Shown piece after piece: positions 1-64,000 of a stretch of DNA of 64,000 nt. Origin of the DNA: Verrucomicrobiia bacterium (GTDB lineage: Bacteria; Verrucomicrobiota; Verrucomicrobiia; Limisphaerales; DASXHY01); contig DASPIL010000029.1 of NCBI GenBank assembly GCA_035629175.1, positions 1 through 64,000 on the forward strand, given 5' to 3'. The notes beneath the pieces are model-generated. The model was not told the DNA's origin. It saw only the letters and a program-made list of their open reading frames with translations, and did not search any database. Position 1 is the stretch's first letter. Each line of letters begins with the position of its first letter. Made by a program: the position numbers and the translations under genes.

Positions 1-103
1 CAACTTCGTTTCTTGCAGCGTCAGTTCGAGAGACTTTGATTTCTTGTTCTTCATCCCCACCGTAAATAGCGATGTGGCTAAATTTGTACATTTTATTCTT
101 CAA
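1..103 (-). CDS. Possible partial hypothetical protein, 5' end only
   Basis: A short open frame runs off the left edge on the minus strand. A strong Shine-Dalgarno GGAGG (minus strand, positions 113-109) sits 5 nt before a TTG at 103 that opens a frame beginning MKNKMYKFSHIAIYGG. A second minus-strand frame, beginning MKNKKSKSLELTLQ, is also open to the edge, so the frame cannot be decided here. The segment is more AT-rich than the rest of the window, as expected for a promoter and gene start. No family is recognised. Confidence 0.3.
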   Translation of the reverse strand, partial: MKNKMYKFSHIAIYGGDEEQEIKVSRTDAARNEV

Positions 104-264
104 CAATTCCTCCTTTTTCTCACCCACTTTTAATCCCACCCCGTGCGCTACGATTGCACTTTTACGCCTTGTTAAGCGGCCTGAACAGTGTAAAGTGCAT
201 GCGATTTGACGAAGCCGTTCCGGGCTGCTTTTGCAGAGTCCCTTCTGGTTCGGCTGAATCACCC

Positions 265-741
265 ATGACATATCCCCGAAAAGCGAATCCACGCCTCGAG
301 CAGCGCCTGCGCGAAATGGACCGGATCAACAGTGCGCAAACGCTGATTGAGCGGTTCCCCCAACTAAAATCCCTGAACGTCGTCCTCGGCTATTTTGACG
401 AGCAACGAATGTCGCATGCTGGTGAACTGCGTTACAGGGCCAATGTGCAACACGCCAAATGCGTGCTGACTTTCAGTTGCCCCAACACAAGTTGCACGGG
501 CGGCGGCTTCGACCTGAGCGAGGTGCTCGTCGCAGCCGTGGCCAAAAAATCCAAAACGGCGCAGGGTGAATTGCGATGCCAGGGAACGCGGACAACCGCC
601 AACAAATTTGAGAGTCCCTGCAAGCACCTGCTTCACTACAAGCTCAGCCTTGCGTATTCGCCATCCAAGGGAAAGGGCGCAAGGGCCGCCAAAGCAGCGC
701 CAAAAGCAAAAGTCGAAGCAGGAAAATCCGCGGCGGCATAA
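265..741 (+). CDS. Hypothetical Cys-containing protein with Lys/Ala-rich tail
   Basis: A 158-residue protein taken from ATG 265. The open frame extends further upstream, but those codons look unlike coding sequence. Cysteines at about 66, 72, 77, 105 and 119 include the pair SCPNTSC, which suggests a zinc-binding knuckle. The last 25 or so residues are almost only Lys, Ala, Gly and Arg, like the basic tails of histone H1-like or nucleic-acid-binding proteins. The gene converges on infC. No family is recognised; a nucleic-acid-binding role is inference from composition only. Confidence 0.6.
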   Translation: MTYPRKANPRLEQRLREMDRINSAQTLIERFPQLKSLNVVLGYFDEQRMSHAGELRYRANVQHAKCVLTFSCPNTSCTGGGFDLSEVLVAAVAKKSKTAQGELRCQGTRTTANKFESPCKHLLHYKLSLAYSPSKGKGARAAKAAPKAKVEAGKSAAA

Positions 742-793
742 CGCGAGGACGAGTCAGGCACCCCGTCGATCCATCCCGCTCAAGGGGCTTGCG

Positions 794-831
794 GCGGGTG
801 AAGTATTCTCCGCACCCGCTGGAATCGTTTT
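794..831 (+). terminator. Weak hairpin between convergent genes
   Basis: GCGGGTG (794-800) pairs with CACCCGC (813-819) around a 12-nt loop. On the plus strand it is followed by a short T run at 827-830. It lies between the convergent Cys-rich gene and infC and could end the former. The stem is short and the loop large, so confidence is low. Confidence 0.3.
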
Positions 832-851
832 AGCCGCAGACACTCACCGAG

Positions 852-1478
852 TCATTCGTCCCCCTCGGGCTCTTCGTCATTTTCGGGCGGCGGCGGCATT
901 GAAGCGTCGCGGGCCGGCGGCTTCGCACGTTTGTTCCGGGGCAGCGGACTGAGCAATACCGTCAGGTCTCTTTCGCCCATCATTTTAGGAGGCGTATCGG
1001 GGAGCGCGTAGGCGGCAAGGTCCTTCACAAACCGGTTTACCAGCGCAAATCCCAGGTCCTTGTGGGCGTTCTGCCGCCCGCGAAAGCGCATCTTGATTCG
1101 CACCTTCATGTCGTCGCAGAGAAATTCAATCGCATGCTGGAGCTTGACGCCAAGGTCGTGCGAATCAATGGCAGGGGAAATCTGAAGCTCCTTCATCCGG
1201 CCGCCAGTCTGTTTGGACTCCTTGTTCCGTTTCGATTCCTCGTACTGAAACTTTCCATATTCCACAATCCGGCAGACGGGCGGATTGGCCGTTGGCGCGA
1301 TCTCGATGAGGTCGAGCCCCTTGGAGCGCGCGAGCTGCAGCGCGTCGTTGAGAGTCATGACTCCGAGCTGCTGTTTCTGGTCGTCGATGACGCGGACTTC
1401 TCGCGCGCGGATTTTTCCGTTACGCCTGTGCAGGGGTTCGCGCGAATGAAATGATCGTGGAGAGAACGGACGGCTCAA
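852..1478 (-). CDS. infC: Translation initiation factor IF-3
   Basis: IF-3 binds the 30S ribosomal subunit, keeps it apart from 50S and checks the start codon. The 208-residue product shows the IF-3 N-domain (REVRVIDDQKQQLGV, then APTANPPVCRIVEYGKF, about residues 27-75) and C-domain (KELQISPAIDSHDL to the MMGERDL region, about 95-170). An acidic, Pro-rich tail makes it longer than the usual 170-180 residues. The start is TTG at 1478 with AAAGGA 5 nt upstream; infC is known in other bacteria for non-ATG starts used in autoregulation. The usual followers rpmI and rplT are absent: the next gene downstream is convergent. Confidence 0.95.
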   Translation of the reverse strand: MSRPFSPRSFHSREPLHRRNGKIRAREVRVIDDQKQQLGVMTLNDALQLARSKGLDLIEIAPTANPPVCRIVEYGKFQYEESKRNKESKQTGGRMKELQISPAIDSHDLGVKLQHAIEFLCDDMKVRIKMRFRGRQNAHKDLGFALVNRFVKDLAAYALPDTPPKMMGERDLTVLLSPLPRNKRAKPPARDASMPPPPENDEEPEGDE

Positions 1479-1534
1479 TGAATTCCTTTGGTTGGGGTTG
1501 GGCTGTACAGAGAAGCGCCGAAGCGGCGGAATCT

Positions 1535-1558
1535 GCCTTCATTGTTTGCAACGAAGGC
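1535..1558 (-). promoter_or_regulatory. Leader hairpin upstream of infC
   Basis: GCCTTC (1535-1540) pairs with GAAGGC (1553-1558). After one mismatch an inner TTG/CAA pairing closes a 4-nt loop. The hairpin lies about 57 nt upstream of the infC TTG start and downstream of the RRM-gene terminator, so it would be in the infC 5' leader. A regulatory role is inferred from position only. Confidence 0.3.
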
Positions 1559-1573
1559 GGGCCGTGCTCCGGC

Positions 1574-1606
1574 AGAAAAGAATGGGGCCCGGCAGAGCCG
1601 GGCCCC
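1574..1606 (-). terminator. Rho-independent terminator of the RRM gene
   Basis: A perfect 10-bp stem, GGGGCCCGGC (1584-1593) with GCCGGGCCCC (1597-1606), encloses a 3-nt loop. Read on the minus strand it is followed by ATTCTTTTC. It lies just downstream of the RRM protein gene and upstream of infC, so the two minus-strand genes are probably separate transcription units. Confidence 0.85.
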
Positions 1607-1622
1607 GATGCAGAGTGTCTTA

Positions 1623-1943
1623 TTAATAACGGGAACGTGAGCCGGAACCGCCGCCACCGCCGAACGAGCGGCGTCCGCCGCCGTTGGAGGATTCTTCACG
1701 GGGACGTGCTTCATTGACCGTTAACGCACGGCCGTCGAGCGACTTGCCATTCATTTCAGCAATCGCGGCTTCCGCTTCCTGAGGTGAGCTCATAGTGACG
1801 AATGCAAAACCGCGAGGGCGGCCGCTGACGCGGTCGGTCATCAGGTTGGCTTCGGTGACCGTTCCAAACGCGGCAAAAGCGTCCTGCAGGTCGTTTTCAG
1901 TGGTGTTGAAGGAAAGATTTCCAACAAACAATTTGGTACTCAT
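1623..1943 (-). CDS. Single-RRM glycine-rich RNA-binding protein
   Basis: A 106-residue protein with one RNA-recognition motif. RNP2 is LFVGNL (residues 5-10) and RNP1 is RGFAFVTM (44-51), with the aromatic residues that stack on RNA present in both. From about residue 85 the tail is Gly/Ser/Arg-rich, as in plant and cyanobacterial cold-induced glycine-rich RRM proteins. It is likely a cytoplasmic RNA chaperone or binder; targets cannot be inferred. The ATG start has AGGA about 14 nt upstream. It is transcribed alone, ending at the hairpin at 1584-1606. Confidence 0.93.
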   Translation of the reverse strand: MSTKLFVGNLSFNTTENDLQDAFAAFGTVTEANLMTDRVSGRPRGFAFVTMSSPQEAEAAIAEMNGKSLDGRALTVNEARPREESSNGGGRRSFGGGGGSGSRSRY

Positions 1944-2377
1944 GTGATGTTTCGCTGTCCTGATAGTTGTTTTCCAGACTGTACCCCGTTTGCCGGGTTT
2001 AAAATCATCACTGAACCAAGTTCACCTGAGGATTCCCCATATCTCGAAGCTTCAAGCATTCGAACAGATGCGGCACTATCCACCCTTTCACCGGAATAGC
2101 AACTGTTATTTGATGTATCGAAAACGCAGCGCAGGTCGCCGCACCTGCCTGGTGCATCGCCGCGCTTCCAAGCCGGCTGGCCGTGAATCGCGCCGAGGGA
2201 AAGGAAACCTCTCCAACTTCCCCAGCCGCTGCTACGAAGGACGGGCCATATAGCAGACTCGGAGGTCTGGGCTGCGATACGGGTCTGCGCCGCGGGCAAA
2301 GGCTGGGCAGCCCTCGGCGGAAAAACTAGGGCATTGCCTACTCGAAAGACGCCTATAGGCACCTACGATTCGGAGGT
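1944..2377. other. Intergenic region with an RPT1 copy
   Basis: This 434-bp gap holds the 5' region of the RRM gene on the minus strand, an RPT1 copy at about 2155-2285, and the leader of the GT2 gene. A 140-codon minus-strand frame covers most of it, but part of its product is the repeat translated (AQTSESAIWPVLRSS) and it has no family signature. I see no gene here. Confidence 0.7.
2155..2285. repeat. RPT1 copy a (modular palindromic repeat)
   Basis: The segment aligns by eye, module by module, with the second half of the copy at 44216-44398. In order it has a CTTCCAAG-centred palindrome flanked by GCCGG, an AAGGAAACCT module, a GCTGCTACGAAGG module, and a CAGACTCGGAGGTCTG palindrome followed by a degraded GATAC box. 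It is intergenic, upstream of the exopolysaccharide operon. Confidence 0.75.
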
Positions 2378-3559
2378 GTGAACATTGAGCCACAACCGCC
2401 AGCACCTCGTTCCGGTGTTTATCTTTCCATTGGCATCATCGCCTGGAACGAGGAGAAAGCCATCCGCACGCTGCTCAATTCCGTCTTTCAGCAAAGCCTC
2501 CTGTCGGAACTTGCCCGCCGAAATCTCTGTTGCGAAATCATCGTCGTCGCCAACGCTTGCACGGACCGCACGGTGAGCGTCGCCGACGAAATCCTGTCGC
2601 GACAAATGCGGGAGGATCTGGATGGGCGCGCTTTGATCGGCCGCGTCACGCATCTCGCCGAACGGGGCAAGATCAACGCCTGGAACCAGTTCGTGCACCA
2701 ATTATCCGAACGCGAGGCCAAGTTCCTCGTCCTCATGGATGCCGATATCGTCCTGCACAATCGCGACGCGCTCTGGAACCTCGTGCAGACATTGGAGGCC
2801 AGTCCTGAGGCGCGCGTGGCCGTGGATGTTCCGCGCAAGGATCTCGAATTCAAACGCCGCAAAACCATTCGCGATCGGATGTCGCTCGCTGTTTCGAGGC
2901 TCACGCAGTCATCGACAGCCCAGCTCTGTGCGCAGTTGTACTGCATCCGCGCTGAGACGGCCCGCAACATCTACCTGCCGCGCGACCTGAGCGCGTGCGA
3001 CGACGGTTTTATCAAGTCGCTCGTGTGCACCGATTTTCTGGCGCACGGCGTGTGGCCGATGCGCATCGAGGTCGCGCGCAACGCGTCACACACATTCGAG
3101 GCATACACATCGTTGAAGAGCGTTTTCAAGAACCAGAAACGGCAGGCGATCGGGCAGACCATCGTTCACCTGTTGATTGATGATTACATCAAGCACATGC
3201 CGGCGTGGGAGCGGGCGCGGCTGGCGGAAACGCTGCGACGCAAGGATGAGGAAAACCCGGACTGGCTGAAACGGCTGGTGCGCGAGCACCTCCGACGCAA
3301 GCGGTTCTTCTGGCGCCTTTACCCTGGGCTGGTGAGTTACCGTTTCCGCAACCTGCGCAAGCTCTCCTGGCGGCATCGGCTGTTCTGTCTTCCGGCGGTT
3401 CTTGGCGGAACGGTGCTTTCGCTCGCCGCAAGTCTTGCCGCGTACCGCTTCCTCAAGGCCGGTTTCACGGAATATTGGCCGCGCGCTGACCGTGGCGCAG
3501 GGCCGATCGATCTCGCGGGGCACGCCATGTCGCCCCTGTCACGCGCCAAAACGCGTTGA
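2378..3559 (+). CDS. Family 2 glycosyltransferase
   Basis: A 393-residue GT-A-fold glycosyltransferase that probably adds a sugar to a growing lipid-linked or surface polysaccharide at the inner membrane. Visible signatures are the N-terminal SIGIIAWNEE strand-loop (nucleotide binding), EIIVVANACTDRT, and the DxD motif D121-A-D123 in LVLMDADI. A hydrophobic stretch near residues 340-365 may anchor the C-terminus. It heads a four-gene operon with an O-antigen-ligase-like protein, a GT4 and a deacetylase. The start is uncertain: GTG 2378 lies only 1 nt after GGAGG. An ATT at 2384 would have ideal spacing but is a rare start codon. Confidence 0.9.
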   Translation: MNIEPQPPAPRSGVYLSIGIIAWNEEKAIRTLLNSVFQQSLLSELARRNLCCEIIVVANACTDRTVSVADEILSRQMREDLDGRALIGRVTHLAERGKINAWNQFVHQLSEREAKFLVLMDADIVLHNRDALWNLVQTLEASPEARVAVDVPRKDLEFKRRKTIRDRMSLAVSRLTQSSTAQLCAQLYCIRAETARNIYLPRDLSACDDGFIKSLVCTDFLAHGVWPMRIEVARNASHTFEAYTSLKSVFKNQKRQAIGQTIVHLLIDDYIKHMPAWERARLAETLRRKDEENPDWLKRLVREHLRRKRFFWRLYPGLVSYRFRNLRKLSWRHRLFCLPAVLGGTVLSLAASLAAYRFLKAGFTEYWPRADRGAGPIDLAGHAMSPLSRAKTR

Positions 3560-3580
3560 GCCTGGACTTCTGACGTTCTC

Positions 3581-5074
3581 ATGGAAACGAAGCAACTGAT
3601 CGCAGCCGCATACCTCGTCATCGCCGCCATGGGCGGAATCACGGTGACCTGCCTTTCCAAGCGCGCGCGCGACGGGTTCTTCTTTCTGCTCGTGACAATG
3701 GCCGCGCTCACGGAGCGCTGGGATGTAAATTTTGTGAGCCGCGAATGGTATCGGGGCACCACGATGGGGTTCGAATTCTCGCTTGTCGACGTCATCGCGC
3801 TGAGCCTGCTCGTCAGCGCCATTCTGGTTCCTCGCGCGGGCGAGAAACGGTTCTATTGGCCGCCTGCGCTCGGATGGATGCTGTTATTCTTCTTCTTCGC
3901 GGTGCTCTGCGTTGCGGTCGCGACGCCAAAGTTGTTCGGCTATTTCGCTCTCGTAAAGATGCTGCGCGGCCTCATTGTATTTTTAGCGGTTGCGCTGTAT
4001 GTGCGCGGCGAGCGCGAACTGCGAATATTCTTGTGGGCGCTTGGCGCGATTGTGTGTTTCGAGGCGCTGCAAGCCATAGAACAGCGCTATCGCTACGGCA
4101 TTCATCGCGTCTTTGGCGATCTCAACGCTCCCAACAGCCTTTCGATGTACATGTGCACGACTGCGCCCCTGTTTGTGGCGGCGTTCAACTCCAGGCTGCC
4201 ACGCTCGTTGAAAGTGATGAGCGCGGCGACCATCGCGCTGGCCGGTGTCGCAGTGCTGCTGACGATTTCGCGTACAGGCATCGTGACCATTGGGTTGATC
4301 ATGCTGGGAACGGTGGCCCTCACCATGGACCTGAAATTCACCGGCCGAAAGGTGCTCATCGCAACGGCATGCTGCCTGGCAGTTGCAGGAGCATTGGCGA
4401 AATCCTGGGAATCACTCACGTCGCGTTTCAAGGAGGCGACGCTGGAGGAGGAGTATGAGAACAAGCGCTCGCAAGGGCGCGGATACTACATTCGTCTTGC
4501 GGCGGCGATGGCCGACGAACAATGGCTCGGGGTCGGTCCGAACAACTGGTCGTTCTGGGTCAGCAACAAATACGGCCCGCGCATGGGATTCAAATTCGCG
4601 CCGTATCCCAGCGAGCACAAGGAGCCGCGCTTCGAAGTGTCGGCAGACGCGAACGTGGATGATCCACAGGCGGCGCCTGCCCACAGCCTGCTTGCGCTGA
4701 CGGCGGGCGAGATGGGATTGGGAGGGTTGGTGTTAATGCTTCTGTTGTGGATGCGATGGGGACTCATGGGGCTGAGTTTCCTCCTGCCGCGAAATCCCGA
4801 TCCGATGCGAACGATCGGAATCGGCATCTTCTTCGGACTCGTTGGAAATTTCCTTCAAGGCCTGACTGAATGGGTGTGGCATCAGACCGCCATTTTCTTC
4901 ACGTTCAACATTCTCCTCGGGGTGCTCTCCAGCCTGTATTACCTGAAGCGAAAGGCAAGGCGAGAAGCCCGCCGCGCGCAACAATTGGAGGACGAATGGG
5001 AGGACGAAGCCGAACCTGGCCAGGAATGCGTTCAGGAGGAGGAAGCTCAATATGCGCGTACTGCATCTGCTTAG
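3581..5074 (+). CDS. O-antigen ligase/Wzy-like polysaccharide polymerase
   Basis: A 497-residue polytopic membrane protein with about 10-12 hydrophobic segments. The pattern fits the O-antigen ligase/polymerase (Wzy_C) superfamily: a central SRTGIV loop, then a large periplasmic loop containing GVGPNNWSF and HSLLALTAGEMGLGG before the last membrane segments. Such proteins transfer or polymerise lipid-linked glycans in the periplasm. The C-terminus is a charged cytoplasmic tail rich in Glu and Arg. The gene follows the GT2 by 21 bp and overlaps the next glycosyltransferase by 23 bp, so it is in one operon. Ligase and polymerase cannot be told apart from sequence alone. Confidence 0.82.
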   Translation: METKQLIAAAYLVIAAMGGITVTCLSKRARDGFFFLLVTMAALTERWDVNFVSREWYRGTTMGFEFSLVDVIALSLLVSAILVPRAGEKRFYWPPALGWMLLFFFFAVLCVAVATPKLFGYFALVKMLRGLIVFLAVALYVRGERELRIFLWALGAIVCFEALQAIEQRYRYGIHRVFGDLNAPNSLSMYMCTTAPLFVAAFNSRLPRSLKVMSAATIALAGVAVLLTISRTGIVTIGLIMLGTVALTMDLKFTGRKVLIATACCLAVAGALAKSWESLTSRFKEATLEEEYENKRSQGRGYYIRLAAAMADEQWLGVGPNNWSFWVSNKYGPRMGFKFAPYPSEHKEPRFEVSADANVDDPQAAPAHSLLALTAGEMGLGGLVLMLLLWMRWGLMGLSFLLPRNPDPMRTIGIGIFFGLVGNFLQGLTEWVWHQTAIFFTFNILLGVLSSLYYLKRKARREARRAQQLEDEWEDEAEPGQECVQEEEAQYARTASA

Positions 5075-6338
5075 GAAATACGACCCCGATCAATGGGGCG
5101 GCACCGAGACGGCCATTCAACGATTGTTCCACGGCCTTCGCGAGCATGGAGTCGAATCCGTGGTCTTCTGTCCCGCGCTGGATCATGAGCCGGCACACGA
5201 TCCATTGCAGGCTGAAGGTTGCCGCATCGAACGCTTTCGCGCGTTTGTGCCCATCCTTGGAATTTCCGAGCAACGCAAACGCCAGTTGATCTCGGTTGGC
5301 GGAAACCTGATGTCCTTCGACCTGTTCTCCGCATTGAAACGCGAACCCGGCGTCTCAGTGATGCACACGCACACACTGGGACGAATGGGTGCCATTGCCA
5401 AAACGGTTGCGCGCAGGCGTGGAATTCCCTTCGTTGTAACAATCCACGGGGGCGTCCTCGACCTTCCCGCGCACATCAAATCCGATTTCAACAAGCGCGT
5501 AGGCGGATTTGAATGGGGGCGCTTCTTTGGCCTGCTGTTCCAATCGCACCGGCTCTTTCCCGAAGCCGATGCAATCATCACGTGCAATGGAAACGAAGCG
5601 CGTCTTCTGCGCGAAAAGTATCCGGGAAAGCGCGTCGTGGTGCAGCCGCATGGGGTTCCGATTGAAATCTACCAGCAGGATCATCGGGAGGCCGCGCTCA
5701 AGGCGTTCCCGCAAATTCGCGGACGCGAAGTGCTGCTGTGCGTGGGGAGAATCGATTCCATCAAGAACCAGCAATGGCTCGTGAATCAGGCGCCACGCTT
5801 CCTCAGGAAGCATCGCAACGCGCTGCTGGTGCTCGCGGGCGCATGCACGGACGAAGTGTATGGGAAGGAGCTGAAGCGCTCGATTGAGCAATTCGGTCTG
5901 GGCGACCGCATCCTGTTGACCGGCGGCCTGCCTCCATGCGACCCGCGCCTGCTCGGCCTCTTGCAGCAGGCGGAAGTGTTGATCGTGCCGTCGCAGTCGG
6001 AAACGTTTGGCCTTGTGATTCTTGAAGCGTGGGCAACGGGCACAATGGTCCTTTCGACCCCAACGTCAGGAGCGACGACCCTGATACGTCACGGCGAGAA
6101 TGGATGGTTGTTCCATCTCGACAAGCCCGAGGGTTTTCATGAAGCGCTGGATCACGCGCTCATCAATACCGACCTGGCGCGGCGGGTGGTTCGGCGCGGC
6201 TGCGACGACGTCAACCTGAACTACAACGTCACTGCCCTAGCAGGCCGTATGCAGCAGCTTTACCAGGAATTGATCGAGGAAAAAAATGCGTTACGTCATT
6301 CTTCGCGACGACGATACCAGCGCGCTGACGCCCGTTGA
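5052..6338 (+). CDS. Family 4 glycosyltransferase
   Basis: A 428-residue GT-B-fold retaining glycosyltransferase. The N-terminal domain opens with MRVLHLLRKYDPDQWGGTE, with the GG(T/A)E loop typical of GT4. The C-terminal nucleotide-sugar domain has LLCVGRIDSIKNQ and the EX7E motif, E317 and E325 in SETFGLVILEA. It would act on the cytoplasmic face during exopolysaccharide assembly. The ATG at 5052 is inside the end of the upstream gene, preceded by AGGAGGAAG, and the stop overlaps the deacetylase gene by 53 bp, which indicates strong translational coupling. Confidence 0.93.
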   Translation: MRVLHLLRKYDPDQWGGTETAIQRLFHGLREHGVESVVFCPALDHEPAHDPLQAEGCRIERFRAFVPILGISEQRKRQLISVGGNLMSFDLFSALKREPGVSVMHTHTLGRMGAIAKTVARRRGIPFVVTIHGGVLDLPAHIKSDFNKRVGGFEWGRFFGLLFQSHRLFPEADAIITCNGNEARLLREKYPGKRVVVQPHGVPIEIYQQDHREAALKAFPQIRGREVLLCVGRIDSIKNQQWLVNQAPRFLRKHRNALLVLAGACTDEVYGKELKRSIEQFGLGDRILLTGGLPPCDPRLLGLLQQAEVLIVPSQSETFGLVILEAWATGTMVLSTPTSGATTLIRHGENGWLFHLDKPEGFHEALDHALINTDLARRVVRRGCDDVNLNYNVTALAGRMQQLYQELIEEKNALRHSSRRRYQRADAR

Positions 6339-7101
6339 TTGCCTGGAGCGGCTGTATCGGCCGTTCCTCGATCGCGGCCTGCCTGTAAATCTCGCCACGA
6401 TCCCAAACGTGGCGACGAACACGCGTCTTCCTGACGGACGCCTTGAAGGTTTTCTCGTTGCGCGGAACGGCACAACGCAGGAGACGGTCCCGCTGGCTGA
6501 GAATGCGGAGCTCATTGCCTATCTCAAGTCCAACATGGGATACGAAGTGGTTCAGCACGGCTATCGCCATGATTACTTTGAATTCGATCGGCTGGGCACC
6601 GACGACGTCGTGCGGCGGCTGGAGCAGGGGATTCGCTGCCTGAACGACGCTGGCTTTGAACAGGCGAAAACATTTGTCGCGCCCTACGATAAATTTTCGC
6701 GCGACAGCCTGCGTGAAGTGGCGCGGCGCTTTCCCGTCCTCTCAACAGGATGGTTTGAACTGCGGCGGCTTCCGCGCACCTGGTGGCCGCAATACCTGAT
6801 CAAAAAGGCGACGGGCTCCCCGCATTGGAAGGTTCGCAACACAGCGCTGCTGTCTCATCCCGGCTGCCTGTTGTCGTATCAGCGCGACTTCAAGAACATG
6901 CTGGCGTCAGTGGCTGAAGCCGTTGAAAGCCGCCGCCTGACAGTGCTCGTCACGCATTGGTGGGAATATTTCCGCGACGGCAAACCCGATTACGAATTCA
7001 TCAGCTTCCTGCATCAAACCGCGGAGTATCTTGCTTCGAAGCCCGACATTCGCGTGATCCGGTTTTCCGAGCTGGCGCGCGGAAACGTGGCGTTGAATTG
7101 A
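6286..7101 (+). CDS. Polysaccharide deacetylase-like protein
   Basis: A 271-residue protein resembling the NodB-like carbohydrate esterase 4 fold. The N-terminal RDDD (D8-D10) would hold the catalytic Asp and a metal ligand. HGYRH (H91 and H95) matches the HxxxH metal site. FVAPYDKFS fits the usual substrate-groove motif in altered form. There is no signal peptide, so a cytoplasmic role on lipid-linked glycan is possible. It ends the exopolysaccharide operon and starts inside the GT4 gene with GAGGAAAAAA before its ATG. A DUF2334-type relative is an alternative reading of the same fold. Confidence 0.75.
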   Translation: MRYVILRDDDTSALTPVDCLERLYRPFLDRGLPVNLATIPNVATNTRLPDGRLEGFLVARNGTTQETVPLAENAELIAYLKSNMGYEVVQHGYRHDYFEFDRLGTDDVVRRLEQGIRCLNDAGFEQAKTFVAPYDKFSRDSLREVARRFPVLSTGWFELRRLPRTWWPQYLIKKATGSPHWKVRNTALLSHPGCLLSYQRDFKNMLASVAEAVESRRLTVLVTHWWEYFRDGKPDYEFISFLHQTAEYLASKPDIRVIRFSELARGNVALN

Positions 7102-7118
7102 ACCGCGCGGACTTCGGC

Positions 7119-10253
<3,135 letters not shown>

Positions 10254-10323
10254 CGGCGTAATATGGGGGCTGTCGGCGTGGGGATCAAAATAATCTCAAT
10301 GTGCCCCTTGCAGACCTGTTTGC

Positions 10324-11352
10324 ATGGGGTATTCTACCCAGAATTTTGAACTCAAAGACCAGGATTTTCAGTTGAACAGCAGAGACTTTTCCCGACGCCG
10401 TTTCCTTTCCGTCAGTTCGCTCAGTTTGTGCGGAGTGTGGGCTGGAGCTTCAGACATTCTCCCCGCGCGCCTGCTTCGTGGATTTATCGAGGAGATGCAG
10501 CGAACGCTCGCCAATCCCAAAGGAACTCCGCGTCCCGACTTGTGGAACCCCAACACAATCACCGCGGCGTGGCTGGGTCACGCGAGTGTCTTGATCAATT
10601 TCTACGGCGTCACCATTCTCACCGATCCCGTCCTCTTTAACCGCATTGGCGCCGATACTCCGTTTGGAACCGTCGGCCCGAAGCGCCTCATCCAACCTGC
10701 TCTGACGGCGAAGCAGTTGCCGCATGTTGATGTTGTCCTGTTGTCCCACGCGCATATGGATCACCTCGATCCCGCCACGCTGCGCTGCCTGCCGTCGACC
10801 ACGAAAGCGGTGACGGGCCATTCCACTGCCGATTTGTTGCGGGACATGAAGTTCAAGCAGCCAACGGAACTTTCCTGGGGACAGAAAACACGTGTGACGA
10901 CCGCGAATGGCGACGTGGAGATTGAGGCGTTTGAAGTGAATCATTGGGGATCGCGCTGGAAGTATGACAAGGCCCGCGGCTACAACGGCTACATCATTTC
11001 ACGCGAGGGAAAGAAGATCATTTTCGGCGGTGACACGGCATGGTGCGATTCGTTCGCGTCGTTAAGGAGCAAGGGTCCGTTCGAATGCGCGATCATGCCG
11101 ATCGGTGCTTACGATCCATGGATTTTTGCGCATTGCTCGCCCGAGCAGGCGGTCAAGATGGCGGATCAGGCGGGAGCAAATTATTTCCTGCCGATGCATT
11201 TCAACACGTTTGCGTTCGGGCGTGAAGGAACTGTTGAACCGATCGAACGCATGCAGGCCGCGATTTCCGCTGATCGGATCGGCTGGCAGACTGTGGGTGA
11301 GACCTTTGCCCTGGACGGCAATCGTCGAGCGGCGACGTTAGCCGCAGCTTGA
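10324..11352 (+). CDS. Tat-exported MBL-fold metal-dependent hydrolase
   Basis: A 342-residue metallo-beta-lactamase-fold protein of the UlaG/NAPE-phospholipase D-like group. The metal site is visible: H142-x-H144-x-D146-H147, then H207, D237 and H292. AAWLGHASVLI and the GGDTAW turn are typical of the group. The N-terminus has a twin-arginine signal, SRRRFLSVS, followed by a hydrophobic stretch, so the enzyme is probably exported folded. The substrate is unknown; relatives cleave phosphodiesters or lactones. The start ATG 10324 has no good ribosome-binding site. A later start just before the RR motif is possible. Confidence 0.88.
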   Translation: MGYSTQNFELKDQDFQLNSRDFSRRRFLSVSSLSLCGVWAGASDILPARLLRGFIEEMQRTLANPKGTPRPDLWNPNTITAAWLGHASVLINFYGVTILTDPVLFNRIGADTPFGTVGPKRLIQPALTAKQLPHVDVVLLSHAHMDHLDPATLRCLPSTTKAVTGHSTADLLRDMKFKQPTELSWGQKTRVTTANGDVEIEAFEVNHWGSRWKYDKARGYNGYIISREGKKIIFGGDTAWCDSFASLRSKGPFECAIMPIGAYDPWIFAHCSPEQAVKMADQAGANYFLPMHFNTFAFGREGTVEPIERMQAAISADRIGWQTVGETFALDGNRRAATLAAA

Positions 11353-11360
11353 TTCCAATC

Positions 11361-11585
11361 TCCCTCCTTAGCTGTTCCCTTCTCCCCTCGCCTGCGACGC
11401 AGGAGCGGGAGAGGGGCTGGGGAGAGGGTGCACTGATCCAGTCCCACGCAGCTCGAGTCTGTTGAGCCGCACGCCTCCTCTCCCCAACCCTCTCCTCCAC
11501 TCCGAGTGGAAGAGAGGGAGCATTGCCTTTCCAACAACCTCGCACGACCAAAAAACCTTCTCCCCCCGCCTGCGACGCACTGAGC
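11361..11585. repeat. RPT2 cluster (three partial copies)
   Basis: Three units of a second dispersed repeat. The first, at about 11380-11430, contains CTCCCCTCGCCTGCGACGCA and a run of GGAGAGGGGCTGGGGAGAGG. The second, at about 11477-11520, contains CTCTCCCCAACCCTCTCC and the palindrome CCACTCCGAGTGG. The third is a partial copy at about 11558-11585. The same modules recur at 12578-12630 and 20916-21036. They look like small palindromic extragenic elements. Confidence 0.8.
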
Positions 11586-11911
11586 TTTACCCATTTCTTT
11601 TTTGCTGCAGGACGAAGGTGTAGTGCGGACAGGTGGGAGGAACGGGGAGCATCGGTCATGGGGAAGACCAGGAGCAGCCGCACGCTTGCGGAATGCTCAT
11701 CATCGGACCGGCAAAAAAGTCTCTCCCGATGCTCTGCAGTCGCCGTTGCAGCCGCTGATCGCCCAATGCTTGGCACTCAAATTCCTCCTCGGCCCAGTCG
11801 GCCGGCGGCGCCTTGGGCTCCACCTGCGGCGCAGGCTTGCTAGCTAAACGCCGCCTCGCCGGCTCCGCGCACAGTCTCTGGCGGAAATCCTTTTCCAGGG
11901 GATATACAAAC

Positions 11912-12130
11912 GTGGCGTTTTGGGAAACGGACGAAAAGAAGGTGGAATACTTTAATGATGGCGCCAGTTATCCGCGCGAAGCAGTGAGCGCCCGGCACGA
12001 ACAAGGCGCAATTAACGCCGCGTTCCACAGTTCGGTCAGCTTTACGCGAATCGATTACTGGTATTTGGCCGTGGCGGAGACCAATCGGAATCGGCTCTGG
12101 TGTTACGCGGGAAGTCCGGATGGTCGCTGA
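11912..12130 (+). CDS. Possible small hypothetical protein or remnant
   Basis: A 72-codon frame from GTG 11912 with AGGGG about 10 nt upstream. The product is compositionally protein-like, rich in aromatic residues in its second half (FTRIDYWYLAVAETNRN). It matches no family I recognise. It could be a small gene or the surviving C-terminal piece of a larger one, since the frame stays open upstream into repeat-rich sequence. Confidence 0.3.
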   Translation: MAFWETDEKKVEYFNDGASYPREAVSARHEQGAINAAFHSSVSFTRIDYWYLAVAETNRNRLWCYAGSPDGR

Positions 12131-12208
12131 CCTTAATGGATGTGTTGCTTGGGAGACTCTTGAAAGAGCAGCAGCTCCGATCCGCATAGGACTGTTTTTG
12201 TCTCACCC

Positions 12209-12652
12209 ATGAGCTACGATGTCAGGATGAGTTCCAGCCAGCTCTGGTTGTTTCCGCATCCGCGCCCCCTGGTCGAGCGGTTTGGCAAAGATTTTTTTTG
12301 CCAGATTCCCCGCTCGCCAGGCGTTTACTTTTTCTGCGGCCCGGGCGAAGGGGTGTTGTATGTGGGCAAGGCCAGAAACCTTCGCAAGCGCCTGGGCACG
12401 TACCGTGTCGCCAATCCCGAACGCCTGCCCCGCCGCATCATTCGCCTGCTGCATCGCGTGACGCGCATCGAATGGGACGAATGCCCCTCGGAATTCGCCG
12501 CCAGTTGCCGCGAGGAATTGTTGATCGCAGTGCTTCAGCCGCGGTTCAACAAGGCTGGAGTGGTCTGGCCAAGCAAATCTCCCTCCTCTCCCCAGCCCTC
12601 TCCTCCGCTGGGAGCGGAAGAGAGGGGGAAATGGCGGGATACCGCCCTGTGA
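12209..12652 (+). CDS. GIY-YIG nuclease-domain protein with repeat-derived C-terminus
   Basis: A 147-residue protein with the UvrC-type GIY-YIG endonuclease domain: GVY (38-40), YVG (51-53), the Arg of RKRLGTY (61) and the catalytic Glu in the REELLI helix (102). Such domains nick DNA. The domain ends at LQPRFNKAG. From about residue 123 the product is the translation of an RPT2 repeat (SSPQPSPPLGAEERGKW), so the native C-terminus seems to have been replaced. It lies 60 bp upstream of imuA on the same strand and may be co-transcribed with the mutasome. A second in-frame ATG at 12227 could be the real start. Confidence 0.85.
   Translation: MSYDVRMSSSQLWLFPHPRPLVERFGKDFFCQIPRSPGVYFFCGPGEGVLYVGKARNLRKRLGTYRVANPERLPRRIIRLLHRVTRIEWDECPSEFAASCREELLIAVLQPRFNKAGVVWPSKSPSSPQPSPPLGAEERGKWRDTAL
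12578..12630 (+). repeat. RPT2 copy inside the GIY-YIG gene
   Basis: CTCCCCAGCCCTCTCCTCCG followed by a GAGCGGAAGAGAGGG arm matches the modules at 11477-11520 and 20916-20945. The copy is read in frame as the last 20 or so codons of the GIY-YIG gene, and the frame stops shortly after it. Confidence 0.8.
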
Positions 12653-12711
12653 ATAACTCCGGGGTGAAACCCATTGCCTGAGCCCTTTCCCCGATTACAT
12701 TGATCATCCGC

Positions 12712-13398
12712 ATGTCCACTGCCCGTGTCATCCAGTTGCGCCAGCTTCTCAGAGAGAAGATTCCTCAAGCGCGCCTCGGCCTGGATGAACTCACCGCCCG
12801 CCCCCTGAATTCCTGGGCGACTGGCATTGCCCAATTGGATGATTCCCTGCATGGCGGCCTTCCCCGCGGCGCGCTCACGGAAATCATCGCTCCCCAGCGC
12901 AGTTCCGGCAGCGCCCTGTTGCGCAATGCCCTCGTCGCTCGCGCCGCTGCCGAGCGGCAGATCGTGGCGTATATCGACGGCCACGATTCGCTCGACGTCA
13001 CTGCGCTCGAACCTGCAGTTGTGGAACGTCTGCTGTGGGTGCGATGCCGCACGGCGGAGGAGGCATTGAAAGCGGGCGACCTGATCCTGCGCGATCGCAA
13101 TGTCCCGCTCGTGATCCTCGATTTGGTTTCGAACCCCACCATGGAACTGCGGCGCATCGGGGCCACCACGTGGTTTCGATTTCAGCGGATTCTCGAAATG
13201 GGCTCGACGGTTTGCGTGGTGCTGACTCCAGAGCCGCGGGTGAGCCCGGCCCAGGCGCGCATTACCATTCGCCCCCAACGACGCAATCTCGCCGCTCTTG
13301 ATCGCGAATCCGTGGAACTCATTTCTGAATTGAAATTGGAAGTTTCCGACGCGCGCCGGCTTCAGGAAACGAACGAGCAACTGCAAAGCCTCGCGTGA
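12712..13398 (+). CDS. imuA: ImuA, RecA-like mutasome accessory protein
   Basis: A 228-residue member of the ImuA (SulA/RecA-like) group. In the ImuA-ImuB-ImuC mutasome it supports damage-induced translesion synthesis, probably by modulating RecA and docking ImuB. LNSWATGIAQLDDSLHGGLP followed by RGALTEI matches the N-terminal RecA-like core, where the P-loop is degenerate. The start is taken as ATG 12712, because the TTG 12 nt upstream adds nothing conserved. It is separated from imuB by 3 nt. No obvious LexA-type palindrome was found in the 60 bp upstream. Confidence 0.88.
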   Translation: MSTARVIQLRQLLREKIPQARLGLDELTARPLNSWATGIAQLDDSLHGGLPRGALTEIIAPQRSSGSALLRNALVARAAAERQIVAYIDGHDSLDVTALEPAVVERLLWVRCRTAEEALKAGDLILRDRNVPLVILDLVSNPTMELRRIGATTWFRFQRILEMGSTVCVVLTPEPRVSPAQARITIRPQRRNLAALDRESVELISELKLEVSDARRLQETNEQLQSLA

Positions 13399-13401
13399 AC
13401 C

Positions 13402-14871
13402 TTGGACACTTTCGCGGCCATTTTCGTCCCTGACTTCGCCCTGCAAGCCGTATTGCGGCAGGAAGCGGAGTCGTGTTCAAAGTCCATCGCGCTCGTCGAT
13501 CCAAGCCTGCCCAAGCCAAACATCATCCAGCTCACCAGCCCCGCGCGCGCGCAGGGTGTGATCGAAGGATTAACCGCCAGCCAGGCAATGGCGCGCAGCG
13601 CTGAACTGCGGATCCTGTCGCGTTCGCTGGCGCAGGAACAGGCGGCGATGGATATCCTGCTTCAAACGGCCTATGCCTTTTCGCCCAGCATCGAAAACAG
13701 CGCTCCTGGCGTCTGCACTCTGGAATTGAAGGGGCTTGGATTAGACGGCGAAAGCGCACTTCAGGATTGGGCTGCGCAGATTGTGGCCGCGCTCGAAACG
13801 CTGAGTTTGCGCGTTCGCATTGGCGTGGCGTCGACGCCATCGCTCGCGTTGCTTGCCGCCAAGGCCGCGCGCCCGACGTTGATTGTTCGCGATGTGGATG
13901 CGTTTGTATCCGCGCTGCCTGTCGACGTGCTGGAACCTTCGCCGTCCATTCTCGATATTTTGGAGCGATGGGGTGTTCAGACCATTGGCGAATTGCTCAA
14001 CCTCGGCCGAACTGAACTCGCGGATCGTCTGGGTCCTGAAATCGTGTCATTGCTGCGCCGCCTCTCGCCGCACGCCAGCCGCCCCCTCAAGCTCGTCGCG
14101 CCTAGGCAGACGTTTGCGGAACAGGTTGAATTTGAAGTGGAGATTGAAACCGCCGAGCCGCTGCTGTTTGTGCTGCGGCGTTTTGTTGAACAACTGGCGC
14201 GGCGCCTCGACGTGATTCATCTCGTCGTCGCGCAGTTGCATCTGCAACTGAAACTCGGATCAGGCGCTGTTTACGAACATCACTTTCGCATTCCCGCGCC
14301 AACCGCTGACGTCAACACGCTCTTTCGCACACTGCAAACGCACCTGGAATCGGTTCGCACCGAAACGGCAATCGTCGGTTTGACACTGGAAGCCACACCT
14401 TGCCTGCCGCAGACGCATCAGTTTGGTCTGTTTGAAACGACGCTCAGGGACCCCAATCAATTCGCCGAAACGCTGGCGTGTCTCACCGCGTTGTGCGGAT
14501 CGGATCGCGTCGGAACTCCGGTCGTGGCAAGCACGCATCGGCCCGACGTGTTCTCGCTGCGATCTCCGCAATTCGACGCGCAGGCTTCCGGCGCCGCCCA
14601 CGTTGACGCAGCGATTGGACTGGCTTTGCGCCGTTTTCGTCCGGCAATTCCCGCGACGGTGGAATTTCGCGGGGAACGCCCGGCGCTGCTCCGCAGTTCG
14701 TCGGTCAATGGGGCCGTGGTGGAAGTGCGCGGGCCTTACCGCAGTTCGGGCGACTGGTGGGATCGGCAGGTTTGGACGCGGGAGGAATGGGATGTGCAAA
14801 CTGCGGATGGAACGCTGTGCCGGATTTTCAGGACGGGAACCGAATGCTTTGTGGAGGGCGTCTATGACTGA
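13402..14871 (+). CDS. imuB: ImuB, non-catalytic Y-family polymerase-like protein
   Basis: A 489-residue Y-family polymerase homologue that in characterised mutasomes is inactive and acts as a hub linking ImuA, DnaE2 and the sliding clamp. The catalytic DxD and DE acidic residues expected of an active DinB are not preserved in the FAAIFVPDFALQ and SIENSAPG regions. A consensus beta-clamp-binding motif, QFGLF (Q340-F344), lies after the little-finger region, as expected for ImuB. The start is TTG 13402, 3 nt after imuA. The stop overlaps dnaE2 by 8 bp. Confidence 0.92.
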   Translation: MDTFAAIFVPDFALQAVLRQEAESCSKSIALVDPSLPKPNIIQLTSPARAQGVIEGLTASQAMARSAELRILSRSLAQEQAAMDILLQTAYAFSPSIENSAPGVCTLELKGLGLDGESALQDWAAQIVAALETLSLRVRIGVASTPSLALLAAKAARPTLIVRDVDAFVSALPVDVLEPSPSILDILERWGVQTIGELLNLGRTELADRLGPEIVSLLRRLSPHASRPLKLVAPRQTFAEQVEFEVEIETAEPLLFVLRRFVEQLARRLDVIHLVVAQLHLQLKLGSGAVYEHHFRIPAPTADVNTLFRTLQTHLESVRTETAIVGLTLEATPCLPQTHQFGLFETTLRDPNQFAETLACLTALCGSDRVGTPVVASTHRPDVFSLRSPQFDAQASGAAHVDAAIGLALRRFRPAIPATVEFRGERPALLRSSSVNGAVVEVRGPYRSSGDWWDRQVWTREEWDVQTADGTLCRIFRTGTECFVEGVYD

Positions 14872-17800
14872 GGCGCAACGTCTGAAGGGCAGGGGGCACG
14901 GCGGGTATGTGGAACTCCACGCACGCAGCGCGTTCAGTTTTTTGCGCGGCGCTTCCACTCCCGAACAGCTCGCCGAGAAAGCCGCTGCGCTGGGATTGCC
15001 CGCGGTGGCGTTATGCGATCGCAATGGCGTCTATGGCGCGCCGCGGCTCTTTGGCCGTGCGCAGGAAACCGGCGTAAAGGCCATTGTAGGCGCCGAGATC
15101 GTGATGGAAGACCAGACCGTTCTGCCTGTATTGGTGGAATCACGCGTCGGTTACCAGAACCTCTGCCAGCTGCTCACGCGTGCGCATCTGCGCAGCGAAA
15201 AAGGCAAAGCCACTGTGGGCTGGGATGAATTGCCGGAATTTGCAAAAGGGTTGGTGGCGTTGACGGGCGATGAGGAAGGGCCGCTGCTGAAGGATTTGGC
15301 GAAGACTGCTTCCCTGGAAAGCGGCAACGGCACGCGGCTTCTGCAACGCGGCGGAACATCGCCCATCGCATTTGGAAGTTCACGCCGCCCCGCCGCAAAG
15401 GGTGGACAAGTGCGCGCGCTGGAAAGGCTCCTGCACATTTTCGGACGCGATCATCTGTTCGTCGAGGTTCAACGCCATCACCTGCGCGGCGAGGATCGAA
15501 CGCATCGCGATCTTGTCGAATTGGCGGAGCAATCTCACCTGCCGCTGCTGGCGACGAACGGCGTGTTGTATGCATCTGAAATGGAACGTCCGATCCTCGA
15601 TGTCTTCACCTGCATCCGAAATCACACGCACCTGGATGCTGCTGGGAAGCTCCTGGCGCAGAACAGCGAGCGTTATCTGAAGACGTCCGCGCAGATGAGC
15701 GAGTTGTTCTTCGATTGCCCGGAAGCGATCGAAAATACGGTGCGGCTTGCCCAGCGTCTGGAGTTTTCGATGGAAAACCTGGGATACGAATTTCCCGAGT
15801 ATCCCGTGCCGCCCGGCCATTCCATGGATACGTTCCTGCGTGAACAGGCTTACGCGGGCGCCAGGCAGCGCTATGGGTACGTGCCCGAGAAAGTCCGGCT
15901 GCAGCTTGAAAAGGAATTGCCGCTGATCGCAAAGCTCAAGGTCTCAGGATATTTCCTCATCGTCTGGGACATCGTCCAGTTCTGCCGCCAGCAGAACATC
16001 ATGGCGCAGGGCCGCGGCAGCGCTGCCAACAGCACGGTATGCTTTTGCCTGGGCATCACTGCTGTCGATCCGTTGCGCTTCAACACGCTGTTTGAACGCT
16101 TCCTCACCGAAGGACGCAAGAGTTCCTGGCCTGACATCGACATCGACCTGCCCAGCGGCGGTCGCCGTGAGCGCGTGATCCAGGAAATCTACCAGCGTTA
16201 CGGACGCCACGGCGCTGCAATGACTGCGAACGTCATCACGTTCCGCGGACGCAGCGCATCGCGGGAAGTGGGCAAGGCGTTGAACCTTGCGGGCGATGTG
16301 TTGAATCGCTTCTCGAACCTGTACGCGAATGGAGATTTCCCGCACACGCTCGACCTCGCGGCTCAAATGGAAAAGGCCGGCCTGCCGAAGGAACATCCAC
16401 GCGCGCCTGCCTTTGCCGTGTTGTGCAGCGCGATTCGCGGATTGCCGCGGCATCTCGGGCAACATTCGGGTGGCATGATCATTTGCCAGGGAAAACTGGA
16501 TTCCGTGATGCCGCTCGAGAATGCATCGATGCCTGGCCGCGTCGTGGCGCAATGGGACAAGGACGATTGCGAAGACTTGGGCATCATCAAGGTGGACTTC
16601 CTCGGCCTCGGCATGATGTCGGTGCTGCAGGACACAGTGGAGTTGACGGGCCGATTGGGACGTCCAGTCGACCTGGCGCACCTGCCGCAGGATGACGCGA
16701 AAACGTTTGAAATGATGCAGGCTGCGGACACGGTTGGCGTATTCCAGATTGAGAGCCGCGCGCAGATGGCGACGCTGCCGCGCATGAAGCCGAAATGTTT
16801 TTATGATGTCGTGATCGAAGTCGCGATCATCCGTCCCGGCCCGATCCAGGGGCATCTGATGCATCCCTACCTGGAGCGCCGCGCGGGCAAGCAGCCTGTG
16901 CGCTATTATCACGACAGCGTGAAGCCGGTCCTTGAGCGCACGCTGGGCGTGCCATTGTTCCAGGAACAGATGCTGGAGATCGCGATGGTAATGGCGAATT
17001 TTTCGGGCGCGGAAGCGGAGGAATTGCGGCGCGCACTGAGTTTTCATCGTTCGCAGGAACGCATGCAGAAGGTGGAGAAGAAACTGCGCGCTGCCCTGGA
17101 ACGCAATGGCCATGGGCCTGAAGTCGTGGAGCAGATCATCCAGGCGATTGGCTCGTTCGCGTTGTACGGCTTTCCTGAATCACACGCGATCAGCTTCGCG
17201 CACCTGGCTTATGCCTCGGCTTATTTGAAGGCCCATCGCGCACCCGAGTTTTACGCGAGCCTCTTGAACAACCAGCCGATGGGTTTTTATTCTTCGGCGT
17301 CGCTGGTGAAGGATGGCCAGCGCCATGGCGTGAAGTTTCTGCCCGTGTGCGTCAGGGAGTCGGACTGGGATTGCGCGATTGAATCGGCGCACGTAGCGCA
17401 GGCTTCCAGGCCCGCAGGAGCGTTGAGTTCTGGAGCTGCACGAGAATCCCTTCATGTGCGCCTCGGCCTGCGGGTGATTCGCGGGCTCAGCCGCACGAGC
17501 GCGGAACAGCTTCTTGCCGAGCAACGCCGGGAGCCGTTCACTTCGATTGACGATTGCAAGCGGCGCGTGCGGTTGAACAGGGATGAATGGCGCGTGCTCG
17601 CGGAAGTGGGCGCGTTCAACTGCTTTGCCGCGCATCGGCGCGACGCGCTGTGGCTGGTGGAGAAGGAATGGCGGCAGGGGGATTTATTCGAATACAGCGA
17701 ACTGGCCCGCGCAGGAAAAGCTTCTGAATCCACTCCCGCCGATTCGGAATTGCGCGAGGCGCCTTTGGATGCGCGCACCGCGTCGCCATTGCCCGCGATG

Positions 17801-18211
17801 AATTATGCGGAACGCATTCGCGCTGATTACCGCGCGATGCAGCTTACGACTGGGAAGCACCCGATGGCTTTGTTGCGATCCCAATTGAAGGACGTCTGGC
17901 GCGCCGCGGATTTGCCAAAGGCGGAAAGCGGCAGTTGGATTCGAATTGCAGGCAATGTGATCTGCCGCCAGCGTCCCGGCACCGCGAAGGGATTTGTCTT
18001 TATCAGCCTGGAAGACGAGACCGGCATCAGCAACGCCATCGTGACGCCGCCGATGTTTGAGGCGAACAGGTTGTTGATCACGGAGGAATCATTCCTTGTG
18101 ATCGAAGGCACGCTGCAGAACGTGGACAACGTCATTCACGTGAAGGCTGCCCGGATTGAGCGCTTGAAGGCAGATCCGCGAGTGGCCACCGCCTCCTACG
18201 ATTTCCACTGA
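14864..18211 (+). CDS. dnaE2: DnaE2/ImuC error-prone DNA polymerase III alpha subunit
   Basis: A 1115-residue C-family polymerase for error-prone translesion synthesis with ImuA and ImuB. The PHP domain is N-terminal (YVELHARSAFSFLRGAS). The palm has the catalytic acidic triad PD424-I-D426-I-D428. A helix-hairpin-helix region and a C-terminal OB fold (RIAGNVICRQRPGTAKGF) follow. ATG 14864 has GGAGGG 5 nt upstream and lies within the end of imuB. Residues about 844-864 (VAQASRPAGALSS onward) are an in-frame RPT1 insertion. A second segment around residues 165-185 (GGTSPIAFGSSRRPAAKGG) may be another degraded insertion. Confidence 0.95.
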   Translation: MTEAQRLKGRGHGGYVELHARSAFSFLRGASTPEQLAEKAAALGLPAVALCDRNGVYGAPRLFGRAQETGVKAIVGAEIVMEDQTVLPVLVESRVGYQNLCQLLTRAHLRSEKGKATVGWDELPEFAKGLVALTGDEEGPLLKDLAKTASLESGNGTRLLQRGGTSPIAFGSSRRPAAKGGQVRALERLLHIFGRDHLFVEVQRHHLRGEDRTHRDLVELAEQSHLPLLATNGVLYASEMERPILDVFTCIRNHTHLDAAGKLLAQNSERYLKTSAQMSELFFDCPEAIENTVRLAQRLEFSMENLGYEFPEYPVPPGHSMDTFLREQAYAGARQRYGYVPEKVRLQLEKELPLIAKLKVSGYFLIVWDIVQFCRQQNIMAQGRGSAANSTVCFCLGITAVDPLRFNTLFERFLTEGRKSSWPDIDIDLPSGGRRERVIQEIYQRYGRHGAAMTANVITFRGRSASREVGKALNLAGDVLNRFSNLYANGDFPHTLDLAAQMEKAGLPKEHPRAPAFAVLCSAIRGLPRHLGQHSGGMIICQGKLDSVMPLENASMPGRVVAQWDKDDCEDLGIIKVDFLGLGMMSVLQDTVELTGRLGRPVDLAHLPQDDAKTFEMMQAADTVGVFQIESRAQMATLPRMKPKCFYDVVIEVAIIRPGPIQGHLMHPYLERRAGKQPVRYYHDSVKPVLERTLGVPLFQEQMLEIAMVMANFSGAEAEELRRALSFHRSQERMQKVEKKLRAALERNGHGPEVVEQIIQAIGSFALYGFPESHAISFAHLAYASAYLKAHRAPEFYASLLNNQPMGFYSSASLVKDGQRHGVKFLPVCVRESDWDCAIESAHVAQASRPAGALSSGAARESLHVRLGLRVIRGLSRTSAEQLLAEQRREPFTSIDDCKRRVRLNRDEWRVLAEVGAFNCFAAHRRDALWLVEKEWRQGDLFEYSELARAGKASESTPADSELREAPLDARTASPLPAMNYAERIRADYRAMQLTTGKHPMALLRSQLKDVWRAADLPKAESGSWIRIAGNVICRQRPGTAKGFVFISLEDETGISNAIVTPPMFEANRLLITEESFLVIEGTLQNVDNVIHVKAARIERLKADPRVATASYDFH
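17393..17450 (+). repeat. RPT1 module inserted in dnaE2
   Basis: GTAGCGCAGGCTTCCAGGCC followed by CGCAGG matches the opening module of the RPT1 copies at 21081 and 44216, including the GTAGCGCAGG boundary and a nearly perfect palindrome. It is read as VAQASRPAG, the same reading frame as in three hydrolase genes. It adds about 20 residues to DnaE2 without breaking the frame. Confidence 0.7.
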
Positions 18212-18217
18212 ACTCCG

Positions 18218-18928
18218 CTACGTTGCTGAACGAATCACCTCAGCCACCTTCTTGAGATCTTCAACGAACCGCCGCATTTCAGCGTGGCGCGTTTCGGGAT
18301 CGGGCGCGCGCAGGATGGACGAAGGATGAACGGTGGCGACGGTGTGTTGCGCAAGCGGTGATTCCATAAATTGCCCGCGCTGCTGGCTGACACGAAAGTC
18401 CTTTCCCAGCAACGCCTGGGCAGCTGTCGCTCCAAGGCAAACCAGCACGTCCGGTTTTAGCACGGCAAGTTCCGCCTCCAGCCACGGACGGCACGCGGCA
18501 ATCTCGCGTCCGTTTGGTTTCTTGTGAATGCGGCGCTTGCCCTTTGGTTCCCACTTGAAGTGCTTCACCGTGTTTGTGACGTAAACCTGGTCTCGCTGAA
18601 TTCCCGCCTCGGCCAGCGCTTGATCCAGCAGCCGGCCCGCGGGTCCAACGAATGGCTTGCCCGCAAGGTCTTCATCGTTCCCGGGCTGTTCCCCCACGAA
18701 CACCACCCGTGCACCGCGCGCGCCTTCTCCGAACACCGTTTGCGTCCCCGTTTTCCACAGCGGACAGGCCCGGCAATCGCGTGCGGCCGCCTGGAGTTTG
18801 GAAATGGTGGGCCGCGGCGGAACCAGCGGCGCTGCGGTTCCGGCTTGTTCCTCACCATCGCCAGCACGCGGCTTTGACGGAGCAAACCGGCTGCGTTTCA
18901 CCCGCTTTTCAATCAGGCGCTGTTCCAT
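18218..18928 (-). CDS. udgX: UdgX-type uracil-DNA glycosylase
   Basis: A 236-residue uracil-DNA glycosylase of the UdgX group, which excises uracil and can remain covalently joined to the abasic site. The diagnostic features are GEQPG (79-83), the KRRIHK loop (131-136) with the covalent-bond histidine H135, and the HPSS motif (201-204). Cysteines 52, 55, 146 and 164 fit a 4Fe-4S cluster. The N-terminal 40 residues are a basic extension absent from Mycobacterium UdgX. The start is ATG 18928; a GTG at 18943 would add five residues. It converges on dnaE2 with only 6 bp between the stops. Confidence 0.92.
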   Translation of the reverse strand: MEQRLIEKRVKRSRFAPSKPRAGDGEEQAGTAAPLVPPRPTISKLQAAARDCRACPLWKTGTQTVFGEGARGARVVFVGEQPGNDEDLAGKPFVGPAGRLLDQALAEAGIQRDQVYVTNTVKHFKWEPKGKRRIHKKPNGREIAACRPWLEAELAVLKPDVLVCLGATAAQALLGKDFRVSQQRGQFMESPLAQHTVATVHPSSILRAPDPETRHAEMRRFVEDLKKVAEVIRSAT

Positions 18929-19032
18929 GACGCATTTTATCACGGGCAGATCAGCCCCGCGCCTGGGGTGATCTAAGCCACCGTCGGGGAATCACGCATT
19001 GGCAATCCGCAGCGGGGGACGGACATTGTCGC

Positions 19033-19566
19033 ATGCCGAAAGACATTCGATTTGGCGAGCTCGTAAAATCAGCAGGAAAGCCGGAGGTGATCACGTTGTG
19101 GTCCGATCCAAAGCAGGATCGCGGATTCATGAAAGCTGTGAAGGAAAACCGTGTGCTGACGCTGATCCAGGCGCCGGCCAGCAAACGGAAGGATTTTGGA
19201 AGGATCGGCTTTCACCAGGAAGCGTTCGCCTCCTACCTCGTTTTTCCGAAGCCGCTGCCGAAAGAGACCAAGCCGCGCGTGATTGGAATCAAGTACGACC
19301 TCATGGAACAACCCCGCGTTGCCGATCCAGTCGACCTCACCGATCCTTCGCCCAAGCCTGAGAAAAAGACTGTCAGAAAACGAAAGGCGTTCGAGATTCT
19401 GCTTCGGCGGCAGGCAACGTTTGAGACAACGGTGACGATCGATGACGCGCCGACAGTTGCCGCCGCGCGCAAGAAAGCGGTGCAGGAAATGGCCGCCGCG
19501 CCCTTTGATCTCACCAAGGCAGTGATGAAGAACGAAGTCCTGGACGTGCGTCAGAAGGAAGTCTAG
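19033..19566 (+). CDS. Hypothetical protein
   Basis: A 177-residue soluble protein with no signal peptide or membrane segment. The N-terminal 100 residues look globular (FGELVKSAGKPEVITLWSDP and RIGFHQEAFASYLVFPKPL). A basic linker, KPEKKTVRKRKA, leads to a C-terminal helix-rich segment that includes TVAAARKKAVQEM. No family is recognised. It overlaps the end of hisD by 4 bp in convergent orientation and is divergent from udgX. Confidence 0.7.
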   Translation: MPKDIRFGELVKSAGKPEVITLWSDPKQDRGFMKAVKENRVLTLIQAPASKRKDFGRIGFHQEAFASYLVFPKPLPKETKPRVIGIKYDLMEQPRVADPVDLTDPSPKPEKKTVRKRKAFEILLRRQATFETTVTIDDAPTVAAARKKAVQEMAAAPFDLTKAVMKNEVLDVRQKEV

Positions 19567-20852
19567 AACCTGATCTCGGCCGATGCGCCATGCGCATCGA
19601 GTCCTTCCATCTCTGCGAACTTCCGCACGCCGCGCAGTGCTCGTTTCAATCCCGGCCGGCTGTATTCGACGACGCTCGTGCGGCGTTGGAACTGGTCAAC
19701 GGTCAGACCCGCAAACGAAGCGCCTGCGCCGTCCGTGGGCAGCACGTGACTTGGCCCGGCGATGTAATCGCCCAGCACAGTCGGTGACCACGGGCCGAGA
19801 AAAATCGCTCCCGCGGTGACGATCCCGTCCGACACCCTGCGCGCATTCTTCGTCACAATTTCGCAATGTTCCGGCGCAATGCGATTCGTGAGTGCAACGG
19901 CGTCATCGATGGTGCGCACCTGGATCAGCCATGCGTAATCGTTCAGTACGCGCTGGATGAACTCGCGGCGCTGCAATTTCGGCAACTGTTTCGCCATTTC
20001 CTTTTCCACCGCTTTCAGGAGTGTTCCTGACGTCGTCACCAGCCAGACGTGTTCGCGGCCGGAACCATGTTCGGCTTGCGCAAGGAGATCGGCTGCCACG
20101 GACTTTGGATTCGCAGAATCGTCGGCGAGTACAAGGACGTCGCTCGGCCCGGCAAGCAGGTCGATGGCGACGCGGCCGAACAACAACCGCTTCGCCATGC
20201 TGACATAGGCGTTGCCGGGGCCGAAAATCTTTTGAACCTTGGGAATGATTGCGGTGCCATAAGCCATGGCGGCAATCGCTTGCGCGCCGCCAACTCGAAA
20301 GATTTGCGTGGCCCCCGCCGCGCGGGCTGTGAAGAGGAGCGCGCTATTGATCGATCCGTCCTTGCCGCATGGCGTGCACACCACGATCTCGGGGCAGCCT
20401 GCAGCCTTCGCGAGCGTGATCGTCATGATCGCGGTTGAAACCAGCGGCGCGGTCCCGCCAGGGATGTAAATGCCGACGCGCTGAAAGGGATCGAATTTTT
20501 CTCCGACCAGGGCTCGATGCAAATTATGCGCCTGCCAGTTTTTGCGACGTGATTTGCGCGCAAACATGCGCACGTTTGCTTCGGCTTCGGTCACCGCGGC
20601 GCGAAGCCCTTCATCCGCTTTCAGCGACGCCGTCATGAGTTCCGCGTGCGTTACGGCCAGTTGATCTGCCGTAAGCCGGGCGCCGTCGAAGCGTTCGGTC
20701 AACTCAAGCACTGCGGCATCGCCCCGTTCCTGAACGGCCTGAAGGATGGCCAGCGTGCGCTGCTCAATTTCGGGATCGAACAAGCTCGATTTCGCGGTCA
20801 GTTGCTCAATCTGGCGGTCGAAGTCGCTGTCATTGTGACGAATCACTTTCAT
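19563..20852 (-). CDS. hisD: Histidinol dehydrogenase
   Basis: HisD oxidises L-histidinol to L-histidine in two NAD-dependent steps, the last of histidine biosynthesis. The 429-residue product has the usual length and motifs: KIFGPGNAYV, AGPSDVLVLAD, zinc-site AQAEHGSG, the catalytic Glu-His in RIAPEHCEIV, and LTVDQFQRRTSVVEYS. The start is ATG 20852 with GGAG 3 nt upstream. The frame stays open further upstream, but that part is translated RPT2 repeat and should not be included. No other his genes are in the window. Confidence 0.97.
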   Translation of the reverse strand: MKVIRHNDSDFDRQIEQLTAKSSLFDPEIEQRTLAILQAVQERGDAAVLELTERFDGARLTADQLAVTHAELMTASLKADEGLRAAVTEAEANVRMFARKSRRKNWQAHNLHRALVGEKFDPFQRVGIYIPGGTAPLVSTAIMTITLAKAAGCPEIVVCTPCGKDGSINSALLFTARAAGATQIFRVGGAQAIAAMAYGTAIIPKVQKIFGPGNAYVSMAKRLLFGRVAIDLLAGPSDVLVLADDSANPKSVAADLLAQAEHGSGREHVWLVTTSGTLLKAVEKEMAKQLPKLQRREFIQRVLNDYAWLIQVRTIDDAVALTNRIAPEHCEIVTKNARRVSDGIVTAGAIFLGPWSPTVLGDYIAGPSHVLPTDGAGASFAGLTVDQFQRRTSVVEYSRPGLKRALRGVRKFAEMEGLDAHGASAEIRF

Positions 20853-20915
20853 GCTCCGGCAGGCTAGGGGATGGGGAATGAAGGGCAAAGCGCAAAGCGT
20901 AATGCAGCGTTTTTG

Positions 20916-21036
20916 GTCCCCCTCTCTTCCACTCGGAGTGGAGGCAGGGCGGGCAGAGGAGGAGCGTTGCAACTTGGAAACTGCACCCCCCTCTCCCCAA
21001 CCCGCTCCCGCTCCTGCGTCGCAGGCGAGGGGAGAA
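20916..21036. repeat. RPT2 copy upstream of hisD
   Basis: CCCCTCTCTTCCACTCGGAG and GCTCCTGCGTCGCAGGCGAG match both RPT2 modules seen at 11380-11520, here in opposite relative order. The two modules are joined by about 40 bp that include a GCAACTTGGAAACTGC near-palindrome similar in design to RPT1 units. Confidence 0.8.
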
Positions 21037-21040
21037 AACA

Positions 21041-21170
21041 GCAGGTTCGGAGATCTGCGCTACGTTGCGCCGACTGAACGTAGCGCAGACTTCCAAGTCT
21101 GCTGTATCGCAGGCTTCCCAACCTGCTCGGCGTTACTACGCCCACCCGACTGGAAGTCCGCGACACGGCA
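21041..21170 (+). repeat. RPT1 copy b
   Basis: It contains GCAGGTTCGGAGATCTGC, then GTAGCGCAG leading into the perfect palindrome GCAGACTTCCAAGTCTGC at 21085-21102, TGTATCGCAGGCTTCCCAAC, and a weaker CGACTGGAAGTCCG unit. It reads VAQTSKSAVSQASQPAR in one frame, but here lies upstream of the chosen start of the membrane-protein gene. Confidence 0.85.
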
Positions 21171-21349
21171 GATCGTATTTGGATGGAACTTCACGCATCG
21201 AAGCGCGATTTCCACGCGCTCGGAAAGCGTTTCCAACGGTCGCACTTCAAAAACTTCAGCAAAATGGAGGTTTTCAACGGTTGGCCCGCGCGCTGCTAAA
21301 TGGAACTCGTCCGTGCGGTGCGCTGAAACGAGAAGACGTTGAGGTGAAT

Positions 21350-23011
21350 ATGAATGAGCACGACGAAACCAGCCGGGATTCAGCAGAACAGTTTTGTGAG
21401 TGCGGCGCGTTCGTGTCTCGGGAAGTTTCGCAGGTCACCGCAGGTTCAGCTCAGTGGTTCAAACGGGTGCTCGCCTGCAATCCGTTTTATCTCGTCAGCG
21501 CGGCGCTGCTGCTGTTCGGCGTTTACAAGGTCTCGACAGATCCGCAGCTGGCAGCGCGCGAGTTCAGCCAGTTGCAATTCAATTTTGGTTCGCTGCAGTT
21601 CTACGAGCTGTTGCTGGTGGGCACGGCAATTTTCCTGGCCCGGCGGAAAGTCTGGTACGATTCGACGCTGCTGGTAACGCTCGAGAACCTTTTGTTGCTG
21701 GTGCCATTTATTTTAATCAGCCATGCAGCGCTGATGGATTCAAGGACGGTGGGGTGGATGTCGGTACTGGGAGTTGGGTTGGTGTTGATGCGGTTCGGCG
21801 CGCTGCGGCGGTGGTTTGGGCAACTGAACCTCCCGCCGCGCGCGCTGATTGCCGGCGGACTGATCCTCACAGTGAACGTCATTTGGCTTTGGGTGTATCG
21901 CGATCTGCAGGAGGAGCGGACGCCGGTCTGGGGACCTGCCCACGAGATGCACGAGTGGAGTTGGCTGTTGATTTTGCCAGCGCTGTTGATGTTAGGGGGT
22001 GTCCTTCCAATCGCCAAGGAGGTGGGAAGAAGTTTGCTGCCGCAACACCGCTGGCTTCCCTTCGGCTTCTTTGGGCTGTGGATCGCGGGTACGGCTGTGC
22101 ATCTCTACAGCCTGACCTACATGTATGATTTTGTTTTGCGCCGGGAATTGCTCGCCCCATCGCTTTGTGTTCTGGCCTGGCTGGCAGCCTGGCGCACTTC
22201 AGATTTCCTGAAGCATCTCCATCAGGGCGTGTCGCGCACGCTGCTGACGCTGCCACTGATCGCGGCGCTTGTCGCGGGCGGGGGAGACGTCGAAGTGCTG
22301 ATGGTCCTGGCCGGTGCGAATGCGGTTGTCTATGCGGCGTTCTGGATGCGCCGTGACGCACGGTTTGTCAGGCATTTGCTGTTCGCGTCGCTTGTCATGT
22401 TGGGGGCGTGCCTGCCATCGAATTCATTCGGCACGCTGCCGCGGTTTGATCGGCCAATGCTGCTTTCACTGGCAGTCGGATGTTACCTGGTGTTGTGGAC
22501 GGCGTTGTCGCGACAGCCGAAGGCCGGAGTGCTCGGCGCGCTGCTGTGTGCCATCAGTGCAATGTTTTGTGGTCGCGATGTGGCGGGAATCCAGCACGTG
22601 GCGTTGCAGCTGGCTCTTGTCTTTCTGCTCGTTCATAGCGTCCGATGGGACGACATGTTGCACGACGGTGCGCGTGCGGTGCGGACGGTTGCGGCGATTC
22701 TCTGGGTGGCGCATGCGTTGGTTTGGGTGCATGCGGGTGCATCGGGCTGGATGACTTGCACTTTTTCAATTGTGGTTGTTATTGCGTGCGCTGTGGTTCG
22801 AATTTTCCGGGGCCGGTGGGAGTTCCAAATTCTGCTTACGAGTGCAGTCCTGGTTGGGCTCGCCGGTCCCGGTCATGTGTTGGTTGGGGTGATGCGGTCA
22901 GCTCCCGGGGGTATGTTGGCCATCCTCGGGAGCTTTCTGCTCTTCGCCATCGGCACCGGTGCCGCGCTCATCAAACATCGCTGGCATGAATCGCAAGAGA
23001 AGGGTTCCTAG
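21350..23011 (+). CDS. Polytopic membrane protein of unknown function
   Basis: A 553-residue integral membrane protein with about 14 predicted hydrophobic helices from residue 38 on (FYLVSAALLLFGVYKV, ALIAGGLILTVNVIWLWVY and others). The N-terminal 35 residues are soluble and acidic with a CEC motif. ATG 21350 is chosen because GAGG lies 5 nt upstream and the open frame before it is RPT1 readthrough. No transporter or enzyme signature is recognised; similar large verrucomicrobial membrane proteins are annotated only as hypothetical. Confidence 0.8.
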   Translation: MNEHDETSRDSAEQFCECGAFVSREVSQVTAGSAQWFKRVLACNPFYLVSAALLLFGVYKVSTDPQLAAREFSQLQFNFGSLQFYELLLVGTAIFLARRKVWYDSTLLVTLENLLLLVPFILISHAALMDSRTVGWMSVLGVGLVLMRFGALRRWFGQLNLPPRALIAGGLILTVNVIWLWVYRDLQEERTPVWGPAHEMHEWSWLLILPALLMLGGVLPIAKEVGRSLLPQHRWLPFGFFGLWIAGTAVHLYSLTYMYDFVLRRELLAPSLCVLAWLAAWRTSDFLKHLHQGVSRTLLTLPLIAALVAGGGDVEVLMVLAGANAVVYAAFWMRRDARFVRHLLFASLVMLGACLPSNSFGTLPRFDRPMLLSLAVGCYLVLWTALSRQPKAGVLGALLCAISAMFCGRDVAGIQHVALQLALVFLLVHSVRWDDMLHDGARAVRTVAAILWVAHALVWVHAGASGWMTCTFSIVVVIACAVVRIFRGRWEFQILLTSAVLVGLAGPGHVLVGVMRSAPGGMLAILGSFLLFAIGTGAALIKHRWHESQEKGS

Positions 23012-23066
23012 CCCGCGGAGCGCGATCAGATGAAACTCACATTAGGACGCCACCGTCGCGGATAAC

Positions 23067-25982
23067 TCAAGGAGCGTTGACCTGAAATTCGTATCGGCCT
23101 GAACCGATTTCGCACACAACCCGGGAACCCTCCTGTCGCGCCGCAGCGTTCAACGGCCGTCCTCCTTCTGTCACAGAATTAATCGCGGTCGCAGGAATGA
23201 ATACGCGAGCGGTTGTATTCGGAGGAATCTCCACCTTCAACGCGAATCGTCCGTCCTTGCGGGTCCAATGACTTTCTATAGGTCCGCGGATCGAATTGTA
23301 CCTCGCCCGCGCCCAGGTCATGCCGCCAACAGGTTGCGGACGGATGATGATCTTCTTGAAGCCGGGTCCGCTCGGATCGCAATCGATTCCGGCAAGGTCC
23401 TTGTAAAACCATTCCGTGATGTGGCCGAGCATGAAGTGGTTGTGCGACGTCGTCAGGTTGGCATCCCAGGCTTCAGTCAGGCTCGTTTCGCCCTTCTTCA
23501 GCATGTAACCGTAGCCGGGTTTGTCGTCCTGGTTGATCATGCGATATACCACGTCCGAACGGTCTGCCTTTGCCAATGCCTGGAGCAGGAAACGATACCC
23601 GATGTCGCCCGCTGTCATGAGGTGGTCGCGGGCCTCGAGGTCGCCAATCAAAGCGTTCAACACTGCGTCGTGCGATGGCGGTTCAGCGATTCCAAAAACA
23701 AGCGGCAGGGCGTTCGCGCATTGGGAACCCGTGGCGTAAGTGGAATTTTCCGTATTGAAGAAGGTTGAATTGTAACTGGCGCGGATCTCTCCAGCGCGTT
23801 TGCGAAAATGCGCGGCGTCTTCGGCGTTGCCCAGCAGCGTCGCGATCTTCGCCAGCAATTCTGCGTCGTGGAACAGGAACGCTGTCGCTGTCACGGGCGG
23901 GGGAGTGTGCTGCGGAGCGCCGGATTTTTTCGGTCCCAGGTCAAACCAATCGCCCAGTCCCTGCGCGAGGATGTTGTTGGTGGCAAGGCTCTCCAGGTAC
24001 GCGAAGTAACGCTTCATGTCAGCGTAATGCGTGCGCAGAAGATGAACGTCGCCGCAAAACTGGTATTGCTGCCAGGGCACGATGATGAACGCGCTGCCCC
24101 ATTCGGCGGCGCTGCGGAAGGCTCCCTTGAATTCCGTGAACTCAGGCGCAATGTTCGGCACGAGCCCGTTTTCCAGTTGCGCGTCCGCCATGTCATTCAT
24201 CCCTTTCGTGAACATGCGCGCCATGTCGAATTCGTAACGAATGGCGGGACCGTTCAGGTGATACTGCTCGAGCCAGCCGAGCTTCTCGCGATGCGGACAG
24301 TCGGTCAGGACGGAAACCATGTTCGCTCTCTGCGCCCATCTCACAAGATCCCGAATGCGGTTGAGCAGGGGATTGGAGCATTCGAATTCTCCAGTGGCCG
24401 CCGCATCTGCATGAATGACGACTCCTTCGAGGGACTCGATTTGCGGAAGGGAAGACGCTGCGGTTGGCGCGGTGAGCGTGGCCTCGAGATATCTGCAACC
24501 CACATAATAGAACTGCGGGAACCATTCCTCCGGATCGTCCGTGGACTTTGTGTATTGCCACCACGACAACCCTCGGTTGGTGCTGCCCATCGTGGATCGC
24601 AGGATCGAGCCATCGGGATTTACGACTTCGGCGGGGATGAGCCGCACGGTGCTGCCCGCAGGACCGCTGACGCGAATGCGTGGCATGTAGGACGTGTTCT
24701 GGCCGAGATCGTAAACGATTTTGCTCGGCGCCAGCTTGGTTTCTCCAATCGGCCTGCGGACCTCGATTTCACGGATGGGTTCGACGGAGGCGCTGTGCCC
24801 CCGCAATTTTCCGCCGGGACGCACAACGTGAACTGAAGGTGTCCAGCCGCGATCGTCGAAACCAGGCTTGTCCCAGCCAGCAGGAATTAGTCGCGCGTCA
24901 TAGTCTTCGCCTCCAAAAATGCTCGAATATGTAATGGGTCCCGGATGCGTGCGCCAGGTTGGATCCGTTGCAAAGGTTTCGTGTGTGCCGTCCGCGTATT
25001 CGATTTCCAATTGCGCGATGGCGCGCAGCGGGCCGAACGAGCCCGTGAACTTCGCGAAACGGTTGCGGCGTTGCACGTGATACATGCCGTTCCCAAGCGT
25101 GATGCCAAGCGCGTTGGTTCCGGGTCGGAGCAGCGGGGTGATGTCGCGCGTGTCGTAAAGGATGGTGTCGTTGTAATCGGTCCAACCCGGCGAGAGCAAC
25201 TCGTCGCCAACCTTCCGGCCGTTCAGGTTCAATTCGTAATGACCAAGTCCGGAGACGTGAATAATCGCGCGTTTGATTCCTGGCTTGGCGCGGATTTCCT
25301 TGCGCAGCAGGAGCGCTTCGGAAGTGGCAGGCGCACAGATCCATCGTGCCTTCCAGCCAAGGGGCGGATCATCCTGTCCCGCGGTTTGCCCGGCGGGGCC
25401 AAAGAGACCCATGGTCCAGCGCTGCGCGGGGGCCCACGCGGAAGGGGTGCCGTTGGCAGCCCAAACCCGCACGGTCCAGAATACGTCCTGTGACGGTTTC
25501 AAATCCCTGCCGCGATACTCAATATGCAGGGATTGGTCGGACTGCACCTTGCCGCTGTTCCACAAATCGGCCTCTGCCTCGTTCAACAGGTTCGTGGTGG
25601 TCGCAGCCAGGATTTGGTAGCCAGTCTGAAGCTGCGCTCGTTCCACACTCTCAAGTCTCCAGGAAAGGCGCGGTTGGCGAGTGTCGATGCCAAGTGGGTT
25701 TGTGGAGTATTCGCACTGCAGGTGGACTGGAATCAGCGCGGCAGTGCAGGGGAATGTGAGTAGGAGGCAAAACAGCGCCAGTAGCGCCCGTTTCGGAAAC
25801 TGTCCTGCCCTCCGCAGTGGGCTGCCACGGAGGACGGGCTGTATCGCCGGCTTCCCAGGGGGAAGGGCGATGTCGGCGGGCGCAGGTTTGGAAACCTGCG
25901 ATACAGCAGACTTGGAAGTCTGCGCCACGGGAGCGGCAGATTCCGATGCCTGCGCGGCAAACGGTTGTTCCTCGATAATCAT
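23067..25982 (-). CDS. GH78 alpha-L-rhamnosidase with RPT1-encoded N-terminal extension
   Basis: A 971-residue secreted inverting alpha-L-rhamnosidase that would remove terminal L-rhamnose from polysaccharide or glycoside. Family features are the N-terminal beta domains (VHLQCEYSTNPLGID), the (alpha/alpha)6-barrel motif TDCPHREKLGWLEQYHLNGP with an acidic active site, and DAQLENGLVPNIAPEF. The ATG at 25982 overlaps the stop of the upstream beta-helix gene (ATGA). The first 60 or so residues are translated RPT1 (VAQTSKSAVSQVSKPAP), and only then comes a hydrophobic signal (KRALLALFCLLLTFPCTAA). No ATG, GTG or TTG was found just before that signal. It is the last gene of the GH29/beta-helix/GH78 operon. 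Confidence 0.93.
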   Translation of the reverse strand: MIIEEQPFAAQASESAAPVAQTSKSAVSQVSKPAPADIALPPGKPAIQPVLRGSPLRRAGQFPKRALLALFCLLLTFPCTAALIPVHLQCEYSTNPLGIDTRQPRLSWRLESVERAQLQTGYQILAATTTNLLNEAEADLWNSGKVQSDQSLHIEYRGRDLKPSQDVFWTVRVWAANGTPSAWAPAQRWTMGLFGPAGQTAGQDDPPLGWKARWICAPATSEALLLRKEIRAKPGIKRAIIHVSGLGHYELNLNGRKVGDELLSPGWTDYNDTILYDTRDITPLLRPGTNALGITLGNGMYHVQRRNRFAKFTGSFGPLRAIAQLEIEYADGTHETFATDPTWRTHPGPITYSSIFGGEDYDARLIPAGWDKPGFDDRGWTPSVHVVRPGGKLRGHSASVEPIREIEVRRPIGETKLAPSKIVYDLGQNTSYMPRIRVSGPAGSTVRLIPAEVVNPDGSILRSTMGSTNRGLSWWQYTKSTDDPEEWFPQFYYVGCRYLEATLTAPTAASSLPQIESLEGVVIHADAAATGEFECSNPLLNRIRDLVRWAQRANMVSVLTDCPHREKLGWLEQYHLNGPAIRYEFDMARMFTKGMNDMADAQLENGLVPNIAPEFTEFKGAFRSAAEWGSAFIIVPWQQYQFCGDVHLLRTHYADMKRYFAYLESLATNNILAQGLGDWFDLGPKKSGAPQHTPPPVTATAFLFHDAELLAKIATLLGNAEDAAHFRKRAGEIRASYNSTFFNTENSTYATGSQCANALPLVFGIAEPPSHDAVLNALIGDLEARDHLMTAGDIGYRFLLQALAKADRSDVVYRMINQDDKPGYGYMLKKGETSLTEAWDANLTTSHNHFMLGHITEWFYKDLAGIDCDPSGPGFKKIIIRPQPVGGMTWARARYNSIRGPIESHWTRKDGRFALKVEIPPNTTARVFIPATAINSVTEGGRPLNAAARQEGSRVVCEIGSGRYEFQVNAP
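25799..25930 (-). repeat. RPT1 copy c, in frame in the GH78 gene
   Basis: It contains palindromes GCAGACTTGGAAGTCTGC (25906-25923) and GCAGGTTTGGAAACCTGC (25882-25899), separated by GATACA, then a GCCGGCTTCCC unit and a CCTCCGCAGTGGGCTGCCAC module. On the minus strand it reads VAQTSKSAVSQVSKPAPAD within the GH78 open frame, between the coupled start and the signal peptide. Confidence 0.9.
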
Positions 25983-28021
25983 TCTTTCAGCAATTCCCGG
26001 AACTGCGGTTGCAGGCCTGCGTTGCGTTTCACGTTTTCCGACACCATCGGCCCATTGTTGTCCCAGACGTTGCCCGGCCCGTTCGCGTTTTTCAGGAAGC
26101 GTTCCTCGGGACACCAATTGTCACGGACCGTGATGTGCGATGAACCTTCGTCTAGATACAGATAGAACCAATGGGAAGGGTCAGAGACGTAGGGGCTCAT
26201 GGTGATGCTGTGAACGTGATTGCTTGCGATCAACGTTCCAGGTTGCGGCGACAACGTGTAAATGCCCGCGGTGTCACACATGCGCGTCGCGACCTTGTGA
26301 ATGTGATTTGCGACAATCCGGTTGTCGCGCATGACGTTCGGAGCCTTGTTCCAGCCCCATCCCATGCTGATGCCCGTGTAGGACGTGTTGCTGATGTCGT
26401 TGTGTTCGACGGAAATCTCACGGCCGAAACCAACCGCAATTCCGACGCAACCCCAGTCTTCGTTTGCGGTGTCAGTCAGGACGTTGTTGGCAACGCGGTG
26501 GCGTGTCGCTATTTCCCGTTCGTCGGTTGGATTAAAGGGGCGATGCGTTTCGAAGCCTGGATCGGCGAACTCCCCCAGTTGAATGCCATTGCCGCCAATG
26601 TCGCGGAACACGTTGCCTTCGATGATCCCGTCGTGCGTTCCGTCATGCACATCAAGCCCGGACATCGCGAGATGTTCGAATCGGCAGCGTTCCAGGTGAA
26701 AGTGGCTGGCGTTTCTAACAGAGACCGCGCCAGGCGGCCGTCCGAGCCAGCCCTGGTTGTCGAGACCAGCCGAATGATCGCGCGTTCCCTTGGGCGAAAG
26801 TTTGTAGGCGTCGAGAAGATACATTCCGGCCTGCAGCGGGACGTGACCCTGCAGCGACGGGCGCATCCAGGTGGTGTGTGCGAAGCGCATCCCCCGGAAA
26901 TGGATGTGCGACGCGGGATGATCGCGAGTTCCCTCGGCTTGGACCAGGGTTTCAAGCACGGGCGCAATGATCTCTGCTGTCTCAAGGTTTTCGCCCGAAC
27001 GTGGCCAATAGCAGATCTGTCCTCCCGGATATTCCTGGAACCATTCGCCGGGTTCGTCGAGGAACTCGATCGCGTTCGCAAGGAAGAACGGCGCGCCGTT
27101 CGTGCCCATGACGGGTTGCGGCCACGGATGCTCGCACTGCAATGCGGATTCAGGTTGATGAAATCGAAGCCTGGCTGCATTGCCGGGATGCTCGATTTGC
27201 GATACACGGCAAATCGCAATTTCCCACTGCTGATGAAAAATAATTTCTAGGGGTCCCAGCGGATCCTGAATGCCAAGCAACGACGCGGCGGGGATTTGGG
27301 CGAAGCAGTTCGTGCGATCCCAGACAATCATGCGATGCAATTCGTTGCCGTTCGGATTGCGCGCGCGGACGGCCTTGCGGTCGTTGATCCACAATTGCCG
27401 AAACTCGACGATCCGTCCGCCAGTTCGCGGTGCGGGTGCAACCCACACATGTTCCCGTGCTGAAGCGGGGACTTGTTGCAGGCCTGTGCCTTTTCGCCAG
27501 CCGCGAACTGCAATGCCACCGCTCAACGTTGGCGCTGCGCCTGGCGCTGCTTCGATGACAGTCGGACTTTGCGCGGTTCCAGAATCTTCAGAACGAAAGA
27601 GCAGGGGAGCGGTGAGGCGATACGTGCCGCTTTCAACAAAAATGCGAATGCCGCTGTTGATCGAAGGATGGTTCAGGCGGCGCAAATCGCGGGCCTTGCG
27701 CTGCGCGATGTGCAATGAAGCCAAGGGCTGGTCACGTGTGCCGATATTTGTGTCGGACCCGTTTGGCGAAACCCAGAGTTCAGCGCGAGCCGGTTCCTGT
27801 GCGTATGCAGAAAACGCACAGCAGAGGGCGCACAGCACGATGTGGAGCGCGACTCTGCGCAGCGCAGACATCCTAGTCTCGTGGACAGGTTTCCTTGCCT
27901 GCTTCTGCGTTCCACGCTCGGCCGGTTTGGAATCCGGCGATACAGCCCGTCCTCGGTAGCAGCCTGCTGCGGAGGGCGGGACAGGTTCGGGAACCTGCGC
28001 TACGATGTGAAATACGTTCAC
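25979..28021 (-). CDS. Secreted right-handed beta-helix protein
   Basis: A parallel beta-helix protein of the pectate-lyase/alginate-lyase-like superfamily, probably a carbohydrate-active enzyme. LWVSPNGSDTNIGTRDQPLA is the usual N-terminal cap; later repeats include NNVLTDTANEDWGCVG and HNDISNTSYTGISMGWG. There are two candidate starts. GTG 28021 overlaps the stop of the GH29 gene (GTGA) but adds 50 RPT1-encoded residues. ATG 27871 lies at the edge of the repeat and gives a clean signal peptide (MSALRRVALHIVLCALCCAF), 630 residues in all. It is the middle gene of the minus-strand hydrolase operon. Specificity is not assignable. Confidence 0.85.
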   Translation of the reverse strand: MNVFHIVAQVPEPVPPSAAGCYRGRAVSPDSKPAERGTQKQARKPVHETRMSALRRVALHIVLCALCCAFSAYAQEPARAELWVSPNGSDTNIGTRDQPLASLHIAQRKARDLRRLNHPSINSGIRIFVESGTYRLTAPLLFRSEDSGTAQSPTVIEAAPGAAPTLSGGIAVRGWRKGTGLQQVPASAREHVWVAPAPRTGGRIVEFRQLWINDRKAVRARNPNGNELHRMIVWDRTNCFAQIPAASLLGIQDPLGPLEIIFHQQWEIAICRVSQIEHPGNAARLRFHQPESALQCEHPWPQPVMGTNGAPFFLANAIEFLDEPGEWFQEYPGGQICYWPRSGENLETAEIIAPVLETLVQAEGTRDHPASHIHFRGMRFAHTTWMRPSLQGHVPLQAGMYLLDAYKLSPKGTRDHSAGLDNQGWLGRPPGAVSVRNASHFHLERCRFEHLAMSGLDVHDGTHDGIIEGNVFRDIGGNGIQLGEFADPGFETHRPFNPTDEREIATRHRVANNVLTDTANEDWGCVGIAVGFGREISVEHNDISNTSYTGISMGWGWNKAPNVMRDNRIVANHIHKVATRMCDTAGIYTLSPQPGTLIASNHVHSITMSPYVSDPSHWFYLYLDEGSSHITVRDNWCPEERFLKNANGPGNVWDNNGPMVSENVKRNAGLQPQFRELLKE
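27861..28014 (-). repeat. RPT1 copy d, at the start of the beta-helix gene
   Basis: A near full-length copy. Read on the minus strand it gives GTAGCGCAGGTTCCCGAACC, the CCTCCGCAGCAGGCTGCTAC module, TGTATCGCC, a GCCGGATTCCAAACCGGC palindrome (27921-27938), GCAGGCAAGGAAACCTGTCC, and a final GACTAGGATGTC unit. That last unit contains the ATG at 27871. It reads VAQVPEPVPPSAAGCYRGR, parallel to the copy at 44216. Confidence 0.9.
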
Positions 28022-29601
28022 GTGGCGAGACCTTCAATCTTCAGCACGTGCGCATGCTGGCTCGGCGGATCTTCAGGCAGCTGAACCACAAGGCCTTTCG
28101 CGTTGTGTTCCCATTTGGGGTTTCCCTCTGCGCCCAACAGGCGAATGGATTGAATCTTTCCCTCAACAAAGGGTTTGCCCATCCCAAGCTGCGAGACGGT
28201 GATTTCCTTCCCAGGCCAGCTCATGAAGAATGCATAAAGCGTCGAACCCTTCGTGGTGAAGCGTGTGACGCCGCCGCCGAAATCCTTGAGGCTCGCTTCG
28301 TTGTATTTGACACCGGGAACTTCTTTGACGAGTCCGCCTTCACCAAACGTTTTCCATGGACGCGTGTCGTAGATCGCTTCGCTGTTGACTGCCATCCACT
28401 GCGTGATTTCGTCCAGAATCTGGAGTTCCTTGGCGTCGAGTGCGCCGCTGTTAGGCAAGGGAAAGTTCAAGAGCAGATTGCCATTTCGGCTGACAACATC
28501 GACAAGCATGTCGATCACGCGCTTGGGTGTCTTGTAAGTTGCTTCCTTGTCGTAATGCCATTTCCCGACGCACGTGCAGAGCTGCCACGGTTTGGGCCAG
28601 ATTCCTTCAACAACGCCGCGTTCCTTGTCGAACACGCACAGGCCTTCAGCAGAATCCTCCTCGCGCTTGCTGGTGATTACGGCTTCGACGCGGCCGTCGT
28701 GGTTGCGCGCACTTTGATTGTAAAGATGCGCCACCAGATCCAGGCCCCATTTGCCGAACGGGATTTGCCCGTCGGTGTAAACAATGTCTGGCTGGCTCTG
28801 GTCAATCAGATCCGAGATGCGATTGAACCATTCTTGTTTCCACTTGTCGGGAATTCCTTCCTCATCCCAGGGAAGCTGCCGGTAGATGGTTGGGCAATCG
28901 CCATAAAGATCGTGATACTCAGGATTGATCCCGTCGTAGGGCACGCCGGCAAAAGGACCTTCCTTGTCCGCGCTGCGTGAAACAGACATCCATTTGTAGG
29001 CCATCCAGAGGTGGTCGCTGACACCGAAGCGGAGCCCGTGGCGGAGGGCGGCTTTGCGGAATTCCGCGACCACATCACGCTTGATGCCCATATTGACCGC
29101 GTTCCAGCGCGTGTGTTTTGAGTTCCACATGTCGAAGTTGTCGACATGGGCGCCCATGCTCATGAAATAGCGCGCCCCTGCTTTTTTGTAGAGGCCGACG
29201 AGCCGTTCGGGATCGAAGCCGGCTCCTTTCCAGGTGGGAATGATGTCTTTGTAGCCGGTCCTGGACGGATGGCCGTAGGTTGTTACGTGGTAACGGTTCT
29301 GGCGCGAGCCTTCGATATAGAGGTTACGGGCATACCAATCCCCGTATTCGGCCGCGGACTGCGGACCCCAATGCGCCCAGATGCCAAACTTTGCATTCGG
29401 AAACCAGTCGGGGATGCGGTAGGTTGAAAGCGATTCCCGGGTCCCGCTGAATGGACGGGCTTGTGGCTCAGGCAATGTATTGGCCAGCATTCGCGGGACG
29501 CAGAAGGCGGGCGCGGCTGCTGCGAGCAGCTTGATTGCGCGGCGCCGCGAAATGGGTTTTGAAACCGGTACGGCCTGAAGTTGTGGCTGCATTTTTTTCA
29601 T
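28018..29601 (-). CDS. GH29 alpha-L-fucosidase, Tat-exported
   Basis: A 527-residue retaining alpha-L-fucosidase. AKFGIWAHWGPQSAAEYGDW near the N-terminus and QPDIVYTDGQ, with probable nucleophile D277, are typical GH29 elements; ARYFMSMGAHVDNFDMW lies between. The N-terminus has a twin-arginine signal, SRRRAIKLLAAAAP. Start ATG 29601 is preferred over the TTG at 29610; ATG 29592 is also possible. It is the first gene of the minus-strand operon and overlaps the beta-helix gene at GTGA. The acid/base residue cannot be placed by eye. Confidence 0.93.
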   Translation of the reverse strand: MKKMQPQLQAVPVSKPISRRRAIKLLAAAAPAFCVPRMLANTLPEPQARPFSGTRESLSTYRIPDWFPNAKFGIWAHWGPQSAAEYGDWYARNLYIEGSRQNRYHVTTYGHPSRTGYKDIIPTWKGAGFDPERLVGLYKKAGARYFMSMGAHVDNFDMWNSKHTRWNAVNMGIKRDVVAEFRKAALRHGLRFGVSDHLWMAYKWMSVSRSADKEGPFAGVPYDGINPEYHDLYGDCPTIYRQLPWDEEGIPDKWKQEWFNRISDLIDQSQPDIVYTDGQIPFGKWGLDLVAHLYNQSARNHDGRVEAVITSKREEDSAEGLCVFDKERGVVEGIWPKPWQLCTCVGKWHYDKEATYKTPKRVIDMLVDVVSRNGNLLLNFPLPNSGALDAKELQILDEITQWMAVNSEAIYDTRPWKTFGEGGLVKEVPGVKYNEASLKDFGGGVTRFTTKGSTLYAFFMSWPGKEITVSQLGMGKPFVEGKIQSIRLLGAEGNPKWEHNAKGLVVQLPEDPPSQHAHVLKIEGLAT

Positions 29602-29901
29602 GGGTGACAATGCAATCAGGCGCGGCAGTTCGGTGCGTGGTTACAGTTGTCTCGGTGCTGAACGATATATAGCGGGGCGACGCCGGCACGCGCAGCAGAA
29701 AATTGTGATTGGCACTTTTTGTAAACGTTTTGACATTTTTGGGATTACAGAATTCGGCATGATGCAGTATCAATGCTACGTTCCTCAAAACGCTTAACAT
29801 GAGAATGTCGGCAGCAGAAAAAGAGCTGAGTGTGCCCGGCGGTTTCCAAGTGGCAACGTGGACTGGTGTGAAGCGGATTTGATACTTTCGAAGATCTCAA
29901 A
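29602..29901. other. Divergent regulatory region
   Basis: About 300 bp between the divergent GH29 operon and the prepilin-like gene. It is AT-richer than its surroundings near 29700-29770. It holds the palindrome AAACGTTT and a TTGACA hexamer, listed as a candidate operator. No gene or repeat module was recognised. Confidence 0.55.
29719..29735. promoter_or_regulatory. Candidate LacI-type operator
   Basis: TTGTAAACGTTTTGACA is centred on the perfect palindrome AAACGTTT (29723-29730), resembling operators of LacI-family sugar regulators. It lies in the divergent promoter region ahead of the fucosidase/rhamnosidase operon. The overlapping TTGACA has no convincing -10 box at 16-18 nt. No LacI-family gene is in the window. 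Confidence 0.25.
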
Positions 29902-30729
29902 ATGGACACGTTCGATTTCACCCCCGCCCGGAAAAAAACCCTGCAACCGGGATTCACCCTCATCGAATTGCTGGTGGTCATTGCCATCATCGCCATTCTT
30001 GCGGCGATGCTCCTGCCGGCGCTCAGCAAGGCCAAGCAGAAGGCGCAGGCGATTTCGTGCCTGAACAACACCAAGCAGTTGACGTTGGGATGGTTAATGT
30101 TTCCGCTCGACAACAATGACAAGCTGCCCAATGAGCGGCCGGTCGCTGGGTTGATGGATTGGACGATGAACCCGGACAATACCAATGCCTTCCTCCTCGT
30201 TTCCGAAGATCAGTCTCCCCTGGCCAAATACGTGAAGAGCGCCCGAGTCTGGAAGTGTCCCGCGGACAGTACTCCCGCGCCGAATGGAGAGCGCGTTCGC
30301 AGTCTGGCCATGAACGGCGCGATGCATGGCAGCGGAGTGACTGTTCCACCAAGTCCGGATTCCTCATGGCCGCTCGGCCGCAGGTACCAGTCACTGGTAT
30401 CCAAGACAACGCATATCCGCTCGCCTGTTGATGTTTTTGTGGCTGTCGACGAGCATCCCGACAGCATCAACGATTCAATGTTCATGTTCGATCCAGGCAA
30501 ACTTCCCGGTCTCGCCACATGGCGCGATTTGCCAGCCAGCTATCATGGCGGGCCCAACGGGTCTGCAGGTTTTTCTTTCGCTGACGGTCACTCAGAGATT
30601 CATCGATGGATGGTGGGCTCAACCAAACAGCCTATCAGGCGACAACTCAAACCTTGGGGCACGTCTTTGGGCTCGGGAGAGGAGAACGCCGATTTGCTGT
30701 GGATGAGCGACCGTATGCCATGGAATTGA
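29902..30729 (+). CDS. Prepilin-type leader protein (type II pseudopilin-like)
   Basis: A 275-residue protein with a class III signal: a basic leader of 17 residues, then G17/F18TLIE22, with the Glu at +5, and a hydrophobic helix ([14 protein letters not shown]). Such leaders are cleaved by prepilin peptidase. Verrucomicrobia and planctomycetes carry many of these, usually with a C-terminal domain ending in an H...DG motif, here [19 protein letters not shown]. They are thought to be surface or secretion-associated, but single genes have no assigned function. It ends at a strong terminator (30756-30791). Confidence 0.92.
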
Positions 30730-30755
30730 TCGCGATTCGACGCTGACTCTTTAAG

Positions 30756-30791
30756 CCCGGCCATCCACCTGCTAGGTGCGCCGGGTTTGTT
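30756..30791 (+). terminator. Rho-independent terminator after the prepilin-like gene
   Basis: An outer stem CCCGGC (30756-30761) with GCCGGG (30780-30785) and an inner stem CACCT/AGGTG around a GCT loop are followed by TTTGTTT. It lies 32 bp before the next gene's ATG, so it could also act as an attenuator for that gene. Confidence 0.8.
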
Positions 30792-30822
30792 TGCTAACCC
30801 AACACAAAGCAGACCGACAACT

Positions 30823-33800
30823 ATGAAACCCAATCCAACTTCGGGTCCATCTCGTGGCACGTCGTGCCATGCTCCTCGCGCAACTCTCGGCCGTATTTTG
30901 TGCGCGACGGCAGTCGCCGTTTCTTCTCTTGCGCTGTCGCCGTTTAACGCAGCGGCCCAGGACAATCAGGTCTGGCCTTCGCTGGTCCGAATGACCGTTC
31001 CTGCCGGGCAAAGCGGAACGATGACGAATTTGATCTGGGCCCAAACCACCGGGTCCGTGACGGTTGCCGTCGGAACATTGCCTGCCGGTGTAACGAGCGC
31101 CACGATTGTTGGGCCGTCCACAATCAATGGTCCCGTCGGATCCGCGACGCTCGTGGTGAATTATAACGGCAGCGTTCCGCAATCGGGTGTGAACGCAATC
31201 GAGATTTTAGCCTCAGGTTCGCTTACCTACCGGCTGCCGATCCCGATTCATTCCGCGAAGATCTGGAATGGAAACACAAACAATACAATCTGGACGACCG
31301 CGGCGAACTGGTCAGGCAGCTCTCTGCCAACCCCAAACGATGTCGTCGTGTTCCCGAGTTCGGGTGCGAGTGACCACGGAACGAATTATTTTACGAACGT
31401 GCTGGTGTCGAGCAGCCAGGAGGTCGCAGGGATGCGCTTCACCCATGGCGCCGAGGAAAACGACCAGGCGTATGGCATGGAAATCGTATCGGGTGCCACG
31501 CTCGCTGTCACGGGCACGGCAGGTTTTTCCCTTCTTCAGGACTCGATCAACCGCGCGGGAGCAATCGAGGTTTTCTATTCGGGCGGAGGCGCGCTGGTCG
31601 TCAGCAACGCACAGGCTACTGTCTCGCTCCTGAAGGAAGCCGGCCAGAACTCCACCCTCAACATGAGCCGGCTGAACACGTTTGTTGCAGATGTGAACCG
31701 CATTGGATTGGGTGATTATCGCCTCTATCCGTATTACACGAACAACGGCTACTCGTCGCGTGGCGGCACGGCCACAAATTCGCGGCCTTCACGTTTTATT
31801 CCGCAGGTCACACTCGCCTTGACCAACTATCTCCGGGCGACACACGTTGACGCCAATAACTACAACGACCCCGTGGTACGCGATTACGCATTGGCCATTA
31901 GCAACAGCGAAGAACAGGGGCTCGGCAGCGGCAGCCAGTTCAGTTTCATCCTGGGACGAACCAACGTGTTTTTGATGGACAGCATTGTCTTCGGCCATTC
32001 TGTGGCGAAGGCGGAAAGCGACACGCGCGTCATTTTCAACTCAAATACCAACATCATTCCGGCGGGAAGCTCGCCCGTCGCGTACTTCCGAAATGCCGAT
32101 GGCGTGAGCCGCATGTCTGTTGTCGCGTTCGGCGACAACTCTGGAAACAGCGGCGCAGGGTCTGGAAGCAAAGTGAATGTGAATTTCAACGCGGGAAGAG
32201 TGGATATGCTCGTGGATAGGTTGTATCTCGGCCGTGATCGCCTGGAGTCGCAGGACAATGATACAAGCCAGGCTGAGTTGCGAATGGCGGATGGCGTCAT
32301 CGATGCGAACATCGCCTACATCTCGGCCCAGGAACTCGGGAACAACATCATCCCTGTGGACGAACAGGGCAACGATGCGAGCGGTGAAGTCTACGGAACT
32401 CTCGTGGTCAGCACCAATGGCGTGTTCCGTGTCAATGATACCCTGCACCTTGGCTACACAACAGCCGACGCAGGCGACAAGCGGGCAGCCGAGACAGGCA
32501 ACGGTTCGATCGAGATCAACAACGGAGGACTGGTAATCGCCAGCAACATTTTCATCGGGGGAGTGACGAAGGTTTCGGGCAACAATCGTATTTCAATCAC
32601 AGGCGGAGGCGAGTTGCGGGTGTTCAGTGAAATTGGCCAGCCAGACAAGTGGTTGAACACTCTTTCGATGTCCGATTCCAAGCTCACGCTCTTGCTCGAT
32701 GGCTCGAAGACCACTCCCTATATTTATGCAACCAATGTCGTCACCGCGGGTAATGGAAACACGATCAACATTGCCTCGGTGATTAACGTAAACACCTTTC
32801 CATTGCAGGTGCCCATCATCCAGTACACCTCAGCTTCGCCGAATTTCGGTGTGACGATGCCGCCAGGCGTCTTTGGTTACGTGGTGAATAATACTGCGAA
32901 CAGCACGATTGACATCGTAATTCTGAACACGGCGCCCGTTAACCTCGTTTGGAACGGCTCGCCCGGAACAGACTGGACTACGACCTCATCCAACTGGAAA
33001 GGTGGGGGAATCTTTGCCAATGGTGACGCTGCGACGTTCGACGACACTGCAGCGAACTCTAGCGTAACCCTGCCAGGCCAGGTGTTTGTCGGCGGTGTTG
33101 GCGTGCTCGTTACCAACAACACCCTGTCCTACTCGTTCAACGGCGCTGGCATGATCGGCGGCACTGCCCCCATGAACAAATGGGGCACGGGCTCGCTCGC
33201 GATTAACGCATTGAGCGAACTGCCTTTGACAGTTCATGAGGGAACCGTGACCGGCAGTGGAGCAATCGGTTCCACTGTCGTGAGCAGCAACGCGGTGCTG
33301 AACTTCTCGGGTAGCATTACACGGCTCGTGTCACCCGGAATATCGACGCTTCAAGCTGGCGCTACCGTCGCGAACGGCGTGACTGTGAACGGCGGATCAT
33401 TGACGACATCCGGTTCAATCACCGGCACCGTCCAGGCCGCGAATGCCCAAATGACCGTAAACCAGGGTGGTGTGATCGTGACACGCGTTCCAAGCACTTC
33501 AACGATTCAAGGAACCAACACCACGGTGACGCTCAACGGCCGCTGGAACAACGGCATCATTGGCGGACCCAATGGTACTTATCGAATCGACCTCCTCGGC
33601 CGCATGAACGGCATCGGTGGCATCTTCACTGGCACAGCGGATATCAACCACACTGCTGGCGCAGCCCCCGCCTACTGGTCGCGGCTGGTAATCGGTTCCG
33701 GAGGAATTCTTTCTCCCGGTACCCCAGGGACAATCGCTGCGTTCACGAATCAATCGCAACTGGATTTCACGCCGGGTTCCGTAATTGAAATCGACGTCAA

Positions 33801-34380
33801 TATGGATTCCGCCCCTGGCTCGAATCCTTTTGGCAATGCTCCGACGCTTTCCACAACGGCCAAGAGCTCTGATGTGATCTACACTTCACGCTGGTCCACC
33901 CGGACTGGAACGCTTCGCATGAATCGCCTTGGCAACACACCCTGGACGAACGGCACGGTGATCAAGATTCTCAGCAAACCTTTCGAACAGTTCGGCGGCG
34001 GATTCCGAAATCGTCCGTTCGACAACACGGAAACACAGCTTCCTGTGATGGATCCTGCCTCGCCCGGATTGGGACTCGTCTGGGATCGCAGTGACTTTGC
34101 GACGAACGGCATCATCCGTATCTCCGCAACGGCGACTAATCCAATCCCGCTGTCAGTGATTCCATTCGACGGCACGAACGTCACATTCAATTGGCCGAGC
34201 AGCCACATTGGCTGGGAGTTGCTGACGCAAACCCGCGCGCTCACAAACGGTTTGAGCATGGCTCGCACGAATTGGAGCGTCGTCGCCGGGTCGATCTTCA
34301 CCAACTCAATCACGATCACCAACTGGATCAATCGTGACAATGGCGCTGTGTTCTATCGCCTTGGGCATCCGCAGTTTTAG
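30823..34380 (+). CDS. Giant secreted beta-strand-repeat protein
   Basis: An 1185-residue secreted or surface protein. A long n-region and a hydrophobic stretch ending NAAAQDN form the signal peptide. The body is rich in Gly, Asn, Ser and Thr, with autotransporter-associated beta-strand repeats, seen as IWNGNTNNTIWTTAANWSG near residue 150 and LVWNGSPGTDWTTTSSNW near 707. No beta-barrel translocator follows. The C-terminus has a module containing HIGWELLTQTRALTNGL and ending FYRLGHPQF, which I associate with verrucomicrobial secreted proteins. ATG 30823 is preferred over an upstream TTG. The function is unknown, possibly adhesion or substrate binding. Confidence 0.85.
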   Translation: MKPNPTSGPSRGTSCHAPRATLGRILCATAVAVSSLALSPFNAAAQDNQVWPSLVRMTVPAGQSGTMTNLIWAQTTGSVTVAVGTLPAGVTSATIVGPSTINGPVGSATLVVNYNGSVPQSGVNAIEILASGSLTYRLPIPIHSAKIWNGNTNNTIWTTAANWSGSSLPTPNDVVVFPSSGASDHGTNYFTNVLVSSSQEVAGMRFTHGAEENDQAYGMEIVSGATLAVTGTAGFSLLQDSINRAGAIEVFYSGGGALVVSNAQATVSLLKEAGQNSTLNMSRLNTFVADVNRIGLGDYRLYPYYTNNGYSSRGGTATNSRPSRFIPQVTLALTNYLRATHVDANNYNDPVVRDYALAISNSEEQGLGSGSQFSFILGRTNVFLMDSIVFGHSVAKAESDTRVIFNSNTNIIPAGSSPVAYFRNADGVSRMSVVAFGDNSGNSGAGSGSKVNVNFNAGRVDMLVDRLYLGRDRLESQDNDTSQAELRMADGVIDANIAYISAQELGNNIIPVDEQGNDASGEVYGTLVVSTNGVFRVNDTLHLGYTTADAGDKRAAETGNGSIEINNGGLVIASNIFIGGVTKVSGNNRISITGGGELRVFSEIGQPDKWLNTLSMSDSKLTLLLDGSKTTPYIYATNVVTAGNGNTINIASVINVNTFPLQVPIIQYTSASPNFGVTMPPGVFGYVVNNTANSTIDIVILNTAPVNLVWNGSPGTDWTTTSSNWKGGGIFANGDAATFDDTAANSSVTLPGQVFVGGVGVLVTNNTLSYSFNGAGMIGGTAPMNKWGTGSLAINALSELPLTVHEGTVTGSGAIGSTVVSSNAVLNFSGSITRLVSPGISTLQAGATVANGVTVNGGSLTTSGSITGTVQAANAQMTVNQGGVIVTRVPSTSTIQGTNTTVTLNGRWNNGIIGGPNGTYRIDLLGRMNGIGGIFTGTADINHTAGAAPAYWSRLVIGSGGILSPGTPGTIAAFTNQSQLDFTPGSVIEIDVNMDSAPGSNPFGNAPTLSTTAKSSDVIYTSRWSTRTGTLRMNRLGNTPWTNGTVIKILSKPFEQFGGGFRNRPFDNTETQLPVMDPASPGLGLVWDRSDFATNGIIRISATATNPIPLSVIPFDGTNVTFNWPSSHIGWELLTQTRALTNGLSMARTNWSVVAGSIFTNSITITNWINRDNGAVFYRLGHPQF

Positions 34381-34400
34381 TTGACTGTCCTGTTGTTGTG

Positions 34401-34432
34401 CCGGTGCGGCGCGTTGCCGCACCGGCGCTTTC
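34401..34432 (+). terminator. Rho-independent terminator
   Basis: A perfect 10-bp stem, CCGGTGCGGC (34401-34410) with GCCGCACCGG (34416-34425), encloses a 5-nt loop and is followed by CGCTTTC. It ends the giant beta-strand gene. It makes the ATG at 34433 unlikely as the start of the pectate lyase. Confidence 0.8.
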
Positions 34433-34459
34433 ATGTTCGCTGATCAGACCGAAATCGTT

Positions 34460-35893
34460 ATGGCTTCAATGTTTTCTCAATGCGCAGCCGCTTTGTTCGT
34501 CGTTTCAAGCATCGGTTCCGGAGTCGCCAACCTCCATGCTGCGCCGGCAGCCGCGCCTGAAGGCGGGCGACGTCAACTCGCATTTCCTACTGCAGAAGGC
34601 TACGGGCGTTTTGCAGTCGGCGGCAGGGGGGGCAGGGTGATCAAGGTGACGAACCTGAACGACAGCGGGCCCGGCTCGCTGCGCGCGGCAGTTGAGGAAG
34701 AGGGCCCCCGCACGGTGGTGTTCGATGTTTCGGGGCTCATCACGCTGGATTCCCGGTTGATCATTCGAAAAACCAACTCATACCTGACGATCGCAGGCCA
34801 AACTGCGCCAGGCAAAGGCATCTGCATCCGCAATTACAACATGGGCATGCTGGGGGCGAGCAACGTGATCATTCGGTACGTTAGGGTTCGCCCGGGCAAC
34901 ACGTCGGGCCAGACTCTCGATGGCATGGGCATGGCCAGCAGCGATGATTGCATCATTGATCATTGCTCCATCAGCTGGACCCTGGACGAGTCGTTCAGCT
35001 CGCGTGGCGCCAAAAACATTACGCTTCAACGCACGCTCATCTCTGAGGCTCTCAACGAAGCGGGGCACAAGAAGTATCCGCCAGGCACCCAGCACGGTTA
35101 TGCCGCAAGCATCGGCGGCGACATCGGAAGCTTTCATCACAACCTGCTGGCGCATTGCGCCGGTCGGAATTGGAGTCTGGCCGGCGGCCTCGCCAAACCC
35201 GATAATACGTATGCTGGCCGTCTCGATATCCGAAACAATGTTGTTTACAACTGGAAGAACCGCGCAACCGACGGCGGCGCGCATGAGGTGAACTTCGTGA
35301 ACAACTTCTACAAACCCGGCCCGGCCACACAGCGGTTTCATGCGTTGAATGCGCAATACGGCGGCTTCAAGGGATCACAACGTTATTACGTTGCCGGAAA
35401 CGTCATGCCCGGACATTTCGGAGTCGACGAGCAGGAAAAAGGACGTATCGCAACGACCGAGCGCGGAGGCACGGTTCCCACAGAATACAGCCCGTGGTCC
35501 GACCGTCCGTTTTTTCAGCCTCATGTCACGACCCGTTCTGCCGATGAAGCCTTCACCAACGTCCTCGCAAATGTCGGATGCAATTTTCCTGCGCTGGATG
35601 AGCACGATCGGCGGGTGATTGCGGAAGTGCGGGACGGGACAGCGAAATTCAAGGGCAGCAAGACCGGTTTGCCTGGGTTGCCGGACTCCCAGGAAGACGT
35701 GGGCGGATGGGAAAATTATCCGGAAGTTTCACGGCCGGCAGGATGGGATACGGATAATGACGGCATGCCGAACGCATGGGAATCGGCCCGGGGATTGAAC
35801 GCGGCCGACGCAGCTGACGGCAATGCGGATCGAAATGGCGACGGCTATACGAACCTCGAGGAATATCTCGGGTCGCTGGTGGGTGAATTTTAG
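34460..35893 (+). CDS. Secreted pectate lyase-like protein
   Basis: A 477-residue parallel beta-helix protein resembling polysaccharide lyase family 1 pectate lyases, which cleave polygalacturonate by beta-elimination. AVGGRGGRVIKVTNLNDSG, PGSLRAAVEEEGPRTVVFDV, SDDCIIDHCSISW and NNVVYNW are family-like. After the lyase domain come Asp-rich calcium-binding repeats (DTDNDGMPNAWE and DRNGDGYTNLEEYL) of the dockerin/thrombospondin-3 type. Start ATG 34460 is chosen because the earlier ATG abuts the preceding terminator. A signal peptide ends near NLHAAPA. It is probably a monocistronic unit. Confidence 0.9.
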   Translation: MASMFSQCAAALFVVSSIGSGVANLHAAPAAAPEGGRRQLAFPTAEGYGRFAVGGRGGRVIKVTNLNDSGPGSLRAAVEEEGPRTVVFDVSGLITLDSRLIIRKTNSYLTIAGQTAPGKGICIRNYNMGMLGASNVIIRYVRVRPGNTSGQTLDGMGMASSDDCIIDHCSISWTLDESFSSRGAKNITLQRTLISEALNEAGHKKYPPGTQHGYAASIGGDIGSFHHNLLAHCAGRNWSLAGGLAKPDNTYAGRLDIRNNVVYNWKNRATDGGAHEVNFVNNFYKPGPATQRFHALNAQYGGFKGSQRYYVAGNVMPGHFGVDEQEKGRIATTERGGTVPTEYSPWSDRPFFQPHVTTRSADEAFTNVLANVGCNFPALDEHDRRVIAEVRDGTAKFKGSKTGLPGLPDSQEDVGGWENYPEVSRPAGWDTDNDGMPNAWESARGLNAADAADGNADRNGDGYTNLEEYLGSLVGEF

Positions 35894-35991
35894 CATTTGG
35901 CCCGCATGAACTGTTGTTGTCGTGAATAGTCCGGACGCCCGGCTGTATCAAATTTAGCAAATTTTTCGTCACAATCCGAATAGCATAACAA

Positions 35992-36021
35992 TTGATGTGA
36001 ACACGATGCGGCGCTTATAAA
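35992..36021 (+). promoter_or_regulatory. Candidate sigma-70-like promoter
   Basis: TTGATG (35992-35997) and TATAAA (36016-36021) are separated by 18 nt, about 58 nt upstream of the PEP-CTERM gene start at 36080. The local sequence is AT-rich. The match is by consensus only. Confidence 0.4.
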
Positions 36022-36079
36022 AGAATCCAGACATTTTCCAGAATCCAGAAACTCCCATAACCCCTAACCGAAAAGACGT

Positions 36080-36817
36080 ATGACTAACCCGACAAAACTA
36101 GCGACAGTGCTTGCCCTGGCCCTGGGTGGAACGGCTCTCCAGGCGCAATCATTCACCTACATTGATCTTCAAGACGGCTTGAACTTTCCTGGTGCAGCCA
36201 CAGCCGTGGACGCGACCACCGATAGCGACGCGACATGGGGATTGGGAGACGACGGCGCTGCCTACGGATGGCGCTACCGCACAACTGGGCCGGGAGTTCC
36301 CGCCTACAACGGCACCGCATACACGGGCAGGTATCCGAATCAGGGCGCCGGCGCACCCGATCCTGGCCTGTATATGCCACTCTCCGGTCTGTTGCCGAAC
36401 ACGGAATATTTCGTCCGGGTTTACGCGATCTACGCGCAGAACAGCACGAACGCTGTCGTATCCTCCCGTCAAAAAGCCGGTGCTGAGTTCAGCGTCGATG
36501 GCGGAACAACGTGGTCTATTGTCGACAACCTGGGAGGCGCAACGTTGAATTGGGTGGACAACTCCACAGCATTGGGCGCTCCGCGCGACGGCACGGCGGG
36601 TGACACTCGGGCTTGGGCATTGCTTCCCTTCATGCTGGAAACCGATGCTTTGGGCAATGGCCGCCTCGATGTCCGCCTTCCGCAGTTCCTGACCGGCGGC
36701 CTGGGACAGGATCGCTTCAGCTTCGACGGAATCGCGATTGCCGTGCCCGAACCCACGAGCTTCGCTTTGATCGGCCTCGGCGCCGCCGCCATGCTGATCT
36801 CCCGCCGCCGTCATTGA
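36080..36817 (+). CDS. PEP-CTERM sorting-domain protein
   Basis: A 245-residue secreted protein. A signal peptide (KLATVLALALGGTALQAQ) is followed by a beta-rich domain with YGWRYRTTGPGVPAYNG. It ends with VPEPTSFALIGLGAAAML and SRRR, the PEP-CTERM signal that an exosortase would process. Such proteins are associated with exopolysaccharide and surface sorting. No exosortase is in the window. A promoter-like sequence lies upstream and a strong terminator follows, so it is probably transcribed alone. Confidence 0.93.
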   Translation: MTNPTKLATVLALALGGTALQAQSFTYIDLQDGLNFPGAATAVDATTDSDATWGLGDDGAAYGWRYRTTGPGVPAYNGTAYTGRYPNQGAGAPDPGLYMPLSGLLPNTEYFVRVYAIYAQNSTNAVVSSRQKAGAEFSVDGGTTWSIVDNLGGATLNWVDNSTALGAPRDGTAGDTRAWALLPFMLETDALGNGRLDVRLPQFLTGGLGQDRFSFDGIAIAVPEPTSFALIGLGAAAMLISRRRH

Positions 36818-36842
36818 TTGTTTGTTGGGTTAGTGATTGTGC

Positions 36843-36874
36843 AAGCCGCCCCGGATCCGGGGCGGCTTCGTTTT
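36843..36874 (+). terminator. Strong palindromic terminator
   Basis: A 26-bp perfect palindrome (36843-36868), with arms AAGCCGCCCCGG and CCGGGGCGGCTT around AT, is followed by CGTTTT. It lies between the PEP-CTERM gene and the carbohydrate operon. Confidence 0.88.
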
Positions 36875-36923
36875 AAGGGCCGGCGCGCAATGCAGCGGGC
36901 CGGGATATGGATGTTCAATACTG

Positions 36924-38465
36924 ATGTCAGCCTTGCCCGTCATTGATATCTGTGTGCTGCTGGCTTACCTCGTGGGCGTGGTCGCTCTCGGCCTTTGGTT
37001 TGGACGGAAAGGCCTGAGCTCGGAACAGTTCATGGCAGCGGGCCGCCGCATCCCGGCTTGGGCCGTCGGTTTGTCAATTTTCGGAACCTACGTCAGCAGC
37101 ATCAGCTTTCTCGCGCTTCCAGGAAAAGCCTTCGCCACAAACTGGAACGCCTTCGTGTTCAGTCTCTCGATTCCTGTAACGACGTGGTTCGCGGTAAAAT
37201 ACTTCGTTCCGTTCTACCGTCGATCGGGTGAAGTCTCGGCTTATCAGCATCTCGAGAAGCGCTTCGGGCCGTGGGCAAGAACCTACGCTGTGGTCTGCTA
37301 CCTCCTGACCCAACTCGCCCGGATGGGAACGATACTTTATCTGCTCGCCCTTGCCCTGGCGCCGCTCACCGGCTGGAGCATTCCCACGATCATCCTTGGC
37401 GCGGGACTGCTCGTGATTGTTTACACGCTTGTCGGGGGCATGGAGGCAGTGATTTGGACCGACGTCGTCCAAAGCATCATCTTCATTGGCGGTGCATTTG
37501 CCTGCGTGGCTATTCTGCTGTTTGGAATGCCTCAGGGCCCGGCGCAACTCTTCGAGATCGCTTCGGAGCACAACAAGTTCAGCCTCGGCAGTTTCGATCC
37601 GGACTTCTCCACGATGACGTTCTGGGTGGTGCTGTTGAATGGCATCTTCATCAACCTGCAGAACTTCGGCATCGACCAAAGTTATGTGCAACGCTATCAG
37701 ACCGCGAAGACAGACGAGGCTGCAGCCCGCAGCGTCTGGCTGGGCGCACTCCTCTATTTGCCGATATCCGCCGTATTTTTTTTCATTGGAACCGGATTGT
37801 TCGCATTCTACAGCGCCCGACCTGAATTGCTCCCCGCGTCGGTGGATGCGCTCAACAAACCCGATTCCGTCTTTCCACATTTCATTGTCGCGCAACTTCC
37901 AGTCGGGGTGACGGGTCTCGTAATCGCCAGCATCTTCGCCGCGGCTCAATCGACGGTTTCAAGTTCGGTCAATTGTTCTGCAACGTTGATCCTCTGCGAC
38001 GTTTACCAACGCTATTTTCGACCTGCTGCCAGCGAATGGGAGTCGATGCGCGTCCTCCACGTGGCGACATTGGTGTTCGGTGTCGCAGGCATCGGAATGG
38101 CGCTCGCAATGATGCAAATTAAAAACGCATTGGATGCATGGTGGGGGCTCGCCAGCATCTTCAGCGGCGGCATGCTGGGTTTGTTCCTGTTGGGACTGCT
38201 CGCAACACGAGCAGGGAATAGGGCCGCTGCGGTCGGCGTCGTCAGCGGCGTGGTTGTCATTGCGTGGATGACTTTCTCCCCGCGATGGACGGGTTGGGGA
38301 TCGTCGTATCGAAGCCCATTCCACACGTTGCTGGTAGTCGTAATTAGCACGCTGACGATTCTGCTGGTGGGCTGGATTGCCAGCATGTTCATGCGAAGGC
38401 GCCAATTGCAATTACCCGTTGAAACCCGGACGCCGCCTGGCGAGTCTGTCGAAAGGAAGCATTGA
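36924..38465 (+). CDS. Sodium:solute symporter (SSS family)
   Basis: A 513-residue inner-membrane symporter with about 13 hydrophobic helices. Family marks are [36 protein letters not shown] and [23 protein letters not shown] carriers of this type import sugars, sialic acids or uronates with sodium. As the first gene of the carbohydrate operon, and overlapping an aldolase gene by TTGA, it probably imports a breakdown product of the polysaccharide. Start ATG 36924 avoids the terminator palindrome upstream. The substrate is not known. Confidence 0.93.
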
Positions 38466-39382
38466 AATTTTCAGGAATCATACCGCCGATGGTGACGCCG
38501 CTGCTGGGCCGCGATGAACTGGATCGCGCCGGATTGGAGCGGTTGATCGAACGCATGGTGAACGCAGGGGTGAACGGTTTGTTCATTCTGGGCACGACGG
38601 GCGAGGGGCCCGGCCTGAGCTACAAGCTGCGCCGCGAGGTGATTGAACGCACTTGCAGGCAGGTGAACGGACGCATCCCTGTGTTGGTGGGCATTACAGA
38701 CACGGCTTTTGTAGAATCGGTGAGTGTCGCGAAGGTGGCGGCTGATGCGGGTGCTGAAGCCCTCGTCGCGGCGCCGCCGTATTACATGCCGGAGGGGCAG
38801 CCGGAACTGCAGGAATATCTGAGTCATCTTCTCGATGAACTGCCGCTACCGCTCTTCATTTACAACATGCCGGCGCTGACCAAAGTGCCATTCGAGGTGG
38901 AAACGGTCCGCTGGGCAGTCGATCAGCCCAGGATCATCGGCTTGAAGGACAGTTCCGCCAACATGATCTATTTTCATCGTGCACTGGAATTGGCACGTGT
39001 CCGTGCTGGCTGGCCGGTTTTGATTGGACCCGAGGAGATGCTGTTTGATGCCATTCTCGCCGGCGGTCACGGTGGCGTCAGCGGTGGTGCGAATTTATTT
39101 CCACGGCTTTACGTTAAACTGGTGGAGGCGGCGCGGGCTGGGGACCTCCCTCGCGCGCTCCAATTGCATCAGGCGGTGCTGCGCGTCAGCGGATCCCTGT
39201 ACCGCATCGGCAGGCATCCGTCATCAATCATCAAAGGGATCAAGTGCGCTCTCGCGTGTGTGGGCGTGTGTGAAGATTTCCTGGCCGAGCCGTTTCACCG
39301 ATTTCGCAGCGAAGAGCGGATGCTGGTCGATATTCGCGTGAAAGAACTTCAGGCGGAACTTGAGGGAATGGGATTGGCGTGA
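38462..39382 (+). CDS. DapA/NanA-family class I aldolase or lyase
   Basis: A 306-residue Schiff-base aldolase of the dihydrodipicolinate synthase/N-acetylneuraminate lyase family. LGTTGEG (43-49) binds the pyruvate carboxylate, Tyr134 lies in FIYNMP, and the Schiff-base Lys162 lies in IIGLKDSS. It starts at TTG 38462, overlapping the symporter stop, with AAGGAAG upstream. Position beside an SSS importer and glycosidases suggests cleavage of a 2-keto-3-deoxy sugar acid (for example KDG, Kdo-like or sialic acid) rather than lysine synthesis. That assignment is inference from context. Confidence 0.9.
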
Positions 39383-41076
39383 TGGGAAATGCGATTGCGA
39401 AACGCAGCGCCGGTTTCCAAACCGGCAAGGCGCTGACCGCGCCAGCGGGTAGCGAAACCTGTCCACCCACCGCAGTACTGCTACGGAGGATGGGCGATAC
39501 AGCAGACTCGGATGTCTGCGCCACGATTCGCCGCTTCCTCGCTATCTCGATTCTCGTCCCGTTTCTCCTGATCTCATTCACGGCTGCCGCGCAACCGTCC
39601 GCTATCCTCCAGCCTGCCGCCTTCTCCCATCACGTGGAACGGTTCAATGCGATGGAAGACGAGAACGTTACGAACCTCATCTCCAATGCCGAATCCTCGC
39701 AGTGGCTGCAGGCGAACATCCCGTTCTTTGAATGTCCCGATCGCGAGGTCGAAGAGATCTATTACTTCCGATGGTGGTCGTTTCGCAAACACCTGAAGCA
39801 AACGCCAAAAGGATTCGTGTTCACCGAATTCCTGACGCCTGTCAGCCACGCCGGGGAATTCAACACGATCAGCTGCGCCGCCTCATTTCACGTCGCCGAA
39901 TCGCGATGGCTGGCGGATCAGCGCTTCGTTGAGAACTACATTCACTTCTGGATGCGGGGGAACGACGGCAAACCTGCGCCTCATTTTCATCGATTCAGCA
40001 GCTGGTTTGCGGAAACGGTTTATGAAAGGTTCCTCGCCGACGGCGACAGGCAGTTCCTGATCGATTTGCTTCCCGATTTGGTTGGGGATTATCGCGCATG
40101 GGAGCAGGAGCGGCAATTGACCAATGGAATGTTCTGGCAGTTCGATGTTCGCGACGGAATGGAGGAATCAATCAGCGGCGGGCGGCGCGTTCAAAACGTT
40201 CGGCCAACCATCAACAGCTACATGGCGGCGAACGCGCGGGCAATCTCGAGGATCGCGCAGTTGGCAAATGAACCCCGAATTGCAACTGAGTTCGAATCGA
40301 AGTCTGAACGCCTGCGTGCGCAGATTCTCGAGACGCTCTGGAATCCCGATTCTGAATTCTTCGAAGTGCGCCGCCCCGACGGCAACCTGGCAGAAGTCCG
40401 TGAAGCCATTGGTTTCATTCCATGGATGTTCAACCTTGTCCCGCCCGAGGCGCGTTTCTCCGCAGCATGGCGGCAATTGATGGACGTCCAGGGTTTTCGA
40501 GCGCCCGCGGGGATCACCACGGCCGAGCGCCGCCATCCTGAATTCCGATCACACGGAATCTGGACGTGCGAATGGGACGGGGCGGTCTGGCCGTTTGCCA
40601 CATCGCAGACGCTCTACGCGCTTGCGAATTTCTTGCGGAGCGAAGCAGCTGCCGCGACGAAACTTTCCACCGCAATCTACTTCGATCAGTTCGTAACTTA
40701 TGTGCGAAGCCAATACGCGAACGGCAAACCGTTCATCGGCGAGTATCACGATGAAGTCACGGGCGGGTGGATCAACGGACGGAACGGCAGAAGCCGGTAC
40801 TACAATCATTCGACGTTCGCGGACCTGTTGATAACCGGATTGGCGGGCATTCGCCCGCGGGCCGACAACATCGTGGAAGTGCATCCGCTGCTGCCGGAAG
40901 GAACGTGGGATTGGTTCTGCCTCGATCGCGTGCCATATCACGGTTCCGTGCTGACGATTGTTTGGGACAAGGATGGATCACGTTACGGGCGCGGTCCCGG
41001 CCTGCGTATCCTCGCAAATGGAACCGAGATTGCGAGGGGCAGCGCCCTGCAGCCGCTGACGGGGAGGTTGCCGTGA
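39382..41076 (+). CDS. Secreted (alpha/alpha)6-barrel glycosidase (GH63/MGH1-like) with RPT1 N-terminus
   Basis: A 564-residue secreted glycosidase-like protein. Elements such as DGMEESISGGRRVQNVRPTI, GIWTCEWDGAVWPFATSQTL and GLAGIRPRADNIVEVHPLLP belong to the (alpha/alpha)6-barrel hydrolases related to GH63 (MGH1-type). The ATG shares one base with the TGA of the aldolase gene (TGATG). Residues about 8-45 are translated RPT1 (RSAGFQTGK and DTADSDVCA), followed by the hydrophobic signal RRFLAISILVPFLLISFTAAA. An internal ATG at 39490 directly abuts GGAGG. The next gene starts inside its stop codon. Confidence 0.8.
   Translation: MGNAIAKRSAGFQTGKALTAPAGSETCPPTAVLLRRMGDTADSDVCATIRRFLAISILVPFLLISFTAAAQPSAILQPAAFSHHVERFNAMEDENVTNLISNAESSQWLQANIPFFECPDREVEEIYYFRWWSFRKHLKQTPKGFVFTEFLTPVSHAGEFNTISCAASFHVAESRWLADQRFVENYIHFWMRGNDGKPAPHFHRFSSWFAETVYERFLADGDRQFLIDLLPDLVGDYRAWEQERQLTNGMFWQFDVRDGMEESISGGRRVQNVRPTINSYMAANARAISRIAQLANEPRIATEFESKSERLRAQILETLWNPDSEFFEVRRPDGNLAEVREAIGFIPWMFNLVPPEARFSAAWRQLMDVQGFRAPAGITTAERRHPEFRSHGIWTCEWDGAVWPFATSQTLYALANFLRSEAAAATKLSTAIYFDQFVTYVRSQYANGKPFIGEYHDEVTGGWINGRNGRSRYYNHSTFADLLITGLAGIRPRADNIVEVHPLLPEGTWDWFCLDRVPYHGSVLTIVWDKDGSRYGRGPGLRILANGTEIARGSALQPLTGRLP
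39397..39525 (+). repeat. RPT1 copy e, in frame in the MGH1-like gene
   Basis: It contains the palindrome GCCGGTTTCCAAACCGGC (39409-39426), a CCGCAGTACTGCTACGGAGG module, GGCGATACA, and the imperfect palindrome GCAGACTCGGATGTCTGC. It is read in a different frame (RSAGFQTGK) from copies c, d and f, and again lies between a coupled start and a signal peptide. Confidence 0.9.
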
Positions 41077-44000
41077 AAAACAATTGCATCGCGTTGCTTG
41101 CGTTTTGGTTTGCTGCCGCCTCGGTCTGCGCCGCCCCATTGCCTCCCATCATTTCGATGGGAACGAACGGGTTGCTGCGATACCACGATGACTCCGAAGG
41201 TGACCGCATTCCCGATTTCTCATCTTGCGGATATCGCGGAGGCGAGGCGGCAATTCCCGCAGCGACGGTTGTGATATTCGTCGACGCCCGCGGAGGCGAC
41301 AGCACCGAGCGGATCCAGCGCGCGTTGAACCATGTGGCGACTTTGCCGCCAAACAGTGATGGATTACGCGGCGCTGTCCTGCTGTCCCGCGGCCGCCACG
41401 AAGTGTTCGGCAGTCTCGTGATCAGCAATTCAGGAGTGGTGCTTCGCGGTTCTGGAATTGGATCGGACGGGACGCAGCTCGTTGCCGCTGGAAATGACCG
41501 GCGCACGCTTGTTCGTGCTGCGGGGCGCGGTGACATCGTGCTGAAAAGCAACGCCAGCTGGCGCGTTGTGAATCCTTACGTCCCTGTTGGTGCGACAACG
41601 ATTGAACTCGCAGGCAGCTCCGGCTTGAAAGCGGGTGATTCCGTGCGAGTGATCCGCCAGGGTACGGAAGCGTGGATTCATGAACTCGGCGCGCGGGAAT
41701 TTGGCGGCGGCGTCGGCGGCGGATGGAGGCCGGGAACGCGAGACATAGCCTGGGATAGGGTTATCCAGTCGGTTCAGGCAAACACGATTTCCCTGGACGC
41801 GCCCATTACCACGGCCATTTCAAATGGGAACGCCACAATCCTGGCGGTCGAAACGTGGGCGGGCCGGGTGGAGCGAATCGGAATCGAGAATCTTGCGCTG
41901 GAATCCAGCTGGAATCGAGGCAATGCGAAAGATGAGGATCATTCCTGGTGCGCGATCACGATGGATAACGTGCGCGACGCGTGGGTGCGTCAGGTGACGT
42001 TCAAACATTTCGCAGGCTCGGCTGTGGCGGTTCACGAAACCGCCAGTCGCGTGACGGTTCAGGATTGCGTCTCGACTGAACCTGTTTCTGAGGACGGCGG
42101 ATATCGGCGCAACACGTTCTTCACAATGGGCCAGCAGACATTGTTTCTGCGTTGTTATGCCGAGGACGGCAGGCACGATTTTTCAGCCGGCCATTGCGCT
42201 GCGGGTCCGAACGCATTCGTCCAATGCGATGCAAAACTTCCGTCGCAGGACAGCGGCCCGATTCAGAGTTGGGCGAGCGGCGTTCTCTACGACAATGTCA
42301 ACATTGACGGCAATGCGATCACCCTTGGATTCCGTCCCGGCAACAACGCGGGAATCGGCTGGGCGGCTGCAAATTGCGTTCTCTGGAATTGCAGCGCGTC
42401 GGTGATCCGTGTGTGGAATCCTCCAGGCGCGCAGAACTGGTCGTTTGGATCGTGGGCTGGATTTGAAGGCGACGGCATCTGGCGCAGCTCGAACGACTTT
42501 ATGGAGCCCGGCAGCCTGTTCGCCGCGCAGGTGCGAGAGCGGTGGGGCGGAGCAGCGATGGACCGTTTGCAACTGATGCCGCGTCCGCGCGAGGAATCGA
42601 GCAATCCACCGCTGAATCGTGCGCAGGAACTCGCCGCCGCGGCGCATCAACCGCCGCCGCATCTCAAGGACTACATTCTTGATGCATCGCACCGCGATCC
42701 ACTTCCAGCCGAAGCCACGAACGCACGACGACTTGAAGACATCGAAAACAACAGTCCGGAAACAGGAGATGCAACTCATAAATCATCCATCATCAATCAT
42801 AAATTAACCCTCACCAACGGCTGGCTGACCCTGAACGGCCGGCTCCTCATCGGCGGCATTCAAAACGTCACCTGGTGGCGCGGGAGTATTCGTCCGTCTG
42901 AAGCGGCGCAATTCGGAGTGAACGTGACGCGCTTTGTTCCAGGACGACCGGGCGCCGGGTTGACGGATGACCTGCAGGAGGTGTCGGACGTCATGCACGC
43001 GGGCGGCCGCGTGGCCCTGGACCATAATTACGGCCTTTGGTATGACCGTCGGCGTGACGATCACGAGCGCGTTCGCAGGATGAGTGGCGATGTGCTGCCG
43101 CCGTTTTACGAGCAACCGTTTGCACGAAGCGGGCAGGGGATCGGGTGGGATGGTTTGAGCCGTTACGACCTGACGAAATTCAATCCGTGGTATTGGAAGC
43201 GGCTGCGGGAATTTGCCAGCCTGGGCGAGCAACGCGGACAGGTGTTGTTCCATCAGAATTATTTTCAGCACAATATCCTCGAAGCCGGCGCGCACTGGGC
43301 CGACTTTCCGTGGCGTTCGGCAAACAACATCAACGACACGGGCTTCCCCGAGCCGCCGCCGTACGCGGGCGACAAACGGATCTTCCAGGCGGAACTGTTC
43401 TATGATGTGAGCCATCCCGTCCGGCGCGAACTGCACCGAGGTTACATTCGTCAATGTCTCGAGAACTTCACGAATTGCGCGAACGTAATCCACTTCACCA
43501 GCGCGGAGTTCACGGGGCCTTTGCACTTTATGCAGTTCTGGCTCGACACCATTGGCGAGTGGACGCGCGACGCAGCGCGGGCTTCGAAGCCTGCCGCGCC
43601 CCTGATCGCGCTGAGCGCCACCAAGGATGTCCAGGACTCGATACTGTCGGATCCAAAGCGTCGCGAAATCGTGGACGTGATTGATTTCCGCTACTGGTGG
43701 CGAACAGAGAACGGCGAGTTTGCGCCCCCCGGCGGGAAGAACCTGGCGCCGCGGCAGTTCGAGCGCCAATCGCGCGCAGGACGGCCGAACGAAACGTCGC
43801 TTGCAGGAATGGCAGCGGAGTATCGTGCGAAGTTCCCGGCCAAACCCGTTATCTGCAACTTTGATATCGCAGCCTGGGCGTGGCTTTGCGCCGGCGGATC
43901 ACTGCCGCGCCTGCCACGAGACACCGCGCCCGAATTGCTGGACGCGATCCCATCAATGGCGCCCGCGCCGGATTTGTCGCGCCCTGGTGTGTTTGTATTG

Positions 44001-44195
44001 CGCGAGGAAGGCCGGCGACTGTTAGTATATGCGATGAATCACGACGTCCTGAATCTGGAGAATGTTGGCGGCAAGTACCGCATGCATTCGATTGACCCGC
44101 GGACAGGGGTCGTCACTCGTGGCGACGTCGTAACGATCGATGACCCGATCCGCGTTTCGACTCCGCTAACGTGGCTTGTGAAGGAAGAGCAATGA
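41073..44195 (+). CDS. Large secreted two-domain protein: beta-helix plus glycosidase-like domain
   Basis: A 1040-residue secreted protein. GTG 41073 overlaps the upstream stop (GTGA) with GGGGAGG 5 nt before it; a normal signal peptide follows (LLAFWFAAASVCAAP). Residues about 60-530 look like a right-handed beta-helix with GSGIGSDGTQLVAAGNDRRT and HSWCAITMDNVRDAWVRQVT. After a linker near 570, a second domain (about 585-1040) has RLLIGGIQNVTWWRGSI, FLIPISE-free TIM-barrel-like segments such as VIHFTSAEFTGPLHFMQFW, and VIDFRYWW. From memory it resembles DUF4955/DUF6298-type proteins of polysaccharide loci. The enzymatic activity is unknown. ARASKPAAPL near residue 832 resembles an RPT1 translation. 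Confidence 0.75.
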   Translation: MKNNCIALLAFWFAAASVCAAPLPPIISMGTNGLLRYHDDSEGDRIPDFSSCGYRGGEAAIPAATVVIFVDARGGDSTERIQRALNHVATLPPNSDGLRGAVLLSRGRHEVFGSLVISNSGVVLRGSGIGSDGTQLVAAGNDRRTLVRAAGRGDIVLKSNASWRVVNPYVPVGATTIELAGSSGLKAGDSVRVIRQGTEAWIHELGAREFGGGVGGGWRPGTRDIAWDRVIQSVQANTISLDAPITTAISNGNATILAVETWAGRVERIGIENLALESSWNRGNAKDEDHSWCAITMDNVRDAWVRQVTFKHFAGSAVAVHETASRVTVQDCVSTEPVSEDGGYRRNTFFTMGQQTLFLRCYAEDGRHDFSAGHCAAGPNAFVQCDAKLPSQDSGPIQSWASGVLYDNVNIDGNAITLGFRPGNNAGIGWAAANCVLWNCSASVIRVWNPPGAQNWSFGSWAGFEGDGIWRSSNDFMEPGSLFAAQVRERWGGAAMDRLQLMPRPREESSNPPLNRAQELAAAAHQPPPHLKDYILDASHRDPLPAEATNARRLEDIENNSPETGDATHKSSIINHKLTLTNGWLTLNGRLLIGGIQNVTWWRGSIRPSEAAQFGVNVTRFVPGRPGAGLTDDLQEVSDVMHAGGRVALDHNYGLWYDRRRDDHERVRRMSGDVLPPFYEQPFARSGQGIGWDGLSRYDLTKFNPWYWKRLREFASLGEQRGQVLFHQNYFQHNILEAGAHWADFPWRSANNINDTGFPEPPPYAGDKRIFQAELFYDVSHPVRRELHRGYIRQCLENFTNCANVIHFTSAEFTGPLHFMQFWLDTIGEWTRDAARASKPAAPLIALSATKDVQDSILSDPKRREIVDVIDFRYWWRTENGEFAPPGGKNLAPRQFERQSRAGRPNETSLAGMAAEYRAKFPAKPVICNFDIAAWAWLCAGGSLPRLPRDTAPELLDAIPSMAPAPDLSRPGVFVLREEGRRLLVYAMNHDVLNLENVGGKYRMHSIDPRTGVVTRGDVVTIDDPIRVSTPLTWLVKEEQ

Positions 44196-47053
44196 ACTGT
44201 AAATCAACCGAAACGGTAGCGCAGGTTTCCAAACCTGCCCTGCCCTCCGCAGTAGGCTGCTACCGAGGACGGGCTGTATCGCCGGCTTCTGAGCCGGCAG
44301 AACGTGAACCGCGCGAGCAGGCAAGGAAACCTGTCCACCCTTCGCAATATTGCTACGGGAGACAGGCGATACAGCAAACTCGGAGGCCTGTGCTACGAAA
44401 TGCGCTCGCAAGCGCAATTGCGCTCCTCCTTTTCGTTGCACTCGGCGCATCCGCGGCGCCCCACGTCAACATCACCATTCCCACCAACGCGAGTCCCCGC
44501 GTTGTCTTTGCCGCTGAACGCCTCGGTCTTGCTTTGCAAGCGGCGGGCCTCCAGGGAACGGTTGGCCAGGCGCCTTCCACAAACGGTCCGTCCATTCGTT
44601 TTCGACAACGGACCGACCTGCGGCAGGACCTTGGCCACGAAGGTTTCCGGCTCGAATCATCCAACAATATTTTGACGATCACTGCGGCTGCGGATTCGGG
44701 TCTGCTTTACGGAGCAGTCGATGCGGCCCGTCGCATTCGCGAAGAACGACGACTCCCGCAGTCGATCAACGTAGCCGACACACCTGCGATGGCCCTTCGC
44801 GGTGTCTGCGTTGCCATGCAGAAAACATCGATCCTGCCAGGCCGCCGTGTTTACGAATATCCTTACACGCCCGAGTTGTTCCCCTGGTTTTACGACAAAC
44901 AGTTGTGGTCCGAGTATCTCGATGTCCTGGTCGAGAATCGCATGAACTCCCTCTACCTCTGGAACGGCCATCCGTTCGCGTCGCTCGTTCGATTAAAGGA
45001 ATATCCCGAGGCCGTGGAAGTTCCCGATGATGTATTTGAAAAGAACGTTGAAATGTTCCGCTGGCTCACCACGGAATGCGACAAGCGCGGCATCTGGCTC
45101 GTGCAGATGTTCTACAACATCTTCCTGCCCAAACCGCTTGCCGAGAAGCACGGTGTTCCCACGCAGCTCTCCGCGCCAACGCCGCTTTCCTCCGATTACA
45201 CACGCAAATCCATTGCCGAATTCGTGAAGCAGTATCCGAATGTGGGCTTGATGGTTTGCCTTGGGGAGGCGTTGCAGGGCACCACCAACCAGATCAGTTG
45301 GGCCACCAGCACGATTCTTCCCGGGGTTCTCGATGGCATGAAAGCCGCCGGTTTGAGGGAGCAGCCGCCCGTGGTGATTCGCACGCACGCGATGAATCCC
45401 GAGGCAATCATGCCGGCGTGTTTCGCGGTGTACACGAATCTGTTTACAGAAACCAAATACAATGGCGAATCGCTGACCACTTACGAGCCGCGTGGCAAGG
45501 CAGCGCAGACGCACCTGAATATGGCCGCGCTCGGGTCGCACATCGTCAACGTCCACATCCTTTCCAACCTGGAACCGTTCCGCTACGGCGCGCAGGAGTT
45601 CATTCGCAAATCGATCCTCGCGTCGCGCGATCGTTTCGGCGCCAGCGGATTGCACTTGTATCCGCTCGCCTACTGGAACTGGCCGAACAGTCCCGACGCC
45701 ACCACGCCGCCGCTGAAGCAGTGGGATCGCGACTGGATGTGGTTCGAGGCCTGGGCGCGTTATGCGTGGAATCCCGATGTGAACCTGAACCAGGATCGCG
45801 CGTATTGGATTAGTCGGCTCACCGCATTCCTGGGCACGCGTCAGGCCGCTGAGAAGATGCTCGATGCTGTCAACGAAGCTGGCGAAGTTGCGCCGCAGCT
45901 GGTGCGTCGTTTCGGAATCACCGAAGGCAACCGCCAGACTTTGTCGCTCGGAATGACGCTGGATCAACTCGTCAATCCCAAGCGTTACAACGCGATCACT
46001 GAACTCTGGGAATCGCAGGCGCCGCCAGGAGAACGGCTCGACGAATTTGTCCGCAAGGAATGGAGCAAGGAAGCGCATATCGGAGAGACCCCTGTCAGCG
46101 TTATCGAGGCGGTTTTGAAGCACGCCAGCAACGCCGTTGTGTTCGCCGCTGCCGCAGCCCCGCACGTCACGGAGAACCAGGCGGAGTTCAAGCGCTGGCG
46201 CAACGACTTTGCATGCATTCTCGCGATGGCGCAGAACTACGAGCACAAAACAAAGGCGGCCGCGCACGTGTTGCGTTATGGATTCAGCAAGGACATGGCG
46301 GACATGAACGCGGCCGGGGAACACATGACGCGAAGTCTTGAACGTTTCAGGGAGCTGACGGCGCTGACCCGGAATACGTATCAATTCGCCAATTCGATGC
46401 AAACGGGTCATCGCAAGATTCCGTTCGGCGGTGCGGCGAATGGCGCTGGAACCAATTATCATTGGGTCCAGGTCTTGCCGTTGTACGAGAAGGAACTCGC
46501 CGATTTCCGCGTCGCGCTTGCGGAGCTCAAGGATCCGGCGCGCGCGACTTCCACCACCGCTGTCCAGCCGTGGCCGGCGGCGCCGTTCCGATTAATCAGC
46601 ACGAACGCGGAAACGTACGAGGTAAAGGCCGGCGCGCGTCCGTTCGTGGATCGGCGGTACACCTTCATGTCTGTTGCGAGCGAATTGAACGGCTTGACGG
46701 GTATTCGCTTTTCGCACGAAGAGGCGAAGAATCATCGCCATGTGCCTATTGAGTTCGAGGTGACGCAACCCGTGCGAGTGTTGATCGGATATTTCCAGAA
46801 TGAACGCGATCTCTGGCTGCAGGTGCCGAACCTGGACTTCGCGTCGCACGCGGACGAGCGAGGTGGCGTTGAACCGGTGTTGCGCAACGCGGGCGAGATC
46901 GAGGAATGCCCGGCATTCAATGTGCACGCCTTCCGCTACGAGCCCGGCCGTCACCAGCTGGAGCTGATTGGGAAGGGGAGTTTTATCGTGCTCGGAGTCG
47001 TGCCGCAATCAGCGACGCTGGAGAAGCGCGATGCCAAATTGGGGACGAAGTGA
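44192..47053 (+). CDS. Large secreted glycosidase, possibly uronidase-like, with RPT1 N-terminus
   Basis: A 953-residue secreted protein. After the signal (ASAIALLLFVALGASAAP), the domain NASPRVVFAAERLGLALQAA resembles the GH20b/alpha-glucuronidase N-terminal fold. A TIM-barrel-like catalytic region follows (RMNSLYLWNGHPF, VGLMVCLGEALQGT, AYWNWPNSPD). The layout is like GH67/GH115-type uronidases, but the family cannot be fixed by eye. The ATG overlaps the upstream stop (ATGA). The first 60 or so residues are an entire RPT1 copy translated (VAQVSKPALPSAVGCYRGR). Confidence 0.75.
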   Translation: MNCKSTETVAQVSKPALPSAVGCYRGRAVSPASEPAEREPREQARKPVHPSQYCYGRQAIQQTRRPVLRNALASAIALLLFVALGASAAPHVNITIPTNASPRVVFAAERLGLALQAAGLQGTVGQAPSTNGPSIRFRQRTDLRQDLGHEGFRLESSNNILTITAAADSGLLYGAVDAARRIREERRLPQSINVADTPAMALRGVCVAMQKTSILPGRRVYEYPYTPELFPWFYDKQLWSEYLDVLVENRMNSLYLWNGHPFASLVRLKEYPEAVEVPDDVFEKNVEMFRWLTTECDKRGIWLVQMFYNIFLPKPLAEKHGVPTQLSAPTPLSSDYTRKSIAEFVKQYPNVGLMVCLGEALQGTTNQISWATSTILPGVLDGMKAAGLREQPPVVIRTHAMNPEAIMPACFAVYTNLFTETKYNGESLTTYEPRGKAAQTHLNMAALGSHIVNVHILSNLEPFRYGAQEFIRKSILASRDRFGASGLHLYPLAYWNWPNSPDATTPPLKQWDRDWMWFEAWARYAWNPDVNLNQDRAYWISRLTAFLGTRQAAEKMLDAVNEAGEVAPQLVRRFGITEGNRQTLSLGMTLDQLVNPKRYNAITELWESQAPPGERLDEFVRKEWSKEAHIGETPVSVIEAVLKHASNAVVFAAAAAPHVTENQAEFKRWRNDFACILAMAQNYEHKTKAAAHVLRYGFSKDMADMNAAGEHMTRSLERFRELTALTRNTYQFANSMQTGHRKIPFGGAANGAGTNYHWVQVLPLYEKELADFRVALAELKDPARATSTTAVQPWPAAPFRLISTNAETYEVKAGARPFVDRRYTFMSVASELNGLTGIRFSHEEAKNHRHVPIEFEVTQPVRVLIGYFQNERDLWLQVPNLDFASHADERGGVEPVLRNAGEIEECPAFNVHAFRYEPGRHQLELIGKGSFIVLGVVPQSATLEKRDAKLGTK
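44216..44398 (+). repeat. RPT1 copy f, the most complete copy
   Basis: At about 183 bp this copy shows all modules in order. GTAGC leads into the palindrome GCAGGTTTCCAAACCTGC (44221-44238). Then come CCTCCGCAGTAGGCTGCTAC plus CGAGG, GGGCTGTATCGCC, GCCGGCTTCTGAGCCGGC, GCAGGCAAGGAAACCTGTCC, GCAATATTGC, and GGCGATACAGC into AAACTCGGAGGCCTG, closed by GCTACG. The outer GCTGTATCGCC and GGCGATACAGC are inverted copies of each other. Confidence 0.93.
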
Positions 47054-47054
47054 G

Positions 47055-49178
47055 ATGAACGCGAATCTCCGCAGCGCAGGTTCCCAAACCTGTCCAGCCT
47101 CCGCAATATCGCGACGAAGGCGGGGCGATACAGCAGACTCGGAGGGGCGGGCTGCGTCGCCCCGTCTCCGCCGCCTGGTTCAATTACTTCTGTTCGTTGC
47201 GCTGTTCGTCCCATCCCGCGTCGCAGCGGCTGAAATTGGTGCGCGCCCGCATGCGGCCGTTCAACCGATCGCACCCGGCGAAGCACGCTGGACATCCGGC
47301 TTCTGGGCCGACCGCATCGAACTGTGCCGAACCTCAACCTTGCCCGCCCTTTGGCGAATCATGGAAGGCACGAACCACACGCATTTCCTGCAGAACTTCC
47401 GAATCGCTGTTGGCGATGCGGAAGGACGATATCGCGGCGCGACGTTCAACGACGGCGAAGTCTACAAGGTGCTCGAAGCGAGCATCGCGATGCTTTCGAT
47501 GACGAATGATCCCACGCTGTCAGCACAGGTCGATTCGGCCATCGAGTTGATCGCACGCGCACAGCGGGACGATGGTTACCTGCATACGCAGGTGCTCGTG
47601 CGTCAGCGTAATGGCGATACCAATGCCGTTCCTTTTCAGAATCGGCATAACTTCGAGATGTACAACATGGGCCACTTGATGACGACCGCCGCGCTGCATC
47701 ATCGGGTGACGGGCAAAACCAATTTGCTGTCGGTTGCACGCAAGGCTGCCAATTTCATGCAGCGCACGTTCAATGAAGCCTCACCCGAGGCGGCGCGCAG
47801 TTCCGTTTGCCCATCGCATTACATGGGCATCGTTGATCTGTATCGTGTCACGGGCGAGGCCGAGTACCTCTCCCTCGCACGAAGATTCTTTGCGTTGCGG
47901 AGCCAGATCACCGATGGTGGCGATGACAATCAGGATCGCATCCCATTCGAACAGCAAACCAACGCCGTAGGACACGCGGTGCGCGCAAATTATCTCTACG
48001 CAGGCGCCGCGGACCTGTTCATGGAATCGGGCGACAAGACTTTATGGAATCCGCTGGAACCCATCTGGTCGAACCTGGTGCAACAGAAGATGTACATCAC
48101 GGGCGGGTGCGGTGCCCTGTACGATGGTGCCTCGCCTGACGCCTCGCGCGACCAGCGCTCAATCACGCGCACGCACCAGGCCTACGGACGAAATTATCAA
48201 TTGCCGAACACGACGGCCCACAATGAAACGTGCGCCAATATCGGGAACGTGCTGTGGAACTGGCGCATGTTCCTCGCGACCGGCGAAGCGCGGTTCATCG
48301 ACGTCGCCGAGCTCGCGATGCACAACAGTGTGCTGTCGGGAATGTCGCTGGATGGAACGAACTTTTTCTACGTGAATCCGCTCAGAACGACCGACCCGTT
48401 GCCCACGGAACTGCGATGGAAGCATCAGCGCGTGCCGTTTATCAGTTCATTTTGCTGCCCGCCCAACCTCGCGCGGACACTCGCTCACAGTCCCGAATTC
48501 GCGTACGCAAAATCCGATCGCACCGTCTGGATCAACCTGTATGGCGGAAGCCGGCTCAACACGGAGGTTCCGGGAATAGGCCGCGTGAAGCTGCTGCAGG
48601 AAACTGAGTTTCCTTGGAGCGGCCGCGTTCGTGTGCGTGTTGAGGAAAGCTCAGGCACTGAGTTTTCAATGAAGCTTCGAATCCCTGAATGGGCGGATGG
48701 TTTTACAGTTCGAGTGAACCAACAACCGGTGGGAACTTCGGAAACAACGGCGGGAACCTATGTTGAATTGAAGCGTGAGTGGAAGCCGGGCGATCTTGTG
48801 GACGTTGACCTGGAAATGCCGATCCGCTTGCTCGAAGCAAATCCGCTGGTGGAAGAAACCGTGGGACAGCTGGCATTCAAGCGCGGGCCGACTGTATATT
48901 GCGTCGAATCGACGGATCTCCCGGCAGGAGTGAAGCCCCACGATGTTGTGATCTCGCCCGCAACTGAGTTTCTTGCGCGACACGACACGCGGCTGTTGGG
49001 CGGCGTTGTGACGCTCGACGGCGTTGTTGGGATTCGCACGAATGCGCCGTGGGGGAAAGAGCTCTATCGCCAGGTTCAACCAGCGGCGGCGCGGCAGCAG
49101 CGTATTCGATTGGTGCCGTATTCAACGTGGCAGAATCGCGGCGCGTCGGAAATGTCCGTGTGGTTGCGAAGAGAGTAG
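47055..49178 (+). CDS. GH127 beta-L-arabinofuranosidase with RPT1 N-terminus
   Basis: A 707-residue secreted beta-L-arabinofuranosidase of GH127 (formerly DUF1680). The zinc/cysteine active site typical of the family is visible: E391-T-C393 in HNETCANIGN and C467-C468 in SFCCPPNLAR; the first Cys of the pair would be the nucleophile by analogy with HypBA1. WTSGFWADR and NMGHLMTTAALHH also fit. The ATG lies 1 nt after the upstream stop. Residues about 5-38 are RPT1 (RSAGSQTCPASA), then comes a hydrophobic signal (LVQLLLFVALFVPSRVAA). The TAG stop is the first codon of the RPT1 copy that follows. Confidence 0.95.
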   Translation: MNANLRSAGSQTCPASAISRRRRGDTADSEGRAASPRLRRLVQLLLFVALFVPSRVAAAEIGARPHAAVQPIAPGEARWTSGFWADRIELCRTSTLPALWRIMEGTNHTHFLQNFRIAVGDAEGRYRGATFNDGEVYKVLEASIAMLSMTNDPTLSAQVDSAIELIARAQRDDGYLHTQVLVRQRNGDTNAVPFQNRHNFEMYNMGHLMTTAALHHRVTGKTNLLSVARKAANFMQRTFNEASPEAARSSVCPSHYMGIVDLYRVTGEAEYLSLARRFFALRSQITDGGDDNQDRIPFEQQTNAVGHAVRANYLYAGAADLFMESGDKTLWNPLEPIWSNLVQQKMYITGGCGALYDGASPDASRDQRSITRTHQAYGRNYQLPNTTAHNETCANIGNVLWNWRMFLATGEARFIDVAELAMHNSVLSGMSLDGTNFFYVNPLRTTDPLPTELRWKHQRVPFISSFCCPPNLARTLAHSPEFAYAKSDRTVWINLYGGSRLNTEVPGIGRVKLLQETEFPWSGRVRVRVEESSGTEFSMKLRIPEWADGFTVRVNQQPVGTSETTAGTYVELKREWKPGDLVDVDLEMPIRLLEANPLVEETVGQLAFKRGPTVYCVESTDLPAGVKPHDVVISPATEFLARHDTRLLGGVVTLDGVVGIRTNAPWGKELYRQVQPAAARQQRIRLVPYSTWQNRGASEMSVWLRRE
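47071..47165 (+). repeat. RPT1 copy g, in frame in the GH127 gene
   Basis: A shortened copy: GCGCAGGTTCCCAAACCTG, then CCTCCGCAATATCGCGACGA, GGGGCGATACAGC and AGACTCGGAGGGGCGG. It uses the RSAG.QT reading frame, the same as copy e. Confidence 0.85.
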
Positions 49179-49352
49179 CGCAGACTCCGAGTCTGCTGTA
49201 TCACCCGTCCCGCGTAGCAGTTGCTGCGGAAGGTGGACAGGTTTCAAACCTGCATGCGCGGATTGCGCCCGGCCGGCTTGGAAACACGGCGATAGCCCGT
49301 CCTGCGTAGCAGCTACTGCGGAGCGCAGGACAGATTGGAAACGCGCCCTACA
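49173..49352. repeat. RPT1 copy h, between GH127 and GH43 genes
   Basis: It fills almost the whole 200-bp gap. The leading GTAGCGCAG overlaps the GH127 stop codon. Then come the palindrome GCAGACTCCGAGTCTGC (49180-49196), TGTATCACCCGTCC, GTAGCAGTTGCTGCGGAAGG, ACAGGTTTCAAACCTG, GGCCGGCTTGGAAACACGGC, GATAGCCCGTCC and GTAGCAGCTACTGCGGAGCG. Confidence 0.92.
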
Positions 49353-49379
49353 AAAGTCTTTTGAGTATTTGACCAGGCT

Positions 49380-50327
49380 ATGAAACCTAAACTGATTGCG
49401 GCTTTTTTCTGCCTTCTTGGCTGGTGCTCGTTTTCGTCGTCCGCAGCCTCCACGAACGACACGGTTTACATGTTCACGTCGTTCCGCGAGAACGGGCAGG
49501 ACGGGTTGCGATTCCTCTACAGCTTCGACGCGCTGCATTGGACGAACGTCCCCGGGACGTTCATGAAACCGAACGTGGGCGGAAAAATCCTCCGCGATCC
49601 CAGCATCGTTCGCGGACCCGACGGAACCTTCCACCTCGTTTGGACCACGGCGTGGCGCGGGGACAAGGGATTCGGCTACGCGAGTTCCACGAACCTCATC
49701 AACTGGTCGGAGCAGAAGTTTGTCGAGGCCATGAAGCACGAGCCCGACACGGCGAACGTCTGGGCGCCGGAATTGTTCTACGACGACGCCGCGCGGGAGT
49801 TTGTCATCTGCTGGGCGTCCACGATTCCCGGCCGCTTTCCCGATCACCTCGAGCCGAGGACGAACAATCATCGGATGTATTACACCACCACGACGGACTT
49901 CAAAACGTTCACCCCAACGAAGCTGTACCTGGATCCGGACTTCAGTGTCATCGACTGTCAGATCGTGAAACGCGATACGCACGATTTCGTTTTGTTGCTG
50001 AAGGACAACACACGTCCGCAGCGGGACATCCGGGTTGCATTTGGTGATGGGCCGCTCGGGCCGTGGCGCAATATTTCGCCGCCGTTCACGGAGAAGTTCA
50101 CTGAAGGCCCGTGCGCGATGAAGGTAGGCGAGGAGTGGCTGATTTATTTTGATGTCTACCAACGCAATATTTACGGCGCGATGAAGACGCGCGATTTCAA
50201 GACGTTTACCGACATCACGAGCGAAGTTTCCTTTCCCGAACATCACAAGCACGGCACGGCATTTCGGGCACCTCGAGCGCTTCTAAACAATCTGCTGAAG
50301 CAGGCACGCGACGCTGGCAATCAGTGA
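49380..50327 (+). CDS. GH43-like secreted arabinosidase or xylosidase
   Basis: A 315-residue five-bladed beta-propeller glycosidase of clan GH-F. The expected acidic triad is visible: Asp73 in ILRDPSIVRGPDG (base), the Asp of FSVIDCQIVK (modulator) and the Glu of FTEGPCAMK (acid). A signal peptide ends at SSSAAST. GH43 enzymes release L-arabinose or xylose, which matches the GH127 upstream. It starts after RPT1 copy h and is followed 15 bp later by a TIM-barrel isomerase. Confidence 0.88.
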   Translation: MKPKLIAAFFCLLGWCSFSSSAASTNDTVYMFTSFRENGQDGLRFLYSFDALHWTNVPGTFMKPNVGGKILRDPSIVRGPDGTFHLVWTTAWRGDKGFGYASSTNLINWSEQKFVEAMKHEPDTANVWAPELFYDDAAREFVICWASTIPGRFPDHLEPRTNNHRMYYTTTTDFKTFTPTKLYLDPDFSVIDCQIVKRDTHDFVLLLKDNTRPQRDIRVAFGDGPLGPWRNISPPFTEKFTEGPCAMKVGEEWLIYFDVYQRNIYGAMKTRDFKTFTDITSEVSFPEHHKHGTAFRAPRALLNNLLKQARDAGNQ

Positions 50328-50342
50328 CGGCCCCTTCCAATC

Positions 50343-51173
50343 ATGATCCTGCGACACATTGCAAACCTCTGGACATTCATGGGCCATCCCACCATGGCGA
50401 GCGAGTGGTCGCTGGATGAAAAGCTGCGGACGATCAAAGAAGCCGGGTTCGACGGCGTTTGCTGGGCGGGAAGTCCTGAACTGCGCGATGGCTGCCGTCG
50501 TTATGGCTTAATCTTTGTGGGCGGGATGGCATCGGGCAGCGCAGCAGATTTTCCGCGCCTGTTGCAGGAGCAGAAAGACTGCGGGGCCGTTCAGGTCAAC
50601 GTGCAGCTTGCGTCTCCTGACACGCCCGCCCATGAAGCCCTGGAGCTCGCGCTCACATTGAATCGCGAAGCGAAGCGCGTTGGCATCATTGCCGCGATTG
50701 AAACGCATCGCGGCACCTGCACTGAAACTCCTGAAAAGCATTATGCATTGTGCGATGCGTATGAGAAAGCAACAGGCGGGTTGCTTTCGTGTTCGATCGA
50801 TTTTTCCCACTTCGCCGTCGTGAAGCATTTGGTCCCGGGAAATTTCGTTTCACGCCTTCTCACCCGGTCCGATCTGGTTCAGCACGCGCAGCAGTTTCAT
50901 TTCCGCCCGTTTAACGGTCATCATGGGCAAGTGCCGATTACGGACGCGAAGGGCAACCTCACGCAAGAGGTCAACGACTGGCTGCCGTTTGCTGAAGCGC
51001 TGATGCGGTGCTGGATGGAAGGCAATCGCGGTTCGGATCGTGAAATCTTCATCTGTCCTGAACTGGGCCCGCTCGAGGGAGGCTACTGTCTCTCGACCTT
51101 CCGAAATTCCTGGGAGGAAGCAAAGGTCCTGAGGATCGAAATTGAGCGGCTTTGGAACCGTGTGACGAAGTGA
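50343..51173 (+). CDS. Sugar phosphate isomerase/epimerase-like TIM-barrel protein
   Basis: A 276-residue cytoplasmic protein of the xylose isomerase-like TIM-barrel superfamily. KLRTIKEAGFDGVCW is the usual first barrel segment; metal-binding candidates are the Glu of AIETHRGT, the Asp and His of SIDFSHF, and the Glu of ICPELGP. No signal peptide is present. As the last gene of the carbohydrate operon it may isomerise or epimerise an imported sugar. The substrate is unknown. Confidence 0.85.
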   Translation: MILRHIANLWTFMGHPTMASEWSLDEKLRTIKEAGFDGVCWAGSPELRDGCRRYGLIFVGGMASGSAADFPRLLQEQKDCGAVQVNVQLASPDTPAHEALELALTLNREAKRVGIIAAIETHRGTCTETPEKHYALCDAYEKATGGLLSCSIDFSHFAVVKHLVPGNFVSRLLTRSDLVQHAQQFHFRPFNGHHGQVPITDAKGNLTQEVNDWLPFAEALMRCWMEGNRGSDREIFICPELGPLEGGYCLSTFRNSWEEAKVLRIEIERLWNRVTK

Positions 51174-51522
51174 GGTGCGGGATTTTAATCACGGATGGAC
51201 ACGGATGAACACGGATTTGAAGAAAACTGTTGAAACGCTAAAAAGCTGAAACTTCCACCACGCCCGCGTGGATCACGCTGAAGCAGGCTGCGGCCTGCGC
51301 TCCCGTCCGACGTCTCTTTTCTTCGCGACCTTCGCGACCTTCGCGCGAGGCTAGTTTGCTTGACCACGGATTCGGAGGGCGGCCGAGTCCACGCGAACCA
51401 CGGCTATTGAGCGAATTGGTTGATGATCACGGGAGCCACCGTGCGCGGCGGTTCGTAGAATTCCCTTCAGCGGTTACTCTGTGCGCCCGATACGATCGGG
51501 ATCTCAGAACAACTCGCACATA
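51174..51522. other. Intergenic region with RPT3 phrases
   Basis: About 350 bp with no gene. It holds ATCACGGATGGACACGGATG with a continuation ACACGGAT at 51187-51217, a GCAGGCTGCGGCCTGC palindrome near 51283-51298, tandem CGCGACCTT units at about 51318-51348, and the leader of the giant secreted gene. Confidence 0.65.
51185..51360. repeat. RPT3 phrases
   Basis: Two extragenic phrases that recur elsewhere in the window: tandem (G)GACACGGAT units at 51187-51217 (also near 58676-58696 inverted) and TCTTCGCGACCTTCGCGACC at about 51316-51350 (inverted at about 55650-55675). They are non-coding and low in complexity. Confidence 0.65.
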
Positions 51523-54500
51523 ATGAACAGAACGGGACTGCAATCGGGCCTTTCACCAGCATCGCTCTTAAGGCCAGCGTTCAAGCACTTTGCTGGACAC
51601 AATTTTGTCAAAGTTCCGGCGGTTCTTCTCTGCCTGGTTCAAATCGCGGTCGCAATCGCGGCGCTTGAAATTCGAGGATTTGCCGCGCCGTCGAGCCCTC
51701 CCGACAAAACCTTTTCACCGCCACCCCAAATCTTCGTGCGGCCCGGCGGGATCAGCTATCGCTGGAAATTCGGAACCGGAACCACGCCCCTCGGCGGCTA
51801 TCCTGGATCGTATCCCGTAACGTCGGTCGGAATCTACAACGTCCCCGCGTTCGGATGGGTCGTCACGCGCGGTTATTTTCAATACAGCGCGGACGGCGAG
51901 AACTGGACGACTTACACGATGGGCACTTCACCCTCGTACATCGCAAACCCGGCCAACTACTGGCGATTCGTCGATACCAGTCCCGCCGACACGACAAGCA
52001 TGAACAACTTCGGCACGTCCTGGACCCTGCAGGGCCCGCCTTCTTCAGTGTCATCCGGCGGCAATGTTTATCCCGACAACGCGCCGACCAACATCATTTC
52101 CGACAACATCGCTGCAGTAATTCTCAACAACGCCGCCAGCGGCAGCGTCGTGGCGACGATGAAGCCCGGAGACACAGGCGATACTCGCGGCGGGTTTTGG
52201 GTCATTGAAGAACAGTCGGTGCCGAATTTGTTCACGATCTCGTTCGATCGCACCGCCAACAATTTTGCGCAGGTGAAGCTTGGGAGTGGAACGATTCCAG
52301 CCATCGGTCAGACAGCTTCGGTTACGCTGCGCTATCACGATGTTTATCAAACCGATTTCAACGGTGATCCCATTCCGGGCGAAGGTTTCAGCAAGGTGTT
52401 CACGTTCACGGTGGTTCCCGAATCGACGAAGGATCTGAACTTCACAGACGACATCGCGGTGAACACTTACACAACCAACACGCAAAGCGGCGCGTCCATC
52501 GCGACCCTTAGCGACGGCACCTTTGTCGTCGTCTGGCAATCCGCCGGGCAGAACGGGAAGCTTCTTGCGCCGTTCGTAAATCATGGTCTCTACGGTCAGC
52601 GCTATTCCAGCACAGGCGTTCGAATCGGGAATGAGTTCGTCATTGCCAGTTCCGATCCAGCGGCCGACGAGTCAACCCCTGTGGTCACGCCGCTGAATAA
52701 TGGACGTTTCGCTGTGGCGTACCTCTACGCTGGCAGCGCCTACAATGTTCGATTTCGCATTGTCGAGGCGGATGGAAGCGTGGGACCCGAACTTTCCGCC
52801 AGCACATCCAGCGGGCAGCATTACTCGCCCGCAATCGCGACACTGAGCGATGGATCGATTGTCGTCGCATGGCTCCACGAAAGCTGGGAGGTGCGGTTGC
52901 GACGCTTCGCCGCGGCCGATGGCGCCCCGCTGTCAGGCGAGACTGTGATCGCAGCGGCTGGATCAGGCCCGGGCATCGCCGCACTCAGCAATGGAAGTTA
53001 TGCTGTCACGTGGGCGGATCCCAATACTTACGAAATCGTGGCGCGGGTGGGGGCAAACGGCGCAGACCAAAGCACGGGAATCCTGTGGACCGGCTATAGT
53101 CCTCCGCGCGTCGCGTCGATCGCGAATGGATTCGTCGTCGCTTCCGAAGCGTGGGCAGATCCGAATTTTTCGCACATTGAGGCTGCGCGATTTAACAATA
53201 CTGGCGCGTTGCAGGGGATCGCGTTTCGGGTCAACACGAACACAGCCACGCTGTATGCCGCATCGATTGCGGGACTCTCAGGCGGAGGCTTTGTGATCAC
53301 CTGGACATCCGACGCGGACGACTTCGACCTGCGCGGGGTTTTTGGCCGCCGCTACACTGCGAATGGAACGCCCGTCGACGACGGCTGGTTCCAGGTAAAC
53401 GAGCATCGATCCGGCGACCAGGCCATCACTTCAGTAACAGCACTTTCCAATGATCGATTCGCCGTCGCGTGGACAGATGTTGACGCCGGGCTCGATTCAA
53501 ACGTTGAGGCCCGCGTTCTCCTTCCGTCCAACGCAGCTCCCAGCGTGGCGGCGAATTCAGGCACGATCACTGTGGGCGAGGGGAGCCTTGCTGGAAACAG
53601 CGGCACATTTGGCGATGCCGATGGAAACGCAACGGTGAATCTCTCGGCCTCGGTGGGATCGGTGATCGCCGATTCCGGCGCGGGCACGTGGGCGTGGACG
53701 TTGACCACACTGGATGGACCCGAGGATGCTGCGACGGTGACAATCACAGTCACCGACGGAATTGCAACCAACTCAACCTCCTTCACTCTGGCAGTAACCA
53801 ACGTTGCTCCCGTGGTGGTTGGACGTGTCATCACGATCCTCGAAAATCAGGTAACCAACATTCTGCTTGAAGCGAGCGATCCTGGAACGGATGCCGTCGA
53901 CTGGGTCATCGTGGCAAATCCAACCAACGGAACGCTCTCAGGCATTGCGCCGAATCTTGTTTATACGCCCAGTACGAACACACATGGAACGGACACGTTC
54001 GCAGTAAATGCCGTGGACTCCGATGGTGCGGAGAGTGACACGGCGTGGTTCAGCATCAACATTCTTGACGTGAACCAGCCGCCGATTGCTGGGGCGGACA
54101 GCATCGCCAGGCCAAATACAACACGCGTTGCGAAAACTGCAAAGGCGCTCTTGCTGGGCAATGACAGCGATCCAGATTCGGATCCGCTGACGATAGCATC
54201 GGTTGCGCAGCCGATGCCTCCAGGCGCGACGGTCGCTTTCGCTGGAAACTTTGTTGTCTACACAGCACCGGCCACGAACGCAGGCAACGGCAGTTTCGTT
54301 TACGTTTTGAGCGACGGGCCAGGAGGGCATCTGGTCACTAACACCGTGCAGGTTTTGGAAATCGCAGGAAGCCCGGCCGTTTCAGCACCGAACGTCGCCG
54401 CTATCACGGCCGCGGGGAGCGATTACGTTCTGAAGTTCATCGGGGTTCCAGCAAATGCGTATCGTGTTCAGTACACGACAACGCAAATCGCGCCCTACGT

Positions 54501-54618
54501 GTGGAACGAGTTCAATCCTCTCGCAGTCCACATTGCGCCGACAAATGGCGTGTTCGAACACATTGACGTCAATCCGCCCGATTCAATGCGCCTGTACCGC
54601 GCCGTTCCGCATCCGTGA
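51523..54618 (+). CDS. Giant secreted protein with cadherin/Ig-like domains
   Basis: A 1031-residue secreted protein with a long n-region and a hydrophobic segment (VPAVLLCLVQIAVAIAAL). The middle has repeats of the type IATLSDGTFVVVWQS and ITSVTALSNDRFAVAWTD, a beta-propeller-like or phytase-like pattern. From about residue 680 Ig/cadherin-like units follow (TITVGEGSLAGNSGTFGDAD; NQPPIAGADSI; NDSDPDSDPLTIASV). The C-terminal module (VPANAYRVQYTT to MRLYRAVPHP) resembles common verrucomicrobial tails. ATG 51523 is preferred to the upstream GTG. It is probably a surface or matrix protein; the PEP-CTERM gene follows 25 bp later. Confidence 0.85.
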   Translation: MNRTGLQSGLSPASLLRPAFKHFAGHNFVKVPAVLLCLVQIAVAIAALEIRGFAAPSSPPDKTFSPPPQIFVRPGGISYRWKFGTGTTPLGGYPGSYPVTSVGIYNVPAFGWVVTRGYFQYSADGENWTTYTMGTSPSYIANPANYWRFVDTSPADTTSMNNFGTSWTLQGPPSSVSSGGNVYPDNAPTNIISDNIAAVILNNAASGSVVATMKPGDTGDTRGGFWVIEEQSVPNLFTISFDRTANNFAQVKLGSGTIPAIGQTASVTLRYHDVYQTDFNGDPIPGEGFSKVFTFTVVPESTKDLNFTDDIAVNTYTTNTQSGASIATLSDGTFVVVWQSAGQNGKLLAPFVNHGLYGQRYSSTGVRIGNEFVIASSDPAADESTPVVTPLNNGRFAVAYLYAGSAYNVRFRIVEADGSVGPELSASTSSGQHYSPAIATLSDGSIVVAWLHESWEVRLRRFAAADGAPLSGETVIAAAGSGPGIAALSNGSYAVTWADPNTYEIVARVGANGADQSTGILWTGYSPPRVASIANGFVVASEAWADPNFSHIEAARFNNTGALQGIAFRVNTNTATLYAASIAGLSGGGFVITWTSDADDFDLRGVFGRRYTANGTPVDDGWFQVNEHRSGDQAITSVTALSNDRFAVAWTDVDAGLDSNVEARVLLPSNAAPSVAANSGTITVGEGSLAGNSGTFGDADGNATVNLSASVGSVIADSGAGTWAWTLTTLDGPEDAATVTITVTDGIATNSTSFTLAVTNVAPVVVGRVITILENQVTNILLEASDPGTDAVDWVIVANPTNGTLSGIAPNLVYTPSTNTHGTDTFAVNAVDSDGAESDTAWFSINILDVNQPPIAGADSIARPNTTRVAKTAKALLLGNDSDPDSDPLTIASVAQPMPPGATVAFAGNFVVYTAPATNAGNGSFVYVLSDGPGGHLVTNTVQVLEIAGSPAVSAPNVAAITAAGSDYVLKFIGVPANAYRVQYTTTQIAPYVWNEFNPLAVHIAPTNGVFEHIDVNPPDSMRLYRAVPHP

Positions 54619-54643
54619 TCCACTCTCTTCATCGAACTTTTAC

Positions 54644-55312
54644 ATGAAACCCGTATTACATGTTGCCATCGCAATGGCCGCTTCTGCCGGCATTGCCTCC
54701 GCTGAACTCATCACTGAACCCACCCGTGTATTCGACGTCGATTTGACGATCGGGGATCCACAGGATCCGCCGATGGTATTTCTGCAAACGATTGGCGATT
54801 CGCCGATTCTTTCGATCACGCGCGTGGAGATTGGATTGCATCTCGTTGGCACGTCGCCGGATAATGGATTCGCGAGTGACATGTTTGTGTCGCTCAACGC
54901 GGATTTCGGGCCCACGAGCATTCTGTTGAACCGCGTGGGGATGAGCAGTGGCGATCCGATCGGATTTTTTTACGACGGCTGGAACGTGACGTTTCGCGAC
55001 GGCGCGCCCGCCGGAGACATTCACGTGTGGGACCAGGGAACGGGAGTTTTGACAGGCACTTACGAACCCGACGGCCGCACGCTGCCGTTTGACACGGAAA
55101 GATTGAGTCTTCTGGAAGTGTTTAACGGACGTCCTGCAAACGGGGAGTGGCGACTGGCGGTTGGCGACCTTTCAGAAGGCGCCGAAATGAAACTTGTCTC
55201 GTGGTCACTGACATTCTCGGGAGAAACAGTAATCCCCGAGCCTTCGAGCCATGCGCTGTTGGGCCTGGGCATCGCCGCGTTAGCACTTCGCCGTCGAAGC
55301 GCAAAGAGTTAG
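54644..55312 (+). CDS. PEP-CTERM protein with proprotein-convertase P-domain-like fold
   Basis: A 222-residue secreted protein with signal peptide LHVAIAMAASAGIASA. The body resembles a P-domain (jelly-roll), seen best in NGRPANGEWRLAVGDLSEGA and LVSWSLTFSG. It ends with IPEPSSHALLGLGIAALAL and RRRSAKS, a PEP-CTERM sorting signal. P-domains elsewhere accompany subtilisin-like proteases, but no protease is attached here. It follows the giant secreted gene by 25 bp and is probably co-transcribed. Confidence 0.9.
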   Translation: MKPVLHVAIAMAASAGIASAELITEPTRVFDVDLTIGDPQDPPMVFLQTIGDSPILSITRVEIGLHLVGTSPDNGFASDMFVSLNADFGPTSILLNRVGMSSGDPIGFFYDGWNVTFRDGAPAGDIHVWDQGTGVLTGTYEPDGRTLPFDTERLSLLEVFNGRPANGEWRLAVGDLSEGAEMKLVSWSLTFSGETVIPEPSSHALLGLGIAALALRRRSAKS

Positions 55313-55918
55313 CGACCATCGCGCTGCGCGGTCTCCCGGCTGTGTAGCGCAACGGCATTCAGGGGCGTCTCGCCGCTAAGGAAAATTCCAACGGCCGCAG
55401 CAATTGATTCCTTTGCTAAGCGGCGTCGAGTGCTCCTGCTGCGTAGGTGATATCTGCGTTATCGGCAACTCCACAACCGCGTCTCAACAGAGCGACAACA
55501 GCTTCTCCGGTGTGACTGTCATCAGGGAAGACGCCAAATGTCAGCACCCAGCTACCCTGAATCTCCTCGTCTTGAAACGGCGGGAAACCAAACTCGCCTG
55601 CAACTTTCCGAACCGCCGGTTCGTCGTTAACCCCGAGATGCCTCACGCGGAGGCCGCGAAGGTCGCGAAGAAACAAGACATTTAACAGAAAAATGCAGAG
55701 AAAACGGAGAGGGGAGCTCATCAAAAGCAGGAGAACCACGAATCACACGAAACACACGAAATGGGATCGGAGTTTCCCTTTGCATCCTGTGTTTCTCACT
55801 TCCCTGTTCGCGACAATTCGAGAAATTCGCGTAAACCCGTTTTCCCCGTTTCAGCCTTTCAGCTTTTAGCATCTCAGCCGTGTCGATCCGGTTACGCCAG
55901 TAAAGAGTGGCAAGTCTG
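55313..55918. other. Intergenic region with RPT3 and a doubtful minus-strand frame
   Basis: About 600 bp without a secure gene. A 76-codon minus-strand frame from GTG 55646 to 55416 gives a protein-like product (GEFGFPPFQDEEIQGSWVLT), possibly a gene remnant. Its start directly follows RPT3 sequence. RPT3 phrases lie at about 55636-55680 and 55736-55762 (CCACGAATCACACGAAACAC). The rest is the 3' flank of the TIR gene. Confidence 0.55.
55636..55762. repeat. RPT3 phrases downstream of the TIR gene
   Basis: GCCGCGAAGGTCGCGAAGAA is the inverse of the phrase at 51316-51350. CCACGAATCACACGAAACAC is a second phrase, related to TTCGTGGTTCGTGG at 58594-58607 on the other side of the TIR gene. Confidence 0.6.
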
Positions 55919-58468
55919 TCATTGGTCGCTTGAGGGTTGGGACAAAAGTCGGGATGCGCTCGCTTCACTGATTTTGGTTATCGAAATGAGGGCTTCCAGT
56001 TCCCCAATCGCGACCTCGGTTCGCGGGCGAGTAGCCGGGGCATCAAGTAACTTCTGAGAGAAGCCGAGTTTCGGGGCTTGATGAACGAATTTCCAAAGAT
56101 CACCCTGGAATCTCTCGCGCGGCGACAACCTTTTCTCCAATTCCGCTAGAACCAGCTTTTGCGCCTTACCGACGCAGAACGGCCATTTGAGAACCTCGAC
56201 AAGTTCGTTGGTGCTGAGCACCAAGCAGACATTCCTCACTGTATTCCTTGTTTCATCACCGAAGTCGCCCTCTTGGGAAACCATGATCGGATACAGAAAA
56301 ATGGACGATAGAGCGATAAGTCGAGTCTCTTTGGTTTTGGCGGGGGGAATCTGCGCAGCCAGGGTGGCCAGAGCGCTACCCGAGACCGAAAGAGCAAGTG
56401 AACCCGTCCTATTGGCGTGGGCGTTTTGCAACCCCTTGGCCACAGCCAAGGCGCCGCGTGCGACCAGTACTGCGGCGTCGTTGGTTTTCATCCGAAGGGT
56501 GAGCGCTGCCAGGGTGTCGGCCAAAGCGGCGCTCCGAAAGGAGTTCCTCTCGTGCAGCTCCTCCAAAAATGCGTCCGGTGTGTTTTCTAACTCCATGACA
56601 AGCCTGCCAGCCAAAATCCCGGCATCGTCCGAGTTCAATGTTCGGGATAGGGCTGACACCGCGTGGCTCAAGCTTGATCGGCGATCGAAATCTGTTTCGG
56701 CTATAAGCGCCTCGAGTAAACTTTCAACCAGAGAAGCAGTGCTGTCCCCCTGCAAGCTGGGTGCCAGTGCAGACAGCGCCGAGGCAGACATCCTTACGTC
56801 GTCAGGATCACTCTCAGGTGCAAGCATTACTCCAACAAGAACCGAAACCGATTGCGACAAGCGCGTGGAATCTTTCTCGAGCGTGTCGTCCAATGCCGTG
56901 GCCGGGCTTTCACTAAGAGACCCTGCACCGGCAGGAGTGGGTTGCGCGCCTAGAAGTCGCAGAGAAGCGGCCAAGACCGACCGTCGCCTTTTAGAACCCT
57001 GTTGCGAAGAATCCTGCTTCGCCAGTGCATTCGCCAGCAAAGGAGCCAGCGCGGCAGCTTCAGTGGGAGCCAATCTTGCGGCAACGCCTTCCAACGCAAA
57101 TTGCAACTCTCGTAGTTGAGCGTCATCGCTGAGTGGATTCACGATCGACTTGACCAGTTCCCTGGCGGTTAAAGCAGCATCGGCCGGGTCCAAATGCAGA
57201 GCGAGTTTCGAAAACGCCTCTGCCGCCCTATCGAGGCGATCACTTTCGTCTTCATGAGTGTCGTTTAGTATTCTGACCAATGCGAACGCAGCACGTGCTG
57301 CAAACGGTGCGACATCGTCGGGGCTCATCGTTGCAGCCAGCGGAGCCAAGGCAAAACCCTCCCTGCCCGAATTCACGCCAGGCTTAGCTTCCAGTGCAGC
57401 CAGCAGCCGCTGGGATGCTTTAATCGCGCGCGAGTCGAAATGCTCCCTTACCGGTGTGTTGAGTCCTATCGCCGCGTGGAGGCCGAGCGCGTCGTTGTCG
57501 GTTGCGCGAAATGTGGATGCGTCGGTCTCAAGCCAGCTGGTAATGATTTGCTTTCGAACCCCATGTTTGGCAGGTGGCAGTTGGGCGAGTTCCCAGACGG
57601 CCTCGATTTCCTCCCGCGACGGCCCGACGCCAGACGGCGGGCCAATCACGTGAAAGTACTTTTCTGTCAAGGACTGGTCGGTCCATTGGTCGGCTTTCTC
57701 CGATAACCTCTTTTTTTGAATTGCGTAGAACCCGAAACCTGTAGTGATCGCCGCGAAGACAGCAAAGGAAAGCACCAGGGCGGATTTGATTTTGCGCCGT
57801 TTTCGGAATTGCCGTTCTTGCTCGCGTTGCCAGCCCGCAATGAGGTCGTCCGCCGCCAGGGAGTTTCCTTGCGGGTCTATAGGCGCCCTCAGATCGACGG
57901 CGAGGCGCATGCGTTCGCGGTCAAAATCCCGGACCTTCTTCAAAGCACTGGAGTTGGACTGCTGCCCGCGAAGGTCAAAAAATATCTCGTGGTGAAGACC
58001 AATTTCCAATTGTGTGTCGGAGAAAAATGAGTTCGGGGCGGCGGCCGGGTCTTCTCCCTGAGTGACAGCGATGCGAACAGGACGGTCCCACTGGTTGTCG
58101 TTGTTCTGGCGAAGGAACTCCTGCAATTCCCAATCCATAAATGCAGTCGATTGATCCCGTCCAGGCCACAGGATTACAAGAGCTGCGGACCGTTCCAGGT
58201 AAGGCCTGATCAAGGCTTTGATCGGCTCAAGATGCTGGCCCTCCGGCGGCGACGGCCTCCCGCGAGACCGGGGTAGAACAAAGTCGCCGCCATCTCTGCA
58301 AATCCGCATGGGTTTAAGACGACGCCCCTGGATGCCGCGCTCTTCATGAAAACCCTCCAGGAACTCCTCAAGTTTGACGGCGAGCTTATAGTCCGCCCGC
58401 GTGGAGTAACTCAGAAACGCGTCGTAATCCCACTGTGGAGTTTTATTTAGACCGGTTGATTCGTTCAC
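55919..58468 (-). CDS. TIR-domain protein with transmembrane helix and helical repeats
   Basis: An 849-residue protein. Residues 13-170 form a TIR-like domain: WDYDAFLSYSTRADYKLAV, then SAALVILWPGRDQS and DWELQEF, with Glu114 placed like the NAD-hydrolase Glu of other TIR domains. A basic juxtamembrane stretch and one membrane helix (about 230-250) follow. The remaining 600 residues are alpha-alpha repeats rich in Ala and Leu with a period near 45-50 (LDPADAALTARELV, LAPTEAAALAPLLAN), HEAT- or armadillo-like. Bacterial TIR proteins often act in phage defence or signalling, which is possible here but unproven. GTG 58468 is preferred; TTG 58510 would add 14 residues. It stands alone between repeat-rich flanks. 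Confidence 0.85.
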   Translation of the reverse strand: MNESTGLNKTPQWDYDAFLSYSTRADYKLAVKLEEFLEGFHEERGIQGRRLKPMRICRDGGDFVLPRSRGRPSPPEGQHLEPIKALIRPYLERSAALVILWPGRDQSTAFMDWELQEFLRQNNDNQWDRPVRIAVTQGEDPAAAPNSFFSDTQLEIGLHHEIFFDLRGQQSNSSALKKVRDFDRERMRLAVDLRAPIDPQGNSLAADDLIAGWQREQERQFRKRRKIKSALVLSFAVFAAITTGFGFYAIQKKRLSEKADQWTDQSLTEKYFHVIGPPSGVGPSREEIEAVWELAQLPPAKHGVRKQIITSWLETDASTFRATDNDALGLHAAIGLNTPVREHFDSRAIKASQRLLAALEAKPGVNSGREGFALAPLAATMSPDDVAPFAARAAFALVRILNDTHEDESDRLDRAAEAFSKLALHLDPADAALTARELVKSIVNPLSDDAQLRELQFALEGVAARLAPTEAAALAPLLANALAKQDSSQQGSKRRRSVLAASLRLLGAQPTPAGAGSLSESPATALDDTLEKDSTRLSQSVSVLVGVMLAPESDPDDVRMSASALSALAPSLQGDSTASLVESLLEALIAETDFDRRSSLSHAVSALSRTLNSDDAGILAGRLVMELENTPDAFLEELHERNSFRSAALADTLAALTLRMKTNDAAVLVARGALAVAKGLQNAHANRTGSLALSVSGSALATLAAQIPPAKTKETRLIALSSIFLYPIMVSQEGDFGDETRNTVRNVCLVLSTNELVEVLKWPFCVGKAQKLVLAELEKRLSPRERFQGDLWKFVHQAPKLGFSQKLLDAPATRPRTEVAIGELEALISITKISEASASRLLSQPSSDQ

Positions 58469-58852
58469 GTGCGTGCACTTGCGAACTGTTGATCGATGCG
58501 TGACACACAAATGCTAGATCTTGCGTCGTTGGTCAATCATCTCCCGGGGACTCGAGTGGTGTTCGATCTTGCACCGCGGAAGATGGAGGTCGTTCGTGGT
58601 TCGTGGCTTTTTGTCCCTTAGTCCTTTACTCTTTTGGTCCCGTCTTCTGTCCACCGTCCTCGGTTCTCATCTGGAATCCGTGTCCATCCGTGGTTAAGGT
58701 CCGGGTCTTCGGGAGTTTGCGCGTTGCTGTGGCTGAGACGGGCTCGGTCCTGTGACATACGTCCTAGAGCCGCGGTTCTGCGGTTTGGCTAGGTTGGCTT
58801 GAACCAAAACACACTCGGATTCGAAATGGCCGCTCATGAACTCGAGTGTTCA
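58469..58852. other. Intergenic region with RPT3
   Basis: About 380 bp between the divergent TIR and prepilin-like genes. It holds RPT3 phrases (GTTCGTGGTTCGTGGCTTTT at about 58592-58612 and CCGTGTCCATCCGTGGTTAA at about 58678-58697). No gene, terminator or clear promoter was seen. Confidence 0.6.
58590..58700. repeat. RPT3 phrases upstream of the TIR gene
   Basis: ATCCGTGTCCATCCGTGG is the inverse of the phrase at 51187-51217, and TTCGTGGTTCGTGG is related to the CACGAA phrase at 55736. The TIR gene therefore has RPT3 sequence on both sides. Confidence 0.65.
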
Positions 58853-59590
58853 ATGCGAGTGAGTGCCAAAATAACCATGCGTATGACTGCCTTCCGAATC
58901 CTTCCAACCGTTTCTGTTCCCGGCAAAAGGTCACGTGCCTTCACATTGATTGAGTTGCTGGTCGTGATCGCCATCATAGCCATCCTGGCGGCCATGCTGC
59001 TGCCCGCGCTCGCCAAGGCCAAAAGCAAGGCGCATCGAACCGTCTGCACGTCCAACCTCAAGCAGGTCGGATTGGTCATGGCGATGTACATGAGCGATTA
59101 TCGCGATACCTTCCCCTACACGCCGGCCGGTTGGTGGCGCATGCCGCTGATTGATCTCCCCGGCTTGCAGCACAATTACATCAGCACCAACAACCGTGCA
59201 TTCTATCGCTGTCCGTCGGAACGGGGCCTTGGTTTTAACTATCAATTGCTCATCGCACAGGGCCAGACAGGCATGACCAACCAGCTGCCGTTTTCGAGCT
59301 CCTATTATTATTATGCGACGTTTTATCGAAACAGGGTCAAGGTGAGTTCAGTGACGCGTCCAACCCAGAAGGCTGTTCAGGTGTGCTTCGCCAGCGCGAA
59401 CAACGCGCTGTTCAACACCGACCTGAATCCTCCGCGAAATGGCGCACACGGCGACGGATTGAACTGGCTCTTTGTGGACGGCCGCTCGCAGTTCGCAAAA
59501 TGGAAGCAGATGACTCCGTGCAGTGCCAACCTGGATCGACCCTATAATTACGACAACGATCCCGTAACTGCGATCAATCTGGCGAAATGA
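58853..59590 (+). CDS. Prepilin-type leader protein (type II pseudopilin-like)
   Basis: A 245-residue protein with a class III leader: a basic n-region, then A29/F30TLIE34 and the hydrophobic helix [14 protein letters not shown]. The mature domain ends with a H...DG-type motif ([19 protein letters not shown]). Its leader helix is almost identical to that of the protein at 29902, while the C-terminal halves differ, as in the expanded verrucomicrobial families. The start is uncertain among ATG 58826, 58853 and 58877. It lies upstream of the GH97 gene on the same strand. Confidence 0.85.
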
Positions 59591-59624
59591 GGTGGCGGGG
59601 ACATTGACTGGACGGACGTGCATT

Positions 59625-59656
59625 TCACCCCTCGCCTTCGACGTGAGGGTGGGGGA
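59625..59656. repeat. Possible degraded RPT2 unit
   Basis: CACCCCTCGCCTTCGACGTG followed by AGGGTGGGGG resembles the CCCCTCGCCTGCGACGCA module of RPT2. It forms a CCCTCGC/GAGGG-type hairpin just before the GH97 ribosome-binding site, GGGGAAAGG. Confidence 0.45.
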
Positions 59657-59669
59657 AAGGACAAACATT

Positions 59670-61523
59670 ATGAGTTCCATGACAACAGCGGGCCTGTTTT
59701 CTGCCGCGGTCATCCTCTTTGCCGCCGCGGTTCAGTCCGCCGCGGTAAAGGTGAAATCGCCCGACGGAAAGGTGATGGTTACCGTCACCGACACCGGCGG
59801 GTTGAGTTACTCGGTTGTTTTCGACAAACGCGAAGTTGTTTCCACGTCCCGCTTCGGCATCATTTCCGATGGCGTCGATCTCGGCGAAGGAGTCAAGCTT
59901 GGGAAGACGGCATCGCGCAAACTTCGTGAGACTTACGCGATGTTTGGTGCGCATGCTAAGGCGGAGAATCACTGCCGCGAAACCACGGTGTCGGTCAGCA
60001 GCCCCGGCGGCGAAGCTTACGACCTGGATGTGCGCGCCTACAACGACGGCGTCGCCTTGCGCGCCCGTTTGAACGCCAGGCCGGGCAGGAAAATCAACCG
60101 GGAGACGACGGAATGGAAAATTCCCGGTAACCCGATGGCCTGGTATCAAACGGATTCCTTTAACTACGAGGGTATTTTCCAAGGCAGGCTGCTCGGAAGT
60201 TTTCGGACGAACGAACACATCGCGTTGCCGGTCACATTCACGCTGCCGGGCGGCGGTTATGCGCTCATTTCGGAGGCGAACCTTCTCAATTACAGCGATG
60301 CGGACGTGCAGGTTGCCCCCGATCATTCATTGCGCTTACGTTTTCATGCGCCTCCGAATCGGGATGGCTGGATGACGGATGCGGCCGTTGTCCAGCCCTG
60401 GCGCGTCACATTGCTCGCCCGTGATTTGAACGCCCTGGCGAACAGCGATCTGATTCGCAACTTGTGCCCGTCCGCATCGACTGAACTTGTCAATGCGGAC
60501 TGGATCAAGCCCGGCCGATCTGCGTGGCAATGGTGGTCCATCGGCGATCCCCTGTTTCAGGATCAGCGTCAGTGGGTGGACTGGACCCGCGACCTGGGCT
60601 TTGAGTATTACCTCGTGGATGAAAACTGGAAGAACTGGAAGGACAATGGGCGCGACAATTGGGGTTGTCTGAAGGAGGTCTGCGATTACGCGAAGACCCG
60701 CGGCGTGAAAATCTGGATCTGGGTGCATTGCAACGACGTATCGAACCCGACGACACGCTCGAACTTCCTGGACCGTGCTGTTGCGCTGGGTGTTGCCGGT
60801 GTAAAGATCGATTTCCAGCCGCAAGCCGATGTGCGGTGGGTTAATTGGTATGACGAAACACTTCGTGACGCGGCTGCCCGGAAATTGATGGTGAACTTTC
60901 ATGGGGCAAACAAGCCCGTTGGACGAGATCGAACCTGGCCAAACGAAATGACGCGCGAATCCATTCGCGGCCACGAGTGGCATATCATCCGTTACAGGCG
61001 CACGCTGCCACCGGCGCATGACACCATCCTGCCATTCACCCGATACGTCATTGGGGCAGGTGATTACACGCCCACGGTGTTTAATCCGAAGGAGCTGCGC
61101 GGCTATACCTGGGCGCGCGAGCTGGCGCAAGCGATTGTCTTTACGTCTCCGTTCCTCTGTTACGCGGATCATCCGACAAACTATCTTGCTAATCCGGCGC
61201 TCGACGTATTGAAATCGATTCCCGCGACGTGGGATGAAACGATCGTCCTGCCCGGCAGCGAGATCGGCAAGTGCACGGCCTTCGCCCGGCGCAAAGGCAC
61301 GCAATGGTTCATTGGCGTGATCAATGGCGGTGAAGGCAGGACGCTGGATATCGCTCTGGATTTCCTGGGACGCGGCAAGTTCCAGATGGTGCAATTGGTT
61401 GATGTCGCCGACCGCAACGATGAGTGGCAGCGCACGGAAAAGCCGGTCACGCGCAGGGAGCGATTGAAACTTTCGTTGCGGCCGGGCGGCGGCTTCGTCG
61501 GACAGTTAGCGCCATTGAAATGA
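59670..61523 (+). CDS. GH97 glycoside hydrolase
   Basis: A 617-residue secreted enzyme of GH97, a calcium-dependent family of alpha-glucosidases and alpha-galactosidases. The N-terminal beta-sandwich (VKSPDGKVMVTVTDTGGLSY) precedes the barrel with RSAWQWWSIGDP, LVDENW and GVKIDFQPQ; D381 is placed like the nucleophile of the retaining (alpha-galactosidase) branch. GHEWHIIRYRRTLPPAHDTI and PFTRYVIGAGDYTPT are also typical. A signal peptide ends near AVQSAAV. GGGGAAAGG lies about 9 nt before ATG 59670. The neighbouring GH27 supports galactosidase action, but the exact specificity is inference. Confidence 0.92.
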   Translation: MSSMTTAGLFSAAVILFAAAVQSAAVKVKSPDGKVMVTVTDTGGLSYSVVFDKREVVSTSRFGIISDGVDLGEGVKLGKTASRKLRETYAMFGAHAKAENHCRETTVSVSSPGGEAYDLDVRAYNDGVALRARLNARPGRKINRETTEWKIPGNPMAWYQTDSFNYEGIFQGRLLGSFRTNEHIALPVTFTLPGGGYALISEANLLNYSDADVQVAPDHSLRLRFHAPPNRDGWMTDAAVVQPWRVTLLARDLNALANSDLIRNLCPSASTELVNADWIKPGRSAWQWWSIGDPLFQDQRQWVDWTRDLGFEYYLVDENWKNWKDNGRDNWGCLKEVCDYAKTRGVKIWIWVHCNDVSNPTTRSNFLDRAVALGVAGVKIDFQPQADVRWVNWYDETLRDAAARKLMVNFHGANKPVGRDRTWPNEMTRESIRGHEWHIIRYRRTLPPAHDTILPFTRYVIGAGDYTPTVFNPKELRGYTWARELAQAIVFTSPFLCYADHPTNYLANPALDVLKSIPATWDETIVLPGSEIGKCTAFARRKGTQWFIGVINGGEGRTLDIALDFLGRGKFQMVQLVDVADRNDEWQRTEKPVTRRERLKLSLRPGGGFVGQLAPLK

Positions 61524-61724
61524 AATTGGAATGTCGGGACTTGTCCCGGAGCGCGGCGTTCAGATCGCGGCAATGGGCGCACTGAATCGTGGGAAGGCAC
61601 TGCGCTGCGGGTCGCGAACGCTGAAGAGCCGTAAACGCCGCGTTCCTGTTGCGATCGTTGACACAAGGGTTGATCGAAAGAAACGGGACGGCCACTATTC
61701 AGCGGTTTGACGAATAGGATTACC

Positions 61725-63539
61725 ATGAGGAAACATCGATTATCGCTCTTAACGCCGATCGTGGCAGGTGTGTGGATGACTGTGGTGGCCGTGGCGCAGT
61801 CCGCGCCTTTTCATTGGAAGTTCGCATCCACTCCGCCGCTGGGCTGGAACAGTTGGGATTGCTTCGGCACCACGCTGACAGAGGCGCAGGCAAAAGCGCA
61901 GGCGGACGCAATGGCCCGCGAACTTTTACCTTCGGGTTACCAATACTTCACCGTGGATATCCAATGGTATGAGCCAAACTCCCGCGGCCATGTTTATCGC
62001 GCGGGCGCGCCGCTGGCTATGGATGAGCACAGCCGCCTGGTGCCTGCGACAAACAAGTTTCCAGCGTCGGTGAATGGCGCGGGTTTCAAACCGCTGGCGG
62101 AGTATGTGCATTCCAAAGGTTTGAAATTTGGCATTCATATCATGCGCGGCATTTCACGCCAGGCAGTGAAACAGAACACGGCTATTCTGGGCACGACCGC
62201 ACGGGCTGCGGACATCGCCAACACGCGGTCGACCTGTCCCTGGAATCCTGACATGTACGGCGTCGACATGAGCAAGCCGGGCGCGCAGGAATATTACGAC
62301 TCGCTATTTGCTCTATACGCTTCATGGGGCGTTGATTTTGTAAAGGTGGATGACATCTCCCGCGCCTATGACAACGTGCAGAAGGCGGAGATCGAGGCGA
62401 TCCACAAGGCCATCGAAAAATCCGGACGCCCCATCGTGTTGAGTCTTTCCCCAGGCGATACTCCGATTGGACGCGGGGACCACGTGATGAACCACGCGAA
62501 CATGTGGCGCATCTCCGACGATTTCTGGGATCGCTGGCAGCCGCTCTACGAGATGTTTGGGCGTCTTGAAAAGTGGACGAAGTACCGCGCGGAAGGCGCG
62601 TGGCCGGATGCCGACATGCTGCCGTTCGGCATTGTTGAATTCACGCGTCCGACGCGGTTCACCCAGGATGAGCAAATCCTTTGCATGACGTTGTGGTGCA
62701 TTGCGCGATCACCGCTCATTTTCGGCGGGGACATGACGAAGCTGGACACATTCACGCGCGACTTGCTGACGAACCCCGAGGTGTTGGCCGTGAATCAGGC
62801 CAGCGTGGGTAGCCGTCAATTATCGCGTCAGGACGATCTCATCGTCTGGAGCGCCGAAGTTCCAGGCAGCCGGGATCGATATGTCGCCTTGTTCAATGCG
62901 CAGAATGATGATTCGCCTTTCGATCTTTCGAAGGTCACGCATCGCAGCCGCTCCATTCGTGGCGCCGCGGGCAGCGAAATTGTCGATATCTCCGTGCCGG
63001 TTACGAATGCGCATCGGCTCGTGCTGGTTCTTGGGGATGCGGGTGACAATTCGCATTATGATCACGGGGCTTGGATTGAACCGACGCTCACCGGATCGAA
63101 AGGCAGCCTGAAGTTGACGGACTTGAAATGGTCGATGGCCACCGCTGGATGGGGACAGGCCCGCGTGAATCGCGCTGTGGACGATCAGCCGCTTATGCTG
63201 AACGGCGAGCCTGTGAATGGGATTGGGACGCATGCGGTATCGGTGATTGAATACGATCAGCTTCCCGAAGGGTACGACACGTTCACGGCGCGAGGTGTGA
63301 TTACGTCAGGAAACCAGGGCAGGGGATCCGTGCAATTTCAGGTGCTTGTGGATCCGCCCAAGAAAGTGGTCCAGGATCGGAGGTCTGTTTCGGTTTCATT
63401 GGCAGAGCTCGGAGTTACGGGGGCGGTCACGGTGCGGGATTTGTGGAAGAGGGAAGATATTGGAACATTCACGAATACCTTCACTCGCGCGATTAGAAAG
63501 CAGAGTGCCGGCCTTTACCGCATTTCGCCCCAACGCTAA
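61725..63539 (+). CDS. GH27 alpha-galactosidase with C-terminal NPCBM-like domain
   Basis: A 604-residue secreted retaining alpha-galactosidase. TPPLGWNSWDCFG is the family hallmark. The nucleophile is D209 in FVKVDDIS, and the acid/base is probably D266 in WRISDDF. The C-terminal 150 residues form an NPCBM/NEW2-like carbohydrate-binding domain (LTDLKWSMATAGWGQ, VNGIGTHAVSVIEYDQL). A signal peptide ends near VAVAQSAP. It sits 200 bp after GH97 on the same strand. The gap has no repeat module I can identify. Confidence 0.94.
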   Translation: MRKHRLSLLTPIVAGVWMTVVAVAQSAPFHWKFASTPPLGWNSWDCFGTTLTEAQAKAQADAMARELLPSGYQYFTVDIQWYEPNSRGHVYRAGAPLAMDEHSRLVPATNKFPASVNGAGFKPLAEYVHSKGLKFGIHIMRGISRQAVKQNTAILGTTARAADIANTRSTCPWNPDMYGVDMSKPGAQEYYDSLFALYASWGVDFVKVDDISRAYDNVQKAEIEAIHKAIEKSGRPIVLSLSPGDTPIGRGDHVMNHANMWRISDDFWDRWQPLYEMFGRLEKWTKYRAEGAWPDADMLPFGIVEFTRPTRFTQDEQILCMTLWCIARSPLIFGGDMTKLDTFTRDLLTNPEVLAVNQASVGSRQLSRQDDLIVWSAEVPGSRDRYVALFNAQNDDSPFDLSKVTHRSRSIRGAAGSEIVDISVPVTNAHRLVLVLGDAGDNSHYDHGAWIEPTLTGSKGSLKLTDLKWSMATAGWGQARVNRAVDDQPLMLNGEPVNGIGTHAVSVIEYDQLPEGYDTFTARGVITSGNQGRGSVQFQVLVDPPKKVVQDRRSVSVSLAELGVTGAVTVRDLWKREDIGTFTNTFTRAIRKQSAGLYRISPQR

Positions 63540-63548
63540 ATAACCGCA

Positions 63549-63590
63549 GATAGCGCAAGTTTGGAAATTGTTTGGAAACCTGCGCCACGA
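63549..63590. repeat. RPT1 fragment i
   Basis: TAGCGCAAGTTTGGAAATTG followed by TTTGGAAACCTGCGCCACG matches the RPT1 boundary and two successive TTTGGAAA-centred units. It lies just downstream of the GH27 gene. Confidence 0.65.
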
Positions 63591-63659
63591 TCGCGATTGC
63601 AAAGCCGGCTGAGCGCTGGAATTTGCGGCGGGGTGTCGGTCGGACATTCGAAAGGCATT

Positions 63660-64000
63660 ATGGCTGGAGTTTATTTAATGATCGCTGGGCTGCTGATTGC
63701 ATCCCAGCAACTGGTGGCCCAGGTTCAAACGGCCGGCATCAAGATTGTGCCGGCGCTTGAAAAACCGAAGAACGCCCGCAATCTCGAGGAGAATGACCTG
63801 GCAGGCTACCTCTTCGTGTATTTTAAGGACCAGACGCATTCCGCGTATTTTGCGGTCAGCCGCGATGGTTACAACTTCACGGATCTCAACGGAGGCCAGC
63901 CGATTTTCGACGGCAAATTGCTCGCCGAACAAAAGGGTGTGCGGGATCCGCATATTGCGCGGGGACCCGACGGGGCGTTCTATCTCGCGATGACCGATCT
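63660..64000 (+). CDS. Start of a GH43-like secreted glycosidase (truncated by window end)
   Basis: An open frame from ATG 63660, with AAAGG about 6 nt upstream, runs off the right edge after 113 codons. A signal peptide (MAGVYLMIAGLLIASQQLVA) is followed by LAGYLFVYFKDQTHSAYFAV and GVRDPHIARGPDGAFYLAM. The last segment matches the catalytic-base region of GH43-type five-bladed propellers (compare RDPSIVRGPDG in the gene at 49380). It probably continues the GH97-GH27 group. Confidence 0.82.
   Translation, partial: MAGVYLMIAGLLIASQQLVAQVQTAGIKIVPALEKPKNARNLEENDLAGYLFVYFKDQTHSAYFAVSRDGYNFTDLNGGQPIFDGKLLAEQKGVRDPHIARGPDGAFYLAMTD

Follow-up and report, generated by a model that had tools for sequence, protein, structure and literature searches.

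A probable GTAG-tagged REP fragment inserted in frame in the error-prone polymerase gene dnaE2 of a verrucomicrobial genome

The error-prone polymerase gene dnaE2 examined here carries an in-frame insert of 63 nt that is very probably a remnant, partial and decayed, of a dispersed palindromic repeat with a GTAG tag (REP), acquired after the lineage split from the nearest relative compared (G043; same order, other family, 78% protein identity). The window, that is, the whole stretch of 64,000 nucleotides that was analysed, is part of contig C29 of a genome of 5.4 Mb, whose closest named relatives by DnaE2 are verrucomicrobial MAGs.

The insert, its gene and its structural setting

The insert, VAQASRPAGALSSGAARESLH, lies at positions 17393-17455 on the forward strand (residues 844-864) and was delimited by comparing the protein and its codons with L002-L010 and with about 80 other homologues. 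An alignment with nine relatives shows IES-AHVAQASRPAGALSSGAARESLH-VRLG in the DnaE2 of the window and IES-DAS-IRLG or similar in most of the verrucomicrobial ones; VRLG (865-868) begins the conserved block that follows. Compared with the turn of the latter, which has 3 residues, the net gain amounts to 20 residues (60 nt). The nine relatives, with identities of 43-78%, have about 20 residues fewer at exactly the insert point (11-20, depending on the relative). The turn has 2-15 residues in most homologues, a minority having long and unrelated inserts, and the residues of the window's insert are absent from all 87 other homologues that cover the site. The insertion into DnaE2 is real. A frame-preserving, repeat-derived insertion between conserved blocks was what the original prediction had proposed, and this is borne out by the relatives, which cleanly lack about 20 residues here, and by the search for the same residues in distant DnaE2 proteins lacking the repeat, which did not refute the insertion among the homologues covering the site. 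The predicted peptide, VAQASRPAGALSS, is found in frame at 17393-17431, in a gene that an NCBIfam model identifies as an error-prone polymerase; of the extent first given, 17393-17450, the start stands and the end has to be moved slightly outwards, to 17455.

The gene itself (dnaE2, or imuC; 14864-18211, forward strand) is stop-free and encodes an error-prone DNA polymerase of 1115 aa. It matches the NCBIfam error-prone polymerase model NF004225 over its whole length (1174.8 bits, cut-off 939) and contains the Pfam domains PHP, DNA_pol3_alpha, finger and HHH_6, the last of these at residues 822-927. Its start is overlapped by an upstream homologue of ImuB-like Y-family polymerases (13402-14871, forward strand) with weak, consistent matches to DNA polymerase IV, and this gene is preceded by one for an ImuA-like (RecA-like) protein (12700-13398, forward strand; NCBIfam ImuA, 48 bits, below the cut-off of 150). 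The three form a mutagenesis cassette, in which the dnaE2 call is strong and the other two are weak and below cut-off. Membership in DnaE2/ImuC is indicated by the family score over the cut-off and by the imuA-imuB-like neighbours at 12700-14871, weak as these are. DnaE2/ImuC is an inducible mutagenesis polymerase, and a second, replicative-type polymerase match (30% identity) lies elsewhere in the genome (G000:C90); to speak of an essential-length polymerase, as the original prediction did, was therefore an overstatement. The invariant catalytic stretches PDIDIDL and KVDFLGL are retained. Moreover, purifying selection acts on dnaE2, with a dN/dS of 0.13 in the comparison with L002, an approximate value given that dS (1.26) is near saturation. 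A weak tandem repeat with a period of 27 was also observed within the gene, at 15441-15503.

An AlphaFold model based on 79 sequences (mean pLDDT 87.6, pTM 0.87), which replaced a poor 9-sequence run (pLDDT 61), predicts the insert to be a disordered loop between two beta strands, one before the insert (residues 838-841; 17375-17386, forward strand) and one closing the hairpin (residues 863-866; 17450-17461, forward strand). The pLDDT falls below 50 at residues 850-858, and this segment and the two other low-confidence segments, 156-178 and 938-970, fall within or next to the three loops that are expanded in this DnaE2. Mapping the position on a DnaE structure, as had been proposed, places the corresponding turn at about residues 883-888 of Taq polymerase III alpha. 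In the reading frame of dnaE2 the tag GTAG gives GTA G.. (V A ...), so that the TAG stop frame is avoided, and the consensus repeat is stop-free throughout in the same frame. A net gain divisible by three, the reading of the tag as GTA G.. and a turn that accommodates floppy residues would together have let the enzyme go on working and the insert be retained. One could ask whether the insert has instead been co-opted, for example to alter the contact of DnaE2 with DNA or with ImuB beside the helix-hairpin-helix region. The site does adjoin a DNA-binding motif (HHH_6), and long inserts are found repeatedly at the same turn, in several phyla; however, these share little or no sequence between lineages, the insert of the window is predicted to be disordered and most relatives manage without one, and we regard co-option as very improbable. 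The insert appears to be neutral for the polymerase.

Resemblance of the insert to a REP head

The insert begins exactly with CGTAGCGCAGGCTTCC (16 nt, counting the preceding C), which is the head of the dispersed repeat, and the GTAG tag (17393-17396) starts on its first base. This REP head extends over 17393-17415 on the forward strand; it is exact over GTAGCGCAGGCTTCC, and the right arm of its palindrome is degenerate. Exactness ends after 15-16 nt (GCAGGCTTCCAGGCCCGC against the GCAGGYTTCCRRRCCTGC types). The remainder of the insert (17416-17455, forward strand) has no convincing similarity to the repeat or to the rest of the genome: the profile alignment tails off by 17423, and nothing matches the final 32-40 nt or so. 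GTAG-tagged REPs are characterised by a palindromic stem of about 6-9 bp with a short loop; the hairpin of the dnaE2 copy, with its degenerate stem, is not significant (z -1.34), as against a z of -4.65 for an intact family copy. Of the original prediction that the segment matches the repeat base for base over boundary and palindrome, the boundary part holds (15-16 nt exact) and the palindrome part fails, its right arm having decayed. Nor is the whole "opening module" of the repeat (RPT1) present; what the gene contains instead is a decayed head followed by about 40 unexplained nt. We also considered a full inverted REP pair within the insert and rejected it, as 17424-17455 has no match to the repeat profile.

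This profile comprised 84 positions and was derived from intact copies, with the dnaE2 copy left out (consensus GTAGCGCAGGTTTCCGAGCCTGCTGTATCGCCC...GGAAACCTGCGCT). Its best hit in dnaE2, and the one strong hit there, places profile position 1 on 17393, with 9.2 bits and an E-value of 0.0023 for the gene. Over the 331 kb searched the same hit has an E-value of 0.22; the case rests on the position and on the exact head. In 30 other dnaE2 genes the best score of the profile was 2.2 bits. A different origin, ordinary growth of the loop through slippage or small duplications with a REP-like 16-mer at its start by chance, has to be weighed at this point. The turn is variable in general, and a long insert at the same turn in another homologue (L188) has no other copy in its own genome, so that expansions not derived from repeats do occur here; additionally, the bulk of the window's insert past the head matches nothing. 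Against chance stands the exact 15-mer of a 72-copy family on the very first base of the insert, where chance would yield about 2.5e-5 occurrences across the gene with both strands counted (4/4^15 at each position if base frequencies are equal). Furthermore, the profile score of 9.2 bits was reached anywhere in the gene by one of 1000 codon-shuffled versions of dnaE2, even before the coincidence with the insertion boundary is counted. We give ordinary loop growth a slim chance.

If the insert is a decayed REP, as we favour, a copy would have landed in the codons of the short turn that joins the two beta strands immediately ahead of the helix-hairpin-helix region, and would have been kept as protein sequence with the polymerase still working, the palindrome decaying afterwards. 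All 63 nt probably arrived with the REP.

The repeat family, its putative transposases and related systems

Allowing at most one mismatch, the pattern GTAGCGCAGRYTTCC has 72 matches in the genome, compared with a single match for the reversed control pattern. Other genomes of the same order contain about 300 (G037), 263 (G052) and 64 (G018) copies, and in G037 these frequently form inverted pairs at a distance of about 105-140 bp. The GTAG tag, the palindrome and the high copy number fit GTAG-tagged REPs, and the intact family members look like inverted pairs. The top-scoring copy of the 84-bp repeat in the window lies at 39425-39524 (reverse strand; E 9.3e-18). Further copies lie on the reverse strand at 2179-2275 and 47073-47156 and on the forward strand at 27922-28003 and 49175-49349 (more than one copy in the latter), with composite copies at 25781-25928 and at 44216-44396 (the second with several modules in both orientations) and a cluster of repeat heads at 21012-21185. 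Many hits of the REP pattern fall within long stop-to-stop frames; these were not counted as insertions, being mostly near the frame ends and probably outside genes. Another dispersed repeat (CCTCCTCTCCCCAACCCTCTCCTCC...) is found in the window at 11474-11525 and 12582-12633, in copies that are 85% alike, with a related piece at 20987. Elsewhere in the genome, the gene for HsdR (type I restriction; 289-3633, minus strand, of locus L108, G000:C98:47800-52800) encodes about 37 extra residues, LQRSAAVPAASSSGVSPREGTPGETPGKLAGEDACAT, before helicase motif I. This segment contains a reversed REP head and is likely a second in-frame insertion in the same genome.

The copying of such REPs is attributed to RAYT transposases, which are IS200/IS605-like and would act via single-stranded DNA. 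The genome contains a RAYT over the cut-off of NF047646 (81.4 bits; L032, G000:C67:245449) with the GTAG REP GTAGCGGCAGGCATCCTGCCTGCCG on both sides, and one just under this cut-off (L034, G000:C69:43124) flanked by GGAGCGCCGACTTCCAGTCGGC and CTAGCGCCGACTTCCAGTCGGC. The flanking palindromes of both are tagged GTAG/GGAG and are of types other than that in dnaE2; a RAYT flanked by exactly the dnaE2-type REP was not found among five Y1 transposase loci of the genome. In G052, GTAGGGCAGGCTTCCAGCCTGCC, which is very close to the head of the dnaE2 repeat, flanks a RAYT-like gene (L216). Tagged hairpins have a density of 0.095 per kb in the DnaE2 loci taken as a control and a clearly higher one around RAYTs. 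We infer that a RAYT moved the repeat copy now in dnaE2.

These observations can be compared with described systems. The family resembles REPIN/BIME elements with their RAYTs (Nunvar et al., 2010, PMC2817692; PMC3116915) in that its intact members are inverted pairs of heads and in that RAYT genes with GTAG/GGAG REP flanks occur in the same genome and order. The dnaE2 insert, unlike a REPIN with its two inverted REPs and unlike the paired family members elsewhere, is a single, unpaired head, and the exact cognate RAYT was not found in this genome. Like Rickettsia palindromic elements, the dnaE2 insert derives from a palindromic repeat lying in frame in a protein-coding gene; those elements carry a CGTC tag according to PMC3733652, whereas the tag in dnaE2 is GTAG. 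The closest likeness is to the GTAG REPs of Di Nocera et al. (2013, PMC3733652). In that paper, GTAG REPs are reported from Verrucomicrobia, with Opitutus terrae rich in them, and REPs are described inside genes, many of these for DNA synthesis and repair, DnaE2 being mentioned by name. The tag with palindrome, the many dispersed copies, the verrucomicrobial hosts and the in-frame copies including DnaE2 are common to both; by contrast, the stem sequence of the window's family differs as far as it can be read in that source, and the dnaE2 copy is a lone decayed head. Our literature search found no closer precedent. An in-frame REP in DnaE2 belongs to a kind that the 2013 paper describes, and the window provides a new example.

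Recurrent inserts in DnaE2 loops

Among 82 full-length DnaE2 sequences, inserts at least 15 residues over the median cluster in four loops, namely at 82/83 (11 sequences), 843-864 (10), 945-970 (9) and 138-182 (7). Unrelated inserts recur in these loops across Verrucomicrobiota, Acidobacteriota and Hydrogenedentota, and several of them are dispersed repeats in their own genomes. At the turn 843-864 (site B), five inserts besides that of the window were searched in their own genomes. The insert of L186 from Hydrogenedentota (L186:5459-5650) has 82 matches there, itself included, and the acidobacterial inserts of L155, L138 and L146 have eight, eleven and nine, some of those of L146 being weak or self-palindromic; the fifth is the single-copy insert of L188 discussed above. 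Between lineages, site-B inserts have at most short stretches in common, and because such stretches are shared the three acidobacterial inserts may not be fully independent.

The DnaE2 of the window has two further expanded loops. Site A (residues 138-182; 15275-15409, forward strand) has 43 residues against a median of 14 and contains a weak repeat-like match, CGCCGCAAAGGGTGGACAAGTG. Its collinear pieces make it a candidate second copy of the same repeat, but the match scores 1.2 bits and the loop has no repeated copies in its own genome. Site C (residues 945-970; 17696-17773, forward strand) has 24 residues against a median of 2 and is modelled with low confidence. In other genomes, in-frame site-A inserts with terminal inverted repeats were found in the spartobacterial-type records L126 (GGAGCGCAGGCTGGCAGCCTGC), L127 and L150, and in L128, whose insert is of another family; the arms of these inserts reappear within the same locus or in the loci of the other records. 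We further observed that L003 carries at site A the insert ECWSDGVLENIIPLLPNTPTLHYSTPP, encoded by near-palindromic DNA (GGAGTGTTGGAGCGATGGAGTGTTGG ... CCAATACTCCAACACTCCATTACTCC), an unrelated element in the same loop. Other DnaE2 loops of L126, L127 and L155 contain inserts reading CHPERSEAKSRDP...RDPSTALGMT and VILSETNASRSEVFVESKN that resemble translated repeats, and the C-terminal linker of L005 (window residues 945-972) has a very long repetitive insert of more than 100 residues, DGSRRGDEADGSRRREEADGRQERG....

Most likely, the recurrent use of these loops reflects their tolerance, and real targeting of DnaE2 by repeats is possible. The refilling of a few loops by unrelated repeat families in different phyla could mean that DnaE2/ImuC attracts palindromic repeats more than its permissive loops would explain by themselves, perhaps through exposure of the gene as single-stranded DNA or its expression when elements move (for instance during the SOS response); we consider this unlikely. 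According to the 2013 paper, REPs in genes of one functional category are usually at different sites, the recB genes of X. campestris and X. oryzae being the only ones to have a site in common, whereas DnaE2 here shows loops that are used recurrently (Di Nocera et al., 2013, PMC3733652). Our literature search found no account of unrelated repeats repeatedly occupying the same loops of DnaE2.

The insert in dnaE2 offers a clear case of a selfish palindrome that has become part of the protein of a mutagenesis polymerase, and relatives provide empty sites for comparison. More broadly, the loops of DnaE2 are a natural record of insertions, in which one and the same turn holds a GTAG-REP head here, the 82-hit repeat in Hydrogenedentota and dispersed repeats in acidobacterial genomes. 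With a survey of these loops, one can test whether REPs are really enriched in repair genes, as the 2013 paper suggested (PMC3733652), or whether such genes merely have many tolerant loops.
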